From the NCBI GenBank assembly GCA_026984045.1, contig JALSSV010000043.1, forward strand, positions 1 to 61,381: 61,381 nt of DNA, written 5' to 3'. Under the pieces are notes generated by a model. The model made no database searches. It was not told the DNA's origin and was given only the letters and a program-made list of their open reading frames with translations. This DNA is from Chromatiales bacterium. GTDB lineage: Bacteria > Pseudomonadota > Gammaproteobacteria > UBA6429 > Thiohalophilaceae. The translations under genes were made by a program, and so were the position numbers. Positions 1 through 61,381 of the stretch are shown in pieces (within the stretch, counting starts at the first letter, position 1; each line of letters starts with the position of its first letter).

Positions 1-60
1 TGCGCCGCTCCTACAGGGGGGGCGCCGAGCAGGAGTCGCGGCGGGGGCGCCGCTCCTACG
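1..60. repeat. REP-like GC-rich repeat pair downstream of ileS
   Basis: Two copies of GCGCCGCTCCTAC (around 2-14 and 46-59) flank a GC-rich core; the second is preceded by TCGCGGCGGGG. The same unit recurs at 31351-31375 and as an inverted pair at 54059-54174, all in intergenic DNA, so it is a dispersed extragenic repeat. The 125 bases before the ileS stop hold no credible gene; lspA, which often follows ileS, is not visible. Confidence 0.55.
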
Positions 61-125
61 GGGGGGGTGCCGGTTACCGGCGCGGGCTTGGCTCTTTTCA
101 CTCGCCGCTTTCCTCTGCCGTCACG

Positions 126-2987
126 TCAGGCGTGTTGCCGGGTTTCGCCCGGGCCTTCCACGTTCTCGACGCAGCGGCCGCACAGTTCCGGGTGCTTCGG
201 GTTGGCGCCGACGTCGGGGCGGTGGTGCCAGCAGCGGATGCACTTGGGATGGGGCGAGGGGGCGACGGCGACCCAGATCTCGTCGTTGCTGGAGAGGGTG
301 TAGTGCTGGGCCTCCGGCGGCGGGGTGTCCACCAGGTACAGGCGGACGTCGGAGGTGATGAGCACGAAGCGCAGTTCGTCCCCCAGGGTTTCGAGCAGGT
401 CGAGGATTTCGCGGCCGCAGTGCAGATCCACTTCGGCGTCGAGGCTGGAGCCGATGCCGCCGGCCACCCGCAGGGCTTCCAGTTCCTTGTTCACTGCGTC
501 GCGCACTTCGATGATCCGGTCCCAGTCGGCCAGGGCCCGATCGGCCTGCCCGGCATCGGCGAACACCGTGGGCAGGTCGTGCCAGGTGTTGAGCAGCACC
601 GATTCGTTGCGCTTGCCGGGCAGGAACTGCCAGATGTCCTCGGCGGTGAAGCTGAGGATGGGCGCCAGCCAGCGCACCAGGGCCTCGGCCACGTGGTACA
701 GGGCGGTCTGGGCCGAGCGCCGGGCGCGGCTGTCGCGCTGGGTGGTGTACTGGCGATCCTTGATGATGTCCAGGTAGAAGCTGCCGAGTTCCACGGCGCA
801 GAAGTTGTGCAGCTCCTGGTAGATGACGTGGAACTCGTAGTCGGCATAGGCCAGGACGATCCGCTCCTGCAGGCGGCGGGTCTTCTCGAGGATCCAGCGA
901 TCCAGATCCAGCAGATCGGCGGGCGCCACGGCGTGCTTGCGGGGATCGAAGCCGTTGAGGTTGGCCAGCAGATAGCGGGCCGTGTTGCGGATCCGCCGGT
1001 AGGCGTCGGCGGTGCGCTTGAGGATCTCGTCGGAGACGGCCATCTCGGCCCGGTAGTCGGTGGCCGCCACCCACAGGCGCAGGATGTCGGCGCCCAGGCG
1101 ATCCACCACCTTCTGCGGCGCCACCACGTTGCCGCGGGACTTGGACATCTTCTGCCCCCTGGCGTCCACGGTGAAGCCGTGGGTGAGCACGGAGCGGTAG
1201 GGCGCGCGGTCGTACATGGCCACGGCGGTCAGCAGGGAGGACTGGAACCAACCCCGGTGCTGATCGGAACCTTCCAGGTAGAGGTTGGCCACCGGGTAGT
1301 GCGCCACGCCCTCGCGCCGGTGCAGCACCGCGTAGTGGCTGACGCCCGAATCGAACCACACGTCGAGGGTGTCGGTGATCTTGTCGTAGTCCGGCGCCTC
1401 GGGGCCCAGCAGTTCGGCCGGGTCCAGCTCGAACCAGGCATCCACGCCGCCCTGCTCGATCCGCTGCGCCACCTGTTCGACGAGTTCCGCGGTGCGCGGA
1501 TGCAGCTTGCCGGTTTCCTTGTGCACGAACAGGGGAATGGGCACGCCCCAGGTGCGCTGGCGGGAGATGCACCAGTCGGGCCGGTTCTCGAGCATGGCGC
1601 GGATCCGCGCCTCGCCCCACTCGGGCAGCCAGCGGGTGCGGCCGACCTCGCGCAGGGCGGCGTCGCGCAGCCCCTGCTGATCCATGCTGATGAACCACTG
1701 GGGAGTGGCACGGAAGATGATGGGCGTCTTGTGCCGCCAGCAGTGAGGATAGCTGTGGCGGATGCTCTCGGCATGCACGAGCTGGTTGCGGGCCTTGAGC
1801 ACGTCGATGATTTCGTCGTTGGCGGTGAACACGCTCATGCCGGCGAACAGGGGGGTGTCGGGCAGGAACCGGCCGTCGGGCCCCACCGGGTTGTCCACCT
1901 TGAGGCGGTAGCGGTTGCCCACCGTGAAGTCTTCCTGGCCGTGGCCGGGGGCGGTGTGCACGGCGCCGGTGCCGGCCTCGGTGGTGACGTGCTCGCCGAG
2001 GATGATCGGCACTTCCCGCTCGTAGAAGGGATGCTGTACTTTCAGGCCTTCCAGATCGGCGCCCTTGCAGTAGGCCACCACGTGGTAGTCCTGCACGTCC
2101 CAGCGGTTCATGGCATCGGCGAGGAGGGCTTCGGCCAGGATCAGGCGCTCGGGCACGTGATCGCCCACCCCGTCGCACTGCACCACGGCATATTCCAGGT
2201 TGGGATTGACGGCCACGGCCTGGTTGGCCGGCAGGGTCCAGGGGGTGGTGGTCCAGATCACCACCGAAACGGGGCCGTTGCCTTCATGGCCTTCCACGTG
2301 ATGGCAGCGGGCCATCAGGGCCTCTTCGTCGAGCACCGTGAAGCGCACGTCGATGGCGGGGGAAGTCTTGTCCTCGTATTCCACTTCGGCCTCGGCCAGG
2401 GCCGAGCCGCAGTCCACGCACCAGTGCACGGGCTTGGATCCCTTGTGCAGATGGCCCCGCTCGATGATCCGCCCCAGGGCCCGCACGATGTCGGCCTCGT
2501 AGTGGAAGTCCATGGTCAGGTAGGGCCGCTGCCAGTCGCCCAGCACGCCCAGGCGCAGGAAGTCCTGCTTCTGGGCCTCCACCTGGCTGGCGGCGTACTT
2601 GCGGCACTGGGCGCGGAACTCGGCCGGGGTGAGATCCACGCCCGGCTTGCCGAAGGTCTTCTCCACCTGCAGCTCGATGGGCAGGCCGTGGCAGTCCCAG
2701 CCGGGGATGTAGGGGGCATCGAACCCGCTCAGCCACTTGGACTTGACGATGAAGTCCTTGAGCACCTTGTTGACCGCATGGCCGATGTGGATCTCGCCGT
2801 TGGCGTAGGGCGGGCCGTCGTGCAGCTCGAACACCGGCCGCCCTTCCTTGCGGGCCAGCTTGCGCAGCTTTCCGTAGAGATCCAGCTTCGCCCAGCGGGC
2901 GAGGAACTCCGGCTCCCGCTTCGGCAGGTTGCCGCGCATGGGGAACTCGGTATGGGGAAGATTGAGGGTGTCTTTGTAGTCTGCCAC
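126..2987 (-). CDS. ileS: Isoleucyl-tRNA synthetase
   Basis: Charges tRNA-Ile with isoleucine in the cytoplasm (class Ia synthetase). At 953 residues it is full length. The HIGH motif is residues 67-70 after PPYANGEI, and KMSKS is residues 613-617. The C-terminal zinc site is C916, C919, C936 and C939. The start is GTG at 2987, preceded by AGGGA six bases upstream and matching the family N-terminus ([10 protein letters not shown]). It is the last visible gene of a murJ-ribF-ileS transcription unit, 31 bases after ribF; ribF-ileS is the usual gammaproteobacterial order. Confidence 0.98.
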
Positions 2988-3018
2988 GATGATCCCTTGG
3001 TTGTTCGTTCGTTGCGGT

Positions 3019-3951
3019 TCAGGCGGCCCGGGCGAACCAGGCGCGGGCGTCGGCCACGTCCCGTTCGATCTGCGCGACCAGGGCCTCGAGGGAATCGAAC
3101 TTCGCCTGATCCCGCAGCTTGTGCAGGAAACTCACCTGCAGATGACGGCCGTAGATCTGCCGGTCGAAATCGAAAATATACACCTCCAGCAGGGTGCGCG
3201 TGCCCTCCACCGTGGGCCGGTTGCCGAGGCTGGCCACGCCCTGCAGGGGTTCCTCGTCCAGGCCGTAAATCTCCACCACGAAGATCCCTTCCAGCGGCGT
3301 GGCCCGGCGATGCAGGAACAGGTTGGCGGTGGGGAAGCCCAGTTGCCGGCCCAGCTTCTCGCCATGGGCCACCCGGCCGCTCATGCGGTAGTCGCGTCCC
3401 AGCAGGCGACTGGCCTCGGCCATCTTACCCTGTTCCAGGGCCCGGCGGATGCGGGTGCTGCTGACCCGCTCGCCGTCCACGTGGAAGGTGTGCATGTGGG
3501 CCACCTGAAAACCGTGGGCCTGGCCGGCGGCCCGAAGGGTGCCGAAGTCCCCTTCCCGGCCCCGGCCGAAACGGAAATCGTCGCCCACCACCAGGTATTT
3601 CACGCCCAGCCCCTGGACCAGCACCCGCTGCACGAATTCCTCCGCCGGCATCCGGGCCAGCCGATCGTTGAAGGGCAGCACCAGCACCCGGCGCACGCCG
3701 TAGCGGCGCAGGGCCTCGAGCTTCTCGCGGAAGCGGGTCAGCCGCGGCGGGGCGCTGTCGGACGCGAAATACTCCCGGGGCTGGGGCTCGAAGGTAATCA
3801 CCACCGCCGGCAGACCGAGGGCATCCGCCTTCTCGTTGAGCTGGCCGAGCACCGCCTGGTGGCCGAGATGCACGCCGTCGAAATTGCCGATGGTGGCCAC
3901 GCAGCCGTGATGCTCGGGGCGCAGGTTGTGCAGGCCGCGGATCAGTTCCAT
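3019..3951 (-). CDS. ribF: Bifunctional riboflavin kinase / FMN adenylyltransferase
   Basis: Makes FMN from riboflavin and FAD from FMN. The 310-residue protein has the N-terminal FAD-synthetase fold with [10 protein letters not shown] at residues 22-31, and the C-terminal flavokinase domain with the LGFPTAN signature just past residue 200. Length is normal for the family. It lies 31 bases downstream of murJ and 31 bases upstream of ileS on the same strand, so the three are probably co-transcribed. Confidence 0.97.
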
Positions 3952-3982
3952 GGGTTTGTCGGAGGCGAAAAACGACAGTATA

Positions 3983-5536
3983 TCAGGAAGGCCGGGCGAA
4001 GCGCCGCCAGCGCCAGCCCAGCAGCACCAGCAGGCCGAAGTAACTGCTCACCCCCGCGGCCACCTCTCCGGCCAGGCGAGCGGCCCGCTCGAGGATGCCG
4101 GCGGCCAGCCACGATTCGATGCCGCCGGCCAGCCACCACAGCAGCAGGCCCATGCCCAGGGCCGCAAGGATCACCCGGGCCAGCAGCGCGCCCCAGCCCG
4201 GGGCGGGCCGGTAGATGCCGCTGCGCCGCAGCCCCCGCCACAGCAGCAGGGCATTGACGAAGGACGACAGGGCCGTGGCGATGGCCAGCCCCATGTGGGG
4301 GCCGGGAAAGTCGATGGCCAGAAGCAGCAGCACCGCCAGGACGTTGAAGATCATGTTGGCGGCCATGGCCACCAGCGAGATGCGCACCGGCGTCTTCGTA
4401 TCCTGGCGGGCGAAATAACCGGGCACCAGCACCTTCACCAGCATGAAACCGAGCAGGCCGAAAGCGTAGGCGAACAGGCTGTAACCGGCCATGCTCACGT
4501 CCGTGGGGGTGAAGGCGCCGCGATAGAACAGGGTCGCCAGCAGGGGGCCGGCCAGCACCCCGAGGGCCACCGCCGCCGGCAGGCCGATAATCACCACCCA
4601 GCGCACCGCCCAGTCGAGCATGCGGGTGAAGGCCTCGGGGCGGGTGCGGGCATGCTGCTCGGAGAGCCCCGGCAGGATCACCGTGGCCAGGGCGATGCCG
4701 AACACGCCGAGGGGAAACTCCATCAGCCGATCCGAATAGTACAGCCAGGAGATGCTGCCCTCGGCCAGGAAGGAGGCGATGACGATGTCGAACAGCAGAT
4801 TGATCTGCATGGCCGAGGAGCCGAGGATCCCCGGCAGCATCAGCCGGCCGATGCGCCGCACGCCCGGATCGCGAAAGCCCCAGCGGGGCCAGCGCAGCAG
4901 CCCCAGGCGGGCCACGAAGGGCAACTGGAAGGCGAGCTGCGCCACGCCGGCGATGAACACCCCCCAGGCCAGGGCCATCACCGGCCGTTCCAGATGGGGC
5001 GAGAGCCACAGGGCGCAGCCGATGAGGCTCAGGTTGAGCAGCACCGGGGTGAAGGCCGGCACCGCGAACCGGCCCCAGGTGTTGAGGATGCCGCCGGCCA
5101 GGGCGGTGAGGGAGATGAACAGAATGTAGGGAAAGGTGATGCGCAGCATGTCGCTGGTCAGGGCGATCTTCTCCGGCTCGCCGATGTAGCCCCAGGCGAT
5201 GAGCATCACGAACGCCGGCGTGGCCACCACCACCAGCAGCGTGAGACAAAACAGGACGGTGGCCAGGGTGCCGGCCACCCGCGCCACCAGCGCGGCGGTG
5301 GCCTCGGGATCGCCCTTGACCTTGTACTCGGCCAGCACCGGCACGAAGGCCTGGGAGAAGGCCCCCTCGGCGAACAGCCGGCGCAGGAAGTTGGGCAGCT
5401 TGAAGGCGATGAAGAAGGCATCGGTCCCCGCGCCCACCGGAAACACCCAGGCGAAGACCATGTCGCGGACCAGGCCGAAGACCCGCGACACCAGGGTCAT
5501 GCCGCTGACCACGGCGGTGGATCTCAAAAGGCCCAT
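3983..5536 (-). CDS. murJ: Lipid II flippase MurJ
   Basis: Polytopic inner-membrane flippase that moves the peptidoglycan precursor lipid II to the periplasm. The protein is hydrophobic throughout, with the MurJ/MviN N-terminus (RSTAVVSGMTLVSRVFGLVRD) and about 14 predicted membrane segments over 517 residues, the family's length. ATG at 5536 is chosen because GAGGCGAGG lies just upstream; an in-frame TTG at 5554 would add six residues. It heads the murJ-ribF-ileS unit and is divergent from rpsT. Confidence 0.96.
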   Translation of the reverse strand: MGLLRSTAVVSGMTLVSRVFGLVRDMVFAWVFPVGAGTDAFFIAFKLPNFLRRLFAEGAFSQAFVPVLAEYKVKGDPEATAALVARVAGTLATVLFCLTLLVVVATPAFVMLIAWGYIGEPEKIALTSDMLRITFPYILFISLTALAGGILNTWGRFAVPAFTPVLLNLSLIGCALWLSPHLERPVMALAWGVFIAGVAQLAFQLPFVARLGLLRWPRWGFRDPGVRRIGRLMLPGILGSSAMQINLLFDIVIASFLAEGSISWLYYSDRLMEFPLGVFGIALATVILPGLSEQHARTRPEAFTRMLDWAVRWVVIIGLPAAVALGVLAGPLLATLFYRGAFTPTDVSMAGYSLFAYAFGLLGFMLVKVLVPGYFARQDTKTPVRISLVAMAANMIFNVLAVLLLLAIDFPGPHMGLAIATALSSFVNALLLWRGLRRSGIYRPAPGWGALLARVILAALGMGLLLWWLAGGIESWLAAGILERAARLAGEVAAGVSSYFGLLVLLGWRWRRFARPS

Positions 5537-5599
5537 CCGGCCCTCGCCTCGCAAGTTGCAAGCATTTGTTTTTGTTCGATTATTGCCCGGAAAAGGCGC

Positions 5600-5608
5600 A
5601 GCATAGCA
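5600..5608 (-). promoter_or_regulatory. Possible extended -10 promoter for murJ
   Basis: On the minus strand the bases read TGCTATGCT, an extended -10 (TG-N-TATGCT), about 64 bases upstream of the murJ ATG. No good -35 is seen, which is common for extended -10 promoters. Confidence 0.35.
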
Positions 5609-5645
5609 CGAGCCGCCAGGCCCCGCGCGAAAACCGCTCTGGATA

Positions 5646-5674
5646 TTGACAAACGGGCCGGAAAGCCTGATTAT
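5646..5674 (+). promoter_or_regulatory. Sigma-70 promoter of rpsT
   Basis: TTGACA at 5646-5651 is a perfect -35, followed after 17 bases by GATTAT at 5669-5674 (four of six -10 matches). Transcription would start near 5681, leaving a leader of about 32 bases. Confidence 0.65.
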
Positions 5675-5712
5675 ACGCGGCTTTCCGAATCCACGCCGTC
5701 AGGAGAAACGAC

Positions 5713-5976
5713 TTGGCCAACTCAGCTCAATCCCGCAAGCGCGCCCGCCAGGCGGAACGGCACCGCCAGCGCAACGCCAGCTACCGCTCCATGTTCCGCA
5801 CCTTCATCAAGAAGGTGATCGCCGCCATCAACGAAGGCGACAGGGAAAAGGCGCAGAGCGCGTATCAGCAGGCCGTCTCCATCATCGACAAGACGGCCAA
5901 CAAGGGCCTGATCCACAAGAACAAGGCCGCCCGTCACAAGAGCCGCCTCAACGCCCGCATCCGCGCGATGCAGTAA
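5713..5976 (+). CDS. rpsT: 30S ribosomal protein S20
   Basis: Primary binder of 16S rRNA in the small subunit. The 87-residue, highly basic protein begins [12 protein letters not shown] and ends with the typical KSRLNARI motif. The start is TTG at 5713 with AGGAGA at 5701-5706. A UUG start is also used by E. coli rpsT, where it takes part in translational control, so the weak start is probably real. It is monocistronic: its own promoter lies upstream and a strong terminator follows at 6001. Confidence 0.97.
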
Positions 5977-6000
5977 GGGCGCGCTTCGCGACCAGACCGA

Positions 6001-6027
6001 AAAGCCGGCCCCTGGGCCGGCTTTTTT
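6001..6027 (+). terminator. Rho-independent terminator of rpsT
   Basis: AAAGCCGGCCC pairs with GGGCCGGCTTT across a very short loop and runs into TTTTTT at 6022-6027, 25 bases after the rpsT stop. Confidence 0.9.
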
Positions 6028-6050
6028 GTGGCGCCTCTGCTTGACCAACC

Positions 6051-6258
6051 ATGGTGGAAAAAACGCAGAGGTCTGGATGGAAGAATGACCAGCATCGGAA
6101 GAGATTCGACAACCCGAAGGCCACAAAATCGCTATTGATGATTAATCCGCAGGACCAAATCCCGCGCGGCAAAATCGCTGAAGCCGCATATTTTTCCTTT
6201 ATGCCCTTTTTTCTCTGCGGACTCTGCGTCTCTGCGCCCTCTGCGTTCCCTTCCACCA
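6051..6258. repeat. CGCAGAG-type inverted-repeat element, copy 1
   Basis: The left end (TGGTGGAAAAAACGCAGAGG) and the reverse complement of the right end (TGGTGGAAGGGAACGCAGAGG) match closely, with extra CGCAGAG-like units inside the right arm. The roughly 140-base interior is AT-richer than its surroundings and has no gene. It fills the gap between the convergent rpsT and proB genes. Related elements lie at 56891, 57421 and 59454. Confidence 0.7.
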
Positions 6259-6273
6259 CCTTCTGAAAAAACC

Positions 6274-7398
6274 TCAGAACACCACCATGTCATCCCGGTG
6301 GATGAGTTCCGGTTCGGCCACGTAGCCGAGGATTTCCTCGATCCGGCCGCTGGGCTGGCCGAGGATCTGGCGGACTTCGTCGGCGTTGTAGTTGACCAGG
6401 CCGCGGGCGATTTCGTGGCCGGCTTCGTCCACGCAGGCGACCACTTCGCCGCGGCGGAATTCGCCCGCCACGGCCTTCACGCCCACCGGCAGGAGGCTTC
6501 TGCCCTGCTCCCGTAGAGCCCGTACGGCGCCGGGATCACAGGTGAGCCGGCCCTTGAGTTGCAGGTGGCCGGCCAGCCACTGCTTGTGGGCGGCGATGGG
6601 GGCCTGGTTGGCCCTGAGCAGGGTGCCCAGTTCCTCGCCCCGGCGCAGACGCCGCAGCACGTCGGCCTCGCGGCCGGGGGCGATGAGGGTGCAGGTGCCG
6701 GAGCGGGCGGCCAGGCGCGCGGCACGGATCTTGGTGGCCATGCCCCCCCGGCCCAGGGCGCCGCCGCGGGCCGCGGCCATGGCATCCAGTTCGCGATCGG
6801 CGGCGTTGGCTTCCGGGATCAGGCGGGCCTTCGGATCCTGACGGGGATCGCGTTCGTAGAGCCCGGCCTGATCGGTGAGCAGGATCAGGTGATCGGCCTC
6901 CACCAGGTTGGCGGCCAGGGCGGCCAGGGTGTCGTTGTCGCCGAAGCGGATCTCGTCGGTAACCACCGTGTCGTTCTCGTTGATCACCGGCACCACGCCC
7001 AGCTCGAGGAGGCTGCGCACGGTGCTGCGGGCGTTCAGGTAGCGCTGGCGATCGGAGAGATCCTCATGGGTGAGGAGGATCTGGGCGGTGTGCAGGCCGT
7101 GCCGGCCGAAGGCCGACTCCCAGGCCTCCACCAGCCCCATCTGCCCCACCGCGGCGGCCGCTTGGAGCTGGTGCAGCGCATGGGGCCGTTGCGTCCAGCC
7201 GAGTCGGGCCATGCCCTCGGCCACCGCGCCCGAGGAGACCAGCAACAGTTCCATGCCCTCCTCCCGCAAACGGGCCATCTGCGCCACCCAGGCGGCGATG
7301 GCGTCGCGGTCGAGCCCCACCCCGTCGTTGGTCAACAGGGCGCTGCCGATCTTCACGACCCAGCGTCTGGCGGTGGTGAGGCGTTGGCGTTTGCTCAT
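6274..7398 (-). CDS. proB: Glutamate 5-kinase
   Basis: First step of proline synthesis: ATP-dependent phosphorylation of glutamate. The 374-residue protein has the amino-acid-kinase fold ([13 protein letters not shown] near the N-terminus, NENDTV in the substrate site) and a C-terminal PUA domain from about residue 280. ATG at 7398 lies 11 bases after the hicA stop. obgE-proB is a common pairing; here a hicBA module separates the two, so proB probably depends on the same message. Confidence 0.97.
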
Positions 7399-7409
7399 TG
7401 CGGATGAGG

Positions 7410-7620
7410 CTATTCAAACTCGGAACGGGGCAACCCCGATTGGCGGATGATGGACAGTAACGTGCCGGTTCGCAGCTCGGCATGATCGGGAACCGGCACG
7501 GTGATCGTGGTATCCGGCAATTTCTTCTGCATGACCACATGGCTGCCTCGGCGGCGGACTTCTCGAAAACCGTGTTTCTCCAGAATCCGGCAGACCGCCT
7601 TTCCGGAGAGCACACCGAGC

Positions 7621-7628
<8 letters not shown>
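7410..7628 (-). CDS. hicA: HicA-family mRNA interferase toxin
   Basis: Small dsRBD-fold ribonuclease toxin of a type II system. The 72-residue product reads [16 protein letters not shown], then GSHVVMQ with the catalytic His, then VPVPDHAEL and [10 protein letters not shown], all HicA hallmarks. The start is TTG at 7628: GGAGG sits six bases upstream, inside the end of hicB, and the HicA domain begins at once. It overlaps hicB by eight bases, so translation is probably coupled. A GTG at 7613 is a weaker alternative. Confidence 0.88.
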
Positions 7629-9279
<1,651 letters not shown>

Positions 9280-9306
9280 GAGACTGTACCCTCTGTGCCG
9301 GGACGA

Positions 9307-9618
9307 TCAGGCGTTGATCGCCGTGATTTCCAGTTCGGTGTAGGCCTGACGGTGGCCCTGGACCTTCTGATGGTGCTTGCGGCGGCGGAACTTGATGATT
9401 CGGATCTTCCTGCCGCGGCCGTGGGCCTTGACGGTGGCGGTGACCTTGCCGCCCTCCACGTAGGGCTGGCCGATCCTGATGTCCTCGCCGTCGGCGATCA
9501 TCAGCACCTTGTCCAGATCCAGGGAGGCGCCCTCCTCGGCGTCGAGCTTCTCGACCCGGATGCGCTGGCCGGGCTCCACCCGGTACTGCTTGCCGCCTGT
9601 TTCGATAACCGCGTACAT
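9307..9618 (-). CDS. rplU: 50S ribosomal protein L21
   Basis: Binds 23S rRNA. The 103 residues begin [14 protein letters not shown] and end with the basic [15 protein letters not shown] segment followed by ITAINA. ATG at 9618 gives the family N-terminus; the frame is open further upstream but runs through the promoter and adds unrelated sequence. First gene of rplU-rpmA. Confidence 0.98.
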
Positions 9619-9688
9619 GTTCTGTGTTCTCCGAGATTCGGGTCGCCGGCACGGCCGACGAACCTGCTGATAGCGTGAAAGGCCGGCA

Positions 9689-9717
9689 ATTTTAGCCGCT
9701 CGGACGCCCCCAGTCAA
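9689..9717 (-). promoter_or_regulatory. Sigma-70 promoter of rplU-rpmA
   Basis: Minus strand: TTGACT (9717-9712), 17 bases, TAAAAT (9694-9689), five of six matches in each box. The start would be near 9682, with a leader of about 63 bases. Confidence 0.8.
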
Positions 9718-9758
9718 AGGCTTTTTGACGCAAATCAGGGGGTTCGGCCGGCCTTTTC

Positions 9759-9788
9759 TTGACAGGCGGCCCGCCGCGCCCCTAGCAT
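9759..9788 (+). promoter_or_regulatory. Sigma-70 promoter of ispB
   Basis: TTGACA at 9759-9764, 18 bases, then TAGCAT at 9783-9788. It is back-to-back with the rplU promoter, 42 bases away. Confidence 0.6.
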
Positions 9789-9821
9789 TCACAGCCCTTT
9801 GCCGGAGCCGTCCCCCGCCCC

Positions 9822-10790
9822 ATGACCGCCGACGAGATCTACAGCCTCATCCAGCCCGACATGGACCGGGTCAATGCCCGCATCCAGGAGAAGCTGCACT
9901 CGGAGGTGGTGCTGATCAACCAGATCGGGGCCTACATCGTCAACAGCGGCGGCAAGCGCCTGCGGCCCATCATTCACCTAATCAGCGCCCGGGCCTTCGA
10001 CTACGACGGGGACCGGCACATCGACCTGGCCGCCATCGTCGAGTTCATCCACACCGCCACCCTGCTCCACGACGACGTGGTAGACGCCTCCGAGCTGCGC
10101 CGGGGCGAGGCCACCGCCAACCACCTGTGGGGCAACGAGGCCAGCGTGCTGGTGGGGGATTTCCTCTATTCCCGGGCTTTCCAGATGATGGTGGACATCG
10201 GCAGCATGAAGGTCATGGACATCCTCGCCGACGCTACCAACACCATCGCCGAGGGCGAGGTGCTGCAACTGCTCAACTGCCACGATCCGGACACCACCGA
10301 GGCACGCTACCTGGAGGTGATCCACAACAAGACCGCCAAGCTGTTCGAGTCGGCGGCCCGGCTGGGCGCGGTGATCAGCGGCCGTGGCGAGGCGGAAGAA
10401 GCGGCCATGACCGCCTACGGCATGCACCTGGGCTGCGCCTTCCAGCTCATCGACGACGTGCTCGACTACACCGCCGAGAGCAGCGAACTGGGCAAGAACG
10501 TGGGCGACGATCTGGCCGAGGGCAAGCCCACCCTGCCGCTGATCCACGCCATGCGCGAGGGCAGCCCCGCGCAGCGGGATCTGATCCGCGGGGCCATCGA
10601 GGAAGGCGGGCTGGAGCGGATCGACGAGATCCTCGCGGCCATTGAATCCACGGGAGCCATCGACTACACTGCGCGCTGCGCGCGGGCAGAGGCGGATCAG
10701 GCCATCGAGGCCATCGCCGATCTGCCCGGTTCCCGGTACCGGGACGCGCTCATCGGTCTGGCCCGCTTCGCGGTGGACCGCAGTTACTGA
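9822..10790 (+). CDS. ispB: Polyprenyl (octaprenyl) diphosphate synthase
   Basis: Builds the isoprenoid side chain of quinones from IPP and an allylic primer. The 322-residue protein has both aspartate-rich motifs: DDVVD at residues 84-88, followed by ASELRRG, and DDVLD at residues 211-215. GGKRLRP at 43-49 is also standard. Divergent from rplU, as in E. coli and many relatives. Chain length cannot be fixed from motifs alone. Confidence 0.95.
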
Positions 10791-10857
10791 CACCTCATTC
10801 CCGCCCGGAACCGCCCCCCTCCCGCCAGGGCCGATTCCACCACGGGCAAACCGATTT

Positions 10858-10934
10858 CGGCGTGTAGCGCAGTCTGGTAGCGCACTTCCTTCGGGAGGAA
10901 GGGGTCGGGGGTTCGAATCCCTCCACGCCGACCA
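10858..10934 (+). tRNA. tRNA-Pro (anticodon CGG)
   Basis: A 77-base cloverleaf with encoded CCA. The acceptor arm CGGCGTG pairs with CACGCCG; the C1-G72 pair is typical of bacterial tRNA-Pro. The anticodon stem CTTCC/GGAAG encloses TTCGGGA, anticodon CGG, reading CCG. The T arm carries GGTTCGAATCC. Confidence 0.97.
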
Positions 10935-10974
10935 AATTGAAAGGCAGAGGAAAGCCCCTAGTATCTTGCCTCTT

Positions 10975-12048
10975 TTATCCCTGTTCCAGCAGGTTGCGCA
11001 GGTCGATGACGGCGGCGTTGGCGCGGGAGATGTAGGAGGCCATCACCAGGGAGTGGTTGGCGACGAAGCCGAAGCCGCTGCCGTTGAGGATCACCGGGCT
11101 CCAGACGGTCTGCTGGGTGCCTTCCAGTTCGCGGATGATCTGGCGCAGGCTGGCGTGGGCGTTCTTCTTGGTCAGTACGCCGTCGAAGTCCCTTTCCACC
11201 GCCTGCATGAGATGAATCAGGGCCCAGGTGGCGCCGCGGGCCTCGTAGAACACGTCGTCGATCTGCAACCAGGGGGTGCGCACCACCTGGCGTCCGGCGG
11301 TGCGGGTGGACTGGGTGGCGGCCGGATCGCCGGCCAGATCCGTGTTCTCCCGCAACTGGCCGACACTGGCCGAGAGACGCTGGGAGAGGGAACCGAGACG
11401 CTTCTCCACCAGAACCAGCCATTCGCGCAGGTTGTCGGCGCGGGCATAGAACTGGGCATTGGGCTGCTGCGGATCGCTCAGGCGCTGCAGATAGCTGCGC
11501 AGGGCCTCGATGCCCTTGCGGTATTCCCGCTCGGTGGGCGGAAACAGCCAGGACTCGGTATCGAAGTTGAACTTGGGCTCGGCGACGATGAGATCCTTGT
11601 CTTCGATGGACTGGGACTGGGAACGGCTGAAATCGTTGCGCAGAACCCGGGCCATGTCGCGCAACTGGACGATCACCCCGAATTCCCAGTTGGGCATGTT
11701 GTCGAGCAGCACGCCGGGCGGGAACACGTCGTTGCTCAGATAGCCGCCGGGCTTGTCGAGCAGCACCTCGGCCTCGTGGATGGCGGTGGCTACCGTGTAC
11801 ACGCCGGTCACCAGGCGCTGCTCATCGCCCCCGACCGCCTGGCGGGCCACCGTGGCCACGTCGAACAGATCCGGCTCCCGGCTCCAGTACCAGCCGAGGA
11901 CCAGGTTGAGGATCAGCAGCGTCAGCAGCACGACGCCGGCGCTCCACCAAAGCCCCCTCTCCTTCCAGTTGCGGGGATGGTAGAGCGCCAGCAACTGCCG
12001 TCCCAGGCGCTGCAGCCGGCTGCCGCGGCGTGATTCGTTTGCGTCCAT
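10975..12048 (-). CDS. DUF2333 family membrane protein
   Basis: A conserved gammaproteobacterial protein of unknown function. The 357-residue product has a basic cytoplasmic N-terminus, one membrane segment ([22 protein letters not shown]), then a soluble region of about 300 residues presumably in the periplasm. ATG at 12048 is preferred because GAGGAG lies about 12 bases upstream; an in-frame ATG at 12090 would add 14 charged residues. It is convergent with ispB/tRNA-Pro and divergent from the M48 protease. Confidence 0.8.
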
Positions 12049-12109
12049 TGGCTTGCGTCTCTCCTCTCGTGTCTGCCCAGTGTACTCCATTCGCCGCGGG
12101 CGGATCGGC

Positions 12110-12137
12110 TGGCACTTCCCCGCGGGGCGGGTATACT
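12110..12137 (+). promoter_or_regulatory. Promoter giving a probable leaderless M48 mRNA
   Basis: TGGCAC (12110-12115), 16 bases, TATACT (12132-12137). Only six bases separate the -10 from the ATG at 12144, so the transcript should begin at or within a base or two of the start codon. Confidence 0.45.
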
Positions 12138-12143
12138 TTGGCC

Positions 12144-12962
12144 ATGCGCCGCCACGCCCCCCTGTTCCGCCCCTTCCTCGCGCTGCTGGTCGCGGCCCTG
12201 ATCGCGGCCTGCGCCACCTCCCCCACCGGGCGCCGGCAACTGATGCTGGTCTCGCCAGAACAGGCCGTCAACGCCTCGAAACAGGCCTACGTGCAGATGC
12301 TGGCCCCGCTGGCGAAGGAAGGGAAGATCGACACCGACCCCAAACTCACCGCCCGGGTGCGGCGCATCACCAACCGGTTGGTGGCGGTGGCCGTGAAAAG
12401 GTTCCCCCAGACCCGCGACTGGGAATGGTCGGTGAAGGTGATCGACGATCCGAAGACGGTCAACGCCTGGTGCATGGCCGGGGGCCGGATGGCCGTCTAT
12501 ACCGGCCTCATTCAGCAGATCAAGCCGACCGACGACGAACTGGCCCAGGTGATGGGCCATGAAATCGCCCATGCCCTGGCCAACCACACGGCGGAGAAAA
12601 TGTCGGTGGCCCTGGCGACCCTGCTCGGCGTCACCGCCGTGGGCGTGGCCGCCGGCGAGGAGCACCGGGGTGCCGCCCTGACCGGCGCGGCCCTGGCCGC
12701 CAAGCTGGCGATCGAGCTGCCCAACAGCCGTACCGCCGAGGCCGAGGCCGATCAGATCGGCATCGAGCTGGCGGCCCGTGCCGGCTACGATCCGCGCGCG
12801 GCGATCCGCCTGTGGCAGAAGATGGCGAAACTCGGCGGCGGACGCCCCCCGGAATTTCTTAGCACCCACCCGGCCCCCGAGAACCGCATCCGGGCCCTGC
12901 AGGCCCTGGTGCCGAAGATGTTGCCCTTGTACGAACGGGCGCGTACCGCATCCCGCATCTGA
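12144..12962 (+). CDS. M48 family metalloprotease lipoprotein
   Basis: Zinc protease of the Oma1/LoiP type, probably anchored in the periplasm. The 272-residue protein has a signal peptide ending in a lipobox (LIAAC, Cys23), the zinc motif HEIAH at residues 139-143, and a downstream EAEADQIG that supplies the third ligand. ATG at 12144 is chosen because the signal peptide begins there; the longer frame has no ribosome site and crosses the promoter. LoiP-type enzymes act in outer-membrane quality control; a specific substrate cannot be inferred. Confidence 0.9.
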   Translation: MRRHAPLFRPFLALLVAALIAACATSPTGRRQLMLVSPEQAVNASKQAYVQMLAPLAKEGKIDTDPKLTARVRRITNRLVAVAVKRFPQTRDWEWSVKVIDDPKTVNAWCMAGGRMAVYTGLIQQIKPTDDELAQVMGHEIAHALANHTAEKMSVALATLLGVTAVGVAAGEEHRGAALTGAALAAKLAIELPNSRTAEAEADQIGIELAARAGYDPRAAIRLWQKMAKLGGGRPPEFLSTHPAPENRIRALQALVPKMLPLYERARTASRI

Positions 12963-12999
12963 GCCCCTCTCCGGCCGGCAGGCGCAAACCCGCGCCGGA

Positions 13000-13905
13000 T
13001 CAGGCCAGCGCCTCGCCCTGCACCGCCAACACGCCCGAACGCCCTGGCACCGTGCCCCAGTGGACTTCGCACAACGGCAGTCCGGCCGTGTCGATGGCCG
13101 CCAGATTCGCCGCCATGGTGCCCATCGCCACACCCTCACGGCGCCAGGCCTCGAGCAGGCGGCGCAGCACCGGCAGCAGCTGCATGCCTTCGAGTTCCGC
13201 ATGCAGGGTATAGACATGGCCATGCTCGGCGGGTTGCCGGCTGGCCGCGAGTACCGTTTCGTGCACATTCTGCGCAGTGACGCCGTGCTCGCCGATCAGT
13301 TCGTCGAGGGTCGGCAGGGTGGTGGGCAGTTGCGGACAACGGGCCGGCCGCCCGTCCATGACCGGAAAAAAGGCACTGCGGCCCCGGGTGTCGCTGGCGT
13401 AACGGAAACCGGCCTTCTCCTCCAGGGTAAAGGTGGCCGGATTGACCTGCCAGCCGGCGGCCCCGTGCACGCTGGCCGGTTCACCGAAGATGTCCTGGTA
13501 CAGGACCATGGCCTTGCGCAGCTCCGCATCGGCCCAGGCGGCATCGCGGCGGGCCACGTAGTCCTGCCACTTCACGTGATCGTAACAGTGGATGCCGGTT
13601 TCATGACCGGCGGCGGCCACGGCCCGCAGGGTGTCGGCACAGCGCCGGCCGATCACCGGGCCGGGCAGCAGGGTGCCGTAGAGCAGCGTGCGGATCCCGT
13701 AGTGACTGGCCACCGAGGTGCGGCGGACCTTGCGCAGGAAACCGGGGCGAAAGATCCGCTTCAGGGCCCGGCCGGTGTGATCCGGCCCCAGGCTGAAGAG
13801 AAACGTGGCCCGCACGTCGAATTCGTCGAACAGGCGCAGCAGCGCCGGCACCCCTTCGCGGGTGCCGCGCAGGGTATCCACGTCCACCTTCAGAGCCAGG
13901 CGCAC
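13000..13905 (-). CDS. arnD: Undecaprenyl-phosphate-Ara4FN deformylase ArnD
   Basis: Removes formyl from undecaprenyl-phosphate-4-deoxy-4-formamido-L-arabinose in the inner membrane, a committing step before transfer to lipid A. The 301-residue protein begins RLALKVDVDT, the polysaccharide-deacetylase motif with the metal-binding Asp, and has HETGIHCYDHVKWQDYV in the middle. The start is GTG at 13905, six bases after the dehydrogenase stop with GAGGACT upstream. It is the last gene of the arn operon. Confidence 0.94.
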   Translation of the reverse strand: MRLALKVDVDTLRGTREGVPALLRLFDEFDVRATFLFSLGPDHTGRALKRIFRPGFLRKVRRTSVASHYGIRTLLYGTLLPGPVIGRRCADTLRAVAAAGHETGIHCYDHVKWQDYVARRDAAWADAELRKAMVLYQDIFGEPASVHGAAGWQVNPATFTLEEKAGFRYASDTRGRSAFFPVMDGRPARCPQLPTTLPTLDELIGEHGVTAQNVHETVLAASRQPAEHGHVYTLHAELEGMQLLPVLRRLLEAWRREGVAMGTMAANLAAIDTAGLPLCEVHWGTVPGRSGVLAVQGEALA

Positions 13906-13911
13906 GGCCTG

Positions 13912-14955
13912 TCAGTCCTCGAGCAGGGCGCGCGCCTCGGCCACCTCGTGGCGATAGGCCTCGAAGATGTTGCGCAGCGCCTCACGCACGGGCACCTGCG
14001 GCGCCCAGTCCAGTTCCTCGCGGGTGTTGCCGATCCAGGGCACGCGGGTCTGGATGTCCTGATAGCCTTCACCGTAGTAACGGCCCGAATCCACGTCCAC
14101 CAGTTGCACCCGCTCGGCGCCAGGCGCGTATTCGGGAAACTCCCGGGCGATTTCCAGCATCAGTTCCGCGAGTTCGCGGATCGACAGATCATTGTCGGGA
14201 TTGCCGATGTTGTAGATGTGGCCGGAGGCGCGCCCCTGCGGGTTCTCGATGATCTTCATCAGGGCATCGATGCCGTCGCTGACGTCGGTGAAGCTGCGCC
14301 GCTGCTGGCCGCCATCCACCAGCTGGATGGGCTCGCCGCGGGCGATGTGGCCGAGGAACTGGGTGACCACCCGCGAGCTACCCTCCTTGGGCGCGTTGAG
14401 GCTGTCGAGCCCCGAGCCGATCCAGTTGAAGGGCCGGAACAGGGTGTAGTCGAGCCCCTGCTGCTGGCCGTAGGCCGCGATCACCCGATCCAGCAACTGC
14501 TTCGAACAGGAATAGATCCAGCGGGGCTTGTTGATGGGGCCCAGGACCAGGTTGGATTCGTAGGGATGGAATTCGGCATCGCTGGACATGCCATAGACTT
14601 CCGACGTGGACGGAAACAGCACCCGCTTGCCGTACTTCACGCAGGCCCGGATGATGGGCAGGTTGGCCTCGAAATCGAGTTCGAACACGGCCAGGGGATT
14701 CTTGACATAGGTGGCCGGCGTGGCGATGGCCACCAGCGGCAGGACCACGTCGCATTTCTTGACGTGGTATTCCACCCATTCGTGGTTGATGGTGATGTCG
14801 CCCTCGAAGAAGTGGAAGCGCTCCTCGTCGAGCAGATCGTCAAGCCGCCCCGACTGCATGTCCATGCCATAGACCGACCAGTCGGTGGTATCGAGGATAC
14901 GGCGGGAAAGGTGATGGCCGATGAAGCCATTGACACCGAGGATCAGAACGTTCAT
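13912..14955 (-). CDS. UDP-glucuronate decarboxylating dehydrogenase (ArnA C-terminal half as a separate gene)
   Basis: Oxidises UDP-glucuronate at C4 and decarboxylates it to the UDP-4-keto-pentose. The 347-residue SDR protein begins MNVLILGVNGFIGHHL (NAD-binding Rossmann motif) and has STSEVYG and a catalytic YSCSK pair. E. coli ArnA carries this domain fused behind the formyltransferase; here each is a separate gene. Its ATG overlaps the formyltransferase stop by four bases (ATGA), keeping translation coupled. Confidence 0.93.
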   Translation of the reverse strand: MNVLILGVNGFIGHHLSRRILDTTDWSVYGMDMQSGRLDDLLDEERFHFFEGDITINHEWVEYHVKKCDVVLPLVAIATPATYVKNPLAVFELDFEANLPIIRACVKYGKRVLFPSTSEVYGMSSDAEFHPYESNLVLGPINKPRWIYSCSKQLLDRVIAAYGQQQGLDYTLFRPFNWIGSGLDSLNAPKEGSSRVVTQFLGHIARGEPIQLVDGGQQRRSFTDVSDGIDALMKIIENPQGRASGHIYNIGNPDNDLSIRELAELMLEIAREFPEYAPGAERVQLVDVDSGRYYGEGYQDIQTRVPWIGNTREELDWAPQVPVREALRNIFEAYRHEVAEARALLED

Positions 14956-15911
14956 GTGAGAGAGACTCCTTGAGATGAAGGGATGTCGGGGTGAATGACC
15001 GTCTCGCCGAAGGCGGCCTGACAGCGTGCCGCCGTGAGGGGTTCGCCATCCAGTTCGAGGCGGGTCAGCAGGATGCGTCGGCCGTCCACGCAGTCGGCAT
15101 ACCAGCGTTCCTGCTCCCGGTACAGCCGCGGCCCGGCCGCCCGGGCCGTCTGCCCCTGCCAGTAACTGCCGAGGACAGCCAGGCGCTTTCCCCGGTGCTC
15201 GAAGAAGGCCCCGGGATAGGGAGGCGCCACCGCCCGGATCAGGTTGTGCACCGACCAGGCCGGCTGCTGCCAGTCGATCCGGCCGTCTTCCGGTCGCCGA
15301 CCGCCGAAGTAGCTGCCGGCCGCCAGGTCCAGGGGCCGGCCGGCAAGCCGGCCCGCCAGCAGGTCGGGCAGGTGGCGCACCAGCAGCCGTTCGCCGGCGC
15401 AGACGATGCGTTCGAACACCCGCGCCGCCGTATCGTTGGGCAGGATGGGTACGGCTTCCTGCGCCAGCAGTTCGCCGGCATCGGGTTTTTCCACCATGCG
15501 GTGGAGACTGACGCCGGTCTCGGATTCCCCGTGCAGCACCGCCCAGTTCACGGGCACCCGGCCGCGGTATTTCGGCAGCAGGGAGCCATGCAGGTTGAGC
15601 GCGCCACGTTCGGGAATGGCCAGCAATGCCGGCCCCAGCAGATGGCGATAGTAGAAGGAGAACAGCCACTGGGGCCGGCAGGCCGCCACCTGCGCCCGCA
15701 CTTCGGGGTGATTGGGATCGGCCGGGGTGATGACGGCCAAATCGTTCAGCTGCGCCAGTTCCAGCACGCTTTCGAACCAGACATTTTCGGCCGGATCGTC
15801 GGCATGGGTCACCACCAGGGACACCTCCACGCCCTGGCGCAGCAGGATCTCCAGGCTGCGCGCCCCCACCGTGTGGTAGGCGAAGACCACGGCGCGCGGA
15901 CGTTCGCTCAT
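14952..15911 (-). CDS. UDP-Ara4N formyltransferase (ArnA N-terminal half as a separate gene)
   Basis: Formylates UDP-4-amino-4-deoxy-L-arabinose with 10-formyl-tetrahydrofolate. The 319 residues match the ArnA N-terminal region in length and order: AYHTVG at the start, then LNLHGSLLPKYRGR (catalytic Asn and His), then VEKPDAGELL (catalytic Asp). The C-terminal region resembles the methionyl-tRNA formyltransferase C domain. It overlaps arnC upstream and the dehydrogenase downstream by ATGA. The split is genuine, since each half has its own start and stop in a different frame. Confidence 0.93.
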   Translation of the reverse strand: MSERPRAVVFAYHTVGARSLEILLRQGVEVSLVVTHADDPAENVWFESVLELAQLNDLAVITPADPNHPEVRAQVAACRPQWLFSFYYRHLLGPALLAIPERGALNLHGSLLPKYRGRVPVNWAVLHGESETGVSLHRMVEKPDAGELLAQEAVPILPNDTAARVFERIVCAGERLLVRHLPDLLAGRLAGRPLDLAAGSYFGGRRPEDGRIDWQQPAWSVHNLIRAVAPPYPGAFFEHRGKRLAVLGSYWQGQTARAAGPRLYREQERWYADCVDGRRILLTRLELDGEPLTAARCQAAFGETVIHPDIPSSQGVSLT

Positions 15912-16888
15912 GTCCTGTCCTGCTCGTCCTGCGGCGCCCCCAGCACCGCCCGCACCAGGTAACGGGGACGCCCCCGGGCCTGCACGTAGATGCGGCCGAT
16001 GTACTCGCCAAGGATGCCGATCCCGAACAGCAGCAGGCCCATGAGGAAGAAGGCGATGGCGAACAGGGTGAACACGCCTTCCACTTCCGGCCCGACGATC
16101 AGGCGGCGCACGGCCAGATAGATCACGAACACGAAGGAGACGAGGGCCACGCCGATGCCCACCAGCGAAAACACCTGCAGGGGCACGATGGAAAAGCCGG
16201 TCATCAGATCGAAGTTGAGGTGGATGAGCTTGAACAGGGGGTACTTGGATTCCCCCGCCGCCCGCTCCTCGTGCGCCACCACCACTTCCGTGGGGTTGCC
16301 GGCGAACAGGTAGGCCAGCGCCGGGATGAAGGTGTTGGCCTCGTCCGAGGCGAGGATGGCCTCGACGATGCTGCGGTCATAGGCCCGCAGCATGCAGCCC
16401 TGATCGGTCATGTGAATGCGCGTGATGCGCTCGCGCACCCGGTTCATCAGCCGCGAGGCCCAGTGCCGCCAGCGCGAATCCCGGCGCGTGCGGCGGATGC
16501 TGCCCACGTAATCGTGGCCCTTGTCGATCTCGGCCAGCAGCTTGCCGATCTCCTCCGGCGGATTCTGCAGATCCGCATCGAGGGTGACGATGGTGCGCCC
16601 GCGCGTGTACTCGAAGCCGGCCATGATCGCCGCATGCTGCCCGGCATTGGCACGCAGGCAGACCACCCGGGTCACGTCGGGCCGCTGCTGGTACTGTTCG
16701 CGCAGCAGGGCCACGGATCGATCCCGGCTGCCGTCGTCCACGAACACCACTTCCCAGGTCCGGCCAAGGCCGTCCATCACCGGATACAGGCGCGCGAAGA
16801 GCTGCGGCAGCACCGCCTCTTCGTTGTACACCGGGATCACCAGCGAGACCTCGACGTCGCCGGCGGGGGCGGGTTGCTTGTCGCTCAT
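15908..16888 (-). CDS. arnC: Undecaprenyl-phosphate Ara4FN transferase ArnC
   Basis: GT2 transferase that loads formylated aminoarabinose onto undecaprenyl phosphate at the inner membrane. The 326-residue protein has SLVIPVYNEE at the N-terminus, FVDDGSRD, and the DADLQNPPEEI acceptor motif, then two C-terminal membrane segments (VSFVFVIYLAVRRL and FAIAFFLMGLLLFGIGILGEYIGR). ATG at 16888 gives the family N-terminus and overlaps the arnB stop as ATGA. Confidence 0.95.
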   Translation of the reverse strand: MSDKQPAPAGDVEVSLVIPVYNEEAVLPQLFARLYPVMDGLGRTWEVVFVDDGSRDRSVALLREQYQQRPDVTRVVCLRANAGQHAAIMAGFEYTRGRTIVTLDADLQNPPEEIGKLLAEIDKGHDYVGSIRRTRRDSRWRHWASRLMNRVRERITRIHMTDQGCMLRAYDRSIVEAILASDEANTFIPALAYLFAGNPTEVVVAHEERAAGESKYPLFKLIHLNFDLMTGFSIVPLQVFSLVGIGVALVSFVFVIYLAVRRLIVGPEVEGVFTLFAIAFFLMGLLLFGIGILGEYIGRIYVQARGRPRYLVRAVLGAPQDEQDRT

Positions 16889-18012
16889 GCGTCTGGTGTC
16901 TCCTCGAGAAGTTCGGTCAATGCCGCACAGACCCGATCCACGTCGGTATCCAGCATGGCCGGAAACAGCGGCAGGGTCAGGGTCTGCTCGCCGATGCGCT
17001 CGGCCTGCGGAAAGTCGCCCGGGCCGTAGCCGAGCCGCCGGTAGAGGCCGAACAGGTGCATGGCCGGATAATGGATCCCGGTGCCGATGCCGGCCGCCTG
17101 CAGACGCGCCTGCACCGCCGCGCGGGAGGTTCCCAGGGCGGCAAAATCCAGTTCGATGCAGAACATGTGCCAGCTGTGGCCCGCCACGTCGGCCGGCAGG
17201 CGCAGGGCGGGGTGCGCCGGCAGCCGGGTCAGGTAGCGTTGCGCCAGTTCCCGCCGGCGGGTGTTGAAGCCGTCGAGCCGGCCGAGCTGCACCAGACCGA
17301 TGGCGGCATGCACGTCGGGCAGGTTCATCTTGCCACCCCACTCGGGCACGTCCATGCCGCCCTCGGCGTCCCGCACGATGCCGTGAAAACGCAGCCGACG
17401 CAGACGCTCGCCCAGGGCCGCGTCGGCGAAGGCCACCGCCCCGCCCTCGATGGTGGTGAGATTCTTGTTGGGATGGAAGCTGAACACCGCCGGATTGCCG
17501 GCCGTGCCGATGCGTTCCCCCTGCCAGGCGGTGCCGATGGCCTGGGCCGCGTCCTCGATCAGGTGCAGCCCGTGTTCGCGCGCCAGGGAACGCAGGGCGT
17601 CGAGATCGGCGCTGCGACCGGCGAAGTGCACCGGCAGGATCGCCCGCGTGCGGGGACCGATGGCTTGGCGCACCGCCTCGGGATCGATATTGCGACTAAC
17701 CGGTTCCACGTCCACGAACACCGGTACGGCACCGCTGCGAGTCACCACGTTGGCGGTGGCGACAAAACTCATGGCCGGTACGATGACCTCGTCGCCGGGG
17801 CCGATCCCCAGGGCCAGCAGCACCGCCTCGAGGGCCGAGGTGGCCGAATTGAAGGTGAGCACCTGCACGCCGCCGCCCAGGTACTCGGCCAGGGCCTGTT
17901 CGAAGGCTGCCACCTTCGGCCCGGTGGTGATCCAGCCGGAGGCCAGCACCTCGGCCGCGGCCGCCTGTTCCTCGGGCCCGAGATCGGGGCGGGTGAAGGG
18001 CAGCATGGCCAT
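16885..18012 (-). CDS. arnB: UDP-4-amino-4-deoxy-L-arabinose aminotransferase ArnB
   Basis: PLP-dependent aminotransferase that converts the UDP-4-keto-pentose to UDP-Ara4N using glutamate. The 375 residues follow the DegT/DnrJ/EryC1 fold: LPFTRPDLG at the start, FNSATSAL near residue 54, and FHPNKNLTTIEGG with the PLP lysine at K183. ATG at 18012 gives MAMLPF; its first base overlaps the last base of the upstream flippase gene (TGATG). Confidence 0.95.
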   Translation of the reverse strand: MAMLPFTRPDLGPEEQAAAAEVLASGWITTGPKVAAFEQALAEYLGGGVQVLTFNSATSALEAVLLALGIGPGDEVIVPAMSFVATANVVTRSGAVPVFVDVEPVSRNIDPEAVRQAIGPRTRAILPVHFAGRSADLDALRSLAREHGLHLIEDAAQAIGTAWQGERIGTAGNPAVFSFHPNKNLTTIEGGAVAFADAALGERLRRLRFHGIVRDAEGGMDVPEWGGKMNLPDVHAAIGLVQLGRLDGFNTRRRELAQRYLTRLPAHPALRLPADVAGHSWHMFCIELDFAALGTSRAAVQARLQAAGIGTGIHYPAMHLFGLYRRLGYGPGDFPQAERIGEQTLTLPLFPAMLDTDVDRVCAALTELLEETPDA

Positions 18013-18383
18013 CAGCTGCGCGCCAGGACGAAGACGCCGAGGATGATGATGCCGATCCCCAGCATGCGCTCGGGCGTCAGGGCCTCGCCGAACAGATACC
18101 AGGCCAGGATGGCGTTGACCACGTAGCCGATGGAGAGCATGGGATAGGCGATGCTCACGTCCACCCGGGACAGGGCCAGGATCCAGATCACCACGCTGAT
18201 GCCGTAACAGAACAGGCCGCCCCACAGGGCCGGCTCGCGCAGCAGTTGCTGGATCACGGCGGTGGCGCCGGCCAGCTTCAGATCGATGGCGCCGGTGTGC
18301 TGGACGCTGGCCTTGAGCGCCAGCTGGGCCACGGCATTGAGCAGCACGCCGCTGAGGATGAGGGCGAAGCTGACCAGGTTCAT
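18012..18383 (-). CDS. Small EmrE-like flippase subunit (ArnE/ArnF type)
   Basis: Four-helix small-multidrug-resistance-fold protein expected to flip undecaprenyl-phosphate-Ara4N to the periplasm. The 123 residues include VSFALILSGVLLNAVAQLALK at the start and SIAYPMLSIGYVVNAILAWYLFGE later. E. coli uses an ArnE/ArnF heterodimer, but only one such gene lies in this operon, so it may work as a homodimer or pair with an unlinked partner. ATG at 18383 overlaps the arnT stop as ATGA. Confidence 0.88.
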   Translation of the reverse strand: MNLVSFALILSGVLLNAVAQLALKASVQHTGAIDLKLAGATAVIQQLLREPALWGGLFCYGISVVIWILALSRVDVSIAYPMLSIGYVVNAILAWYLFGEALTPERMLGIGIIILGVFVLARS

Positions 18384-20041
18384 CGCCGCGCCACCGCAAT
18401 CTTGAGCACGTCCTGGTAGATGACTTTCATGGGCAACTGCTCCATTTTCTGCTGATAGGTCGAGGGCCAGACCTTCATGTCGAACACCGCCACCGCCTGG
18501 TCGTGATTTCGCCAGCGGCGGGCGAAACCGTCCCAGTCGGCAATCCATTTGGCCGGCGCCTGCTCGATGCCCATGGCCAGCTCGCCGCGGTACCCCACGA
18601 GCTGCACCGTGTGGTCCAGATAATAGGGCAGGGAGTGATAGAAGGCGCCGATATTGTAGACCGGCACGTCCCGTCCCGCCTGCGCCACGATGGCCTCGGC
18701 CAGGGCATGACTGGAACGGTGGGTCTGGGTCTGGAAACCGAGACCGGCGATGCGCAGGGCCAGCAACCCGCCCAGGGCCAGGACGCTCAGCGCCGGCAGG
18801 GCCCGACGCCTCAGGAAGAAGGCCACCCCCAGAGCCAGGGCCAACACGCCGGTGGCGGCCAGCAACCACTGCCGGTAGGCGGCCAGGGCGGCAGGTGATT
18901 CGTAGTCGTGAAAGCCGGTCACGGCCATCACGCCCCAGGCGAACAGGCCGACGGTGACGGCGAATCCCGCGAGATCGCCACGCAGGTCGGGGTGCCGGGC
19001 CAGCCGCCGTCCGGCCAGCAGGGCCAGGGCCGGGAACAGCGGCAGGATGTAGGGCGGCAGCTTGGAATCCCCGGCGGAGAAGAACAGCAGGATCCCCACG
19101 CTGTAGATCCACAGGAAACGCACCGGATCGACTCCGCCCCCCCGCCAGCGCTCGGGAAACGCCGGCGTCAGCAGCGCCCGCAGCGAACTCCAGATCCAGG
19201 GAAGGCTGCCGGCCAGCAGGATGGGCAGGAAGTATCCCAGGGGTTCGTCACGGTGATGGACGGTGGTGGTATACCGTTCCAGGTGTTCGTGAATGAAGAA
19301 GAAATGGGCGAAACCGGGATTGGCCCGGCTCACGGCGATGAACCAGGGGGCGGTGATGGCAACGTACAGCAGCAGCCCCTTGCCCAGGTGCAAGTGACGC
19401 CAGAGGGCGAGATCCCGTTGCCAGAGACTGTAGAGCACCAGCGCCACGCCCGGCAGAACCAGGCCGATCAGGCCCTTGGTGAGCGTGGCCAGCGCCAGTG
19501 CCGCCCAGCCGGCGAGCATCCAGTTGCGCGTCGCCCGCGGATCGTCGCGCGTGGACTGGGCGAGCAGGAAGGCACCAATCCCCAGAAACAGGAACACGCT
19601 CACCGCCATGTCCAGGGTGTTGAGATGGCCGATCACGTGGTACATCAGCCCCGAACACAGCAACAGGAAGGCATACAGCCCGGCTTCCCGACCGAACAGC
19701 CGCCCGCCCACGAACAGCGCCCAGAGGGCGCCGAGGAAGGCCAGCAGGATCACAGGCAGGCGCGCGGCGGCCGTGGTGTTGCCCAGCAGGGAAATGCTTG
19801 CGGCCGTCAGCCAGTACTGCAGGGCAGGTTTCTCGAAATACCGGAACCCATTGAGGCGCGGCGTGAGCCAGTCGCCACTGGCCACCATCTCCCGCGGGAT
19901 CTCCGCATAGCGGCCTTCGTCGGGATCCACCAGATCCCGGTAACCGGGCAGGGCGAACCACAGCACGCCCGCCAGCAGCACCAGGAGCAGGAGCCGGTCG
20001 GGAGTGAGCAGGAAACGGGATGCGCTGGAATGGCTGAACAA
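18380..20041 (-). CDS. arnT: Lipid A L-Ara4N transferase ArnT
   Basis: GT83 membrane enzyme that moves Ara4N from undecaprenyl phosphate to lipid A phosphates on the periplasmic side, giving resistance to cationic peptides such as polymyxin. The 553-residue protein has the PMT/ArnT signature LVDPDEGRYAEIPREM near the N-terminus, a dozen or so membrane segments, and a C-terminal periplasmic domain. The start is a TTG at 20041 with no clear ribosome site, so the exact start is uncertain. It heads the seven-gene arn operon; ugd and a PmrAB pair are not in the window. Confidence 0.93.
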   Translation of the reverse strand: MFSHSSASRFLLTPDRLLLLVLLAGVLWFALPGYRDLVDPDEGRYAEIPREMVASGDWLTPRLNGFRYFEKPALQYWLTAASISLLGNTTAAARLPVILLAFLGALWALFVGGRLFGREAGLYAFLLLCSGLMYHVIGHLNTLDMAVSVFLFLGIGAFLLAQSTRDDPRATRNWMLAGWAALALATLTKGLIGLVLPGVALVLYSLWQRDLALWRHLHLGKGLLLYVAITAPWFIAVSRANPGFAHFFFIHEHLERYTTTVHHRDEPLGYFLPILLAGSLPWIWSSLRALLTPAFPERWRGGGVDPVRFLWIYSVGILLFFSAGDSKLPPYILPLFPALALLAGRRLARHPDLRGDLAGFAVTVGLFAWGVMAVTGFHDYESPAALAAYRQWLLAATGVLALALGVAFFLRRRALPALSVLALGGLLALRIAGLGFQTQTHRSSHALAEAIVAQAGRDVPVYNIGAFYHSLPYYLDHTVQLVGYRGELAMGIEQAPAKWIADWDGFARRWRNHDQAVAVFDMKVWPSTYQQKMEQLPMKVIYQDVLKIAVARR

Positions 20042-20147
20042 GGTGGATTCGTCTTGGTTGCAGCCGCCATTCTAGCCCGGATGGAAGACCAAGGCGAGGG
20101 CGGCGCCCCGTGCGGCCGCGCATGCCGGGCCTTTGTTGTGGTTTTAG

Positions 20148-20308
20148 CAGGCTGTTGAAAAACATCGTTTTTCGACAGCCTGTGTGCGATGCATGGATGC
20201 ATCGCCATTTTCAATGACGCCAAGTCATTGAAAATGTGAGGGAACGGGAAACCGCGTTTTCCGTTCCCGAGTTGAAAAAGCCCATGGATGGGCTTTTTCA
20301 ACAGCCTG
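20148..20308. mobile_element. Five-hairpin MITE-like element with TTAG duplication
   Basis: Perfect 15-bp terminal inverted repeats (CAGGCTGTTGAAAAA at 20148-20162, complement at 20294-20308) are flanked on both sides by TTAG (20144-20147 and 20309-20312), a likely target duplication. The interior is five consecutive hairpins: 20148-20182, 20186-20205, 20206-20236 (13-bp perfect stem), 20240-20268 and 20271-20302. There is no coding capacity. It fills most of the 450-base gap between arnT and feoA; the remainder holds only the feo leader. Confidence 0.75.
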
Positions 20309-20491
20309 TTAGACGCGGCGGCCCGATACCCGTCGTGCCCCCCACTGCCCGGAAAAAGTGGGCGATGTCACTGCACCGACAGTTGGCGCATAATGACGAC
20401 CCTGCGGGCGTCTCGATGGGCTGTGGCACACGCGCCCTTCCCCGGCCTTGCCAGGACAAACGATGGCAAAACGACTCTTTTTCGAACCGGC

Positions 20492-20951
20492 ATGCTCAGA
20501 CCTTCCGTTCCCCTGCAACCCGGCGTGACCTGTCGCGTTCGCGCCCTGGGCGGCGATGCGCGCATCGCCGATCGGCTGGCCCAGATGGGCATTCTCCCGG
20601 GAATGGAGATCACGGTGACCCGCATCGGCCCGCTGGGCAATCCGCTGGAACTGTCGATGCCCGGCGGCCAGGCCCTGGCCCTGCGGGCCGAGGAGGCCGA
20701 AGCCCTGGACTGTGAACTGGTGCGTCTGCCCCTGAGCCTGGTGCCGTCGGGACCGCCGGCCTGGCGCATCACGGAACTGCGCGGCGGTCAGCGGTTCCGG
20801 GCCCGCATGAGAGCCCTGGGCCTGGTGCCGGGCGCCACGCTGGAGGTCCTTGGCACCCGGCCCCTGCGGCTGCGCGATGCCCGGGGAAACGTGGTGCCGC
20901 TCGGTCGGGGCGAAGCGGCGCGGATCCTCGTCGAACCGCTGGAATCCGCAC

Positions 20952-20959
<8 letters not shown>
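20492..20959 (+). CDS. feoA: Tandem FeoA-domain protein
   Basis: SH3-like accessory protein of the FeoB ferrous-iron transporter. The 155 residues hold two FeoA domains: about residues 8-75 (CRVRALGGDARIADRLAQMGILPG) and about 85-152 (WRITELRGGQRFRARMRALGLVPG). E. coli FeoA is a single domain of about 75 residues, so this is a fused duplication. ATG at 20492 starts just before the first domain; longer in-frame starts run into the MITE. It overlaps feoB by eight bases. A CATAAT -10 at 20389-20394 is possible, but no convincing Fur box was found. Confidence 0.9.
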
Positions 20960-22961
<2,002 letters not shown>

Positions 22962-23034
22962 AACCACCAAGCGGTTTTTGTCCGCCTCCGGGAATCGTGC
23001 TAAAACGCCCCATGGCCCAAACCCGGGGATCGCC

Positions 23035-24315
23035 GTGACCGCAGCGCCGGATCTGATCCATCTCTATACCCTCGGCGTGTCGCTCGCCCTGGGGCTGCTG
23101 ATTGGCCTGGAACGGGGCTGGGAGACCCGCGAACGCGCCGAGGGCCGGCGCATCGCCGGCCTGCGCACCTATGGGCTCATCGGCCTGCTGGGCGGCGTCT
23201 TCGCCCTGCTCGCCCAGGCCCTGGGCGCGGTGACGCTGGGACTGGGTTTTCTCGGTCTCGCAGTCTTGCTGGTGCCGGCCTGGTATCGCCGCTACCGGGT
23301 CTCGGGGGATCTGGGCATCACCAGCATGGTCGCCGCCCTGCTGACATTCGCCTTCGGTGCCCTGGCGGTGCTGGATCACCTCTTTCTGGCCACCGCCGCG
23401 GCGGTGATCACCGCACTGCTGCTGGATCTCAAGCCCCAGTTGCACGCCTGGCTGCGCAAGCTGACCCCCCGGGAACTCAATGCCTCCTTCGAGCTGCTGC
23501 TCATCTCGGTGGTGCTGCTGCCCATTCTGCCCAACCGGGGCTACGGCCCCTGGCAGGCGCTCAATCCCTACACCATCTGGTGGATGGTGGTGCTGATCGC
23601 CGGCATCGGTTTCGTCGGCTATTTCGCCATGAAGATCGGTGGCGCCCGCTACGGGGCCCTGCTCACCGGCATCACCGGCGGTCTGGTCTCCTCCACCGCC
23701 GTGACCCTGACCCTTTCCCGCCTGGCCCGCACCGCGCCCGGCCAGGTGGACGCCCTGGGCAGCGGCATCCTCGCCGCCTGCGGCACCATGTTTCCGCGCA
23801 TCCTACTGGTGGCCACGGTGGTCAATCCGGCCCTGTTTCTGCCCCTCTCGGTGCCCGTCGGCATTACCACCGCGCTGACCTACCTGGCCGCCTTCGTGCT
23901 CTGGCGGCGGGCCGGCCGGCAGGCGCTGGACGGCGGCGAGCCCGTGCTCAGCAATCCCTTCCAGATCGGCATGGCCATCCGTTTCAGCCTGCTGCTGGCG
24001 GCGATCCTGCTGCTGGCCGAGGCCGTACGCGCCTGGTGGGGCAATGCCGGCCTGTACGGGCTGGCCGCCCTCTCCGGCCTGACCGACGTGGACGCCATCA
24101 ACATTTCGGTTTCGCGCCTGAGTCTGGCCAGCATCAGCCGGGAGGTGGCCGTGGCCGCGATCTTCACGGCCGCAACCAGCAACACCGTGGTCAAGAGCCT
24201 GCTGGCCTTCTACGTCGGCGGGGCGACACTGGGCTGGCGGGTGGCGCTGCCATCGCTGCTGGCCCTGGCCATGGGGGCCCTGGGCGCCTTCTTCACCTCC
24301 GGCCTGGCGGCTTGA
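23035..24315 (+). CDS. MgtC/SapB N-domain and DUF4010 membrane protein
   Basis: Polytopic inner-membrane protein of unknown function. The 426 residues start with an MgtC-type region (LALGLLIGLERGWETRERAEG, then RTYGLIGLLGG) followed by the DUF4010 domain with further helices and GITGGLVSSTAVTLTLSR. GTG at 23035 is used because GGGGAT lies just upstream and the domain begins there; an in-frame start at 22978 would add 19 unlikely residues. It follows feoB by 73 bases and might be co-transcribed. MgtC links to magnesium stress are not proof of a transport role. Confidence 0.82.
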   Translation: MTAAPDLIHLYTLGVSLALGLLIGLERGWETRERAEGRRIAGLRTYGLIGLLGGVFALLAQALGAVTLGLGFLGLAVLLVPAWYRRYRVSGDLGITSMVAALLTFAFGALAVLDHLFLATAAAVITALLLDLKPQLHAWLRKLTPRELNASFELLLISVVLLPILPNRGYGPWQALNPYTIWWMVVLIAGIGFVGYFAMKIGGARYGALLTGITGGLVSSTAVTLTLSRLARTAPGQVDALGSGILAACGTMFPRILLVATVVNPALFLPLSVPVGITTALTYLAAFVLWRRAGRQALDGGEPVLSNPFQIGMAIRFSLLLAAILLLAEAVRAWWGNAGLYGLAALSGLTDVDAINISVSRLSLASISREVAVAAIFTAATSNTVVKSLLAFYVGGATLGWRVALPSLLALAMGALGAFFTSGLAA

Positions 24316-24423
24316 AAAGCTTCTGCCGCGGCTCCATGTCGCGGGTGACGGTGATATACACAGCCAGGCATCGCGCACCGGCTGTCACAGGCCGCAAGCC
24401 ATTTCACGGGACACAACGACAAC

Positions 24424-25377
24424 ATGAAATTCAAGGATTATTACGAGATCCTGGGCGTTTCGCGCGACGCCACCCAGGACGAGATCAAGCGCGCCTATCG
24501 CAAGCTGGCACGCAAGTACCATCCGGACGTGAGCACCGAACCCGACGCCGAGGCCAAGTTCAAGGAACTGGGCGAGGCCTACGAGGTGCTCAAGGATCCG
24601 GAAAAACGCGCGGCCTACGATCAGTTCGGCGAGAACTGGAAACACGGCCAGGACTTCACGCCGCCACCGGGCTGGGATGCCGGTTTCGAGTTTTCCGGCG
24701 GCGGTTTCACCGGGGCCGAGGCGGAACACTTCAGCGACTTCTTCGAAAACCTCTTCGGCGGCGGCTTTCAACGCGCCGCCGGCGCCGGGCGTCGACGCCA
24801 GACCTGGCGCATGAAGGGCGAGGATCACCACGCCAAGGTGCTCATCGATCTGGAAGACGCCTTTCACGGCGGCGAGAAATCCCTGACCCTGAAAGTCCCC
24901 GAGGTGGACGAGACGGGACACGTGGTGACCCGCACCAAGACCCTGCACGTAAAGATCCCCAAGGGCATCACCCGCGGCAAGCGCATCCGCCTGCGCGGTC
25001 AGGGCGCGCCGGGCAGCGGTGGCGGCGAGCCGGGGGATCTCTACCTGGAGGTGGACTTCAAGCCCCATCCCTTCTATCGCATCGAGGGCAAGGATCTGTA
25101 CCTGGATCTGCCGGTCACCCCCTGGGAGGCGGCACTGGGCGCCACGGTGAAGGTGCCCACCCCCGGCGGGATCGTGGACTTGAAGATCCCGCCCGGCTCG
25201 CAGAGCGGACGCAAGCTGCGCCTCAAGGGCCGCGGCCTGCCCGGCAAGCCGCCCGGCGACGAGTACGTGGTCCTGAAAATCGAGACGCCGGAACCCAAGA
25301 CCGATGAACAGCGCCAGCTCTATGCGCGCATGGCCGAGCTGATGCCCTTCAACCCGCGCAGCCGGCTGGGAGTGTGA
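24424..25377 (+). CDS. cbpA: CbpA-type DnaJ co-chaperone
   Basis: J-domain protein that stimulates DnaK and, in E. coli, also binds curved DNA. The 317-residue protein has a J domain at residues 1-70 with HPD at 33-35, a Gly/Phe-rich linker (FSGGGF, LFGGGF), and the two C-terminal substrate-binding barrels. The DnaJ zinc finger is absent, as in CbpA. The cbpM partner follows at once. Confidence 0.93.
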
Positions 25378-25379
25378 GC

Positions 25380-25685
25380 ATGAAGACACCCGTGGACGAG
25401 ATCATGGAAATCCTCGACGAGGAATTCGAGTTCAGCCTGGGCGAGCTGTGCCGGGCCAGCGCCACCCCGGCGGAGACCATCATCGAGATGGTGGAGGAAG
25501 GCCTGCTCGAGCCACGCGGCCCAACCCCGCCCGAGTGGCGGTTCAGCGGCCCGTCCCTGCGCCGGGTGCAGGTGGCCCTGCATCTGCAACGGGATCTGCA
25601 CGTGAACCTGGCCGGCGCGGCGCTGGTGCTGGATCTACTGGACGAAATCGCCCGCCTGCGGGAGCGTCTGGCGCGGCTGGAATGA
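25380..25685 (+). CDS. CbpM-type chaperone modulator
   Basis: Small MerR-like helical protein that inhibits CbpA through its J domain. The 101 residues read DEEFEFSLGELCRASATPAETIIEMVEEGLLEP, then a second half ending in a coiled helix (LLDEIARLRERLARLE). ATG at 25380 is two bases after the cbpA stop with GGAG seven bases upstream; an overlapping GTG at 25374 is less likely. Its 3' end overlaps the convergent acyltransferase-like gene by about 50 bases. Confidence 0.85.
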   Translation: MKTPVDEIMEILDEEFEFSLGELCRASATPAETIIEMVEEGLLEPRGPTPPEWRFSGPSLRRVQVALHLQRDLHVNLAGAALVLDLLDEIARLRERLARLE

Positions 25686-26381
25686 CGGGGGTTCGAGGCG
25701 TTCGGTGACACCCGGTGCCGGGCGCCACAGCAGCAGCACCGCCTGCCCTTCGAGGGCGTCCCAGGCCGGCGCGCTGACCAGCTGGGCCCCGCACTGCAGC
25801 CAGGCCTGCAGGCGCGAAGGCAGCACCACGTCGTCCACCAGCACCGGCTCCTCCTGGCGCAGGGGCACCCGCGGGCGGGCCCGTTGCCGGAAACCGTCCT
25901 GGCGCAGCGTGTGCACGAGGGTCTGCACGTATCGATCTCCGCCGGCCAGCGGCAGGCGCAGGCGCACCAGCGAGCCACACGCGCCCTCGTTCCGTTCATC
26001 GAGCCAGCCCAGAAACGCCTGCAATACCCGGGCGGCCGAGATCCCGGCCAGGGTACAGGGGCCGTCCACCTCCAGGCAGTGGCTGCCGGAGGGCAGGAGG
26101 TTCGCGATGTCGAATTCGGCGTCCAGCGCCCGGGGTTCGGATTCCGCCGCCGGGTGTGACACGCGCCGCCAGGCCACGGTGGCCAGCGACCGTCCGCTCA
26201 CTGCCTCGCGCAACAGCAGGTGCCGGAAATCGGCATCCCGCCGGCAGATCTGCCAGTCGGGAATCCGGTGCGCCATGGCGGAACGTTCCCGCAACCGCCG
26301 GCAGGCCGCCCGATCGACCGGGTGCAGTGCCTCCCGCAGCGTTGTTTCCATGTCGGTGCCCTGAGGGTGTGCTTCGTTCAT
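25635..26381 (-). CDS. Diverged GNAT acyltransferase, OlsB / putative-hemolysin type
   Basis: The 248-residue protein is recognised only by pattern. EFDIANLLPSGSHCLEVDGPCTL resembles the central GNAT strand of the OlsB (ornithine-lipid acyltransferase) family, and LPSRLQAWLQCGAQLVSAPAWD resembles its C-terminal 'LP..LKGYLRLGA....PAWD' block. The usual family Arg-rich CoA loop is poorly conserved. ATG at 26381 overlaps the glycosyltransferase stop as ATGA, placing it last in the five-gene lipid operon. An N-acyl transfer to a lipid head group or scaffold is plausible but unproven. Confidence 0.55.
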   Translation of the reverse strand: MNEAHPQGTDMETTLREALHPVDRAACRRLRERSAMAHRIPDWQICRRDADFRHLLLREAVSGRSLATVAWRRVSHPAAESEPRALDAEFDIANLLPSGSHCLEVDGPCTLAGISAARVLQAFLGWLDERNEGACGSLVRLRLPLAGGDRYVQTLVHTLRQDGFRQRARPRVPLRQEEPVLVDDVVLPSRLQAWLQCGAQLVSAPAWDALEGQAVLLLWRPAPGVTERLEPPSFQPRQTLPQAGDFVQ

Positions 26382-27637
26382 TCGCCTCTTCTCCATTGTC
26401 GCGCGCCGGTGGCCACGGGGAGCGCCGCGGGCGAGGCCGGTTCCAGCGCCTCGCCTGGCGCCGCTTGTGCCATTTCCCCGGGCCGCAAGGCGACATAGAT
26501 CTCAATCAGCCGTTCGGCCATCAGCGGTGCTGCCCATTCCCGCGCATATCGCCGGCCGCTGTCGGCCAGGCGGCGGCGCAGACGGTGATCCGCCAGGACC
26601 CGCTCCACCTTGCCGGCAAAATCGGCCACCTCGTCACGGGCGATGCGACAGCCCTGCCCTTCCCGCAGCACGTCACGGGTGCCCATCTCGGCCAGGGCCA
26701 CCACCGGCAGACCGGCGGCCATGGCCTCGAGCAGCACCAGCCCCTGGGTTTCGGTCTTCGAGGCGAACACGAACACGTCGGCCGCCTGGTAGCAGTCGGT
26801 CAGATCCCGCTCCCGATCCAGGTAGCCGAGAAACCGCACGTGCGCCGACAATCCTTCGGCGGCCACCCGCCGGGTCAGGTGCCGGCGCATGGGCCCTTCG
26901 CCGGCCATCAGGAACAGGACCCGGGGAATGCGCCGCCGCACCCGGGCCAGCACGTCGAGCAGGAAGTCCAGGTTCTTCTCGAAGGCCATGCGGCTGACGG
27001 TGAGCATCACGGGCCGATCCGGATCGATGCCCAGACGCCGCCGGAAGGCATGGCCGTCGCCCCGGCCGAAGCGTTCCAGGGGAATGCCGGTGGGCAGCAC
27101 CGACAGGGGCGCCGCGACCCCGTAATCCCGCAGCACGTCGGCCATCGCCCGCGAGGGCACGATCACCCGATCCATCTGATTGCACTGGCGGCGGCTGATC
27201 CGCCGGGCCAGGGCCCGGGTGACGGCGGCCGGCACCAGGGGCAGATAGTGATGCAGATATTCCTCGAAGAAGGTGTGATAGGTGGTGAGCACCGGCACCT
27301 CCAGCGCCCGGGCCAGATGGCGGCCCGCCCCATGGGCGACGAAGGGAGTCTGCACATGCACCCGATCCACCCCCTGCTCACGCAGCCACGGCAGCAGCCG
27401 GTCGATGGCCCGTCGGGACATGAGACGATCTTCCGGATCGAAGGGCACCCGGCGCGCCGGAACCCGGATCAGGGCATCCTCCGCTTCGCGGATCACCGCA
27501 CGCCGGCCCCGATAGTCGGGCACCACCAGGGTGAGGCGATGGCCCATCGCCGTCAGGGCCTCGCGAAAGGTCTCGATGGAGGTGGACACGCCATTGACCC
27601 GGGGAAAGAAGACATCGGAAACCATCAGCACGTGCAT
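26378..27637 (-). CDS. GT4 family glycosyltransferase
   Basis: The 419-residue retaining GT-B enzyme begins MHVLMVSDVFFPRVNGVST, has LTTYHTFFEEYLHHY in the acceptor domain, the donor-side AEGPMR, and the C-terminal E(x7)E motif in SKTETQGLVLLEAMAAGLP. This is the subfamily that glucosylates diacylglycerol and phosphatidyl acceptors. ATG at 27637 starts exactly at the fold. It is 11 bases downstream of the PAP2 gene. In this operon it may add a sugar to a diacylglycerol made by the PlcP-like enzyme; sugar and acceptor are not known. Confidence 0.85.
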   Translation of the reverse strand: MHVLMVSDVFFPRVNGVSTSIETFREALTAMGHRLTLVVPDYRGRRAVIREAEDALIRVPARRVPFDPEDRLMSRRAIDRLLPWLREQGVDRVHVQTPFVAHGAGRHLARALEVPVLTTYHTFFEEYLHHYLPLVPAAVTRALARRISRRQCNQMDRVIVPSRAMADVLRDYGVAAPLSVLPTGIPLERFGRGDGHAFRRRLGIDPDRPVMLTVSRMAFEKNLDFLLDVLARVRRRIPRVLFLMAGEGPMRRHLTRRVAAEGLSAHVRFLGYLDRERDLTDCYQAADVFVFASKTETQGLVLLEAMAAGLPVVALAEMGTRDVLREGQGCRIARDEVADFAGKVERVLADHRLRRRLADSGRRYAREWAAPLMAERLIEIYVALRPGEMAQAAPGEALEPASPAALPVATGARQWRRGE

Positions 27638-27648
27638 GACAGGCGCCT

Positions 27649-28188
27649 TCAGAACACCAGCACCAGGCCGGCCAGGGCGGCGCCGAGGGCGGCGCCCGCC
27701 AGCACGTCGCTGGGGTAATGCAGCCCCAGCACCAGACGCGAGAGGGCCACGGCCACGGCGAAGGGCACCGTGAGCCAGAACAGCCCCGGCAGGCCGGCGA
27801 CGGCGACGAGGGTGAAGGCCGTGGCGTGCAGGGTGTGCCCGGAGGGGAAGCTGAACTGATCGAGCGGGGCCGTGCCCGGGGCGATCTGGTGGCTGCGGGT
27901 AAAGGGCCGGGGCCGCGCGGTGCGCGCCTTGATCCACTTGTACACCAGAAGGCCCAGCGCGCCCGTGATGGCCATGCGCAGGCTCACGCCCAGTGCCGCC
28001 GGACCGTACAGGAAAGGAATGGCCAGGATTAGGGCATACCACCAGAGCCCGTCACCGAGGCGGCTCACCAGGGCGAAGAAGCGCCGCACCGGGCGGGCCC
28101 GGCACAGCCGGTTGCAGGCGCGGGTGATCTGCAGGTCCTGCAGACTGATCCATTCGATGAAGGCCGTTTCCGGATGCAGGCGTTGCAT
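27649..28188 (-). CDS. PAP2-family membrane phosphatase
   Basis: The 179-residue membrane protein carries the three phosphatidic-acid-phosphatase motifs in order: KARTARPRP, FSFPSGHT and SRLVLGLHYPSDV. Five or six hydrophobic segments surround them. Such enzymes remove phosphate from phosphatidate, lysophosphatidate or undecaprenyl diphosphate. Between a phospholipase-like gene and a glycosyltransferase, dephosphorylation of a lipid to diacylglycerol is the likely role. Confidence 0.88.
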   Translation of the reverse strand: MQRLHPETAFIEWISLQDLQITRACNRLCRARPVRRFFALVSRLGDGLWWYALILAIPFLYGPAALGVSLRMAITGALGLLVYKWIKARTARPRPFTRSHQIAPGTAPLDQFSFPSGHTLHATAFTLVAVAGLPGLFWLTVPFAVAVALSRLVLGLHYPSDVLAGAALGAALAGLVLVF

Positions 28189-28200
28189 GGCGTCTCCTCC

Positions 28201-29082
28201 TCAGGCGGCCTGGCGGGGGGAAGCGGTGGCCGACGGCGCAAGGCCGTCGAGCACTTCCTGGCGGCCCGACCAGTGCAGCAGTTCGAGGCGCCCGTCGGCG
28301 TGTTCCACCAGGGCGGTGCAGTTCTCCACCCAGTCGCCGGTGTTGGCGTAGAGCACGCCGTCGATGTGGCGCATGCCGGGATGGTGGATATGGCCGCAGA
28401 TCACGCCGTCGTAACCGCGGCTGCCGGCATCGTGGGCCACCAGATCCTCGAACTTCTCGATGTGGCGGCGGGCATTGGGCACCTTGCGCTTGAGGAAGGC
28501 GGCCAGCGACCAGTGGCCGAAGCCGAAACGCCGCCGCCAGGCATGCACGTGCCGGTTGAGATACATCAGCAGGTCGTAGAGAAAGTTGCCCACCACGTGC
28601 TGCAGGCGGCCGCAGGCCATCAGCGCGTCGTAGCGATCGCCGTGCACGATCCACAGACACCGGCCGTCGGCGGTGACGTGCTCGGCCTCGCTCACCAGCC
28701 CCAGGCCGGCCAGGGCCCCGGCGTCGCGGCGCAGGGGGGCATCGTGATTGCCCACCACGTACACCAGCCGGGTGCCGGCCTGCAGCTTGTCCAGCAGCAC
28801 GGTGACCACCCGGGTGTGGGCGGCCGACCAGAAGGCCGAGCGCTGCAGCGCCCACAGATCGAGGATGTCGCCCACCAGGTAGATCACCTCGGCCTCGAGG
28901 GTGGCGAGAAACTCGCTCAGGTCATCGGCGCGGCTGCCGGCATAGCCCAGATGCACGTCCGACAGCCACAGGGCCCGGTAGCGCCGGGGCGGGAGCGAAG
29001 AGCAGGCTGGGCGGCGGTTTTCCATGGATTCAGCCTGCCCGCCAGAGGTGACAGGATGAGGACAGGACGATGACCGCTTCAT
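28201..29082 (-). CDS. PlcP-like metallophosphoesterase (LpxH superfamily)
   Basis: Calcineurin-like two-metal phosphoesterase, 293 residues: SDVHLG (Asp42, His44), GDILD (Asp72), GNHD (Asn112, His113, Asp114), GDRYD and GHIHHPG. The pattern, including NTGDWVENCTALVEH, is that of the subfamily containing PlcP, a phospholipase C that degrades membrane phospholipids under phosphate starvation, and often labelled UDP-2,3-diacylglucosamine hydrolase. ATG at 29082 overlaps the upstream gene as ATGA; ATG at 29025 is an alternative. Flanking GT4 genes and an upstream Pho-box array favour the PlcP reading over LpxH. Confidence 0.8.
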   Translation of the reverse strand: MKRSSSCPHPVTSGGQAESMENRRPACSSLPPRRYRALWLSDVHLGYAGSRADDLSEFLATLEAEVIYLVGDILDLWALQRSAFWSAAHTRVVTVLLDKLQAGTRLVYVVGNHDAPLRRDAGALAGLGLVSEAEHVTADGRCLWIVHGDRYDALMACGRLQHVVGNFLYDLLMYLNRHVHAWRRRFGFGHWSLAAFLKRKVPNARRHIEKFEDLVAHDAGSRGYDGVICGHIHHPGMRHIDGVLYANTGDWVENCTALVEHADGRLELLHWSGRQEVLDGLAPSATASPRQAA

Positions 29083-30245
29083 GACAGGGCCACCGCCGGC
29101 AGCACGCTCTCGAGCAGGCGCTCGAAGCGGATCACGATGTGCTGCCAATCGAGATCGGCGGTGCTGCGGCGGGCCGCGGCCCGCACCCCGCCCAGATCCT
29201 CAAGGCCGCGGGCGGCCAGGGCCACGGCCGCCTCGAGGAAGGCGGCACGGTCACCGAACGGCACGACAAAGCCGTTCTCGCCGTTGCAGATGTGCCGGTG
29301 GGCGGCCGCGTAATCGAAGGCCAGCACCGCCAGCCCCGAAGCCAGCGCCTCGAGCACCACGTTGCCGAAGGTTTCGGTGAGGCTGGGAAACAGGAACAGA
29401 TCCGCACTGGCGAAATGGGCCGCCAGATCCTCCCCGGTGCGGGCACCGGCAAACTGCAGATCGGGATAGCGCCGCTGCAGCTCGGCCCGGCGCGGGCCGT
29501 CGCCCACCACCACCGCGCGCAGATCCGGCTCGGCCCGGCGCATGGCGGTCACCGCAGCGATGAACAGATCCAGGTTCTTCTCGGCTGCGATCCGGCCCAC
29601 GTAGAGTGCCACCGGATCCCTCGGCCCGGCGTTCCACGTCGCACGCAGGGCCGGATCGCGCCGCCGGGGATCGAAGCGTTCGCCGTCCACGCCCCGCGGC
29701 AGCACGGCCACCCGACCGAAGCCTTCGGCCTCGAGCCGACGGCACAGATCGGCATCGGGCACCAGGGTGAGGGCCGTGTGGCGGTGAAAACGGCGCAGCC
29801 AGGCCATGACCAGCGGTTGCAGGAAGCCGATCCGGTAATGGCGGGCATACTGCTGGAACTGGGTGTGGAAGCCGCTGACCACGGGGATCCCCCACCGACG
29901 TGCCGCCTTCGATGCCGACGCCCCGAGTGGCCCTTCGGTGGCCACGTAGATCACGTCCGGCCGTCGTTGATCGAAGTATCGACCCAGCCGGCGTCCGGCC
30001 GGCAGGCCGAAGCGCAATTCCGCATAGCCCGGAATGGGCAGGGACGGCACCGCCAGCGCCGCTTCCCCCTCCCCGCCCGGCAGGCGGGGACGAATCACGT
30101 CCACCTCATGGCCGCGTTCGCGCAATCCCCTGACCAGCCGCTGCAGGGTCATGGCCACGCCGTTGATCTCCGGCGCATAGGTTTCGGTGACCAAGGCGAT
30201 GCGCAGCACCCGGGCGGGCGGAGCGAGATCGTGGCGGATGTCCAT
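29079..30245 (-). CDS. GT4 family glycosyltransferase, Agt-like, first gene of lipid operon
   Basis: The 388-residue GT-B enzyme reads RIALVTETYAPEINGVAMTLQRLV, then GFHTQFQQY, LPRGVDGERFDP, YVGRIAAEKNLDLF, and the E(x7)E motif in SLTETFGNVVLEALASG. It pairs with a PlcP-like gene as agt does in bacteria that replace phospholipids with glycolipids. It is the first gene of the operon. An internal GTG at codon 13 is a possible alternative start and would lengthen the leader behind the Pho-box-like array. Confidence 0.85.
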   Translation of the reverse strand: MDIRHDLAPPARVLRIALVTETYAPEINGVAMTLQRLVRGLRERGHEVDVIRPRLPGGEGEAALAVPSLPIPGYAELRFGLPAGRRLGRYFDQRRPDVIYVATEGPLGASASKAARRWGIPVVSGFHTQFQQYARHYRIGFLQPLVMAWLRRFHRHTALTLVPDADLCRRLEAEGFGRVAVLPRGVDGERFDPRRRDPALRATWNAGPRDPVALYVGRIAAEKNLDLFIAAVTAMRRAEPDLRAVVVGDGPRRAELQRRYPDLQFAGARTGEDLAAHFASADLFLFPSLTETFGNVVLEALASGLAVLAFDYAAAHRHICNGENGFVVPFGDRAAFLEAAVALAARGLEDLGGVRAAARRSTADLDWQHIVIRFERLLESVLPAVALS

Positions 30246-30269
30246 GCGCGCCGAGTCTGGGCACCGCCG

Positions 30270-30309
30270 ATGACAGCCACATCACGGTGGCATGACGCTT
30301 TCGTGACCT
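30270..30309 (-). promoter_or_regulatory. Four-repeat Pho box-like array
   Basis: On the minus strand four 7-mers lie at exact 11-bp steps: AGGTCAC (30309-30303), GCGTCAT (30298-30292), CCGTGAT (30287-30281) and CTGTCAT (30276-30270), separated by GAAA, GCCA and GTGG. PhoB recognises 7-mer direct repeats of the type CTGTCAT spaced by four bases; one unit is perfect and the others match five of seven. The array faces the lipid operon and ends 24 bases before its start codon. Confidence 0.65.
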
Positions 30310-30469
30310 GTGCGGGATTGCCACCCCCATCGCAGGTCGTCTCCAGACAGCGAAACCGGCGAAACGCATCATCCTGAAATGCCGGCTCCGCTACGCTTGA
30401 GCCGGCCTACCGCCTGGGGCTGTGATATTCTGCCTTCATCGAATCCAGACCCAAGGGAACCCGTCCGCC

Positions 30470-31237
30470 ATGCTGCGCCGAATCCGCCTGCTGCTGTGCC
30501 TGCTCACCCTCCTGCCCCTGGCCACCGCCACGGCCGAGACGCTGAAGATCGCCGGCAGCGCCTGGCCACCCTACGTGGACGCCACCCGCGCCGACAAGGG
30601 CGTGGCCATGGATCTGGTGCGCCACGTCTTCACCCGGGCCGGTTACGACACCGAAGCGTATATCGCCAGCTGGCCGCGTACCCTGGAGGGCGCCAGCATC
30701 GGCGTGGTGGACGTGATCGCCGCGGCCTGGAAGACCCCGGAACGGGAGAAGACCCTCCACTTCACCGATCCCTACTTCACCAACGTGATCCGTTTCGTCA
30801 AGCGCAAGGACGCGCCGATCCGCTTTCGCCACTATGCGGATCTGAAGGGGCTGATGATCGGCGTGGTGAATGGCTACGCCTATGGCCGGGAATTCGACAC
30901 GGCCGAGGGTTTCGTGCGGGTGCCGGTCAACCACGTGGCCCAGAGCCTGATGCTGCTCGAGCGCCGGCGCATCGATCTGGCCATCGGCGACGAGTGGGTG
31001 ATCCGCAACGAACTGACCCAGTATCTGCCCAGCGCCATCCGCCGGTTCGAATTCCTCGCCCGGCCGGTGGCTCGGCGCCCCCTGCACGTGGCCATCAGCC
31101 GGGAGAATCCCCGGCATGCGAAGATCGTGGCCGACTTCAATCGTGCCCTCGAGGCCATGCGCGCTGACGGCAGTTACGATCGGCTCATCGAAGGCTATCG
31201 CAAGGAATTGGTCACCCTCACCGAAGCGCCGCTTTGA
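30470..31237 (+). CDS. Periplasmic solute-binding protein (SBP family 3)
   Basis: The 255-residue protein has a signal peptide (basic RRIR, hydrophobic LLLCLLTLLPLA, likely cut at ATA|E) and a family 3 binding-protein fold beginning LKIAGSAWPPYVD, with LHFTDPYFTNVIRF and LKGLMIGVVNGYAYG. No permease or ATPase genes are near, so it may be an orphan sensor-like or accessory binding protein. ATG at 30470 starts the signal peptide. The ligand cannot be predicted. Confidence 0.85.
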   Translation: MLRRIRLLLCLLTLLPLATATAETLKIAGSAWPPYVDATRADKGVAMDLVRHVFTRAGYDTEAYIASWPRTLEGASIGVVDVIAAAWKTPEREKTLHFTDPYFTNVIRFVKRKDAPIRFRHYADLKGLMIGVVNGYAYGREFDTAEGFVRVPVNHVAQSLMLLERRRIDLAIGDEWVIRNELTQYLPSAIRRFEFLARPVARRPLHVAISRENPRHAKIVADFNRALEAMRADGSYDRLIEGYRKELVTLTEAPL

Positions 31238-31350
31238 GTGTCACCCGCCGCGACCCTGCAGGGACGAAATGCGAGGGACGAGTAAAAGCGCGGGTGTCGC
31301 AACTTCCTTGCCCCCTCTTGCCGTGCGTTTGCCGACCCTGGCATGAGGGG

Positions 31351-31375
31351 GTCGCGGCTGGCGTCGCTCCTACAG
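31351..31375 (+). repeat. REP-like repeat, single diverged copy
   Basis: GTCGCGGCTGGCGTCGCTCCTACAG matches the unit at the left edge of the window and the pair at 54059-54174. It lies in the 178-base gap between convergent genes; nothing else is seen there. Confidence 0.5.
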
Positions 31376-31415
31376 GAGCACCCGGTTTTCCCGGGCACCC
31401 GTCCCCAGCTCCCCG

Positions 31416-32054
31416 CTACCGCGATATTCGGGGAGGCGGCTGATAGTTGCCGTACGGCCCCCAGCCGGGATAAGGGGATGGCGCGAACCAGCCGGGCGGC
31501 GGAGGCTGCCAGCCGTAGGCCGGCGCGGGACGCCCCCAGGCCGGCGGTGGAGCCCAGCGCGGGGGAATGTTGGGCGGCAGGGTGGCCGTATCGTTGCCGG
31601 AGGACGGGGTTTCGACACCGTTCACTGGCGGACTTGCGGGAACACGAGCCGGGCCTGCGGCAGCAGGCGGGCCGGCCACCGGCGCGGGAGACGAGGCCTG
31701 CCAAGGTTCAACAGGCGGTGCCGCCATGTGGGAAGACGTTTCCAAACCGGTTGCCGGTGGGGTTCCCTGCGTGGCATCTGCCGCCGCTTCGGTTCCGGAC
31801 GTCTCGCCCCGCTCATGCCACCAGTAGATACCGGCGATGGTGAGCGCCAGCAAGACCACGCCGGCGGCGAGGGTGCGGGTCAGACGGCGGGGGGTGATCT
31901 CCGGCATCTCGTCCGGCCGGGGCATCACGCCCATGTCATGCAGCTTCTCCTGCAGTTCGGCCTGGCGTTGATGCGCGGCGGCGTCATCCCCCCTTGTCGT
32001 GGCGTCGTCGCCCGCCGTTCGCTCCTCGTCGGAATGGACTTTTTCTTCGCTCAT
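31416..32054 (-). CDS. Single-span membrane protein with Pro-rich tail
   Basis: No known family is recognised. The 212-residue protein has an acidic cytoplasmic N-terminus (about 55 residues), one membrane segment (LAAGVVLLALTIAGIYWW), then a Pro/Ala-rich linker and a Pro/Trp/Tyr-rich end (PPRWAPPPAWGRP, GWQPPPPGWF). The tail composition echoes the other low-complexity exported proteins of the cluster. Its ATG overlaps the dynamin-like gene stop as ATGA. It is the last gene of the proposed sigma-54 operon. Confidence 0.75.
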   Translation of the reverse strand: MSEEKVHSDEERTAGDDATTRGDDAAAHQRQAELQEKLHDMGVMPRPDEMPEITPRRLTRTLAAGVVLLALTIAGIYWWHERGETSGTEAAADATQGTPPATGLETSSHMAAPPVEPWQASSPAPVAGPPAAAGPARVPASPPVNGVETPSSGNDTATLPPNIPPRWAPPPAWGRPAPAYGWQPPPPGWFAPSPYPGWGPYGNYQPPPRISR

Positions 32055-33616
32055 CGTGCGGTCTCCTCTTGCTCACCGGGTGCCCGTTCCCCGTTCGCCG
32101 GTTCCGGCTCCCGGCTTTCACTTGCTGACTCGGTATCTGCCTGAGTCATCTCCTCCGCTTCCGGCAGGGGGGCGGAGCCCGTTTCCCCGGACGGACGGGT
32201 GAAGCGATCGTTCAGCGCCTGGATCTGCCGATCCGCGGCGGCGATGATCCGTTCCAGCCGCCGCCGGGCGCGCCGGCTCCAGCCCACCGGTCGGGGACGG
32301 AATACGCTGTGCCACCAGCGGGTGTTGCGGAGAAAAGCACGCGCCAGTTGCTCGGCCTCTTCGGGCGAGGCGGCCGCCTGGCGCAGATGGCGCAGCACGC
32401 TGGCCGCGGCCCAGCGCCGAGCCAGGCCGTGCACGCCCAGGACGAAGAACAGCAACAACACCCCACCGGTGATCCAGGCAAGCGGCTCGTCCCGGTACGG
32501 CATGAGCACGGAGGGGAGGCGCAGGCCGTCCTGCCAACCGCCAAGGGCCATGCCGCCAGCCAGCAGCGCGAACACCAGCAGCCAGAGAAAACCGTCTCGC
32601 CAGAGGGTGGCCCGCAGCCAGCGATCACGGAGCTGCTGCAGGCGTGGCACCTTCACCTCCAGCAGATCCCGCGCCCGTTTCTCCAGGCTGTCGATGATCC
32701 GGTAGGCCCGCTCCACCCGCACTTCGGCCATGCGGGCATGAACGGCGGCCCGATCCTGTTCGGCCTTGCGGGCATAGCGTGCCTGCAGGGCCGGATCGGC
32801 GATGGGCACGGCCGCGTCCGGATCGTAGAGGGTGTAGAAACGGCCGGCGGTGAGGCCTTCCTGGGCCAGGGCCCGCTGCCAGGCGCCCACCACGTCCTCG
32901 GGGTTGTCTTCGCCCGCGGTGGTGTCGATCTGGTTGAGGATGTAGAGAAACTTGCTCGAATCGTGGCGATGGATGGTGCCGCCCACCAGGTGCCGGAGGG
33001 TATCCTGCATGGCGCCCGGCTCGGGATGCCGGGCATCGAAGAACACCAGCACCAGATCCGAGAGATCGATGATGTAGTCGGTCAGGCGCAGGATGGCCGT
33101 GCGCTGGGAGTCGGCATCGAAGCCGGGCGAGTCGATGAGGATCTGGCCCTTGAGCCGCTCGTGGTTGCAGGTCTTGAGCTGCAGATAGGCATCCACCCGC
33201 GCGCCCTCCCCCGGGGCGACCTTCTCCAGCTCTTCGCTGATCTGGTAGAAGGGAAAGCGGGGATCCGCGTCCAGTGCCACGCCCGGCAGCACCCGGGGCT
33301 CGCTTTCCGGCGAATAGCAGATCACCGTGAACTTGTCGTCCACCGCCTGGTTGCCGGTGGCCTGCAGGGCCTGCTCGAGATACTGATTGATGAAGGTGGA
33401 CTTGCCGGCCGAAAAGGTGCCGAGCACGGCGATCAGGGGCCACCAGGGGATCTGGGCGGCGTAGGATTGATCCCGCGGCAACAGGCCCAGCTTCCAGGCT
33501 ACCCGATCGAGCTGGCGAAAATGCCGCACGGCATCGACCAGCAGGGGATTCTCCTCACGCAGATGCTGCTCGAGCTGGCGCAGGCGCAAACGCAATTCCG
33601 GGTTCTTTGCAAACAT
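32051..33616 (-). CDS. Dynamin-like GTPase
   Basis: Membrane-associated large GTPase of the bacterial dynamin/EHD type. The 521-residue protein has P-loop GTFSAGKS at residues 66-73, DSPGF at 162-166 and NQID at 228-231. A helical stalk follows, then two membrane segments (about 344-360 and 380-397), a basic coiled region and an acidic tail. Such proteins bind, bend or fuse membranes. ATG at 33616 is 30 bases after the coiled-coil gene, and its stop overlaps the next start. Confidence 0.88.
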   Translation of the reverse strand: MFAKNPELRLRLRQLEQHLREENPLLVDAVRHFRQLDRVAWKLGLLPRDQSYAAQIPWWPLIAVLGTFSAGKSTFINQYLEQALQATGNQAVDDKFTVICYSPESEPRVLPGVALDADPRFPFYQISEELEKVAPGEGARVDAYLQLKTCNHERLKGQILIDSPGFDADSQRTAILRLTDYIIDLSDLVLVFFDARHPEPGAMQDTLRHLVGGTIHRHDSSKFLYILNQIDTTAGEDNPEDVVGAWQRALAQEGLTAGRFYTLYDPDAAVPIADPALQARYARKAEQDRAAVHARMAEVRVERAYRIIDSLEKRARDLLEVKVPRLQQLRDRWLRATLWRDGFLWLLVFALLAGGMALGGWQDGLRLPSVLMPYRDEPLAWITGGVLLLFFVLGVHGLARRWAAASVLRHLRQAAASPEEAEQLARAFLRNTRWWHSVFRPRPVGWSRRARRRLERIIAAADRQIQALNDRFTRPSGETGSAPLPEAEEMTQADTESASESREPEPANGERAPGEQEETAR

Positions 33617-33646
33617 GGTTCTCGATCTCCGGACGGGACGGGAAAC

Positions 33647-34102
33647 TCACCAGGGCATGAAACTGTTCATGAATGACATGGGCCGCGACACGCTCTGGTT
33701 CATGATCGACATGTCGTAACGCATCTGGTTGATGGACGCGTTCATGCCGCGCACATTGAGGGCCATGTCGGCCATGGTCTGGTTCTGGGCATCCATGGTC
33801 TGGGCGATGACCACCATGTTCTGCGAGATGGTTTCCATCTGCCGGCTCATGGTGATCATCTGCTCGCTGATGGCATGGGCATCCTTGCTCAGGCTGTAAA
33901 TCAGAAAGAAGCCGTAAGCGGCCAGGATGATGAAGGCGAACAGGGAGGGATAGACGATCATCTCCCAGCGCCGGGCGCTGACCATGAAGGCGGTGGACAG
34001 GCGTTCCAGTTGTCGGACCCCGCAATCCTCCGTATGGGGACAGTCCTCCGGCAGTCCACTGAGAGTGCCGATGGCAGCGGTCGGGCTCTTGGATTTGCTC
34101 AC
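33647..34102 (-). CDS. Membrane-anchored coiled-coil protein
   Basis: Family not recognised. The 151-residue protein has a soluble N-terminus with two Cys (DCPHTEDCG), one membrane segment (YPSLFAFIILAAYGFFLIYSL), then a Met/Gln/Asn-rich region with coiled-coil heptads (ISEQMITMSRQMETISQNMVVIAQTMDAQ). The C-terminus repeats Met and Asn. The start is GTG at 34102, sixteen bases after the TPR gene stop, with AGGGA upstream. It could be a partner of the dynamin-like GTPase. Confidence 0.7.
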   Translation of the reverse strand: MSKSKSPTAAIGTLSGLPEDCPHTEDCGVRQLERLSTAFMVSARRWEMIVYPSLFAFIILAAYGFFLIYSLSKDAHAISEQMITMSRQMETISQNMVVIAQTMDAQNQTMADMALNVRGMNASINQMRYDMSIMNQSVSRPMSFMNSFMPW

Positions 34103-34118
34103 GGCGCTTTCCCTGGTG

Positions 34119-35006
34119 TTAGGGTGAGGAAGACGATGCGGTTCCGGCAGACGAAGCCGCTGCCGCCGGGTCGGCATGCAGTTCGGCGGCCTTCTCCGGG
34201 GCCAGCCCTTCGATGAGTCGCAGCAGATAGCCGAGCCGGCGTTCCTCGCCCTTGGCCTGCAGGCGCCGCGCCGCTTCGTAATAGGCCTCGCCCGCCTCGC
34301 GCCAGCGACCCTGGGCGTAGTACACGTTGCCCAGTTCCCCCCACACGTCCGGATCGGCCGGATCCCGATCCAGCAGGGCCTGGTAGGCCTGAATGGCCGC
34401 CGACAGATCACCGGCCCAGTAGGCGCGGCGGGCACGATCGAGCAGCGTGGCTTCCACGCTGGCCGCCGGCACCCCCGCCTGGGCTTGCGTTTCGGCCGTC
34501 CCTGGATTGGCCTGAGCCCCCTCGTCTGCCGGGGTCGGCTCCGCCGAAGAAGAGGTGGCAGGCAGCCGCTCCGCCCGGGCAAGGGGGGGCGCCGGCGCCG
34601 ATTCGGTGAGGTGCGCCTGCGGCGCTTCCGCTCCGGCATTCTCCGCCGTCGTCGCAGGCCGGGCAGCGCTGACGGCGGGCGCGGCCTGTGTGGGCGTTTG
34701 CGCTGCCGGTTCCTCGGCGGTTTCCGTCCGGCTCGGTGTCGCGTTCGCAGTGGCCGTGGTCGTCGGCGGCTCGTTTGCGGCCTGCGTCACGGAGGCGGAT
34801 GGCGGCACGTCGTTCTTCGCCCCGCGGGGAGCCTCCGATTGCGCGACCGACGTGCCGTCCCCAACCTTGCCGAAACGGGTTTCGATCTGCTCGATTGCCG
34901 CGTTCAGCTCCGGCTTCAGGGTGTCGCGATAGACCCAGGCCGCGGCCAGGGCGGCCACCAGCAACAACGGCAGGCTGTAGCTCAACAGGGTGCGAAGGAT
35001 GTACAT
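34119..35006 (-). CDS. Membrane-anchored TPR protein
   Basis: The 295-residue protein has an N-terminal membrane anchor (YILRTLLSYSLPLLLVAALAAAWVY), a long Ala/Thr/Pro/Glu-rich linker of roughly 130 residues, and a C-terminal TPR region (RRAYWAGDLSAAIQAYQALLDRDPADPDVWGELGNVYYAQGRW). TPRs bind other proteins, so it is a candidate scaffold. ATG at 35006 begins the anchor. It lies 32 bases after the ParA gene and 16 before the coiled-coil gene. Confidence 0.75.
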   Translation of the reverse strand: MYILRTLLSYSLPLLLVAALAAAWVYRDTLKPELNAAIEQIETRFGKVGDGTSVAQSEAPRGAKNDVPPSASVTQAANEPPTTTATANATPSRTETAEEPAAQTPTQAAPAVSAARPATTAENAGAEAPQAHLTESAPAPPLARAERLPATSSSAEPTPADEGAQANPGTAETQAQAGVPAASVEATLLDRARRAYWAGDLSAAIQAYQALLDRDPADPDVWGELGNVYYAQGRWREAGEAYYEAARRLQAKGEERRLGYLLRLIEGLAPEKAAELHADPAAAASSAGTASSSSP

Positions 35007-35038
35007 GGCGGGTCTGTCCTCGAAAGTGGTGGCCGTAA

Positions 35039-35701
35039 TCAGGCCGCGGAACGGCGTCGCCGCCTCGGCCGGTGTTGGGGATAAAGCGTACTGGCGAAGG
35101 CGTGGAATTCCGCCGCGGCCTTGCTGCGCGGCGCCAGCTCGAACACCGCCAGGCCCTCGCTCAGAGAACGGCGGTAGAGCGTGCGCTGGCAGAGCCGTTT
35201 GTCCAGCACCGTGATGCCCTCGAGCAGGCCGAGGGCTTGCGCCGTTTCGTCCGACTCGCGCACGGCACGATGGGTATCGGCGCGGTTGACGAAGGCCTCT
35301 ACCGGGGGCCGGTCCCGACCGGCCAGGGCTTCGTCGATGATCGACAGAAAGCGCTGGGTGGCCCAGACGTCGGGCTGGCTGGGCGGCACCGGAATCAGGA
35401 TCCGATCCGCCACCGAGAGCGCATCGCGCATCCCTGGCATGTTGGCCGCGCCCACGTCCACCAGCACTTCGCCCGGGTGATAGGCGAGCTGTTCGGGCAG
35501 CGCCGTGTCCTGCTGATAGACCTGCAGCGGCGGCGTGTATCCCTCTTCCTGGCGCACCGCGCCCACGTCGGCCAGGGTGCACTGGGGATCGAGATCGTAG
35601 GTCACCACCGGCTGGGCGCAGGACTGCAGCCACAGGGCCAGGTTGAAGACCACGGTACTCTTGCCCGAGCCCCCCTTGAGATTGGCGACCACGGTGATCA
35701 T
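35039..35701 (-). CDS. ParA/MinD-type ATPase
   Basis: The 220-residue protein has the deviant Walker A KGGSGKST at residues 9-16 with the signature lysine K9, DLDPQ after the second strand, and VDVGAAN as Walker B. Such ATPases position plasmids, chromosomes, chemotaxis arrays or organelles. No parB or replication genes are near, and it sits inside a membrane-protein operon, so positioning of a structure is likelier than DNA partition. The C-terminus is an Arg-rich tail that may touch DNA. Confidence 0.88.
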   Translation of the reverse strand: MITVVANLKGGSGKSTVVFNLALWLQSCAQPVVTYDLDPQCTLADVGAVRQEEGYTPPLQVYQQDTALPEQLAYHPGEVLVDVGAANMPGMRDALSVADRILIPVPPSQPDVWATQRFLSIIDEALAGRDRPPVEAFVNRADTHRAVRESDETAQALGLLEGITVLDKRLCQRTLYRRSLSEGLAVFELAPRSKAAAEFHAFASTLYPQHRPRRRRRSAA

Positions 35702-35714
35702 GCCGGCCGCCCCG

Positions 35715-36491
35715 TCAGTGCCCCGCCGGCGGCAGGCTGGCCGCCGGCGTGATTGGCCGGTAGCCGGCCGGAATCCGGAACAGCGCCGGATCCTGGGGAC
35801 CGACGCGGATGTGCTTCAGCTCGCGGACATAACCGCCCGGCAGTGCCTCGCGGATGGCGATGTGCAGCCGGGGATCGTGCCATTGCCAGGACACCCGGGT
35901 CTGGCCGTCGGGACGGGTCTGGCGAACTTCCCACTTCTCCACCTTGCGCCCGTCGAGGGTTTCATGGCCCGTCAGACGCATCTCCACCAGGCTGCCGTCG
36001 GGAAACAGCTGGCGCACGGGAAAACGCTTTTTCACGTCGATCCAGTGCAGGCTGCGCACTTCGCGGCCATTGGCCTGCGCCACGAATTCCCATTTCTCGG
36101 CCGCGCGGCCGTTGACCGTCTCCTTGCCGAGCAGGTGACAGGTCACACCCGGCACCCCCTGGCAAGGACTGGTGCCCGGCGGCGCCGGCGTCTGCCGCTG
36201 GGGCAGCGGCGCACCGCCACCGGGCTGAATCAGGTATTCCTTGCGGGCCGGGTTGATCAGCACCCGCTCCCCCTTGCGGACGATCTCGATGAAACGCTGA
36301 CCGTCCATCTCGTATTCACTGCGCACGGCATCCGCCCCCACATGGATGCGGGCCTGCATGGGTGGCCGATCCGGTGTGCGCTGGATCGCATCGGCCGAAA
36401 ACTGGATGATCCCCTTGGCGGCCTGGGCACCCGGCACCAGCAGCCACCCGAACAGCAGCGCGAGACTGCACCATAGGGTCGACGGTTTCAT
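35715..36491 (-). CDS. Exported LolA/DUF4412-like protein
   Basis: The 258-residue protein has a signal peptide (STLWCSLALLFGWLLVPGAQA|A). The mature part has two repeated half-barrel-like blocks (DAVRSEYEMDGQRFIEIVRKGERVLINPARKEYLI, then EKWEFVAQANGREVRSLHWID and EKWEVRQTRPDGQTRVSWQW). This resembles periplasmic lipid-binding folds such as LolA/LolB and DUF4412, but the assignment is tentative. It is 13 bases upstream of parA. Confidence 0.6.
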   Translation of the reverse strand: MKPSTLWCSLALLFGWLLVPGAQAAKGIIQFSADAIQRTPDRPPMQARIHVGADAVRSEYEMDGQRFIEIVRKGERVLINPARKEYLIQPGGGAPLPQRQTPAPPGTSPCQGVPGVTCHLLGKETVNGRAAEKWEFVAQANGREVRSLHWIDVKKRFPVRQLFPDGSLVEMRLTGHETLDGRKVEKWEVRQTRPDGQTRVSWQWHDPRLHIAIREALPGGYVRELKHIRVGPQDPALFRIPAGYRPITPAASLPPAGH

Positions 36492-36510
36492 TCCGGATTC
36501 TCTCCTGCGT

Positions 36511-36532
36511 TTGACGGCGCCTCAGGCGTCAA
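36511..36532 (-). promoter_or_regulatory. Hairpin in the gap after the Gly/Tyr-rich gene
   Basis: TTGACG and CGTCAA pair outside an inner CCT/AGG stem with a small bulge. There is no following U run, so it is more likely an RNA-stability or attenuation hairpin than a strong terminator. Confidence 0.4.
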
Positions 36533-36581
36533 TGACGGAGAGGCGCACATCCCTGTGCTCTCTCCCCTCGGACCGGTGGCG

Positions 36582-36947
36582 CTACTTCTTGCCACCCTGG
36601 TTCTGCTGGGGTGCCGGCGGCGGCGCACCGTAGCCGTAACCCGGATAGGCACCGTAAGCCGGCGGTGGAGGCGGCGGATAGCCATAGCCCGGCCCCCCGT
36701 AATAGGGGCCATAGCCGTAACCGGGCCCCCAGTAGCCAGGGCCGTAACCGTAGTAGCCCGGATAGCCATAGCCATTGCCGTAACCACTGCCGCGGCCGCT
36801 GAAGTTGAACGACATGTCGCCGTTCCCCCAGCCGTTGCCCCAGCCATCCCAGGGGCCACCGCCCCACCAGGCATTGGCCGAGGAGATCGGCAGAGCAACG
36901 GCTCCCACGAGCGCCAGCGCGCCCAAGGCCTTCTTCATCTTGCTCAT
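36582..36947 (-). CDS. Gly/Tyr-rich exported protein resembling sulfur globule proteins
   Basis: The 121-residue protein has a signal peptide (KKALGALALVGAVALPISSANA|W). The mature part is almost all Gly, Tyr, Pro, Trp and Asn, with repeated GYG, GPGY and PGYG units. Sulfur globule envelope proteins of purple sulfur bacteria have this composition, size and export signal, but low-complexity sequence makes homology hard to prove. ATG at 36947 has AAGGAA eight bases upstream. It lies within the sigma-54 cluster. Confidence 0.6.
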   Translation of the reverse strand: MSKMKKALGALALVGAVALPISSANAWWGGGPWDGWGNGWGNGDMSFNFSGRGSGYGNGYGYPGYYGYGPGYWGPGYGYGPYYGGPGYGYPPPPPPAYGAYPGYGYGAPPPAPQQNQGGKK

Positions 36948-37110
36948 GGTCTTTTCCTTCCGTTTCGTTGACGTCTTGACTCACGACATGGCATGACCAC
37001 GTCACCTGCTCCCTGAAGGGTTCTCCGGAGCCGAACGCAGGGAGCCACGTCCAGTCCCGTCTTGCCCGTGTCCCGCCGTTAGGCGGAGACCGTGCCCGTT
37101 GCCGCGGCCG

Positions 37111-37674
37111 CTACCAGTACCTTGGCCAGTAACCGGGCAACATGCCCGGCGCCGCCCAGGCCCCGGCGGGGCCGGCCAGCCCCGGCAGATAGAGGCCGCC
37201 CAGATAGGGATCGGCAGCCAGCGCCGGTGGCGGGGTCGGCAGCAGAAGCAGCGGATCCAGCGGATCGCCGGCAGGACCGGGCAGCGGGCCCACCGGCGGC
37301 GGATAGTTGTAATAGGCGGGGCGGAAAAACTCGGCGTTGCCGCCACGTCGGCTGTCAACACGTTGGACGTAGTCACCGCCCGTCCAGGGATTGGCACTGT
37401 CCACGCCACGGGGCAGCGGCGCCGGTCGCCTTGGCCGATAGTCGTCACGCCGGGCGAAACCGTAGGGCGAGAAATACCGTCCCTTGGTGCTCCAGCCCGT
37501 CTCGTTGCTGGTGCGGCGCCAGATCCGGTTTTCCGAATAGCAGCAGGTGGGCGAGCCCTTGCCGGTGGCATAGACCGGTTCCTGCCCGACGGGATCCCCC
37601 CATTCGGCCGCCGTGGCCGCCAGGGCCGCAGTGACCCCGATGACGGCGATACCGATTCGTGGACTTGTCTTCAT
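37111..37674 (-). CDS. Exported Pro/Gly-rich protein of unknown function
   Basis: The 187-residue protein has a signal peptide (SPRIGIAVIGVTAALAATAA), then a charged region with paired cysteines (SPTCCYSENR), a Trp/Arg/Tyr-rich middle (WRRTSNETGWSTKGRYFSPYG), and a Pro/Leu/Gly-rich end finishing LPGYWPRYW. ATG at 37674 has GGGAG eight bases upstream. No family is recognised. It lies between the repeat protein and the sulfur-globule-like gene. Confidence 0.7.
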   Translation of the reverse strand: MKTSPRIGIAVIGVTAALAATAAEWGDPVGQEPVYATGKGSPTCCYSENRIWRRTSNETGWSTKGRYFSPYGFARRDDYRPRRPAPLPRGVDSANPWTGGDYVQRVDSRRGGNAEFFRPAYYNYPPPVGPLPGPAGDPLDPLLLLPTPPPALAADPYLGGLYLPGLAGPAGAWAAPGMLPGYWPRYW

Positions 37675-37704
37675 GTGCGTCTCTCCCGTTGTGTTTCGCA
37701 CACC

Positions 37705-38334
37705 TCAATGCGGCCGGCCGCCCCACGGTCCGGGTCGCGGACCCCACTGGGGAGGCGGCCCCTGGTGATACCCGCCACCCGGTTGTGCCCATTCGGGGCG
37801 CTGGGGCGGCATGGGCCGCTGGCCCGGCTGCGCCCATTCGGGCCGCTGGGGCGGCATGGGCCGCTGCCCCGGCTGCGCCCATTCGGGCCGCTGGGGCGGC
37901 ATGGGCCGCTGCCCCGGCTGTGCCCATTCGGGACGCCGGGGCGGCATGGGCCGCTGCCCCGGCTGTGCCCATTCGGGACGCCGGGGCGGCATGGGCCGCT
38001 GGCCCGGCTGTGCCCATTCGGGCCGCTGGGGCGGCATGGGCCGCTGGCCCGGCTGTGCCCATTCGGGCCGCTGGGGCGGCATGGGCCGCTGGCCCGGCTG
38101 TGCCCATTCGGGACGCCGGGACGGCATGGGCCGCTGCCCCGGCTGGCCGGCCCATGCAGGATGCGGCGGCGATTGCAGGCGGTAGGGACCGGGAGGCGGC
38201 GGAACATGGCTGCCCGCCCCGGTCGCGACGTTGTCGGCAGCCGCGGACGAACCGGATGCCAGGGCCAGCAGAAGCAGCACGAGGGAGCCGGTCGGCATGC
38301 TGCCCGGCAGGGATTTGCGGCGGAATGGTTTCAT
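37705..38334 (-). CDS. Exported 15-residue repeat protein
   Basis: The 209-residue protein has a signal peptide (GSLVLLLLALASGSSAAA|D) followed by eight tandem copies of QPGQRPMPxxRPEWA, where xx is PQ, PR or SR. It ends with a Gly/Pro/Trp-rich tail (GPPPQWGPRPGPWGG). It is strongly basic and Pro-rich, probably extended or polyproline-like. ATG at 38334 is 22 bases after the RND permease stop. No homologous family is recognised; repeat number is likely to vary between strains. Confidence 0.75.
   Translation of the reverse strand: MKPFRRKSLPGSMPTGSLVLLLLALASGSSAAADNVATGAGSHVPPPPGPYRLQSPPHPAWAGQPGQRPMPSRRPEWAQPGQRPMPPQRPEWAQPGQRPMPPQRPEWAQPGQRPMPPRRPEWAQPGQRPMPPRRPEWAQPGQRPMPPQRPEWAQPGQRPMPPQRPEWAQPGQRPMPPQRPEWAQPGGGYHQGPPPQWGPRPGPWGGRPH
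37784..38143. repeat. 45-bp tandem repeat, eight copies
   Basis: Eight in-frame 45-bp units encode the 15-residue repeats above. Units differ by a few mainly silent changes, plus codon swaps giving PQ, PR or SR, which points to recent expansion by recombination or slippage. Confidence 0.9.
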
Positions 38335-38356
38335 GGGAAGAGGCCTCTCGGTCGAT

Positions 38357-41300
38357 TCAATCGGTCTTGATCCGGATCCCGCGGCGTTTCTTCTTGCTCG
38401 CGGGTTTCCGGGCGGTGTGGCCGGCTGCCGAAGCAGCGGTCTTCTTTTTCGCCCGCTTGCGGGGGGGCTTCTTGCGCACGGGTTTCGCTTCGGCTTCGGT
38501 TTTCTTCTCGGCCGGATTCGGATGCGCCGCCGGGGCCGTTTCTGCCTGCGCCTGCGTTTCGGCGCCGCGGCCTGCCGGAGAAGTCGGCGGGGTTTGTGGC
38601 CCCGGCGCCGAAGGCGGGGTGTCATCACCACCCGAGGAAGGCGGGGACGGCGGAGAACGGAAGCGGGCCAGCCAGCCCTTTACGAGGGAGGAGAGCAGCA
38701 GCCAGATCCCGCGCAGGACGTAGAAGATCCACATCAGGGCCCCGATCACGCGTCCATAGATGCGCATCCACAGGGGCAGGGACGGCGCCGTTGCCGCCGC
38801 CCCTTCGCAGCTGCCCGTGGGACAAATCCCGTCTGCGTCGGGATCCGCGGGATGGCCTTCGACACCGGCCAGCCGGTAGAACTGTTTGCGGGCGCTGATG
38901 CACCCCAGGGGCACCACGACCAGCGTGAGAATGGTGGCCACGCCGGTACCGAACAGCAGGCTGACCGCCATCCCCTGGAAGATGGGATCGCCGACGATGG
39001 CCAGCGAACCCAGCATGACCGTCAGGGCGGTGATGACGATGGGGCGCATGCGTACCTGGCCGGCCGCAATCACCGCCTCCCGGATCGACTGGCCCTTTTC
39101 CACTTCACCCTTGACGAATTCCACCAGCAAGATGGAATTGCGCACGATGATGCCGGCCAGCGCGATGAAGCCGATCATCGAAGTGGCGGTGAAGTCCACG
39201 TCCATCAGCCAGTGGCCCGGGATGATGCCGATCAGGGTCAGGGGAATGGGAGCCATGATCAGACCCGCCAGGACGAAGTTCTTGAACTCCCAGACGATCA
39301 GGCCGTAGATGAGGACCAGCGCGGCCATGAAGGCGATGCCCATGTCGCGGAAGGTTTCATAGGTCACGGTCCACTCGCCGGTCCATTCGATGGCGGAATG
39401 GCTGTCGTCCGCCGGCGGGCCGATCAGGCCGTCGGGCATGCCCGAGACGCGCACGCCATCGGGAGCCACGTAGTCCTCGAGGCGATCCTCCACCTCGAAC
39501 ATGCCATAGATGGGCGCACCAAGCCGCCCTTCCATCTCCCCCGTGACATATTCGATGGGCCGCAGATCCTTGTGGTAGATGACCGGCTCTTCCCAGTCCT
39601 GCTCAAAATGGCCGAGTTCGGCCAGGGGCACGCGGCTGCCGCTGGCGGAAGGGATCGGCAAACCGCGCAGCCGATCGAGCTGCGAGCGAACCGGCAGCGG
39701 CACCTGAATCACGATGTAGGTGGGTTCACGCACCACCCCCCGCTTCACGTCTCCCAGCCGGTGGCCGCCCAGGGCCATGGCCAGGTTGCGGTTGATGGTA
39801 TCCACGGTGATGCCGCGACGAGTCGCCTTGTCCATGTCCACCACGAAGCGCCAGTACGCATAGGGCTGGGTCAGGTAGTTGTCCACGTCCACGATGTTGG
39901 GCGCATCACGGAACATGGCGGTCAGATCCCGGGCCACCTGGCGGCGAACCTCGGCCGTGGGCCCATAGACCTCGGCGACCACGGTCTGCAACACCGGTGG
40001 CCCCGGGGGCATCTCCACCACCTGGATGCTGCGCACTCCCAGCCGCTCGGCCAGCGGTGCGAGACGGTGACGGGCAGCCACGGCAATCGCATGGCTGCCC
40101 CGCTCCCGGTCGTCCTTGTTCAGGAGCATCACCTGGATGTCGGCCTGCCAGGGATTCTGGCGCAGGTAGTAATGGCGCACCATGCCGTTGAAATTGAACG
40201 GCGACGCGGTGCCCACGTAGGACTGCAGGGCGGTGACTTCCGGAATTCTGCGCAACTCCGCGACCAGACGTCGGGTCACGTTGGCGGTGACCGGCAGGGC
40301 CGTGCCCTCGGGCATGTTCACCACCACGTTGAACTCCGGCTTGTTGTCGAAGGGCAGCATCTTCACCGGCACCGCCTTGGTATAGAACAGGAAGCAGGAC
40401 AGCACCGTGACGAGGATGAGACCGAACAGGAACGTCAGCCCCAGCTTGCGGTTGTTGCACAAGGGCAGCATGCACGGCCGGTAGAATCGCCGGATCCGCT
40501 CCCGCACCCGGGCTTCGCGCTGTTCGGCCTTTTGCAGGGCGCCCAGGCGCGGGCGCACGCGCAGCGCCAGCCAGGGCACGAACACGAAGGCCGCGATCAG
40601 CGAGAAGAACATGGCCGCAGAGCCGAGCACCGGGATCGGTCGCATGTAGGGTCCCATCATGCCGGACACGAAACCCATGGGCAGCATGGCCGAGATGATG
40701 GTCAGGGTGGCCAGCACCGTGGGATTGCCCACTTCGCGCACCGCATCGATGGCGATGTCCATGCGGGTCTGGCCGACCTCCAGCCAGCGACGGAAGATGT
40801 TCTCCACCACCACGGCGGCATCGTCCACCAGGATGCCGATGGCGAACACCAGCGCGAACAGGCTCACCCGGTCGATGGTGTAGTCCAGCACCCAGGCGGC
40901 CCACACGGTCACCAGGATCACGATGGGAATGATGACGATGACCACCGAGGCCGCACGCAGCCCCAGGCCGATGAGGCACAGGATGCTCACCGCCACCGCC
41001 GCCTCGAACAACGCCTCCAGCAGTTCATTGACCTTCTGGTTGGCAGTGGCCCCGTAGTTGCGGGTGATCTCCACCTTCACGTTGTCGGGAATCAGTCCGC
41101 CCTTGAGCGAGTCGAGCTTTTTCAGAATGGCATTGGCCACGGTCACGCCGTTGCTGCCGATCTTCTTGGCCACGGCCACCGTCACCGCCGGGGCGCCGTC
41201 CACCTGTGGCGTTCCCGCAGCCCCGCTGAACTGGTTGACCATGTGGCGGGTCTCTTCCGGTGCCAGGAACACCCGGGCCACGTCACGCACGTAGATGGGC

Positions 41301-42121
41301 ATGCCCTGGCGCACGCCCACCACCAGCCGCGCCACGTCCTCGGCACTGTGGATGAAGCGCCCGGTCTGCACCCGGAAGGCCTTGTCACCCCGCTCCACCC
41401 GGCCGGCGGGCTGCTCGGCATTGGCGGCGCGGATGGTCGCGGCGATCTGCTCCGCGGCGATGCCATATCCGGCCAGGCGTTCGGGCAGGAATTCCACCCG
41501 GATCTGTTCGGCGCGTCCGCCATCCACGAAGCCCTTGCCGGTGTTGGGCACTTCCTCCAGATGCTGCAGGACGTCGAGCCCCAGGGTGCGCAGGGTGGCG
41601 TCGTCCACGTCCTGCGACCAGAGGGTGACGGTGACCACCGGCACATCGTCGATGCCGATGGGCTTGACGAGGGGATGCGAGACGCCGGGGGGAATGCGAT
41701 CCAGGTTGGACTGGATCTTGTCGTGCACCTTGACGATGGAAGGGCCCAGTTCCTCCCCCACCTCGAATTCCACGGTCACGATTCCCGAGCCCCGCTGGGT
41801 GGCCGAATAGACGTGGCGTACCCCGGGGATCTCGCTCATGAGCAGTTCCAGCGGCTCGGTCACCAGGCTGGTTACCTGTTCGGCGGAGGCGCCGGGATAC
41901 TGGAGGAAGATGTCCACCATGGGAACGGAAATCTTGGGATCTTCCTGGCGAGGCGTGAAGAACAGGCCCAGCATCCCCACCGCCAGGAAGGCCATCATCA
42001 GCAAGGGCGTCACCGGCGAGTTGATGAACTGACTGGCCATGCGTCCGGCGATGCCGGGATCCACCGGGGTGCCGGTCGTGGCGTCGGTGGCTTCTGCGCT
42101 GGAGGCGGTTTCGTTGCTCAC
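38357..42121 (-). CDS. RND efflux permease with Lys-rich cytoplasmic tail
   Basis: Proton-driven inner-membrane transporter of the AcrB/CusA superfamily. The 1254-residue protein has the first helix (PVTPLLMMAFLAVGMLGLFF), a porter domain, and the GILVDDAAVVVENIFRR proton-relay helix. After the normal C-terminal helices it adds a further hydrophobic stretch (IYGRVIGALMWIFYVLRGIWLLLSSL) and about 100 residues of Pro-rich then Lys/Arg/Ala-rich tail (PRKRAKKKTAASAAGHTARKP). The start is GTG at 42121, 29 bases after the adaptor gene. The substrate is unknown; cluster context suggests a lipid or hydrophobic compound. Confidence 0.9.
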   Translation of the reverse strand: MSNETASSAEATDATTGTPVDPGIAGRMASQFINSPVTPLLMMAFLAVGMLGLFFTPRQEDPKISVPMVDIFLQYPGASAEQVTSLVTEPLELLMSEIPGVRHVYSATQRGSGIVTVEFEVGEELGPSIVKVHDKIQSNLDRIPPGVSHPLVKPIGIDDVPVVTVTLWSQDVDDATLRTLGLDVLQHLEEVPNTGKGFVDGGRAEQIRVEFLPERLAGYGIAAEQIAATIRAANAEQPAGRVERGDKAFRVQTGRFIHSAEDVARLVVGVRQGMPIYVRDVARVFLAPEETRHMVNQFSGAAGTPQVDGAPAVTVAVAKKIGSNGVTVANAILKKLDSLKGGLIPDNVKVEITRNYGATANQKVNELLEALFEAAVAVSILCLIGLGLRAASVVIVIIPIVILVTVWAAWVLDYTIDRVSLFALVFAIGILVDDAAVVVENIFRRWLEVGQTRMDIAIDAVREVGNPTVLATLTIISAMLPMGFVSGMMGPYMRPIPVLGSAAMFFSLIAAFVFVPWLALRVRPRLGALQKAEQREARVRERIRRFYRPCMLPLCNNRKLGLTFLFGLILVTVLSCFLFYTKAVPVKMLPFDNKPEFNVVVNMPEGTALPVTANVTRRLVAELRRIPEVTALQSYVGTASPFNFNGMVRHYYLRQNPWQADIQVMLLNKDDRERGSHAIAVAARHRLAPLAERLGVRSIQVVEMPPGPPVLQTVVAEVYGPTAEVRRQVARDLTAMFRDAPNIVDVDNYLTQPYAYWRFVVDMDKATRRGITVDTINRNLAMALGGHRLGDVKRGVVREPTYIVIQVPLPVRSQLDRLRGLPIPSASGSRVPLAELGHFEQDWEEPVIYHKDLRPIEYVTGEMEGRLGAPIYGMFEVEDRLEDYVAPDGVRVSGMPDGLIGPPADDSHSAIEWTGEWTVTYETFRDMGIAFMAALVLIYGLIVWEFKNFVLAGLIMAPIPLTLIGIIPGHWLMDVDFTATSMIGFIALAGIIVRNSILLVEFVKGEVEKGQSIREAVIAAGQVRMRPIVITALTVMLGSLAIVGDPIFQGMAVSLLFGTGVATILTLVVVPLGCISARKQFYRLAGVEGHPADPDADGICPTGSCEGAAATAPSLPLWMRIYGRVIGALMWIFYVLRGIWLLLSSLVKGWLARFRSPPSPPSSGGDDTPPSAPGPQTPPTSPAGRGAETQAQAETAPAAHPNPAEKKTEAEAKPVRKKPPRKRAKKKTAASAAGHTARKPASKKKRRGIRIKTD

Positions 42122-42150
42122 GTCGTCGTGTCCTGCCCGTTGTGCACGCG

Positions 42151-43485
42151 TCAGAAACCGCCCGCGGGTCGCGGCACCCAGTTGGAGTTCATGCCCGGCG
42201 GGGGACTGGCGAGGATCCGTTCACCGGCGCGCAGGCCGGAGAGCACCGCCACCAGATCGGAGCCGAGTTTCTGCCCCAGGCGCACCAGCCGCAGCGAAGG
42301 TTTGCCCCTTTCGTCGATGGCGAACACGGCCGGCAGGCTGCCCCGCCAGACGATGGCCGCGGCGGGCACCACCGGCACGCGGGTCTCGGGCACACTGCTG
42401 TCGGGGATGGCCACTTCCGCATACATGCCCGGTCCCCCCGGGATGCCCTGAGGCAGATCCAGTTTCACCGTGACCGTATGACGCAGCGCATCAGCCACGG
42501 GAAAGATCTGCGCCACCCGGGCATTGACCTTGATATCCCCCACATCGAGGGTGGCGGGCAGAATCATGTCCTGCTGCAGGCCGGGCATGAGCCGGGCCGG
42601 GACTTCGAGCCGGATTTGCAGATCGTTGGTATCGGCATACTTGAGCAGCGGCTGGCCGGGCTGCACCGTGTCACCGACTTCCACCAGTTTCTTGAGAATC
42701 ACGCCATCGAAGGGGGCGATTGAGCGGGTGTCGATGAGCTTGGCGTCGATCTCGTCGATCTTCGCGCGCATGGCCATGACCTGGCTGCTGGCCTGGCCCA
42801 CGCGGCTGCCGCGGGAATAGAGATCCACCTGCCGTTCGATCCAGGGATTGCCGTAACGCCAGGCACGCCAGGTGTCGTTGTAACCGCCGCCCCCGCCGAA
42901 GAACCGCTCGAACATGGAGGGAAACAGGCCCATGCTGGCACTGCGCCGGGGTTCGAAATAGCGGGCCAGCTTCTCGCCCGGTGCCCAGAACTCGCGAGCG
43001 TATTGCAGACGGGCATCGGTATAGCCATAGGTGGTGGCCCGCAACCGGGCAAGGATCTGGCGCCGCTTGGCCAGCAGATCGTCGTCGTCCAGGGCCACCA
43101 GCACCTGGTTGATGCGGAAGCGATCCCCCTCCTCGCCGGCGATGAACTGCACGCGACCCGGCAACTGGGCGGTGAGGGTCACCTCGCGATACGGGATCAC
43201 CGTGCCGCCGATGACCACCTCGGCGCCAAGCGGCCGACTGACCACCGTGATCACCCCGCCCGGTCCGCTCGGCATGCCGTAGCGCTGGCTCTGCCGGCCC
43301 GGCGGCGCAAAGCCGTAGGGATTGGCCGTCGAGCGGGAAACGAAGGCACCGTTGCTTGCTTCGTGGCCGGTCGCTTCGGGACGGTAGGGATGGTCACCAA
43401 ACGCCGCCAGGGCCGTCTGGGCGGCCAGCAGCAAGGCCCCCATGGCCACGCCCCTGCGACGAATCGGGCCGGTTCTCATCATCAT
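42151..43485 (-). CDS. RND periplasmic adaptor (membrane fusion protein)
   Basis: Bridges the permease to the outer membrane. The 444-residue protein has a signal peptide (GVAMGALLLAAQTALAA|F), a lipoyl-type barrel split around a helical hairpin (VTLTAQLPGRVQFIAGEEGDRF ... SIAPFDGVILKKLVEVGDTVQPGQPLLKYAD), and a C-terminal beta-barrel (MYAEVAIPDSSVPETRVPVVPAAAI). The hairpin contains an odd Gly-rich insertion (ERFFGGGGGYNDTW). No outer-membrane TolC-like gene is in the window. Confidence 0.88.
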   Translation of the reverse strand: MMMRTGPIRRRGVAMGALLLAAQTALAAFGDHPYRPEATGHEASNGAFVSRSTANPYGFAPPGRQSQRYGMPSGPGGVITVVSRPLGAEVVIGGTVIPYREVTLTAQLPGRVQFIAGEEGDRFRINQVLVALDDDDLLAKRRQILARLRATTYGYTDARLQYAREFWAPGEKLARYFEPRRSASMGLFPSMFERFFGGGGGYNDTWRAWRYGNPWIERQVDLYSRGSRVGQASSQVMAMRAKIDEIDAKLIDTRSIAPFDGVILKKLVEVGDTVQPGQPLLKYADTNDLQIRLEVPARLMPGLQQDMILPATLDVGDIKVNARVAQIFPVADALRHTVTVKLDLPQGIPGGPGMYAEVAIPDSSVPETRVPVVPAAAIVWRGSLPAVFAIDERGKPSLRLVRLGQKLGSDLVAVLSGLRAGERILASPPPGMNSNWVPRPAGGF

Positions 43486-43540
43486 GCCTGCTGTCCTTTC
43501 TGCCTGGGAGGGTGCATCACGGGGAGAATCAGGGTGGCGG

Positions 43541-43939
43541 TTATTGCACCCGTCCCATGACGGCGAAACTCTTGATGAAGGGGCCGGCCATGCGCGGATC
43601 CTTGATCATCGCGGCATAGTCGCCCTGCTTGAACTTGAGCTTGCGGGCGGTATAGGCCATGCCCAGGCCGACCATCCCCGGCGGCTTCTGGGCCCACTTC
43701 TGCCAGTCGGCGAGGCTGGCCCGCAGATCCCAGTTGAGGGGCTGGCCGTCATAGGCGCCGGCCTCGGTGACCTGGCCATTCTCGACCCGGACGAAGCCCC
43801 GCGGGGCCTCCTCGTCGTCGACGCCATAACCGATGGTGGAATTGAAGCCGATCTGGGACAGGGCGCCGGCCAGTTCGGGCTCGGCATTCCAGGCTTCCTT
43901 GAAGCCGGCCATCCATTCAGCGGAAAACATCTCGGACAT
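43541..43939 (-). CDS. SCP2-type lipid-binding protein
   Basis: The 132-residue protein matches the sterol-carrier-protein-2 fold: FSAEWMAGFKEAWNAEPE at the start, VENGQVTEAGAY in the sheet, and KLKFKQGDYAAMIKDPRMAGPFIKSFAVMGRV at the end, where SCP2 proteins form their hydrophobic tunnel. No signal peptide is seen, so it is cytoplasmic. ATG at 43939 has GGGGGAAAG upstream. It is the first gene after the sigma-54 promoter, which suggests that the operon handles a hydrophobic ligand. Confidence 0.78.
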   Translation of the reverse strand: MSEMFSAEWMAGFKEAWNAEPELAGALSQIGFNSTIGYGVDDEEAPRGFVRVENGQVTEAGAYDGQPLNWDLRASLADWQKWAQKPPGMVGLGMAYTARKLKFKQGDYAAMIKDPRMAGPFIKSFAVMGRVQ

Positions 43940-44015
43940 GGTCTTTCCCCCTGGACTTGTGGTTTTTTTGCCGGACTCCCAGGGCAGAAACCCTGCGCGG
44001 CATGAACAAGACAGG

Positions 44016-44031
44016 GGCAAGTCCCGTGCCA
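44016..44031 (-). promoter_or_regulatory. Sigma-54 promoter of the SCP2-RND-...-dynamin operon
   Basis: On the minus strand TGGCACG, GGAC, TTGCC: a full match to TGGCACG-N4-TTGC at correct -24/-12 spacing. The start would be near 44004, giving a leader of about 65 bases before the SCP2 gene. A sigma-54 activator gene lies divergent just upstream. Confidence 0.85.
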
Positions 44032-44070
44032 GATTGCAAGTTATTGTTTTATTTGGTTTTATGATGTAAC

Positions 44071-44082
44071 TGTTGCACAACG
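44071..44082. promoter_or_regulatory. Upstream activator palindrome, proximal site
   Basis: TGTTGCACAACG, a near-perfect dyad, matches the distal TGTTGCGCAACA. It lies about 67 bases upstream of the predicted sigma-54 start, within the normal enhancer range. Confidence 0.55.
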
Positions 44083-44116
44083 AATACCGGCATTCATCGT
44101 GCGATTAATTTTAGTT

Positions 44117-44136
44117 TATTTGAATATATTCAAATA
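44117..44136. promoter_or_regulatory. 20-bp perfect AT palindrome
   Basis: TATTTGAATATATTCAAATA is a perfect 20-bp dyad inside a very AT-rich stretch (about 44032-44150) that contrasts with the GC-rich surroundings. It lies between the two TGTTGC-type palindromes and could bind a second dimeric regulator or a nucleoid protein such as IHF/H-NS. Confidence 0.5.
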
Positions 44137-44164
44137 CTTATCTCCTAAGACGAGCGTTGCACCC

Positions 44165-44176
44165 TGTTGCGCAACA
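44165..44176. promoter_or_regulatory. Upstream activator palindrome, distal site
   Basis: TGTTGCGCAACA is a perfect 12-bp dyad whose centre is 94 bases (about nine helical turns) from that of the proximal site. It also lies just upstream of the activator gene, so it could serve autoregulation. Confidence 0.55.
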
Positions 44177-44227
44177 TCTCCACAGCTGCAACACTGTGAA
44201 CCCGTTCACGATTCAGCGGCGCTCTCC

Positions 44228-45574
44228 ATGTCCGATTCCGTCCATTTCGCCCCCCTTCTCGAAGCCGTGGTCTCCTACATCGACGAGGGCGTGATCATCG
44301 CCGACCCCCGCGGCCACGTGATCTACCAGAATCCGGCCGCCGGCCACCTGCTCGGCCTGCCCGGAAACGAACCGGTGGAACGGCTCAACGACATCGGCCG
44401 CTTCAACCTCCAGCGGGCCCTGCTGCGTGCCGCCATCGATGCCGGGGAAGTGGACGCCGCCGGCATGCCCAGCGGCAACTTCGTCAGTTTCGAGGAGTGT
44501 CTGCGCATCGGTGACGATCGCCGTTACCTGGAATTCCACAGCGGGCTGGTGGCCAATCCCGGCACGCGCGATCGCCTGCGCCTGATTCTGATCCGGGATC
44601 GCACCGAACAGCGCCGGCTGGAAGCGGTGTTCGAAACCGGCAGTTCGGATTTCGAGACCCGCGATCCACGCATGCTGGAGATCGTCAACCGCATCCAGCA
44701 GATTGCCGCCACCAACGCCTTCGTGTTGCTGCAGGGCGAATCGGGCACCGGCAAGACCCAACTGGCGCGGCTGCTGCACCGGGCCAGCGCCCGCGCCCGC
44801 CACGCCTTCGTGGAGGTCAATTGCGCCGCCATTCCCGAGACCCTGCTGGAATCGGAACTGTTCGGCCACGTGAAGGGAGCCTTCACCGGCGCCAGCCAGA
44901 ACCGCAGCGGTCGTTTCCAGGCCGCCGATCACGGCACCCTGTTCCTCGACGAGGTGAGCGAGATCCCCCTGCATCTCCAGGCCAAGCTGTTGCGGGCCAT
45001 CCAGGATCAGGAGTTCGAGCCGGTGGGTTCCGACAAGACCGTCAAGGTGGACGTGCGGATCATCGCGGCCGCCAACCGCAACCTGCGCGACATGGTGGAC
45101 GCCGGCCAGTTTCGCGCCGATCTCTACTACCGGCTGGCGGTGATTCCGCTCACGGTACCGGCCCTGCGCGACCGTCCCGGGGACATTCCCCTGCTGATCC
45201 GCCATTTCAGCCAGCGGCTCGCCGGCCGCGGTTATCCGGCCGAGGTGGGGATCAGCCCCGAGGCCATGCGCATGCTCATGAACTATCCCTGGCCGGGCAA
45301 CGTGCGGGAACTGGAGAACGCCGTGGAGCACGGCCTGATCTGCGCGGTGGACGGCACAATCCGGCCCGAGAGCCTGCCTCAGGACATCTACGAATTCGCC
45401 GGCAACACGCCCGAGGCTGCACCACGCGAAGAATCGGCCGAAAACCGGGAGATGCGTGAAGCCATCGAAGAGGCCCTGAAGCGCGCCAACGGCAGCAAGG
45501 CCATGGCAGCGCGCATCCTGGGCGTGGACCGCTCCACCCTGTGGCGGCGGATGCAGCGGCTGGGATTGTCGTAA
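44228..45574 (+). CDS. Sigma-54-dependent PAS-AAA+-Fis transcriptional activator
   Basis: Enhancer-binding protein. The 448 residues hold a PAS domain (about 5-125: [27 protein letters not shown]), an AAA+ domain with Walker A GESGTGKT at 170-177, the sigma-54 contact loop GAFTGA at 217-222 and Walker B LFLDEV, and a C-terminal Fis-type helix-turn-helix ([21 protein letters not shown]). ATG at 44228 is chosen because the longer frame runs through AT-rich regulatory DNA. There is no receiver domain, so control is by a PAS ligand or partner. Its divergent position makes the SCP2-RND operon its probable target. Confidence 0.93.
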
Positions 45575-45583
45575 ACGGGTATT

Positions 45584-45619
45584 CAGGCTGTCGCAAAACG
45601 GTGTTTTTCAACAACCGGT
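45584..45619. repeat. Solo hairpin module related to the 20148 element
   Basis: The sequence CAGGCTGTCG...CGGTG...TTTTTCAACA closely matches the reverse complement of the first hairpin of the five-hairpin element at 20148-20182. It sits between two convergent genes and ends at the hydrolase stop codon, so it may act as a shared terminator. Confidence 0.6.
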
Positions 45620-46866
45620 CAGGGGTCGGGCGACTTTTCGACGAGAGGTTGTAACCGCCGGTTCAGGTAGTCCAGGAAAGCCGGCTCGGAAAGAATGCCG
45701 GCGTGCGTGGCCTGAAATCCGGCCAGATGATTCGCGCCGGCGCGCACGAAGGGCGGAAGCTGGCTGGACAGCGGCACCACGCCATCCGAATCCGCATCGT
45801 CCTGATAACCATACACCACGTCCCAGAACACCTCGGGCGGCCATTCGGCCGAAGCCAGCGCCTGCAGGAAACGGCTGCCCGTGGCCACGTCCTTCCACGA
45901 GGGGACGATGACCGGGGAGCGCTGAACCCCCAGGCGGGCACTGTCCATTCCGCCAAAGGGGGTGTTCACGGTCATCACGTAAACGATGCGATTGGCCTGT
46001 TCCGGATATCGCTGGCGCCACTTCAGCACAAACGACCGGGCCACCAGCCCACCCATGCTGTGGGCAACGATGGCCAGCTTCGGAACATCGTAGCGCGCCA
46101 CCAGATAGGCCAGGGCCCGGACCAGCTCGTCGCTCACCGCGGCGAGACGCATGCCGCTGGGATAGGCATGGAACCAGGGCGCGAAATGCTGGCGATCGAG
46201 ATGTTTCAACACCGGCAGCCAGTCTCCGGGGCCGCCATTGGCACCATGGATCAGGAGGAGCGGTATTTTTTCCGGATCGTAAGGCTCGAGCCAGTACAGC
46301 CCGGTGCCGACGAAACGGGCGTACATGTTCGGCCGCCACAGACCGATGCGGCCCATGACGCGGGAGAAAACCGGATTGTCGAGCGTGACAATCCGCCCGA
46401 TGTTTTCATGGTGACGGCGGGGAGGCCAGAGACGAGGGCCGCCGTTGCGGCGGGTCTGGATCTTTTCCGATGCGAACGAAAATTCGATGCGCCGGCGTGC
46501 CCGCATGCCGATGCGCACCGGGGTGGGGAAGCCATACCAGATCAGCGGCTCGGAAGCCTGGCGCAGGCCATCCCGATTGGTGTCCAGGAAGGCGCCAACG
46601 AGGTAGGTTCCCGGCGAAAGTTCCAGCCGGAAGCGTCCCCCCGGATGAACGGCCGTCTGTGCGACCACTTGCATGATCTCCGGCGACACCTGCCGACAGG
46701 CCACCAGTATCAGGGGCGCGTTTCGTTCTTCCTCCAGTCGAACTCTTCCCTCAAGCTGACCACCAAACAGGAATTCGCCGGCTTCATCACCCAAATCCCG
46801 CCAGATCCCCGCCTGCGCGGCAAGCGCGAGCTGCAGCAGGATCAGCACCGAGAAGATTCTGTACAT
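45619..46866 (-). CDS. Exported alpha/beta-hydrolase (lipase-like)
   Basis: The 415-residue protein has a signal peptide (YRIFSVLILLQLALAAQA|G), an N-terminal beta-rich region of about 150 residues, then an alpha/beta hydrolase: oxyanion motif LLLIHGANGG (about 204-212) and nucleophile elbow AHSMGG with Ser270. DGVVPLSSQ and a late His (HAGILSE) fit the catalytic acid and base. ATG at 46866 begins the signal peptide. It resembles PGAP1-like/triacylglycerol lipases; the substrate is unknown. A TAAAAT -10 lies about 85 bases upstream. Confidence 0.82.
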   Translation of the reverse strand: MYRIFSVLILLQLALAAQAGIWRDLGDEAGEFLFGGQLEGRVRLEEERNAPLILVACRQVSPEIMQVVAQTAVHPGGRFRLELSPGTYLVGAFLDTNRDGLRQASEPLIWYGFPTPVRIGMRARRRIEFSFASEKIQTRRNGGPRLWPPRRHHENIGRIVTLDNPVFSRVMGRIGLWRPNMYARFVGTGLYWLEPYDPEKIPLLLIHGANGGPGDWLPVLKHLDRQHFAPWFHAYPSGMRLAAVSDELVRALAYLVARYDVPKLAIVAHSMGGLVARSFVLKWRQRYPEQANRIVYVMTVNTPFGGMDSARLGVQRSPVIVPSWKDVATGSRFLQALASAEWPPEVFWDVVYGYQDDADSDGVVPLSSQLPPFVRAGANHLAGFQATHAGILSEPAFLDYLNRRLQPLVEKSPDP

Positions 46867-47129
46867 GACAATGCTCCGCGCCGCCACAATCCGTTGGCAG
46901 GCCAGGCGCCAGGTCGGCGCCTGCCCAGGCCACTCGCTGCCGGCATTTTAGCGGAAAACCCTCAGTGGTCGGCAGGCGCCCCCCTTCGCCACACGCGGTG
47001 GCAGCGTGGGCGGGTTGCGAGCCCGCATCAGGGTGTCGCCGCGAGGACCCCGTGCCTGCAGGTTATCTTCTGGCGTTTCTGTGGGCGCGGCGCCAGCCGC
47101 GATATTGCGGAGGCAAAGTTTTCCTGTCC

Positions 47130-50000
<2,871 letters not shown>

Positions 50001-50008
50001 GCGGAATC

Positions 50009-51688
50009 TCACGCCCGGTAGACGACTTCGACCCGGTTTCCCGGTGGATGCACGGTCAATGACTCGCACAAGCGCTCCACCATCAGCAGACCCCGCCCGC
50101 TCAGCGTGGTGCCGGCAAGGCGCTGCAGGCGGGCGCGCACTGCAGGATAGTCGAAGCCCTCGCCGCTGTCCTCGATGACGAGAATCAGGCGCAACCCTTC
50201 TTCCCCATCGGGATGGGCGCTCACTGTCACCTTCACATGGCCCCGTTGCAGATCGGCCAGCCGCGTTTCCCGCTCGAGCAGGTAGTTGGCAAAGCCATCG
50301 GCGTTGCCCTTCTGTTTCGAGTCCAGACACAGCAGGCCATGATCCACCGCGTTGTTGTACAACTCGGAGAGCACGGTGAAAAGATGGGGATCGGGTTCCC
50401 GGCAACACAGTTCCTTGATCTGGTTGAGGATCAATGGCACCGGGTCGATCTCCCGGAGCATGTGCCCCTCGAACCGGTAAGTCAGCGACCAGTGTCGCGC
50501 CTCGCCCAGGGCAGAGGAGGCCTGGGTCGGGGGAGCGGCCATGTCATCCGGGCGCATGGCGATGGACTGGTCACAGGGCACACACAGCAGACTGATGTCA
50601 TCCTGTTGCGCCTGACCCTCGATAAAGGATTCCAGTGCGATGTAGAGCCGGGCAAAGGGCGAATTCTGCGGCCGCCCCCCCTGCAGGGCGGCCTCCACCC
50701 GCTGACTGCCGAACATTTCGCCTTCGGCATTGCGCGCCTCGGTCACGCCATCGGTCATCATCAACAGGCGATCTCCCGGCTCCAGCGACTGTGGGTGCAT
50801 CTCGCTGTCGAGCAGGCTGTCGGTGATCCCCAGTGGCAGGGAGGTGGACGCGAAACGCGCCTGGATGCGATCGTCCCGCACCAGCAGAGCCTCCGGCAGC
50901 CCGCCGTTCCAGATCTGCAGGGTCTTCACGTCGGGCGAGATGCTGGCCAGGCAAGCGGCACAGAACATCTCGGCCGGCAGCATCTCGTAGAGCTTGCGAT
51001 TCATCTCGGCAAGGATGCTGAGCGGGCCGTAGCCCTTGGCGGTCATGGAATGAAAGATCTGTGACAGGGGCATGGCGCCGATGGCCGCGTAGAGGCCGTG
51101 ACCGGTGAAATCGCCCAGCAGCACGTGCAACTCACCGGTCGGACTGCGGGCACTGAGGATCAGATCGCCGCTGAAGGTCATGGCCGGCAGATACACCACA
51201 CCGAACTTCTCCATCTCGTCGTTGTTCGCGGTGATGACCCCCGAGAACAGCTCTTCGGCCAGTTGCTCGTCGCGGCGCATGAGTTCGGTCTGCTGCGCCA
51301 GGGCGCAGTTCAGGCGGCGCACCCGCTCCACGGCGTTCAGGCGCGCCTGCAGCATGGCATGGCTGACCGGCTTGATCAGGAAGTCGTCACCGCCGACGTC
51401 GAGCCCCCGGATCATGTCTTCCTCCGCACTCAGGGCGGTGAGGAAAATCACGGGCAGATAGCGGTTGCGGGCCTCGGCCTTGATCAGGCGGGTGGCCTCG
51501 TAACCGTCCATCTCCGGCATCATGATGTCCATGAAAACGATGTCCGGCTGGTGGCGACGCACCTGCTCCACCGCGGCGCGGCCATCCGCCGCCTCGATGG
51601 TCTCATAGCCCAGGTGCCGGAGCTGGGCGCCGAGGATCACCCGGTTGGTCGGCTCGTCATCGACGATGAGGATCCTGCCGCGGGACAT
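50009..51688 (-). CDS. Response regulator with PP2C phosphatase and anti-sigma kinase-like domains (HsbR/RsbU type)
   Basis: The 559-residue protein has a receiver ([11 protein letters not shown], phospho-Asp in [12 protein letters not shown]), a SpoIIE/PP2C phosphatase ([48 protein letters not shown]) and a C-terminal HATPase of the anti-sigma type ([25 protein letters not shown]). This architecture matches HsbR of Pseudomonas, which phosphorylates and dephosphorylates a STAS antagonist. ATG at 51688 starts the receiver. Its STAS partner is the next gene upstream. Confidence 0.92.
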
Positions 51689-51696
51689 GAGTCGAC

Positions 51697-51820
51697 CTAA
51701 ATGGAAGTTCCAAATCCCGGACCACTTGGGCAAGAGCGCCCGATTCCAACACCGCCCTCCGGGACAGAGGGCTCAGTGCACACAATGAACCATGGTCTGG
51801 TATTTGGAACGTTCATTTAG
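51697..51820. mobile_element. MITE-like inverted-repeat element between STAS and HsbR-like genes
   Basis: CTAAATGGAAGTTCCAAAT at 51697 and the reverse complement of the right end (CTAAATGAACGTTCCAAAT) match at 17 of 19 positions, and similarity continues inward (CCGGACCA against CCAGACCA). The 124-bp unit has no gene. The STAS stop codon lies within its right end. No clear target duplication is seen. Confidence 0.6.
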
Positions 51821-52119
51821 CGGAGGGTGAAGATCTTGTGGAAGTTGGCCACCTCCAGCACCTCGCGGATTTCGCCCGGCACGTCTTCCAGGATGATGTC
51901 GGCGGCCTCTCCCCCGGCATGCTTCTTGAGCAGCAGCAACATGCCCAGGGCCGAGCTGTCCAGATACCGCGCCCGGGCCATGTTGACCCGGTAGCGCAGA
52001 TTGGCCGGTTCGTTGCGATAGGCCTCGCGAAAATCCTTGTGGTGGGCAAAGTCGAACTGTTCATCCAGATAGATGGTCAGTTCCTTGCCGTCGCTGGATT
52101 TCTTTACCTCGATACTCAT
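51817..52119 (-). CDS. STAS-domain anti-sigma factor antagonist (HsbA-like)
   Basis: The 100-residue single-domain protein has VNMARARYLDSSALGMLLLLKKHA; Ser55/Ser56 in DSSALG is the expected phosphorylation site. The adjacent PP2C/HATPase protein is its probable switch enzyme. In Pseudomonas HsbA then binds FlgM or a diguanylate cyclase to trade motility against biofilm; whether this one does so is inference. Its last codons and stop lie in the inverted-repeat element. Confidence 0.88.
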   Translation of the reverse strand: MSIEVKKSSDGKELTIYLDEQFDFAHHKDFREAYRNEPANLRYRVNMARARYLDSSALGMLLLLKKHAGGEAADIILEDVPGEIREVLEVANFHKIFTLR

Positions 52120-52169
52120 GTCCTCGTACCCTGGTGCCTCAAAATCGCTACCCCGTATTCCCGGAACAT

Positions 52170-53327
52170 TCAGAACAACTCCACATCACCACTGTCCATG
52201 CCTTCTTGGGCCACGGCCTTGTGGCGCGTCGTCGACCACTGTTCGCGGGCCGTCTGCAGGCGGGCGACCACGTCAGTGTCGCCAGCGGCCACATCACGCA
52301 GCAGGGAAATCATTTCCTGCACGCGTTCCAGGCTGATCTCGGCGGCCTCCAGGGACTGACGACAGATGTCCTCGAACTGCAGCCCCCGCACCGCCGTGGC
52401 CACGGCCTGCGCCTGCTCCTCGCCCAGCGCCGACACCTCGCCAATCTTGGCGGCGAAGAAGACGTTCATGTCTTCGACCGCACGGAGGGTGCGCTGGACC
52501 CGGTTGCGGGCTTCGATGGTCACCTGCAAATCCCGGGAGGCCATGGCATTGACCGTCTTGTTGACGTGGGTGATGGCGCCCTTGGCCTTGGCCACCTGTT
52601 CCTTGATTTGATCGTTGAAGGCCGTGGAGCGGGCCGAGAGGTTGCGCACCTCGTCGGCAACCACGGCGAAACCGCGGCCGGCTTCGCCCGCCCGGGCCGC
52701 TTCGATGGCGGCATTGAGGGCCAGCAGATTGGTCTGGTCGGCAATCGACTTGACATCGTCCAGCAGGTCGAAGATGCCATCCAGGTGCTCCACCATGTCG
52801 TCGATGTGATGGGCCGTCTCCACGCTCTGCTCGCTGACGCTGGTGAGGATGCTGATGAATTCCTCCATCAGGTGCGAGGTGTCCTCGGCGAACTGCCGCA
52901 CGTTGACGCCACCGTCACTGCCGCCACTGTTGTGCTCCAGGATTTCGGTGACGATCGCCTCCTGGCGCTGGGCGAAACAGGACATGTTCTCGAACTCCCT
53001 GGCCAGCCCGGTGACCGCTTCGTGCAGCAGGGCCTGCACCCGCCGGACTTCCTCGGCGGTGCTGGCGCTCTCCTCGCGCAGTTCCCCTTCGAGGGTCCGA
53101 ATCAGTTCTCCGCTGGCCGTCTCGGGCCGCGCCGGCGCAACCGTTTCGCCTCTCTCTTCGGTCACTTTCTCCGGATCCGCACCCCCCTGGCCACGTGCCC
53201 GCCAGGCCAGGAACAGCAGCAGGATCATTCCGCCTTCGACAGCCCAGCGCCAGGGCGCCGCCAGCCCGGCAACATCCACGCCCAGCAGTCCCAGTGCCGC
53301 CGTCAAGGCGATGAACAGCGGTTTCAT
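52170..53327 (-). CDS. Methyl-accepting chemotaxis-like protein without periplasmic sensor
   Basis: The 385-residue protein has two short N-terminal hydrophobic stretches ([21 protein letters not shown] and [17 protein letters not shown]), then a long helical signalling domain with the MCP tip motif [32 protein letters not shown]. There is no ligand-binding domain. Four tail residues (VELF) do not form a CheR pentapeptide. ATG at 53327 is used. It is first in the signalling operon, 82 bases after a predicted sigma-28 start. Confidence 0.88.
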
Positions 53328-53416
53328 GTCACAGGTGTTCCTTGTGGATTGGGAATCGCGGCCCGTACACCCGGGCGCATGCAGCTCGTCCCTGGTGCGG
53401 GGGCTTCCTGCTCCCT

Positions 53417-53443
53417 GTAACGGCCGCAACGGCCTGATCTTTA
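53417..53443 (-). promoter_or_regulatory. Sigma-28 (FliA)-like promoter of the signalling operon
   Basis: Minus strand TAAAGATC (53443-53436), 11 bases, GCCGTTAC (53424-53417), close to TAAAGTTT-N11-GCCGATAA with exact spacing. It lies in the 328-base gap 53328-53655, where nothing else recognisable is seen. Confidence 0.6.
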
Positions 53444-53655
53444 GCCATCGTGAGGAAGAAGACGCCAGCCCACAGACAGCGAGCCGGCGATGCCGGAAAG
53501 AGGAGACCTCGCCTCCCTGCGAGGATTTTGCCGGCGCACCAGGAGCGGCGCCGTCGGCTTCCCTGCCCTGACGGATCATCCGGGATCCGCCGTTGAAAAA
53601 TCGTCGAAACACACCGGCTTTCGGCCGCCTGCCAACCGGTGCGGGTTGCCGGGGG

Positions 53656-54012
53656 TCAGTGCTCGCCCTTGGTGCGCAGCAGCCCGGCCAGGCGGTTGCC
53701 CTGCTTCTGCGGGCCGCCGCGGGGAAAGATCTTGTGCAGATAGCGGCTGCTGCCGCGCTCGGGGCCCCAGACCTTCCGGAAGTGCTTGACCATCTTGCGC
53801 ACCTCGCACTGCACGCCATGCTCGGCGTAGTAATCGCGCAGAAAGCGCACCACTTCCCAGTGCTCGTCGGTCAGCTCCAGGCCTTCCGCGGCCGCCTGGG
53901 CACGCACGAAATCCTCGCTCCATTCGTCCAGATTGACGATGTAGCCTTCGCTGTCGGTGAGGATCTCCCGGTCGTTGACCAGGAGGGTCTTGGTCTGCAT
54001 GTTGGGGTACAT
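53656..54012 (-). CDS. DsrC/TusE-family protein lacking the C-terminal cysteines
   Basis: The 118-residue protein follows the DsrC fold: [39 protein letters not shown], then [22 protein letters not shown]. In DsrC the C-terminal arm carries two redox-active cysteines; TusE keeps one. Here the arm reads [23 protein letters not shown], with Asn at the first position and no Cys at the end, so no sulfur relay is possible. Such proteins have been proposed to be regulatory. ATG at 54012 follows a GAGG about 11 bases upstream. Confidence 0.85.
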
Positions 54013-54058
54013 CGGTTGCTTGCCTCTGTGTTCATACCTGTTAACGGAAATCTCGCAG

Positions 54059-54174
54059 GAGCGGCGCCCTCGCCGCGATAGGCCGGTAGCGGGTGGCGAG
54101 TCGCTGGTTGCTGGCAACTCCATGGCGCTTGTTCCAGCTACCCGTGACCCATCATCGCGGCGAGGGCGCCGCTC
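54059..54174. repeat. Inverted pair of REP-like repeats
   Basis: GAGCGGCGCCCTCGCCGCGAT at 54059-54079 and its perfect complement at 54154-54174 form a 21-bp inverted repeat with a loop of about 74 bases, between nasA and the DsrC-like gene. It could fold into a strong hairpin that ends or stabilises the nasA message. Confidence 0.75.
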
Positions 54175-54202
54175 CGACAGGCCATTGCAGGCGCGCGGGC
54201 CA

Positions 54203-56863
54203 TCACGTTCCCAGCACCTCCTCGATGATCGCGCGGATCTCCGGCACGCAGGAGCCACAGTTGGTGCCGGCGCGCAGCACCTCGCCCACGGCTTCGGGGG
54301 TGGTCAGATGCTGCTGGCGAATGGTGTTGACCAGCACGTTGCGGCCGACACCGAAGCAGGCGCAGACCACCGGGCCGGCATCGTGCTGGCCGGAGGCCGG
54401 CTTGCCGGTGAGAATGGCCATGCGGTCCCGCTCTGCGAGCGTCTCGTCGGCAAACAGCTTGAGCAGCCAGTCCCGCTCCGGCAGTTTCGGTTCGGGACCG
54501 ATGAAGATCACGCTCTCAAGACGCCCGTTCTCGATCCGCGCCGCCCGATAGCGGTGCTGGCCCTTGTCGTGATACTCGATCCACTCGACCTTCTCGGCCT
54601 GCTGGCAGAGCAGGCTGCGGGCGCAGCGCGCCCAGTCGTCCGGCAGCTCCTGGCCGGCCAGTTCGTAGCGCCACAGCCCCTTGCCGCGCGACAGGGCCCA
54701 GTAGCCGGTGGTGACCATGGCCAGGCGCCGGCGGCTGAGCAGGAAGCCGTACCAGGCTGCCGGCCAGCGGGCGAGGCGCACCGGCGTGTGCTTGAACTCG
54801 GGCTGGCCGGAGAGGGGATCGGTGAAGGCACCGGTCAGGGTGTCCACCGCCGCGCAGGCGGCGAACTGATCGTTCCAGTGCATGGGCACGAAGACGCTGC
54901 CGGAGCGCTGGGCCGCGTCGATCCGCGCCCGTACCACGATGCGCCCGCGCCGGCTTTCCACCTGCACCAGATCGCCCTCGGCGATCCCCTGCGCTTCGGC
55001 ATCCTCCGGATGGATCTGCGCGAACGGCTCGACGATGTGGCCCGAGAGGCGCGCCGACTTGCCGGTGCGGGTCATGGTGTGCCACTGGTCGCGGATCCGG
55101 CCGGTGTTGAGCACCAGGGGATAGTCTCCGCCGGGCGCCTCGGCGGGGGCATGGGCACCCACGGCCACGAAACGGGCGCGGCCGTCCGGGGTGTAGAAGC
55201 GGCCGTCCTCGAAGGGCCGGCGGCCGGGTGCGACGCCGGCAGGCACCGGCCACTGCACCGGCTGCAGGCGGTCGTATTCGGCATCGCTCAGATCGGCGAG
55301 GGCGCCGATGTCGAAATCGCGCGTGCCGCCGTTCTCCGCCGCCGACAGGGCCGCGTGCTCGCGGAAGATGTCGGCGGCGTTGCGCCAGGCGAAGGCCTCG
55401 CCGAAGCCCAGGCGGCGGGCGATCTGCTGGATCATCCACCAGTCGGGCCGGGCCTGCCCGGGGCTGGGCAGGAAGGCCCGCTGGCGGCTGATCCGCCGCT
55501 CCGAGTTGGTCACCGTGCCTTCCCGCTCGCCCCAGGTCTGGGCCGGGAACAGCACGTTGGCATGACGGGTGGTGTCGGTGTCGCGCACGCAGTCGGAGAC
55601 CACCACGAACTCGCATTTCTCCAGTGCCCGGCGCATGCGCCCGGCATCGGGCAGGCTCACCGCCGGATTGGTGGCCATGATCCACACCGCCCTCACCCGC
55701 CCCGCCTCGATGGCCTCGAACAGGTCAACCGCCTTGAGACCCGCCTTCTCCGCCAGCCTTGGGGCCCGCCAGAAGGCCTGGACGATGCGCCGATGCTGGG
55801 GATCGTCCAGTTCCATGTGCGCGGCGAGCTGGTTGGCCAGCCCGCCCACCTCGCGCCCGCCCATGGCGTTGGGCTGGCCGGTGAAGGAGAACGGCCCCAT
55901 GCCGGGGCGGCCGATGCGGCCGGTGAGCAGATGGCAGTTGATCAGGCTGTTGATCTTGTCGGTGCCGAAGGACCACTGGTTCATCCCCTGGGAGAAGATG
56001 CTCACCACCCGCTCGGTGCGGGCGAACAGCTTGTAGAAGGCGCGCACCTGGTCGAGGGGCAGATCGCAGGCCTGCGCCACCTGCTCGGGGGAGCCGGCCG
56101 TCTCGCGGGCCGCGGCCAGGGCCGCCTCCAGACCTTCGGTGCAGTTGTTCACGAACAGGGCGTTGCGCTCCTCCCGGGCCTCGAGGTGCAGCAGCAGGCC
56201 GTTGAACAGGAGGTGATCGGTACCGGGCCGCAGGGCCAGGTGCATGTCGGCGATGTCGCAGGTGGCGGTGGCGCGGGGATCGATCACCACCACCATCAGA
56301 TCCGGATTCTCCTTCTTCGCCCGCACGATGCGCTGGTAGAGCACCGGATGGCACCAGGCGGCATTGGAGCCGGCCAGCACGATCAGTTTGGCCCGCTCCA
56401 GATCCGTGTAGCTGCAGGGCACCGTGTCGCTGCCGAAGGCCCGCTTGTGGGCGGCCACCGCCGAAGACATGCACAGCCGCGAATTGGTATCGATGTTGGC
56501 CGATCCGAGGAAGCCCTTCATCAGCTTGTTGGCCGCGTAGTAGTCCTCGGTCAGAAGCTGGCCCGAAACATAGAAGGCGACGGCCTCGGGGCCGAGGGCG
56601 TCGAGAATCTCGCGCAGGCGGGTGGCGGTGTAATCCAGCGCGTTGTCCCAGCCGTGGGCGGTGCCCTCGATCTCGGGATACAGCAACCGCCCTTCCATGC
56701 CGATGGTGTCGGCCAGGGCCGCGCCCTTGGAACACAGCCGCCCCAGATTGGCCGGATGGGCCGGATCGCCCTTCACCGAAACGTTGCCCGCCTCGTCGAT
56801 GGACGCCAGCACCCCGCAGCCGACGCCGCAGTAGGGGCAGGTGGTCTGGACTTCGAAGGCCAT
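54203..56863 (-). CDS. nasA: Assimilatory nitrate reductase catalytic subunit with C-terminal [2Fe-2S] domain
   Basis: Cytoplasmic molybdo-bis-MGD enzyme reducing nitrate to nitrite. The 886-residue protein starts with a [4Fe-4S] site (Cys9, Cys12, Cys16, Cys44: TCPYCGVGC ... LCSKG), then the molybdopterin domains (NIDTNSRLCMSSAV, DPRATATCDIADMHLALRPGTD, GQPNAMGGREVG). A C-terminal BFD-like [2Fe-2S] domain has Cys834, Cys836, Cys869 and Cys872, typical of NasA. No Tat signal. It is downstream of a second Nas-type subunit and a membrane electron-transfer fusion. No nirB/nirD lies within the window. Confidence 0.93.
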   Translation of the reverse strand: MAFEVQTTCPYCGVGCGVLASIDEAGNVSVKGDPAHPANLGRLCSKGAALADTIGMEGRLLYPEIEGTAHGWDNALDYTATRLREILDALGPEAVAFYVSGQLLTEDYYAANKLMKGFLGSANIDTNSRLCMSSAVAAHKRAFGSDTVPCSYTDLERAKLIVLAGSNAAWCHPVLYQRIVRAKKENPDLMVVVIDPRATATCDIADMHLALRPGTDHLLFNGLLLHLEAREERNALFVNNCTEGLEAALAAARETAGSPEQVAQACDLPLDQVRAFYKLFARTERVVSIFSQGMNQWSFGTDKINSLINCHLLTGRIGRPGMGPFSFTGQPNAMGGREVGGLANQLAAHMELDDPQHRRIVQAFWRAPRLAEKAGLKAVDLFEAIEAGRVRAVWIMATNPAVSLPDAGRMRRALEKCEFVVVSDCVRDTDTTRHANVLFPAQTWGEREGTVTNSERRISRQRAFLPSPGQARPDWWMIQQIARRLGFGEAFAWRNAADIFREHAALSAAENGGTRDFDIGALADLSDAEYDRLQPVQWPVPAGVAPGRRPFEDGRFYTPDGRARFVAVGAHAPAEAPGGDYPLVLNTGRIRDQWHTMTRTGKSARLSGHIVEPFAQIHPEDAEAQGIAEGDLVQVESRRGRIVVRARIDAAQRSGSVFVPMHWNDQFAACAAVDTLTGAFTDPLSGQPEFKHTPVRLARWPAAWYGFLLSRRRLAMVTTGYWALSRGKGLWRYELAGQELPDDWARCARSLLCQQAEKVEWIEYHDKGQHRYRAARIENGRLESVIFIGPEPKLPERDWLLKLFADETLAERDRMAILTGKPASGQHDAGPVVCACFGVGRNVLVNTIRQQHLTTPEAVGEVLRAGTNCGSCVPEIRAIIEEVLGT

Positions 56864-56890
56864 TCAGCGAGATTCCTGGTACGCTGCAAA

Positions 56891-57053
56891 CAACGCAGAG
56901 GGCGCAGAGACGCAGAGAACGCAGAGTTTTATTGAGAATACGTTTTGCATTGCATTTGTCATGTTGGCAAACCAAAAGAATTTTCTTTCAACCACATCTC
57001 CCTGTGAACTCTGCGAACTCCCCGTCTCTGCGCCCTCTGCGTTTCTTCCACCA
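56891..57053. repeat. CGCAGAG-type inverted-repeat element, copy 2
   Basis: The left arm has four successive CGCAGAG-like units (AACGCAGAGGGCGCAGAGAC...); the right arm is their complement, ending CTCTGCGTTTCTTCCACC. The interior of about 80 bases is AT-rich and has no gene. It fills the gap between nasA and the small membrane protein gene. Confidence 0.75.
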
Positions 57054-57056
57054 TGC

Positions 57057-57401
57057 TCAGTTCAGCAACAGCTTCCGGTAGTCGCCCCGCTCCAGGAGGC
57101 GCCCCCGGATCCGCTGCGCGTAGTCGCGGCGCACGCCGCGCAGGTAGATGAGCAACCAGCCCAGCACGCCCGGCATGAGCGCGGCCAGATACCACCAGCG
57201 TTCGACCACCCCCGGCAGCAGCGCCAGGGCCAGCAGCACCACGTAGGCCGGCCAGATCATCACCAGCCCCCGACCCAGGTGCTTGACCACCAGCACCGCC
57301 ACCGCCAGGCGCCGCCGGCGCTTCTGCACGGGCGAATCGTACACCGCCCGAAACACCGCCCGGGCCAGGTCGTCGTCAATCTCTTCCAGTGTGCGAGGCA
57401 T
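57057..57401 (-). CDS. Small two-helix membrane protein in the Nas cluster
   Basis: Not recognised. The 114-residue protein has a charged N-terminus (EEIDDDLARAVFRAVYDSPVQKRRRR), two membrane segments (GRGLVMIWPAYVVLLALALLPG and WWYLAALMPGVLGWLLIYL), and a basic C-terminus. It sits alone between two repeat elements, on the same strand as the molybdoenzyme genes. It could be an assembly or anchoring factor. No good ribosome site precedes its ATG. Confidence 0.65.
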   Translation of the reverse strand: MPRTLEEIDDDLARAVFRAVYDSPVQKRRRRLAVAVLVVKHLGRGLVMIWPAYVVLLALALLPGVVERWWYLAALMPGVLGWLLIYLRGVRRDYAQRIRGRLLERGDYRKLLLN

Positions 57402-57420
57402 GAGGTTTCACTGCAAATGA

Positions 57421-57573
57421 CGCAGAGATCACAGAGACGCAGAGGTCGCGGAGATTGTTATTGCAGCCTGGAACCGGGTCGAAACGGCCCCGCACACTCA
57501 CACAATGCAACTTTCCTCTCAATGTCACGCTCTGCGTTCTCTGCGTCTCTGCGCCCTCTGCGTTCCTTCCACC
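57421..57573. repeat. CGCAGAG-type inverted-repeat element, copy 3
   Basis: Left arm CGCAGAGATCACAGAGACGCAG, right arm CTCTGCGTCTCTGCGCCCTC then TGCGTTCCTTCCACC. About 80 AT-richer bases lie inside. It fills the gap between the small membrane protein gene and the ferredoxin/anchor fusion. Confidence 0.75.
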
Positions 57574-57583
57574 CCGGCCCGGT

Positions 57584-59434
57584 TCAATGCGTGTCGGCCA
57601 GCACGCCGACCTGGGGCATTTCGGCCAGGCCCGATTCGCGGGCGTGTTCCTGGAAGCCCCGGTTGCGCCAGAAGAAGGCGCCGGGCATGGTGGTGGGGAT
57701 CACCAGCACGTAGAACAGGGCGCGGCCGATCACGGCGGCACCGAGCACGGCGAGCGCCGTGGCGATCCACAGGGCATAGGTGAGCGCGCCGCTGCCGCCG
57801 AACAGGGCCAGCAGCAGGGCGGCCAGGGCGCCCGTGGCCAGAAGGGCGTTGCGCAGGCGCCAGGTCTTGCCGAAGGTGGTGCGCTGCTCGTAGTGGGCGG
57901 CGGCACCCTCGCCGTCGGCGGCCTGCATGTCGCGGGCGTGGCGCCACAGGCCGAAGCCTTCCAGGATCAGGCCGGCGAAGAGCAGACTGCCGAACACGTT
58001 GAGCAGGGGCGAAAGCGGCTCGCCCGCCGCCAGCAGCACGCCGCCGAAGATCAGGATCACGAACAGGCTGCCCAGGGCGAGCATGTTGCCGTAGAAGCTG
58101 GTGAGCACCTGCCAGTGGTTCCAGAAGGGCCGCGCGGGAATGCGGTAGATCCGGTGCATGAACCAGATGGCCAGCGGCCCGGCCACCGCCGCGCCCCAGC
58201 CGGTGACGGCCAGCAGGCCGGCATGCCACCCCGCCAGCAGCCAGCCGAACAGGCCCGGGAAGGCCTCGAGCAGCGTGTAGGCGGCCAGCAGATTGAAGAA
58301 CACGGCGATCCCCGCCACCTCGCGGCTGACCGGCGAATGGCGCAGGTTGTTGAAGGCCCGGTAGAAGCGGTGCGGCCGTCCCAGGTGCATGGTCGATAGT
58401 GCCAGGGCGAAGGTCTCCAGGCCCAGCAGCACGAACAGGCTCAGGGAACGGGCCAGCGGATGGCTCTCGGCCGACAGGGCCTCGAGACCGAACAACGGAC
58501 CGAGGAACAGTGCCAGGAAGGCACCGATCACGCCCTGGGAGATCAGGGTGAAGATCACCAGGGGATCTTCCCGCGAACGCAGCTTGTGCAGGTTCCACCG
58601 GGGCTGGCGGCCCGTATCCCGCACCTTGGGCCTGTACGGCCCCTTGCCCGGCTCGTCCTGCTCGTAACGCAGGGGCATGGCGTCGGTGCGCACCATCTCC
58701 CGGGGAAGGGAGCGGATCTGCTGGAAGCGGATGTTGGGATGGGTGATGTCCGGCGTGGGGAAGCCGGGGATCCGCGTCTCGAGCTGCTCGCGGTTCTCCG
58801 GCGTGGTTTCGATGGGCCCGAAGTCCAGGGCCCCGCCCAGGCAGGCGGCCGCACAGGCCGGCTTGAGCCCGACCTCCAGGCGATCGATGCACATGTTGCA
58901 CTTGTGCACGTGACCGCGCTGCATGTCCAGTTGCGGGGCGTTGTAGGGGCAGACCCAGGTACAGTAGCCACAGCCGAAGCAGATGTCGGGATCCTGCAGC
59001 ACCGCGCCGTATTCGGCGAACTTGGTATAGGCCCGGGTGGGGCAACCCTTGAGGCACACCGGGTTGTCGCAGTGGTTGCAGGCCATGGAGATGTTGATCC
59101 GCGTGGTGTTGGGATACACGCCTCCCTCCACGTAGCCCACCGCCCGGTAGGCGAGATACGGCGGCAGATCGTTCTTCAGCGAACAGGCCGACTCGCAGGC
59201 ATGGCAGGCGATGCAGTTGTCGGCGTTGAAATAGAAGCCGTGCTGCTTGTAGCGGTTGGGATTGTCCGGCTTGCTGCGCTCGCCGTTGATCACCAGGCCA
59301 TCGGCCACCAGCGGATCCTCGGGCGAATCCACCAGATCGATGGGCTTGCCGTAACGGTTCTTCTCCGGCGGCTGCACATCGGGAAGAAAGGCGTAATCGG
59401 GTTCGTCGTCGCGTACTTTATACATTGTCGTCAC
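57584..59434 (-). CDS. Fused four-cluster ferredoxin and DmsC-type membrane anchor
   Basis: The 616-residue protein joins a DmsB-like electron-transfer subunit to a DmsC-like quinone-side anchor. Four [4Fe-4S] sites are visible: Cys74/77/80/84, Cys119/122/127/131, Cys152/155/158/162 and Cys179/182/194/198. After a linker to about residue 300, eight or nine membrane segments follow (LVIFTLISQGVIGAFLALFLG onward). B and C subunits are usually separate, so this is a fusion. It would link the upstream molybdo subunit to the quinol pool. GTG at 59434 is used; ATG at 59425 is also possible. Confidence 0.88.
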   Translation of the reverse strand: MTTMYKVRDDEPDYAFLPDVQPPEKNRYGKPIDLVDSPEDPLVADGLVINGERSKPDNPNRYKQHGFYFNADNCIACHACESACSLKNDLPPYLAYRAVGYVEGGVYPNTTRINISMACNHCDNPVCLKGCPTRAYTKFAEYGAVLQDPDICFGCGYCTWVCPYNAPQLDMQRGHVHKCNMCIDRLEVGLKPACAAACLGGALDFGPIETTPENREQLETRIPGFPTPDITHPNIRFQQIRSLPREMVRTDAMPLRYEQDEPGKGPYRPKVRDTGRQPRWNLHKLRSREDPLVIFTLISQGVIGAFLALFLGPLFGLEALSAESHPLARSLSLFVLLGLETFALALSTMHLGRPHRFYRAFNNLRHSPVSREVAGIAVFFNLLAAYTLLEAFPGLFGWLLAGWHAGLLAVTGWGAAVAGPLAIWFMHRIYRIPARPFWNHWQVLTSFYGNMLALGSLFVILIFGGVLLAAGEPLSPLLNVFGSLLFAGLILEGFGLWRHARDMQAADGEGAAAHYEQRTTFGKTWRLRNALLATGALAALLLALFGGSGALTYALWIATALAVLGAAVIGRALFYVLVIPTTMPGAFFWRNRGFQEHARESGLAEMPQVGVLADTH

Positions 59435-59453
59435 TGTTCGGGTTCACTGTAAA

Positions 59454-59613
59454 CAACGCAGAGATCGCAGAGACGCAGAGGTCGCGGAGAAATGCCGGCA
59501 TGGTCAAACGACTCATCATCTTCCGTGTGTACGCATTCACTCACAATCCGACAGAAAATCTCTGCGTTCTCTGCGTTCTCTGCGTCTCTGCGCCCTCTGC
59601 GTTCCTTCCACCG
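59454..59613. repeat. CGCAGAG-type inverted-repeat element, copy 4
   Basis: Left arm AACGCAGAGATCGCAGAGAC; right arm has five complementary units ending CCCTCTGCGTTCCTTCCACC. It fills the gap between the fusion gene and the last molybdo subunit. With copies 2 and 3, each gap between the last four genes is occupied. Confidence 0.75.
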
Positions 59614-59616
59614 AGT

Positions 59617-61381
59617 CTAATACGTCCTCGCCGCGCGGTTGCGCACCGCGGCGGCCTGTTGGTCTTCCACCGGTTCGATGCGCACGGCCGCCTGCTTGAA
59701 GGCCGGCTGGCGGGAGTGGGGATCCAGCAGGCCGAGGGTCAGGCGGTTGACGCATTCGTGGAAGTGGAAGGGGATGAACACCATGTTGTAGGGCACCCGC
59801 TGGGTGGTCTGCACCAGCACCACGGCGTCGCCGCGCTTCGACACCAGGCGGGCGTAACTGCCGTGTTCGATGCCGAGATCGCGGGCCGCATCGGGGTTCA
59901 TCTCCATGTAGGGGGTGGGGCTGAACTTGTTGAGGTTGCCCACCTTGCCGGTGCGGGTGCGGGAATGGAAGTGTTCCACCACCCGGCCGCTGTTGAGCCA
60001 GAAGGGGTATTCGTCGTCGGGCCGCTCGTTGTTGTCCACGAAGGGCAGCGGGATCAGTTTGGCCTTGCCGTCGGCGTGCTGGAACTTGCCATCCGTGTAC
60101 AGGCGCGGCGTGCCGGTCTCGGCGCCTTCCGGGCAGGGCCACTGGATGCCCCGCTGCTGTTCGATCTTCTCGTGGGTCATGCCTGAATAGTCGAGCATGC
60201 GCCCTTTGGACAGCTCGCGCATCTCGTCGAACACGCCGGCGGCGGTTTCGGGGAAGCGCATCTTGCGCCCCTGCTCGAAGCGGGTGGCCATCTGGTTGAA
60301 GATCCACAGATCCGGCTTGGAGTCGGCATGGGGCGGCACCACGTTGCGGATCAGGTTCACCCGCCGCTCGGTGTTGGTGAAGCAGCCTTCCTTTTCGGCC
60401 CACAGGGCCGCGGGCAGATAGACGTGGCTGTATTCGTTGGTCTCCACGTCCTCGTAGGCATCCTGCACCACCAGGAACTCCAGCTTCTCCAGGGTCTTGC
60501 GGATCCGCGCCGTGTTGGGCATGGAGGTCATGGGATTGGTGGCGATGATCCACAGGCCCTTGATCTGCCCGGTCTCGATGGCAGGGAAGATGTCGGTCTG
60601 GAACAGGCCGCGCTTCTTGGGGAAGAACTCGGGATCGATGCCCCAGAAGTTGGCGATGTCGATACGATCCTGCTCGTTCTCCAGGGCACGGTAGCCCGGC
60701 AGGCCCGAGCAGGAAGACCATTCGCGGGTGCCCATGGCGTTGCACTGGCCGGTGATGGACAGGCTGCTGCCACCGGGCTTGCCGATGTTGCCGGTGATGA
60801 GGTTGAGGTTGTTGATCCCCACCACGCCGTCGGAACCATGAGTGGACTGGTTGATGCCCATGGTCCAGATGGTCATGGCCGCGCCGGCCTTGGCGTAGGT
60901 GCGCGCCACGTTGCGGATGGTGTCTTCGTCGATGCCGCAGATCCGCGAGGCGGTGAGCGGATCGTATTCCTTCACCAGGGCGGCGAATTCGTCGTAGCCG
61001 GAGGTGTGGGCCTCGATGTAGGCCCGATCCTCCAGTCCTTCCTCGAGGATCACGTGAGCCAGGGCGTTGAGCAGCACCACGTCGGTGCCCGGCTTGATGG
61101 GCAGGTGGATGTCGGCCATCTGGGCGAACATGGTGACCCGGGGATCGACGACGATCACCGGAAACCGGCGCTTCTCCAGCGCCTGCTTCAGGCGCCAGAA
61201 GATCACCGGGTGCTGCTCGGGCAGGTTGGAGCCGATGGCCAGCAGGCATTCGGTGTGCTCGAAATCCTCGTAACAGCCGGGCGGGCCGTCGGAGCCGAAG
61301 GAGCGCTTGTAGCCCGAGACCGCCGACGACATGCACAGGGTGGTGTTGCCGTCGTAGTTGTTGGTGCCGATCACGCCCCGT
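59617..61381 (-). CDS. Nas-type molybdopterin oxidoreductase catalytic subunit, 5' end outside the window
   Basis: At least 588 residues, open at the window edge. It follows the NarB/NasA pattern: GTNNYDGNTTLCMSSAVSGYKRSFGSDGPPGCYEDFE, VVDPRVTMFAQMADIHLPIKPGTD, SITGQCNAMGTREW, and the C-terminal bis-MGD block (NSGRVVEHFHSRTRTGKV). By alignment with the NasA here about 120 residues are missing, giving a total near 705-710, with no C-terminal [2Fe-2S] domain. Electrons would come from the ferredoxin/anchor fusion. A SoeA-type sulfite dehydrogenase is an alternative, but those are much longer. Confidence 0.85.
   Translation of the reverse strand, partial: RGVIGTNNYDGNTTLCMSSAVSGYKRSFGSDGPPGCYEDFEHTECLLAIGSNLPEQHPVIFWRLKQALEKRRFPVIVVDPRVTMFAQMADIHLPIKPGTDVVLLNALAHVILEEGLEDRAYIEAHTSGYDEFAALVKEYDPLTASRICGIDEDTIRNVARTYAKAGAAMTIWTMGINQSTHGSDGVVGINNLNLITGNIGKPGGSSLSITGQCNAMGTREWSSCSGLPGYRALENEQDRIDIANFWGIDPEFFPKKRGLFQTDIFPAIETGQIKGLWIIATNPMTSMPNTARIRKTLEKLEFLVVQDAYEDVETNEYSHVYLPAALWAEKEGCFTNTERRVNLIRNVVPPHADSKPDLWIFNQMATRFEQGRKMRFPETAAGVFDEMRELSKGRMLDYSGMTHEKIEQQRGIQWPCPEGAETGTPRLYTDGKFQHADGKAKLIPLPFVDNNERPDDEYPFWLNSGRVVEHFHSRTRTGKVGNLNKFSPTPYMEMNPDAARDLGIEHGSYARLVSKRGDAVVLVQTTQRVPYNMVFIPFHFHECVNRLTLGLLDPHSRQPAFKQAAVRIEPVEDQQAAAVRNRAARTY

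Follow-up and report, generated by a model that had tools for sequence, protein, structure and literature searches.

A candidate machine for building and placing sulfur globules, encoded by a twelve-gene operon of sulfur-oxidizing bacteria

How sulfur globules are nucleated, coated, placed and inherited is little known beyond a few envelope proteins. The locus described here raises the question of whether genes for a transporter, secreted low-complexity proteins, a ParA-type ATPase and a dynamin-superfamily GTPase might together encode one machine, and what such a machine would be for.

Structure, conservation and control of the operon

In the window (the whole 61,381-nucleotide stretch of Chromatiales DNA that was analyzed), twelve ORFs lie on the minus strand at 31416-43939, each with a single terminal stop. 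From gene 1 to gene 12 they are separated by gaps of 55, 29, 22, 30, 163, 90, 13, 32, 16, 30 and -4 bases, the fourth of which is 30 rather than 33 bases with the start of gene 5 set at the ATG at 37674. The close packing claimed in the original prediction is borne out by these gaps (-4 to 163 bases), and family matches recover the gene contents given there: the MFP by TIGR01730, the RND permease by PF00873, and the ParA, TPR and Dynamin_N proteins by their own families. Layout and gene content are confirmed as first described, and the features are as follows.

43541..43939, minus: gene 1, protein of 132 aa with a predicted SCP2 fold (AF2 and Foldseek)
42151..43485, minus: gene 2, RND periplasmic adaptor (MFP; TIGR01730, 137.6 bits against a cut-off of 94.9)
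38357..42121, minus: gene 3, RND permease of 1254 aa (PF00873, 490 bits)
38360..38896, minus: C-terminal tail of gene 3, 179 aa, low complexity, K/R-rich, with one hydrophobic segment
38366..38386, minus: tail motif RRGIRIK (consensus RRGIRLK), conserved among the tails of relatives and tracking ParA
37705..38334, minus: gene 4, exported Pro/Arg/Gln-rich tandem-repeat protein (ORF reading), of a composition class enriched in the operons
37111..37674, minus: gene 5, exported Pro/Gly/Tyr-rich protein (ORF reading, start moved to 37674)
36582..36947, minus: gene 6, exported Gly/Tyr/Pro-rich protein, sulfur-globule-protein-like by composition (ORF reading)
35715..36491, minus: gene 7, exported protein with a LolA-like predicted fold (AF2 and Foldseek)
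35039..35701, minus: gene 8, ParA-type ATPase with KGGSGKS and a basic C-terminus (RRRRR)
34119..35006, minus: gene 9, TPR protein (TPR_16) with an N-terminal hydrophobic stretch in its sequence
33647..34102, minus: gene 10, membrane coiled-coil protein with a largely conserved C-terminus, SRPMxFMNxFMPW
32051..33616, minus: gene 11, dynamin-superfamily GTPase (Dynamin_N, E 2e-12) with hydrophobic segments
31416..32054, minus: gene 12, Pro-rich protein with one hydrophobic segment, overlapping gene 11 by 4 bases
44017..44031, minus: sigma-54 -24/-12 promoter TGGCACGGGACTTGC (TGGCAC-N5-TTGC), the sole exact match in the window
44165..44176, no strand: palindrome TGTTGCGCAACA, putative activator-binding site, with half-sites also at 44071 and 44188
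44228..45574, plus: divergent sigma-54 activator (PAS, AAA+ with GAFTGA, Fis HTH; PF00158 at 235 bits, PAS_8, HTH_8)

A description of this operon was absent from the literature searched, a search outside which most subscription journals lay, and from the accessible portions of PMC11267869, PMC6509183, PMC5358917, PMC12204374, PMC7787665, PMC10241942 and PMC10386293. The gene set looks to be a previously unnamed one that is kept together in sulfur-oxidizing bacteria, and it is conserved both inside the window's class and beyond. The order LolA-ParA-TPR-coiled coil behind the RND gene is kept in 25 of 27 testable long-form relatives and in 8 of 8 short-form loci, counting loci that hold at least two of these four genes (certain loci being one place reached twice, for example L101 and L235); the exceptions are an inverted coiled-coil match at L135 and an upstream TPR match at L247. 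The original prediction was to fall if homologues of its genes were seldom found together in other genomes; over 274 genomes of the class, they are often found together. Among the 54 RND-positive genomes SCP2 occurs in 48, ParA in 44 and dynamin in 42, as against 10, 6 and 22, respectively, of the 220 others, with cut-offs placed at gaps in the score lists (RND 1300 bits, ParA 196, dynamin 543) and with Fisher tests that ignore kinship between the genomes. Low-complexity secreted ORFs, a class defined by composition and a crude signal rule, account for 70 of 308 ORFs inside the operons and 1 of 280 in their flanks. Conserved order and the enrichment of these secreted ORFs show the association of the genes to be more than chance. 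In a phylum-wide draw, the window's genome was the sole member of its class with a match.

The original prediction also placed the genes behind a sigma-54 promoter, and the exact site is present together with the divergent PAS-AAA+-Fis activator, in whose translation GAFTGA can be read. The site alone would be weak evidence, because with one mismatch allowed the window holds 5 sigma-54 sites where 6.35 are expected. The promoter call is made stronger by the conservation of the site where the activator is present: a site scoring 9-10/10 lies at most 350 bases upstream in 13 of the 18 system loci with a divergent activator (one place, L101 and L235, being included twice), compared with 2 of the 66 system loci that lack it, none of the 31 loci that belong to other RNDs, and 34 of 2300 windows used as controls, after 12 loci with too short an upstream sequence had been dropped. 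Since the activator adjoins the operon in 8 of 36 long-form loci, sigma-54 dependence, which the promoter and its AAA+ activator indicate for the operon of the window, appears lineage-specific and not general.

Families and predicted folds of the proteins

The gene 3 permease is 55-72% identical to 14 relatives, contains the ACR_tran domain and is accompanied by its MFP. The gene 8 product carries the deviant Walker A motif KGGxGK[ST], with K9, G10, G11, G13, K14 and S15 invariant in 10 sequences, and the solved proteins closest to it are ParA/ParF; it scores 125.3 bits against the NCBIfam equivalog NF041546, below the cut-off of 180, and is therefore ParA-type but outside that equivalog. Gene 5 gave no Pfam or NCBIfam match.

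Gene 11 belongs to the dynamin superfamily by its Dynamin_N match (47.8 bits, cut-off 27), with a mean column identity of 64% in 7 sequences, and might remodel membranes. It shares the Dynamin_N domain with the EHD/dynamin-superfamily remodellers, and its best match among solved sequences is EHD4 (E 6e-7); unlike the EHD proteins, it has hydrophobic segments near the C-terminus and no EH domain among its Pfam matches. At L049, a gene that by eye resembles gene 12 follows the dynamin gene.

The two putative carriers were recognized from structure predictions. Gene 1, matched in 58 of the 274 class genomes, gave zero Pfam or NCBIfam family matches, and an SCP2 profile run against solved-structure sequences found nothing convincing (best E 0.64). 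The SCP2 identity first given to it is nevertheless upheld by its AF2 model (pLDDT 92), for which Foldseek returns 2cx7 (E 6.8e-7, TM 0.78) and, lower in the list, UbiJ-SCP2; the protein is thus predicted to have an SCP2 fold that the family models miss, with lipid binding as a putative function. This likeness was reached by fold comparison and not by sequence search. The LolA-like identity proposed for gene 7 is tentative. Its AF2 model (pLDDT 83) looks LolA-like, with LolA, RseB, LprG and ependymin-related proteins among the Foldseek matches, but the top match, LolA3 (E 1.3e-7), has a TM of just ~0.4, and Pfam and NCBIfam hold no family match.

The tail of the RND permease and ParA

A link between the RND tail and ParA is new and was overlooked by the first reading of the window. 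The RRGIRLK motif occurs in 60 of 66 RND tails of at least 100 aa, where shuffled tails would be expected to give 0.7. Other RNDs have it in none of 45 tails; these tails are short, with a median of 20 aa. The pattern was written post hoc from the tails, and its first letter was later broadened from [RK] to [RKW]. Compared with ParA, the motif gives 56 cases with both, 13 with neither, 3 discordant and 0 motif-negative with ParA, and the two agree in all 8 of the independent pairs (p 0.008). This count covers 72 of 98 tree rows; left out were 3 outgroup rows, 10 short or second copies and 13 listed rows with cut or masked tails, a ParA unmatched to its copy, frameshifts (G056) or a second copy only (G154). 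When G056 and G154 are readmitted as motif-negative and ParA-positive, the counts become 56/13/3/2, with 6-8 of 9 pairs in agreement and none opposite. Predictions of ParA absence were right in 5 of 5 cases; of four blind predictions of ParA presence, two failed (Sulfuritalea and Leucothrix MAGs), and five additional ParA-positive genomes were afterwards found to be motif-positive.

Such a pattern might also arise if ParA and the tail had no contact and were lost jointly as parts of the operon vanished from reduced or specialized lineages. Some of the ParA-negative hosts do have small genomes (G109, G226, L116), and the motif switched state just 8 times on the tree. We nevertheless consider joint loss unlikely, given that three loci (G080, G205 and L098) keep the activator, MFP, RND, LolA, TPR, coiled-coil and dynamin genes while ParA and the tail are both missing, and that G141 retains a tail with a decayed motif and has no ParA, although its sister row G254 has both. 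Truncation as the reason why an RND lacks the tail was rejected for G080, G205 and L098, where the operon continues, and was kept for cut contigs.

The RND tail seems made for gripping by a ParA positioning motor. Its topology is putative: a hydrophobic segment with hydropathy of at least 1.6 is found in 39 of 66 tails, and if the tail crossed the membrane once, the motif would be periplasmic and beyond the reach of ParA. Partners of ParA are reported to bind through basic, disordered termini (accessible parts of PMC10241942 and PMC12204374). The positioning of carboxysomes by McdA-McdB, as far as it is described in those parts, is similar in that a ParA/MinD-type ATPase is encoded with its presumed cargo and the partner has a basic, low-complexity terminus; it differs in that the presumed partner here is found at the C-terminus of an inner-membrane RND permease, rather than being a protein whose basic end is the N-terminus, and in that an assembly of the envelope would be moved.

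Sulfur oxidation and a possible role in globule formation

Within the class, dsrA is present in 49 of 54 genomes with the system RND and in 45 of 220 without it (p 3e-22, kinship ignored). The five dsrA-negative RND genomes all carry soxB, which was searched for in 12 genomes only and found in 11. Outside the class, dsrA lies above the cut-off in 37 of 39 ParA-positive genomes. The genus-named hosts among the matches listed include Thiorhodococcus, Allochromatium, Chromatium, Thiohalocapsa, Halochromatium, Thiocapsa, Thiomargarita, Venteria, Thiofilum, Thiothrix, Leucothrix, Vesicomyosocius, Hydrogenovibrio and Sulfuritalea; they are mainly formers of sulfur globules, Hydrogenovibrio and Sulfuritalea not being known to form intracellular ones. 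The Vesicomyosocius genome retains the RND and MFP, and its owner presumably belongs to the same clade (SUP05) as 'Ca. Thioglobus autotrophicus'. In that SUP05 bacterium, periplasmic globules have been seen by tomography (accessible part of PMC6509183). The original guess of a sulfur globule gains from the dsrA association, inside and outside the class, and from the hosts listed; any action of the operon on globules is putative.

The same distribution might reflect RND efflux or envelope repair against S8, polysulfide or metal sulfides in sulfide oxidizers, with no direct role in globules. RND and MFP are the classic efflux families, and three small genomes (Vesicomyosocius L116, G109 and G226) hold both with no linked ParA, dynamin or LolA. 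A comparable case, by description, is the RND-SQR operon Dsui_3440-3443 of the globule former Azospira suillum PS, which likewise ties an RND and MFP to sulfide oxidation, but it has four genes, including a sulfide:quinone oxidase, and the accessible part of the paper names none of the other genes of the present operon; RND genes of A. suillum rise during H2S oxidation, for which metal sulfide toxicity was suggested, and, as a point against the globule reading, deletion of an RND-SQR operon in this bacterium leaves the rate of sulfide oxidation unchanged (PMC5358917). We regard efflux as quite unlikely, since it leaves the secreted low-complexity proteins, ParA and the RND tail motif unexplained, and no outer-membrane factor was recognized among the twelve genes by ORF reading or by family scans of all but gene 4.

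The 45 dsrA-positive class genomes that have no RND indicate that the system RND is dispensable for sulfur oxidation. They would also fit a system that makes a sheath, a stalk or a surface matrix outside the cell, serves attachment or the handling of extracellular sulfur and is common in sulfur oxidizers by chance, and secreted Gly/Pro/Tyr-rich proteins with an RND-MFP pump could serve such surface assembly. Yet there are purple phototrophs, as well as a clam symbiont, among the hosts in the matches listed, and no tested feature connects the operon to the surface, so that this explanation appears very unlikely.

On balance, we think it somewhat more probable than not that the operon encodes an inner-membrane machine that builds and places periplasmic sulfur globules, with the RND tail as the partner of ParA. 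The genes would be turned on by the sigma-54 activator in response to some signal. The SCP2 and LolA-like proteins, if their predicted folds are a guide, might act as carriers on either side of the inner membrane for a hydrophobic cargo, which would be lipid or elemental sulfur, and the RND-MFP pump would deliver that cargo into the periplasm. There the exported Gly/Pro/Tyr-rich proteins, which have a suggestive composition and a signal-like start, might coat the deposit as Sgp proteins do, while the dynamin-like GTPase, along with the anchored TPR and coiled-coil proteins, could shape or brace the surrounding membrane. A nucleoid-bound ParA, co-inherited with the tail, may grip its basic RRGIRLK end, so that assembly sites would be spaced and inherited. 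A narrower version, in which the transporter itself is the cargo adaptor of ParA, held by its RRGIRLK tail at the cytoplasmic face so that periplasmic globule sites are spaced and segregated across the inner membrane, and in which elemental sulfur itself is the lipid-like cargo that the SCP2 and LolA-like carriers bring to the growing globule, is tentative and somewhat unlikely. If true, a transporter tail as partner would broaden the range of ParA cargo. Conserved within the window's class and in further classes of its phylum, the gene set is a candidate machine that can be tested in A. vinosum, a species with working genetics.

The envelopes of sulfur globules consist of secreted structural proteins. 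SgpA-D of Allochromatium vinosum are such proteins of a globule former, and sgpD is said to adjoin a gene for an exporter of hydrophobic or amphiphilic compounds, which is a point of likeness to the operon; sgpD is apparently a separate transcription unit, however, and the accessible part of the report mentions no partner of the ParA, dynamin, SCP2 or LolA kind (PMC10386293). Inspection by eye of the surroundings of the operon and of the next RND paralogue in A. humboldtianum showed no SgpD-like gene, and a link to the verified globule protein SgpD was dropped on the basis of these two RND loci. We take the exporter gene beside sgpD to be of the RND kind. No paper was found on the A. vinosum locus tags near fccAB. 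RND systems of lipid trafficking, such as HpnN for hopanoids and BstABC for sterols, resemble the operon in combining an RND permease with the handling of hydrophobic lipids, but they are not known to include ParA, dynamin or secreted repeat proteins. Small proteins that by eye resemble gene 6 are present in relatives.

Genes of the operon and its promoter

All twelve genes originally predicted to form one operon with short intergenic gaps were confirmed in the sequence, with the start of gene 5 corrected to 37674. The features discussed here are as follows.

31416-43939, minus strand: operon genes 1-12
Gene 1: SCP2-fold protein
Gene 2: RND adaptor (MFP)
Gene 3: AcrB-type RND permease
Genes 4-6: exported low-complexity proteins
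Gene 7: LolA-like protein
Gene 8: ParA-type ATPase
Gene 9: TPR protein
Gene 10: coiled-coil protein
Gene 11: dynamin-superfamily GTPase, EHD4 being closest by sequence among solved structures
Gene 12: Pro-rich protein
44031-44017: exact sigma-54 site
45619-46887, minus strand: alpha/beta hydrolase, beyond the divergent activator gene; no link to the operon was seen

Gene 1 gave no family matches and no convincing match by sequence among solved structures; its predicted fold (pLDDT 92) is an SCP2 fold (2cx7, E 6.8e-7, TM 0.78, with UbiJ-SCP2 lower in the list). The predicted fold of gene 7 (pLDDT 83) is like those of LolA, RseB, LprG (a lipid carrier) and ependymin-related proteins; E-values are good, but the best hits reach a TM of only ~0.4.

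The exact sigma-54 site has no second exact match in the 61 kb. Sites with one mismatch allowed occur in the window at chance level, and conservation of the promoter was therefore examined in relatives. A near-exact -24/-12 site lies upstream at 13 of 18 loci of the system (of the 18, L101 and L235 are the same place) that adjoin a divergent homologue of the activator, a protein with PAS, AAA+ sigma-54 and Fis domains. Such a site was found at 2 of the 66 system loci where no activator adjoins, at none of 31 loci belonging to other RNDs and in 34 of 2300 control windows. The sigma-54 control first proposed is thus well supported for the window's operon and is limited to some of its relatives.

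Conservation of the gene set and its association with sulfur oxidation

Relatives of the gene 3 permease (the system RND) were separated from paralogues by score, at least 1309 bits versus at most 1287 bits, and occur in 54 of the 274 gammaproteobacterial genomes searched; gene 1 was matched in 58. The co-occurrence check suggested with the original prediction found its genes concentrated in RND-positive rather than RND-negative genomes of this class: SCP2 in 48/54 versus 10/220 (including genomes in which SCP2 stands on its own), ParA in 44/54 versus 6/220 and the dynamin-like gene in 42/54 versus 22/220. Fifteen of the latter 22 genomes also lack dsrA, and the GTPase therefore has other settings too.

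Among 36 long-form loci with enough flanking sequence, the MFP (35) and SCP2 (12) genes lie upstream of the RND and ParA (26) and coiled-coil (24) genes downstream, with dynamin (22), LolA (20), TPR (15) and activator (8) genes nearby. When loci with at least two of the four genes were compared, with no rule imposed as to side or strand, the order LolA-ParA-TPR-coiled coil, downstream and on the RND strand, was found at 25 of 27 long-form loci, and the same arrangement at 8 of 8 short-form loci. Small secreted ORFs rich in Gly, Pro, Tyr, Asn, Trp or Gln, scored by crude ad hoc signal and composition rules, account for 70 of the 308 ORFs inside operons versus 1 of 280 flanking ORFs, and at least one is present in 34 of 64 operons by the crude rule.

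A strong dsrA match (E < 1e-30; 94 genomes, 87 above the curated cut-off) accompanies the system RND in 49/54 genomes of the class versus 45/220 without it (odds ratio 38, p 3e-22, uncorrected for kinship). All five RND-positive, dsrA-negative genomes carry soxB above cut-off (12 genomes were searched for soxB and 11 were positive). Outside the class (299 genomes searched across the phylum), the system ParA occurs in 39 genomes, 37 of them with dsrA above cut-off (the exceptions are G317 and G472), and among 18 of these ParA loci that were examined, the RND lies around ParA in 13, LolA in 13 and the coiled-coil gene in 17. Genus-named hosts among the matches listed, at 49% identity or more, include Chromatiaceae genera, Thiothrix, Thiofilum, Leucothrix, Thiomargarita, Venteria, Sedimenticola and a vesicomyid symbiont. 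Thiofilum, Leucothrix, Venteria and Sedimenticola are known to form globules; two further named hosts, Hydrogenovibrio and Sulfuritalea, are not known to us as intracellular globule formers. Intracellular globules are described for Chromatiaceae, Thiothrix, Thiomargarita and sulfur-oxidising endosymbionts in PMC10386293, and periplasmic ones, by tomography, for SUP05 cells in PMC6509183.

The RND tail and its co-inheritance with ParA

In most rows of the RND-core tree the system RND extends ~110-350 residues beyond the core in a low-complexity, usually K/R-rich tail terminating in RRGIRLK. This motif occurs in 60 of 66 tails of at least 100 residues (0.7 expected in shuffles), a median of 6 residues before the tail end. 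None of 45 tails from other RNDs has it, but these have a median length of just 20 residues and so are short.

Motif status matches genome-wide ParA status in 69 of the 72 rows compared, 56 with both and 13 with neither; the three with motif alone are G088 (88% complete, short contig), a Leucothrix MAG and a Sulfuritalea MAG. The motif changes state at least 8 times on the tree, and ParA changes in the same direction in 8/8 independent pairs (mean of 7.7 when pairs were drawn at random; p 0.008 by sign test). G080, G205 and L098 lack both tail and ParA, and their loci still hold the activator, MFP, RND, LolA, TPR, coiled coil and dynamin. G141 keeps a tail with a decayed motif and lacks ParA; its sister G254 has motif and ParA. 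Predictions for named genomes were fixed in writing before these were searched for ParA: 5/5 ParA absences were correct, Thiofilum giving just a weak 79-bit match, as were 2/4 blind presences. Five additional genomes found ParA-positive in that search turned out to encode an RND with the motif (T. drewsii, Halochromatium, MAG MASpbin.6, Sedimenticola BM503 and MAG Site_C13). In Thiocapsa KS1 the tail sequence is masked.

ParA partners described in PMC10241942 and PMC12204374 bind via basic, disordered termini. Because the tail matches that role, the RND complex is proposed to be the cargo of ParA, although the tail, unlike those partners, is the C-terminus of a membrane transporter; and because of the company the RND keeps, this cargo is proposed to be a sulfur-globule assembly site. 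The analysis shows the genes of the set and their order, the predicted folds, the association with sulfur oxidation and the joint inheritance of tail and ParA; the RND substrate, the tail-ParA contact and the globule role are what we infer. The main threat to the ParA model is tail topology, since a hydrophobic segment is present in 39 of 66 tails, and the motif would lie outside the cytoplasm if the protein crossed the membrane once more. By the positive-inside rule the tail's positive charge argues against such a crossing, without settling the topology.

The protein families are individually known. No published description of the operon was found in the literature searched, and we know of no system with this assembly or with a transporter tail as ParA partner.

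Variants in other genomes

An operon made up of activator, SCP2, MFP and RND genes (L135), with a motif-less tail and no ParA, lies on a contig of 727 kb in a Hyphomicrobiaceae bin, which may reflect transfer or mis-binning. Halochromatium has a third system RND (L357, 7047-11081) with a long tail lacking the motif, near what look by eye like nitrogenase cofactor genes. Only RND and MFP are kept at the locus in the small genomes G109, G226 and Vesicomyosocius (L260, L261, L116), and SUP05 genomes are described as lacking dynamin in PMC6509183. In Allochromatium humboldtianum (L102, 2135-8464) the operon lies near fccAB and nadA, read by eye, with the dynamin gene divergent. In G056 (L251, 5854-11859) the system RND has a paralogue without a tail; after this paralogue and its MFP come genes that look by eye like a multihaem cytochrome gene and fccA-fccB, and sulfide dehydrogenase is therefore tied to this minimal version.
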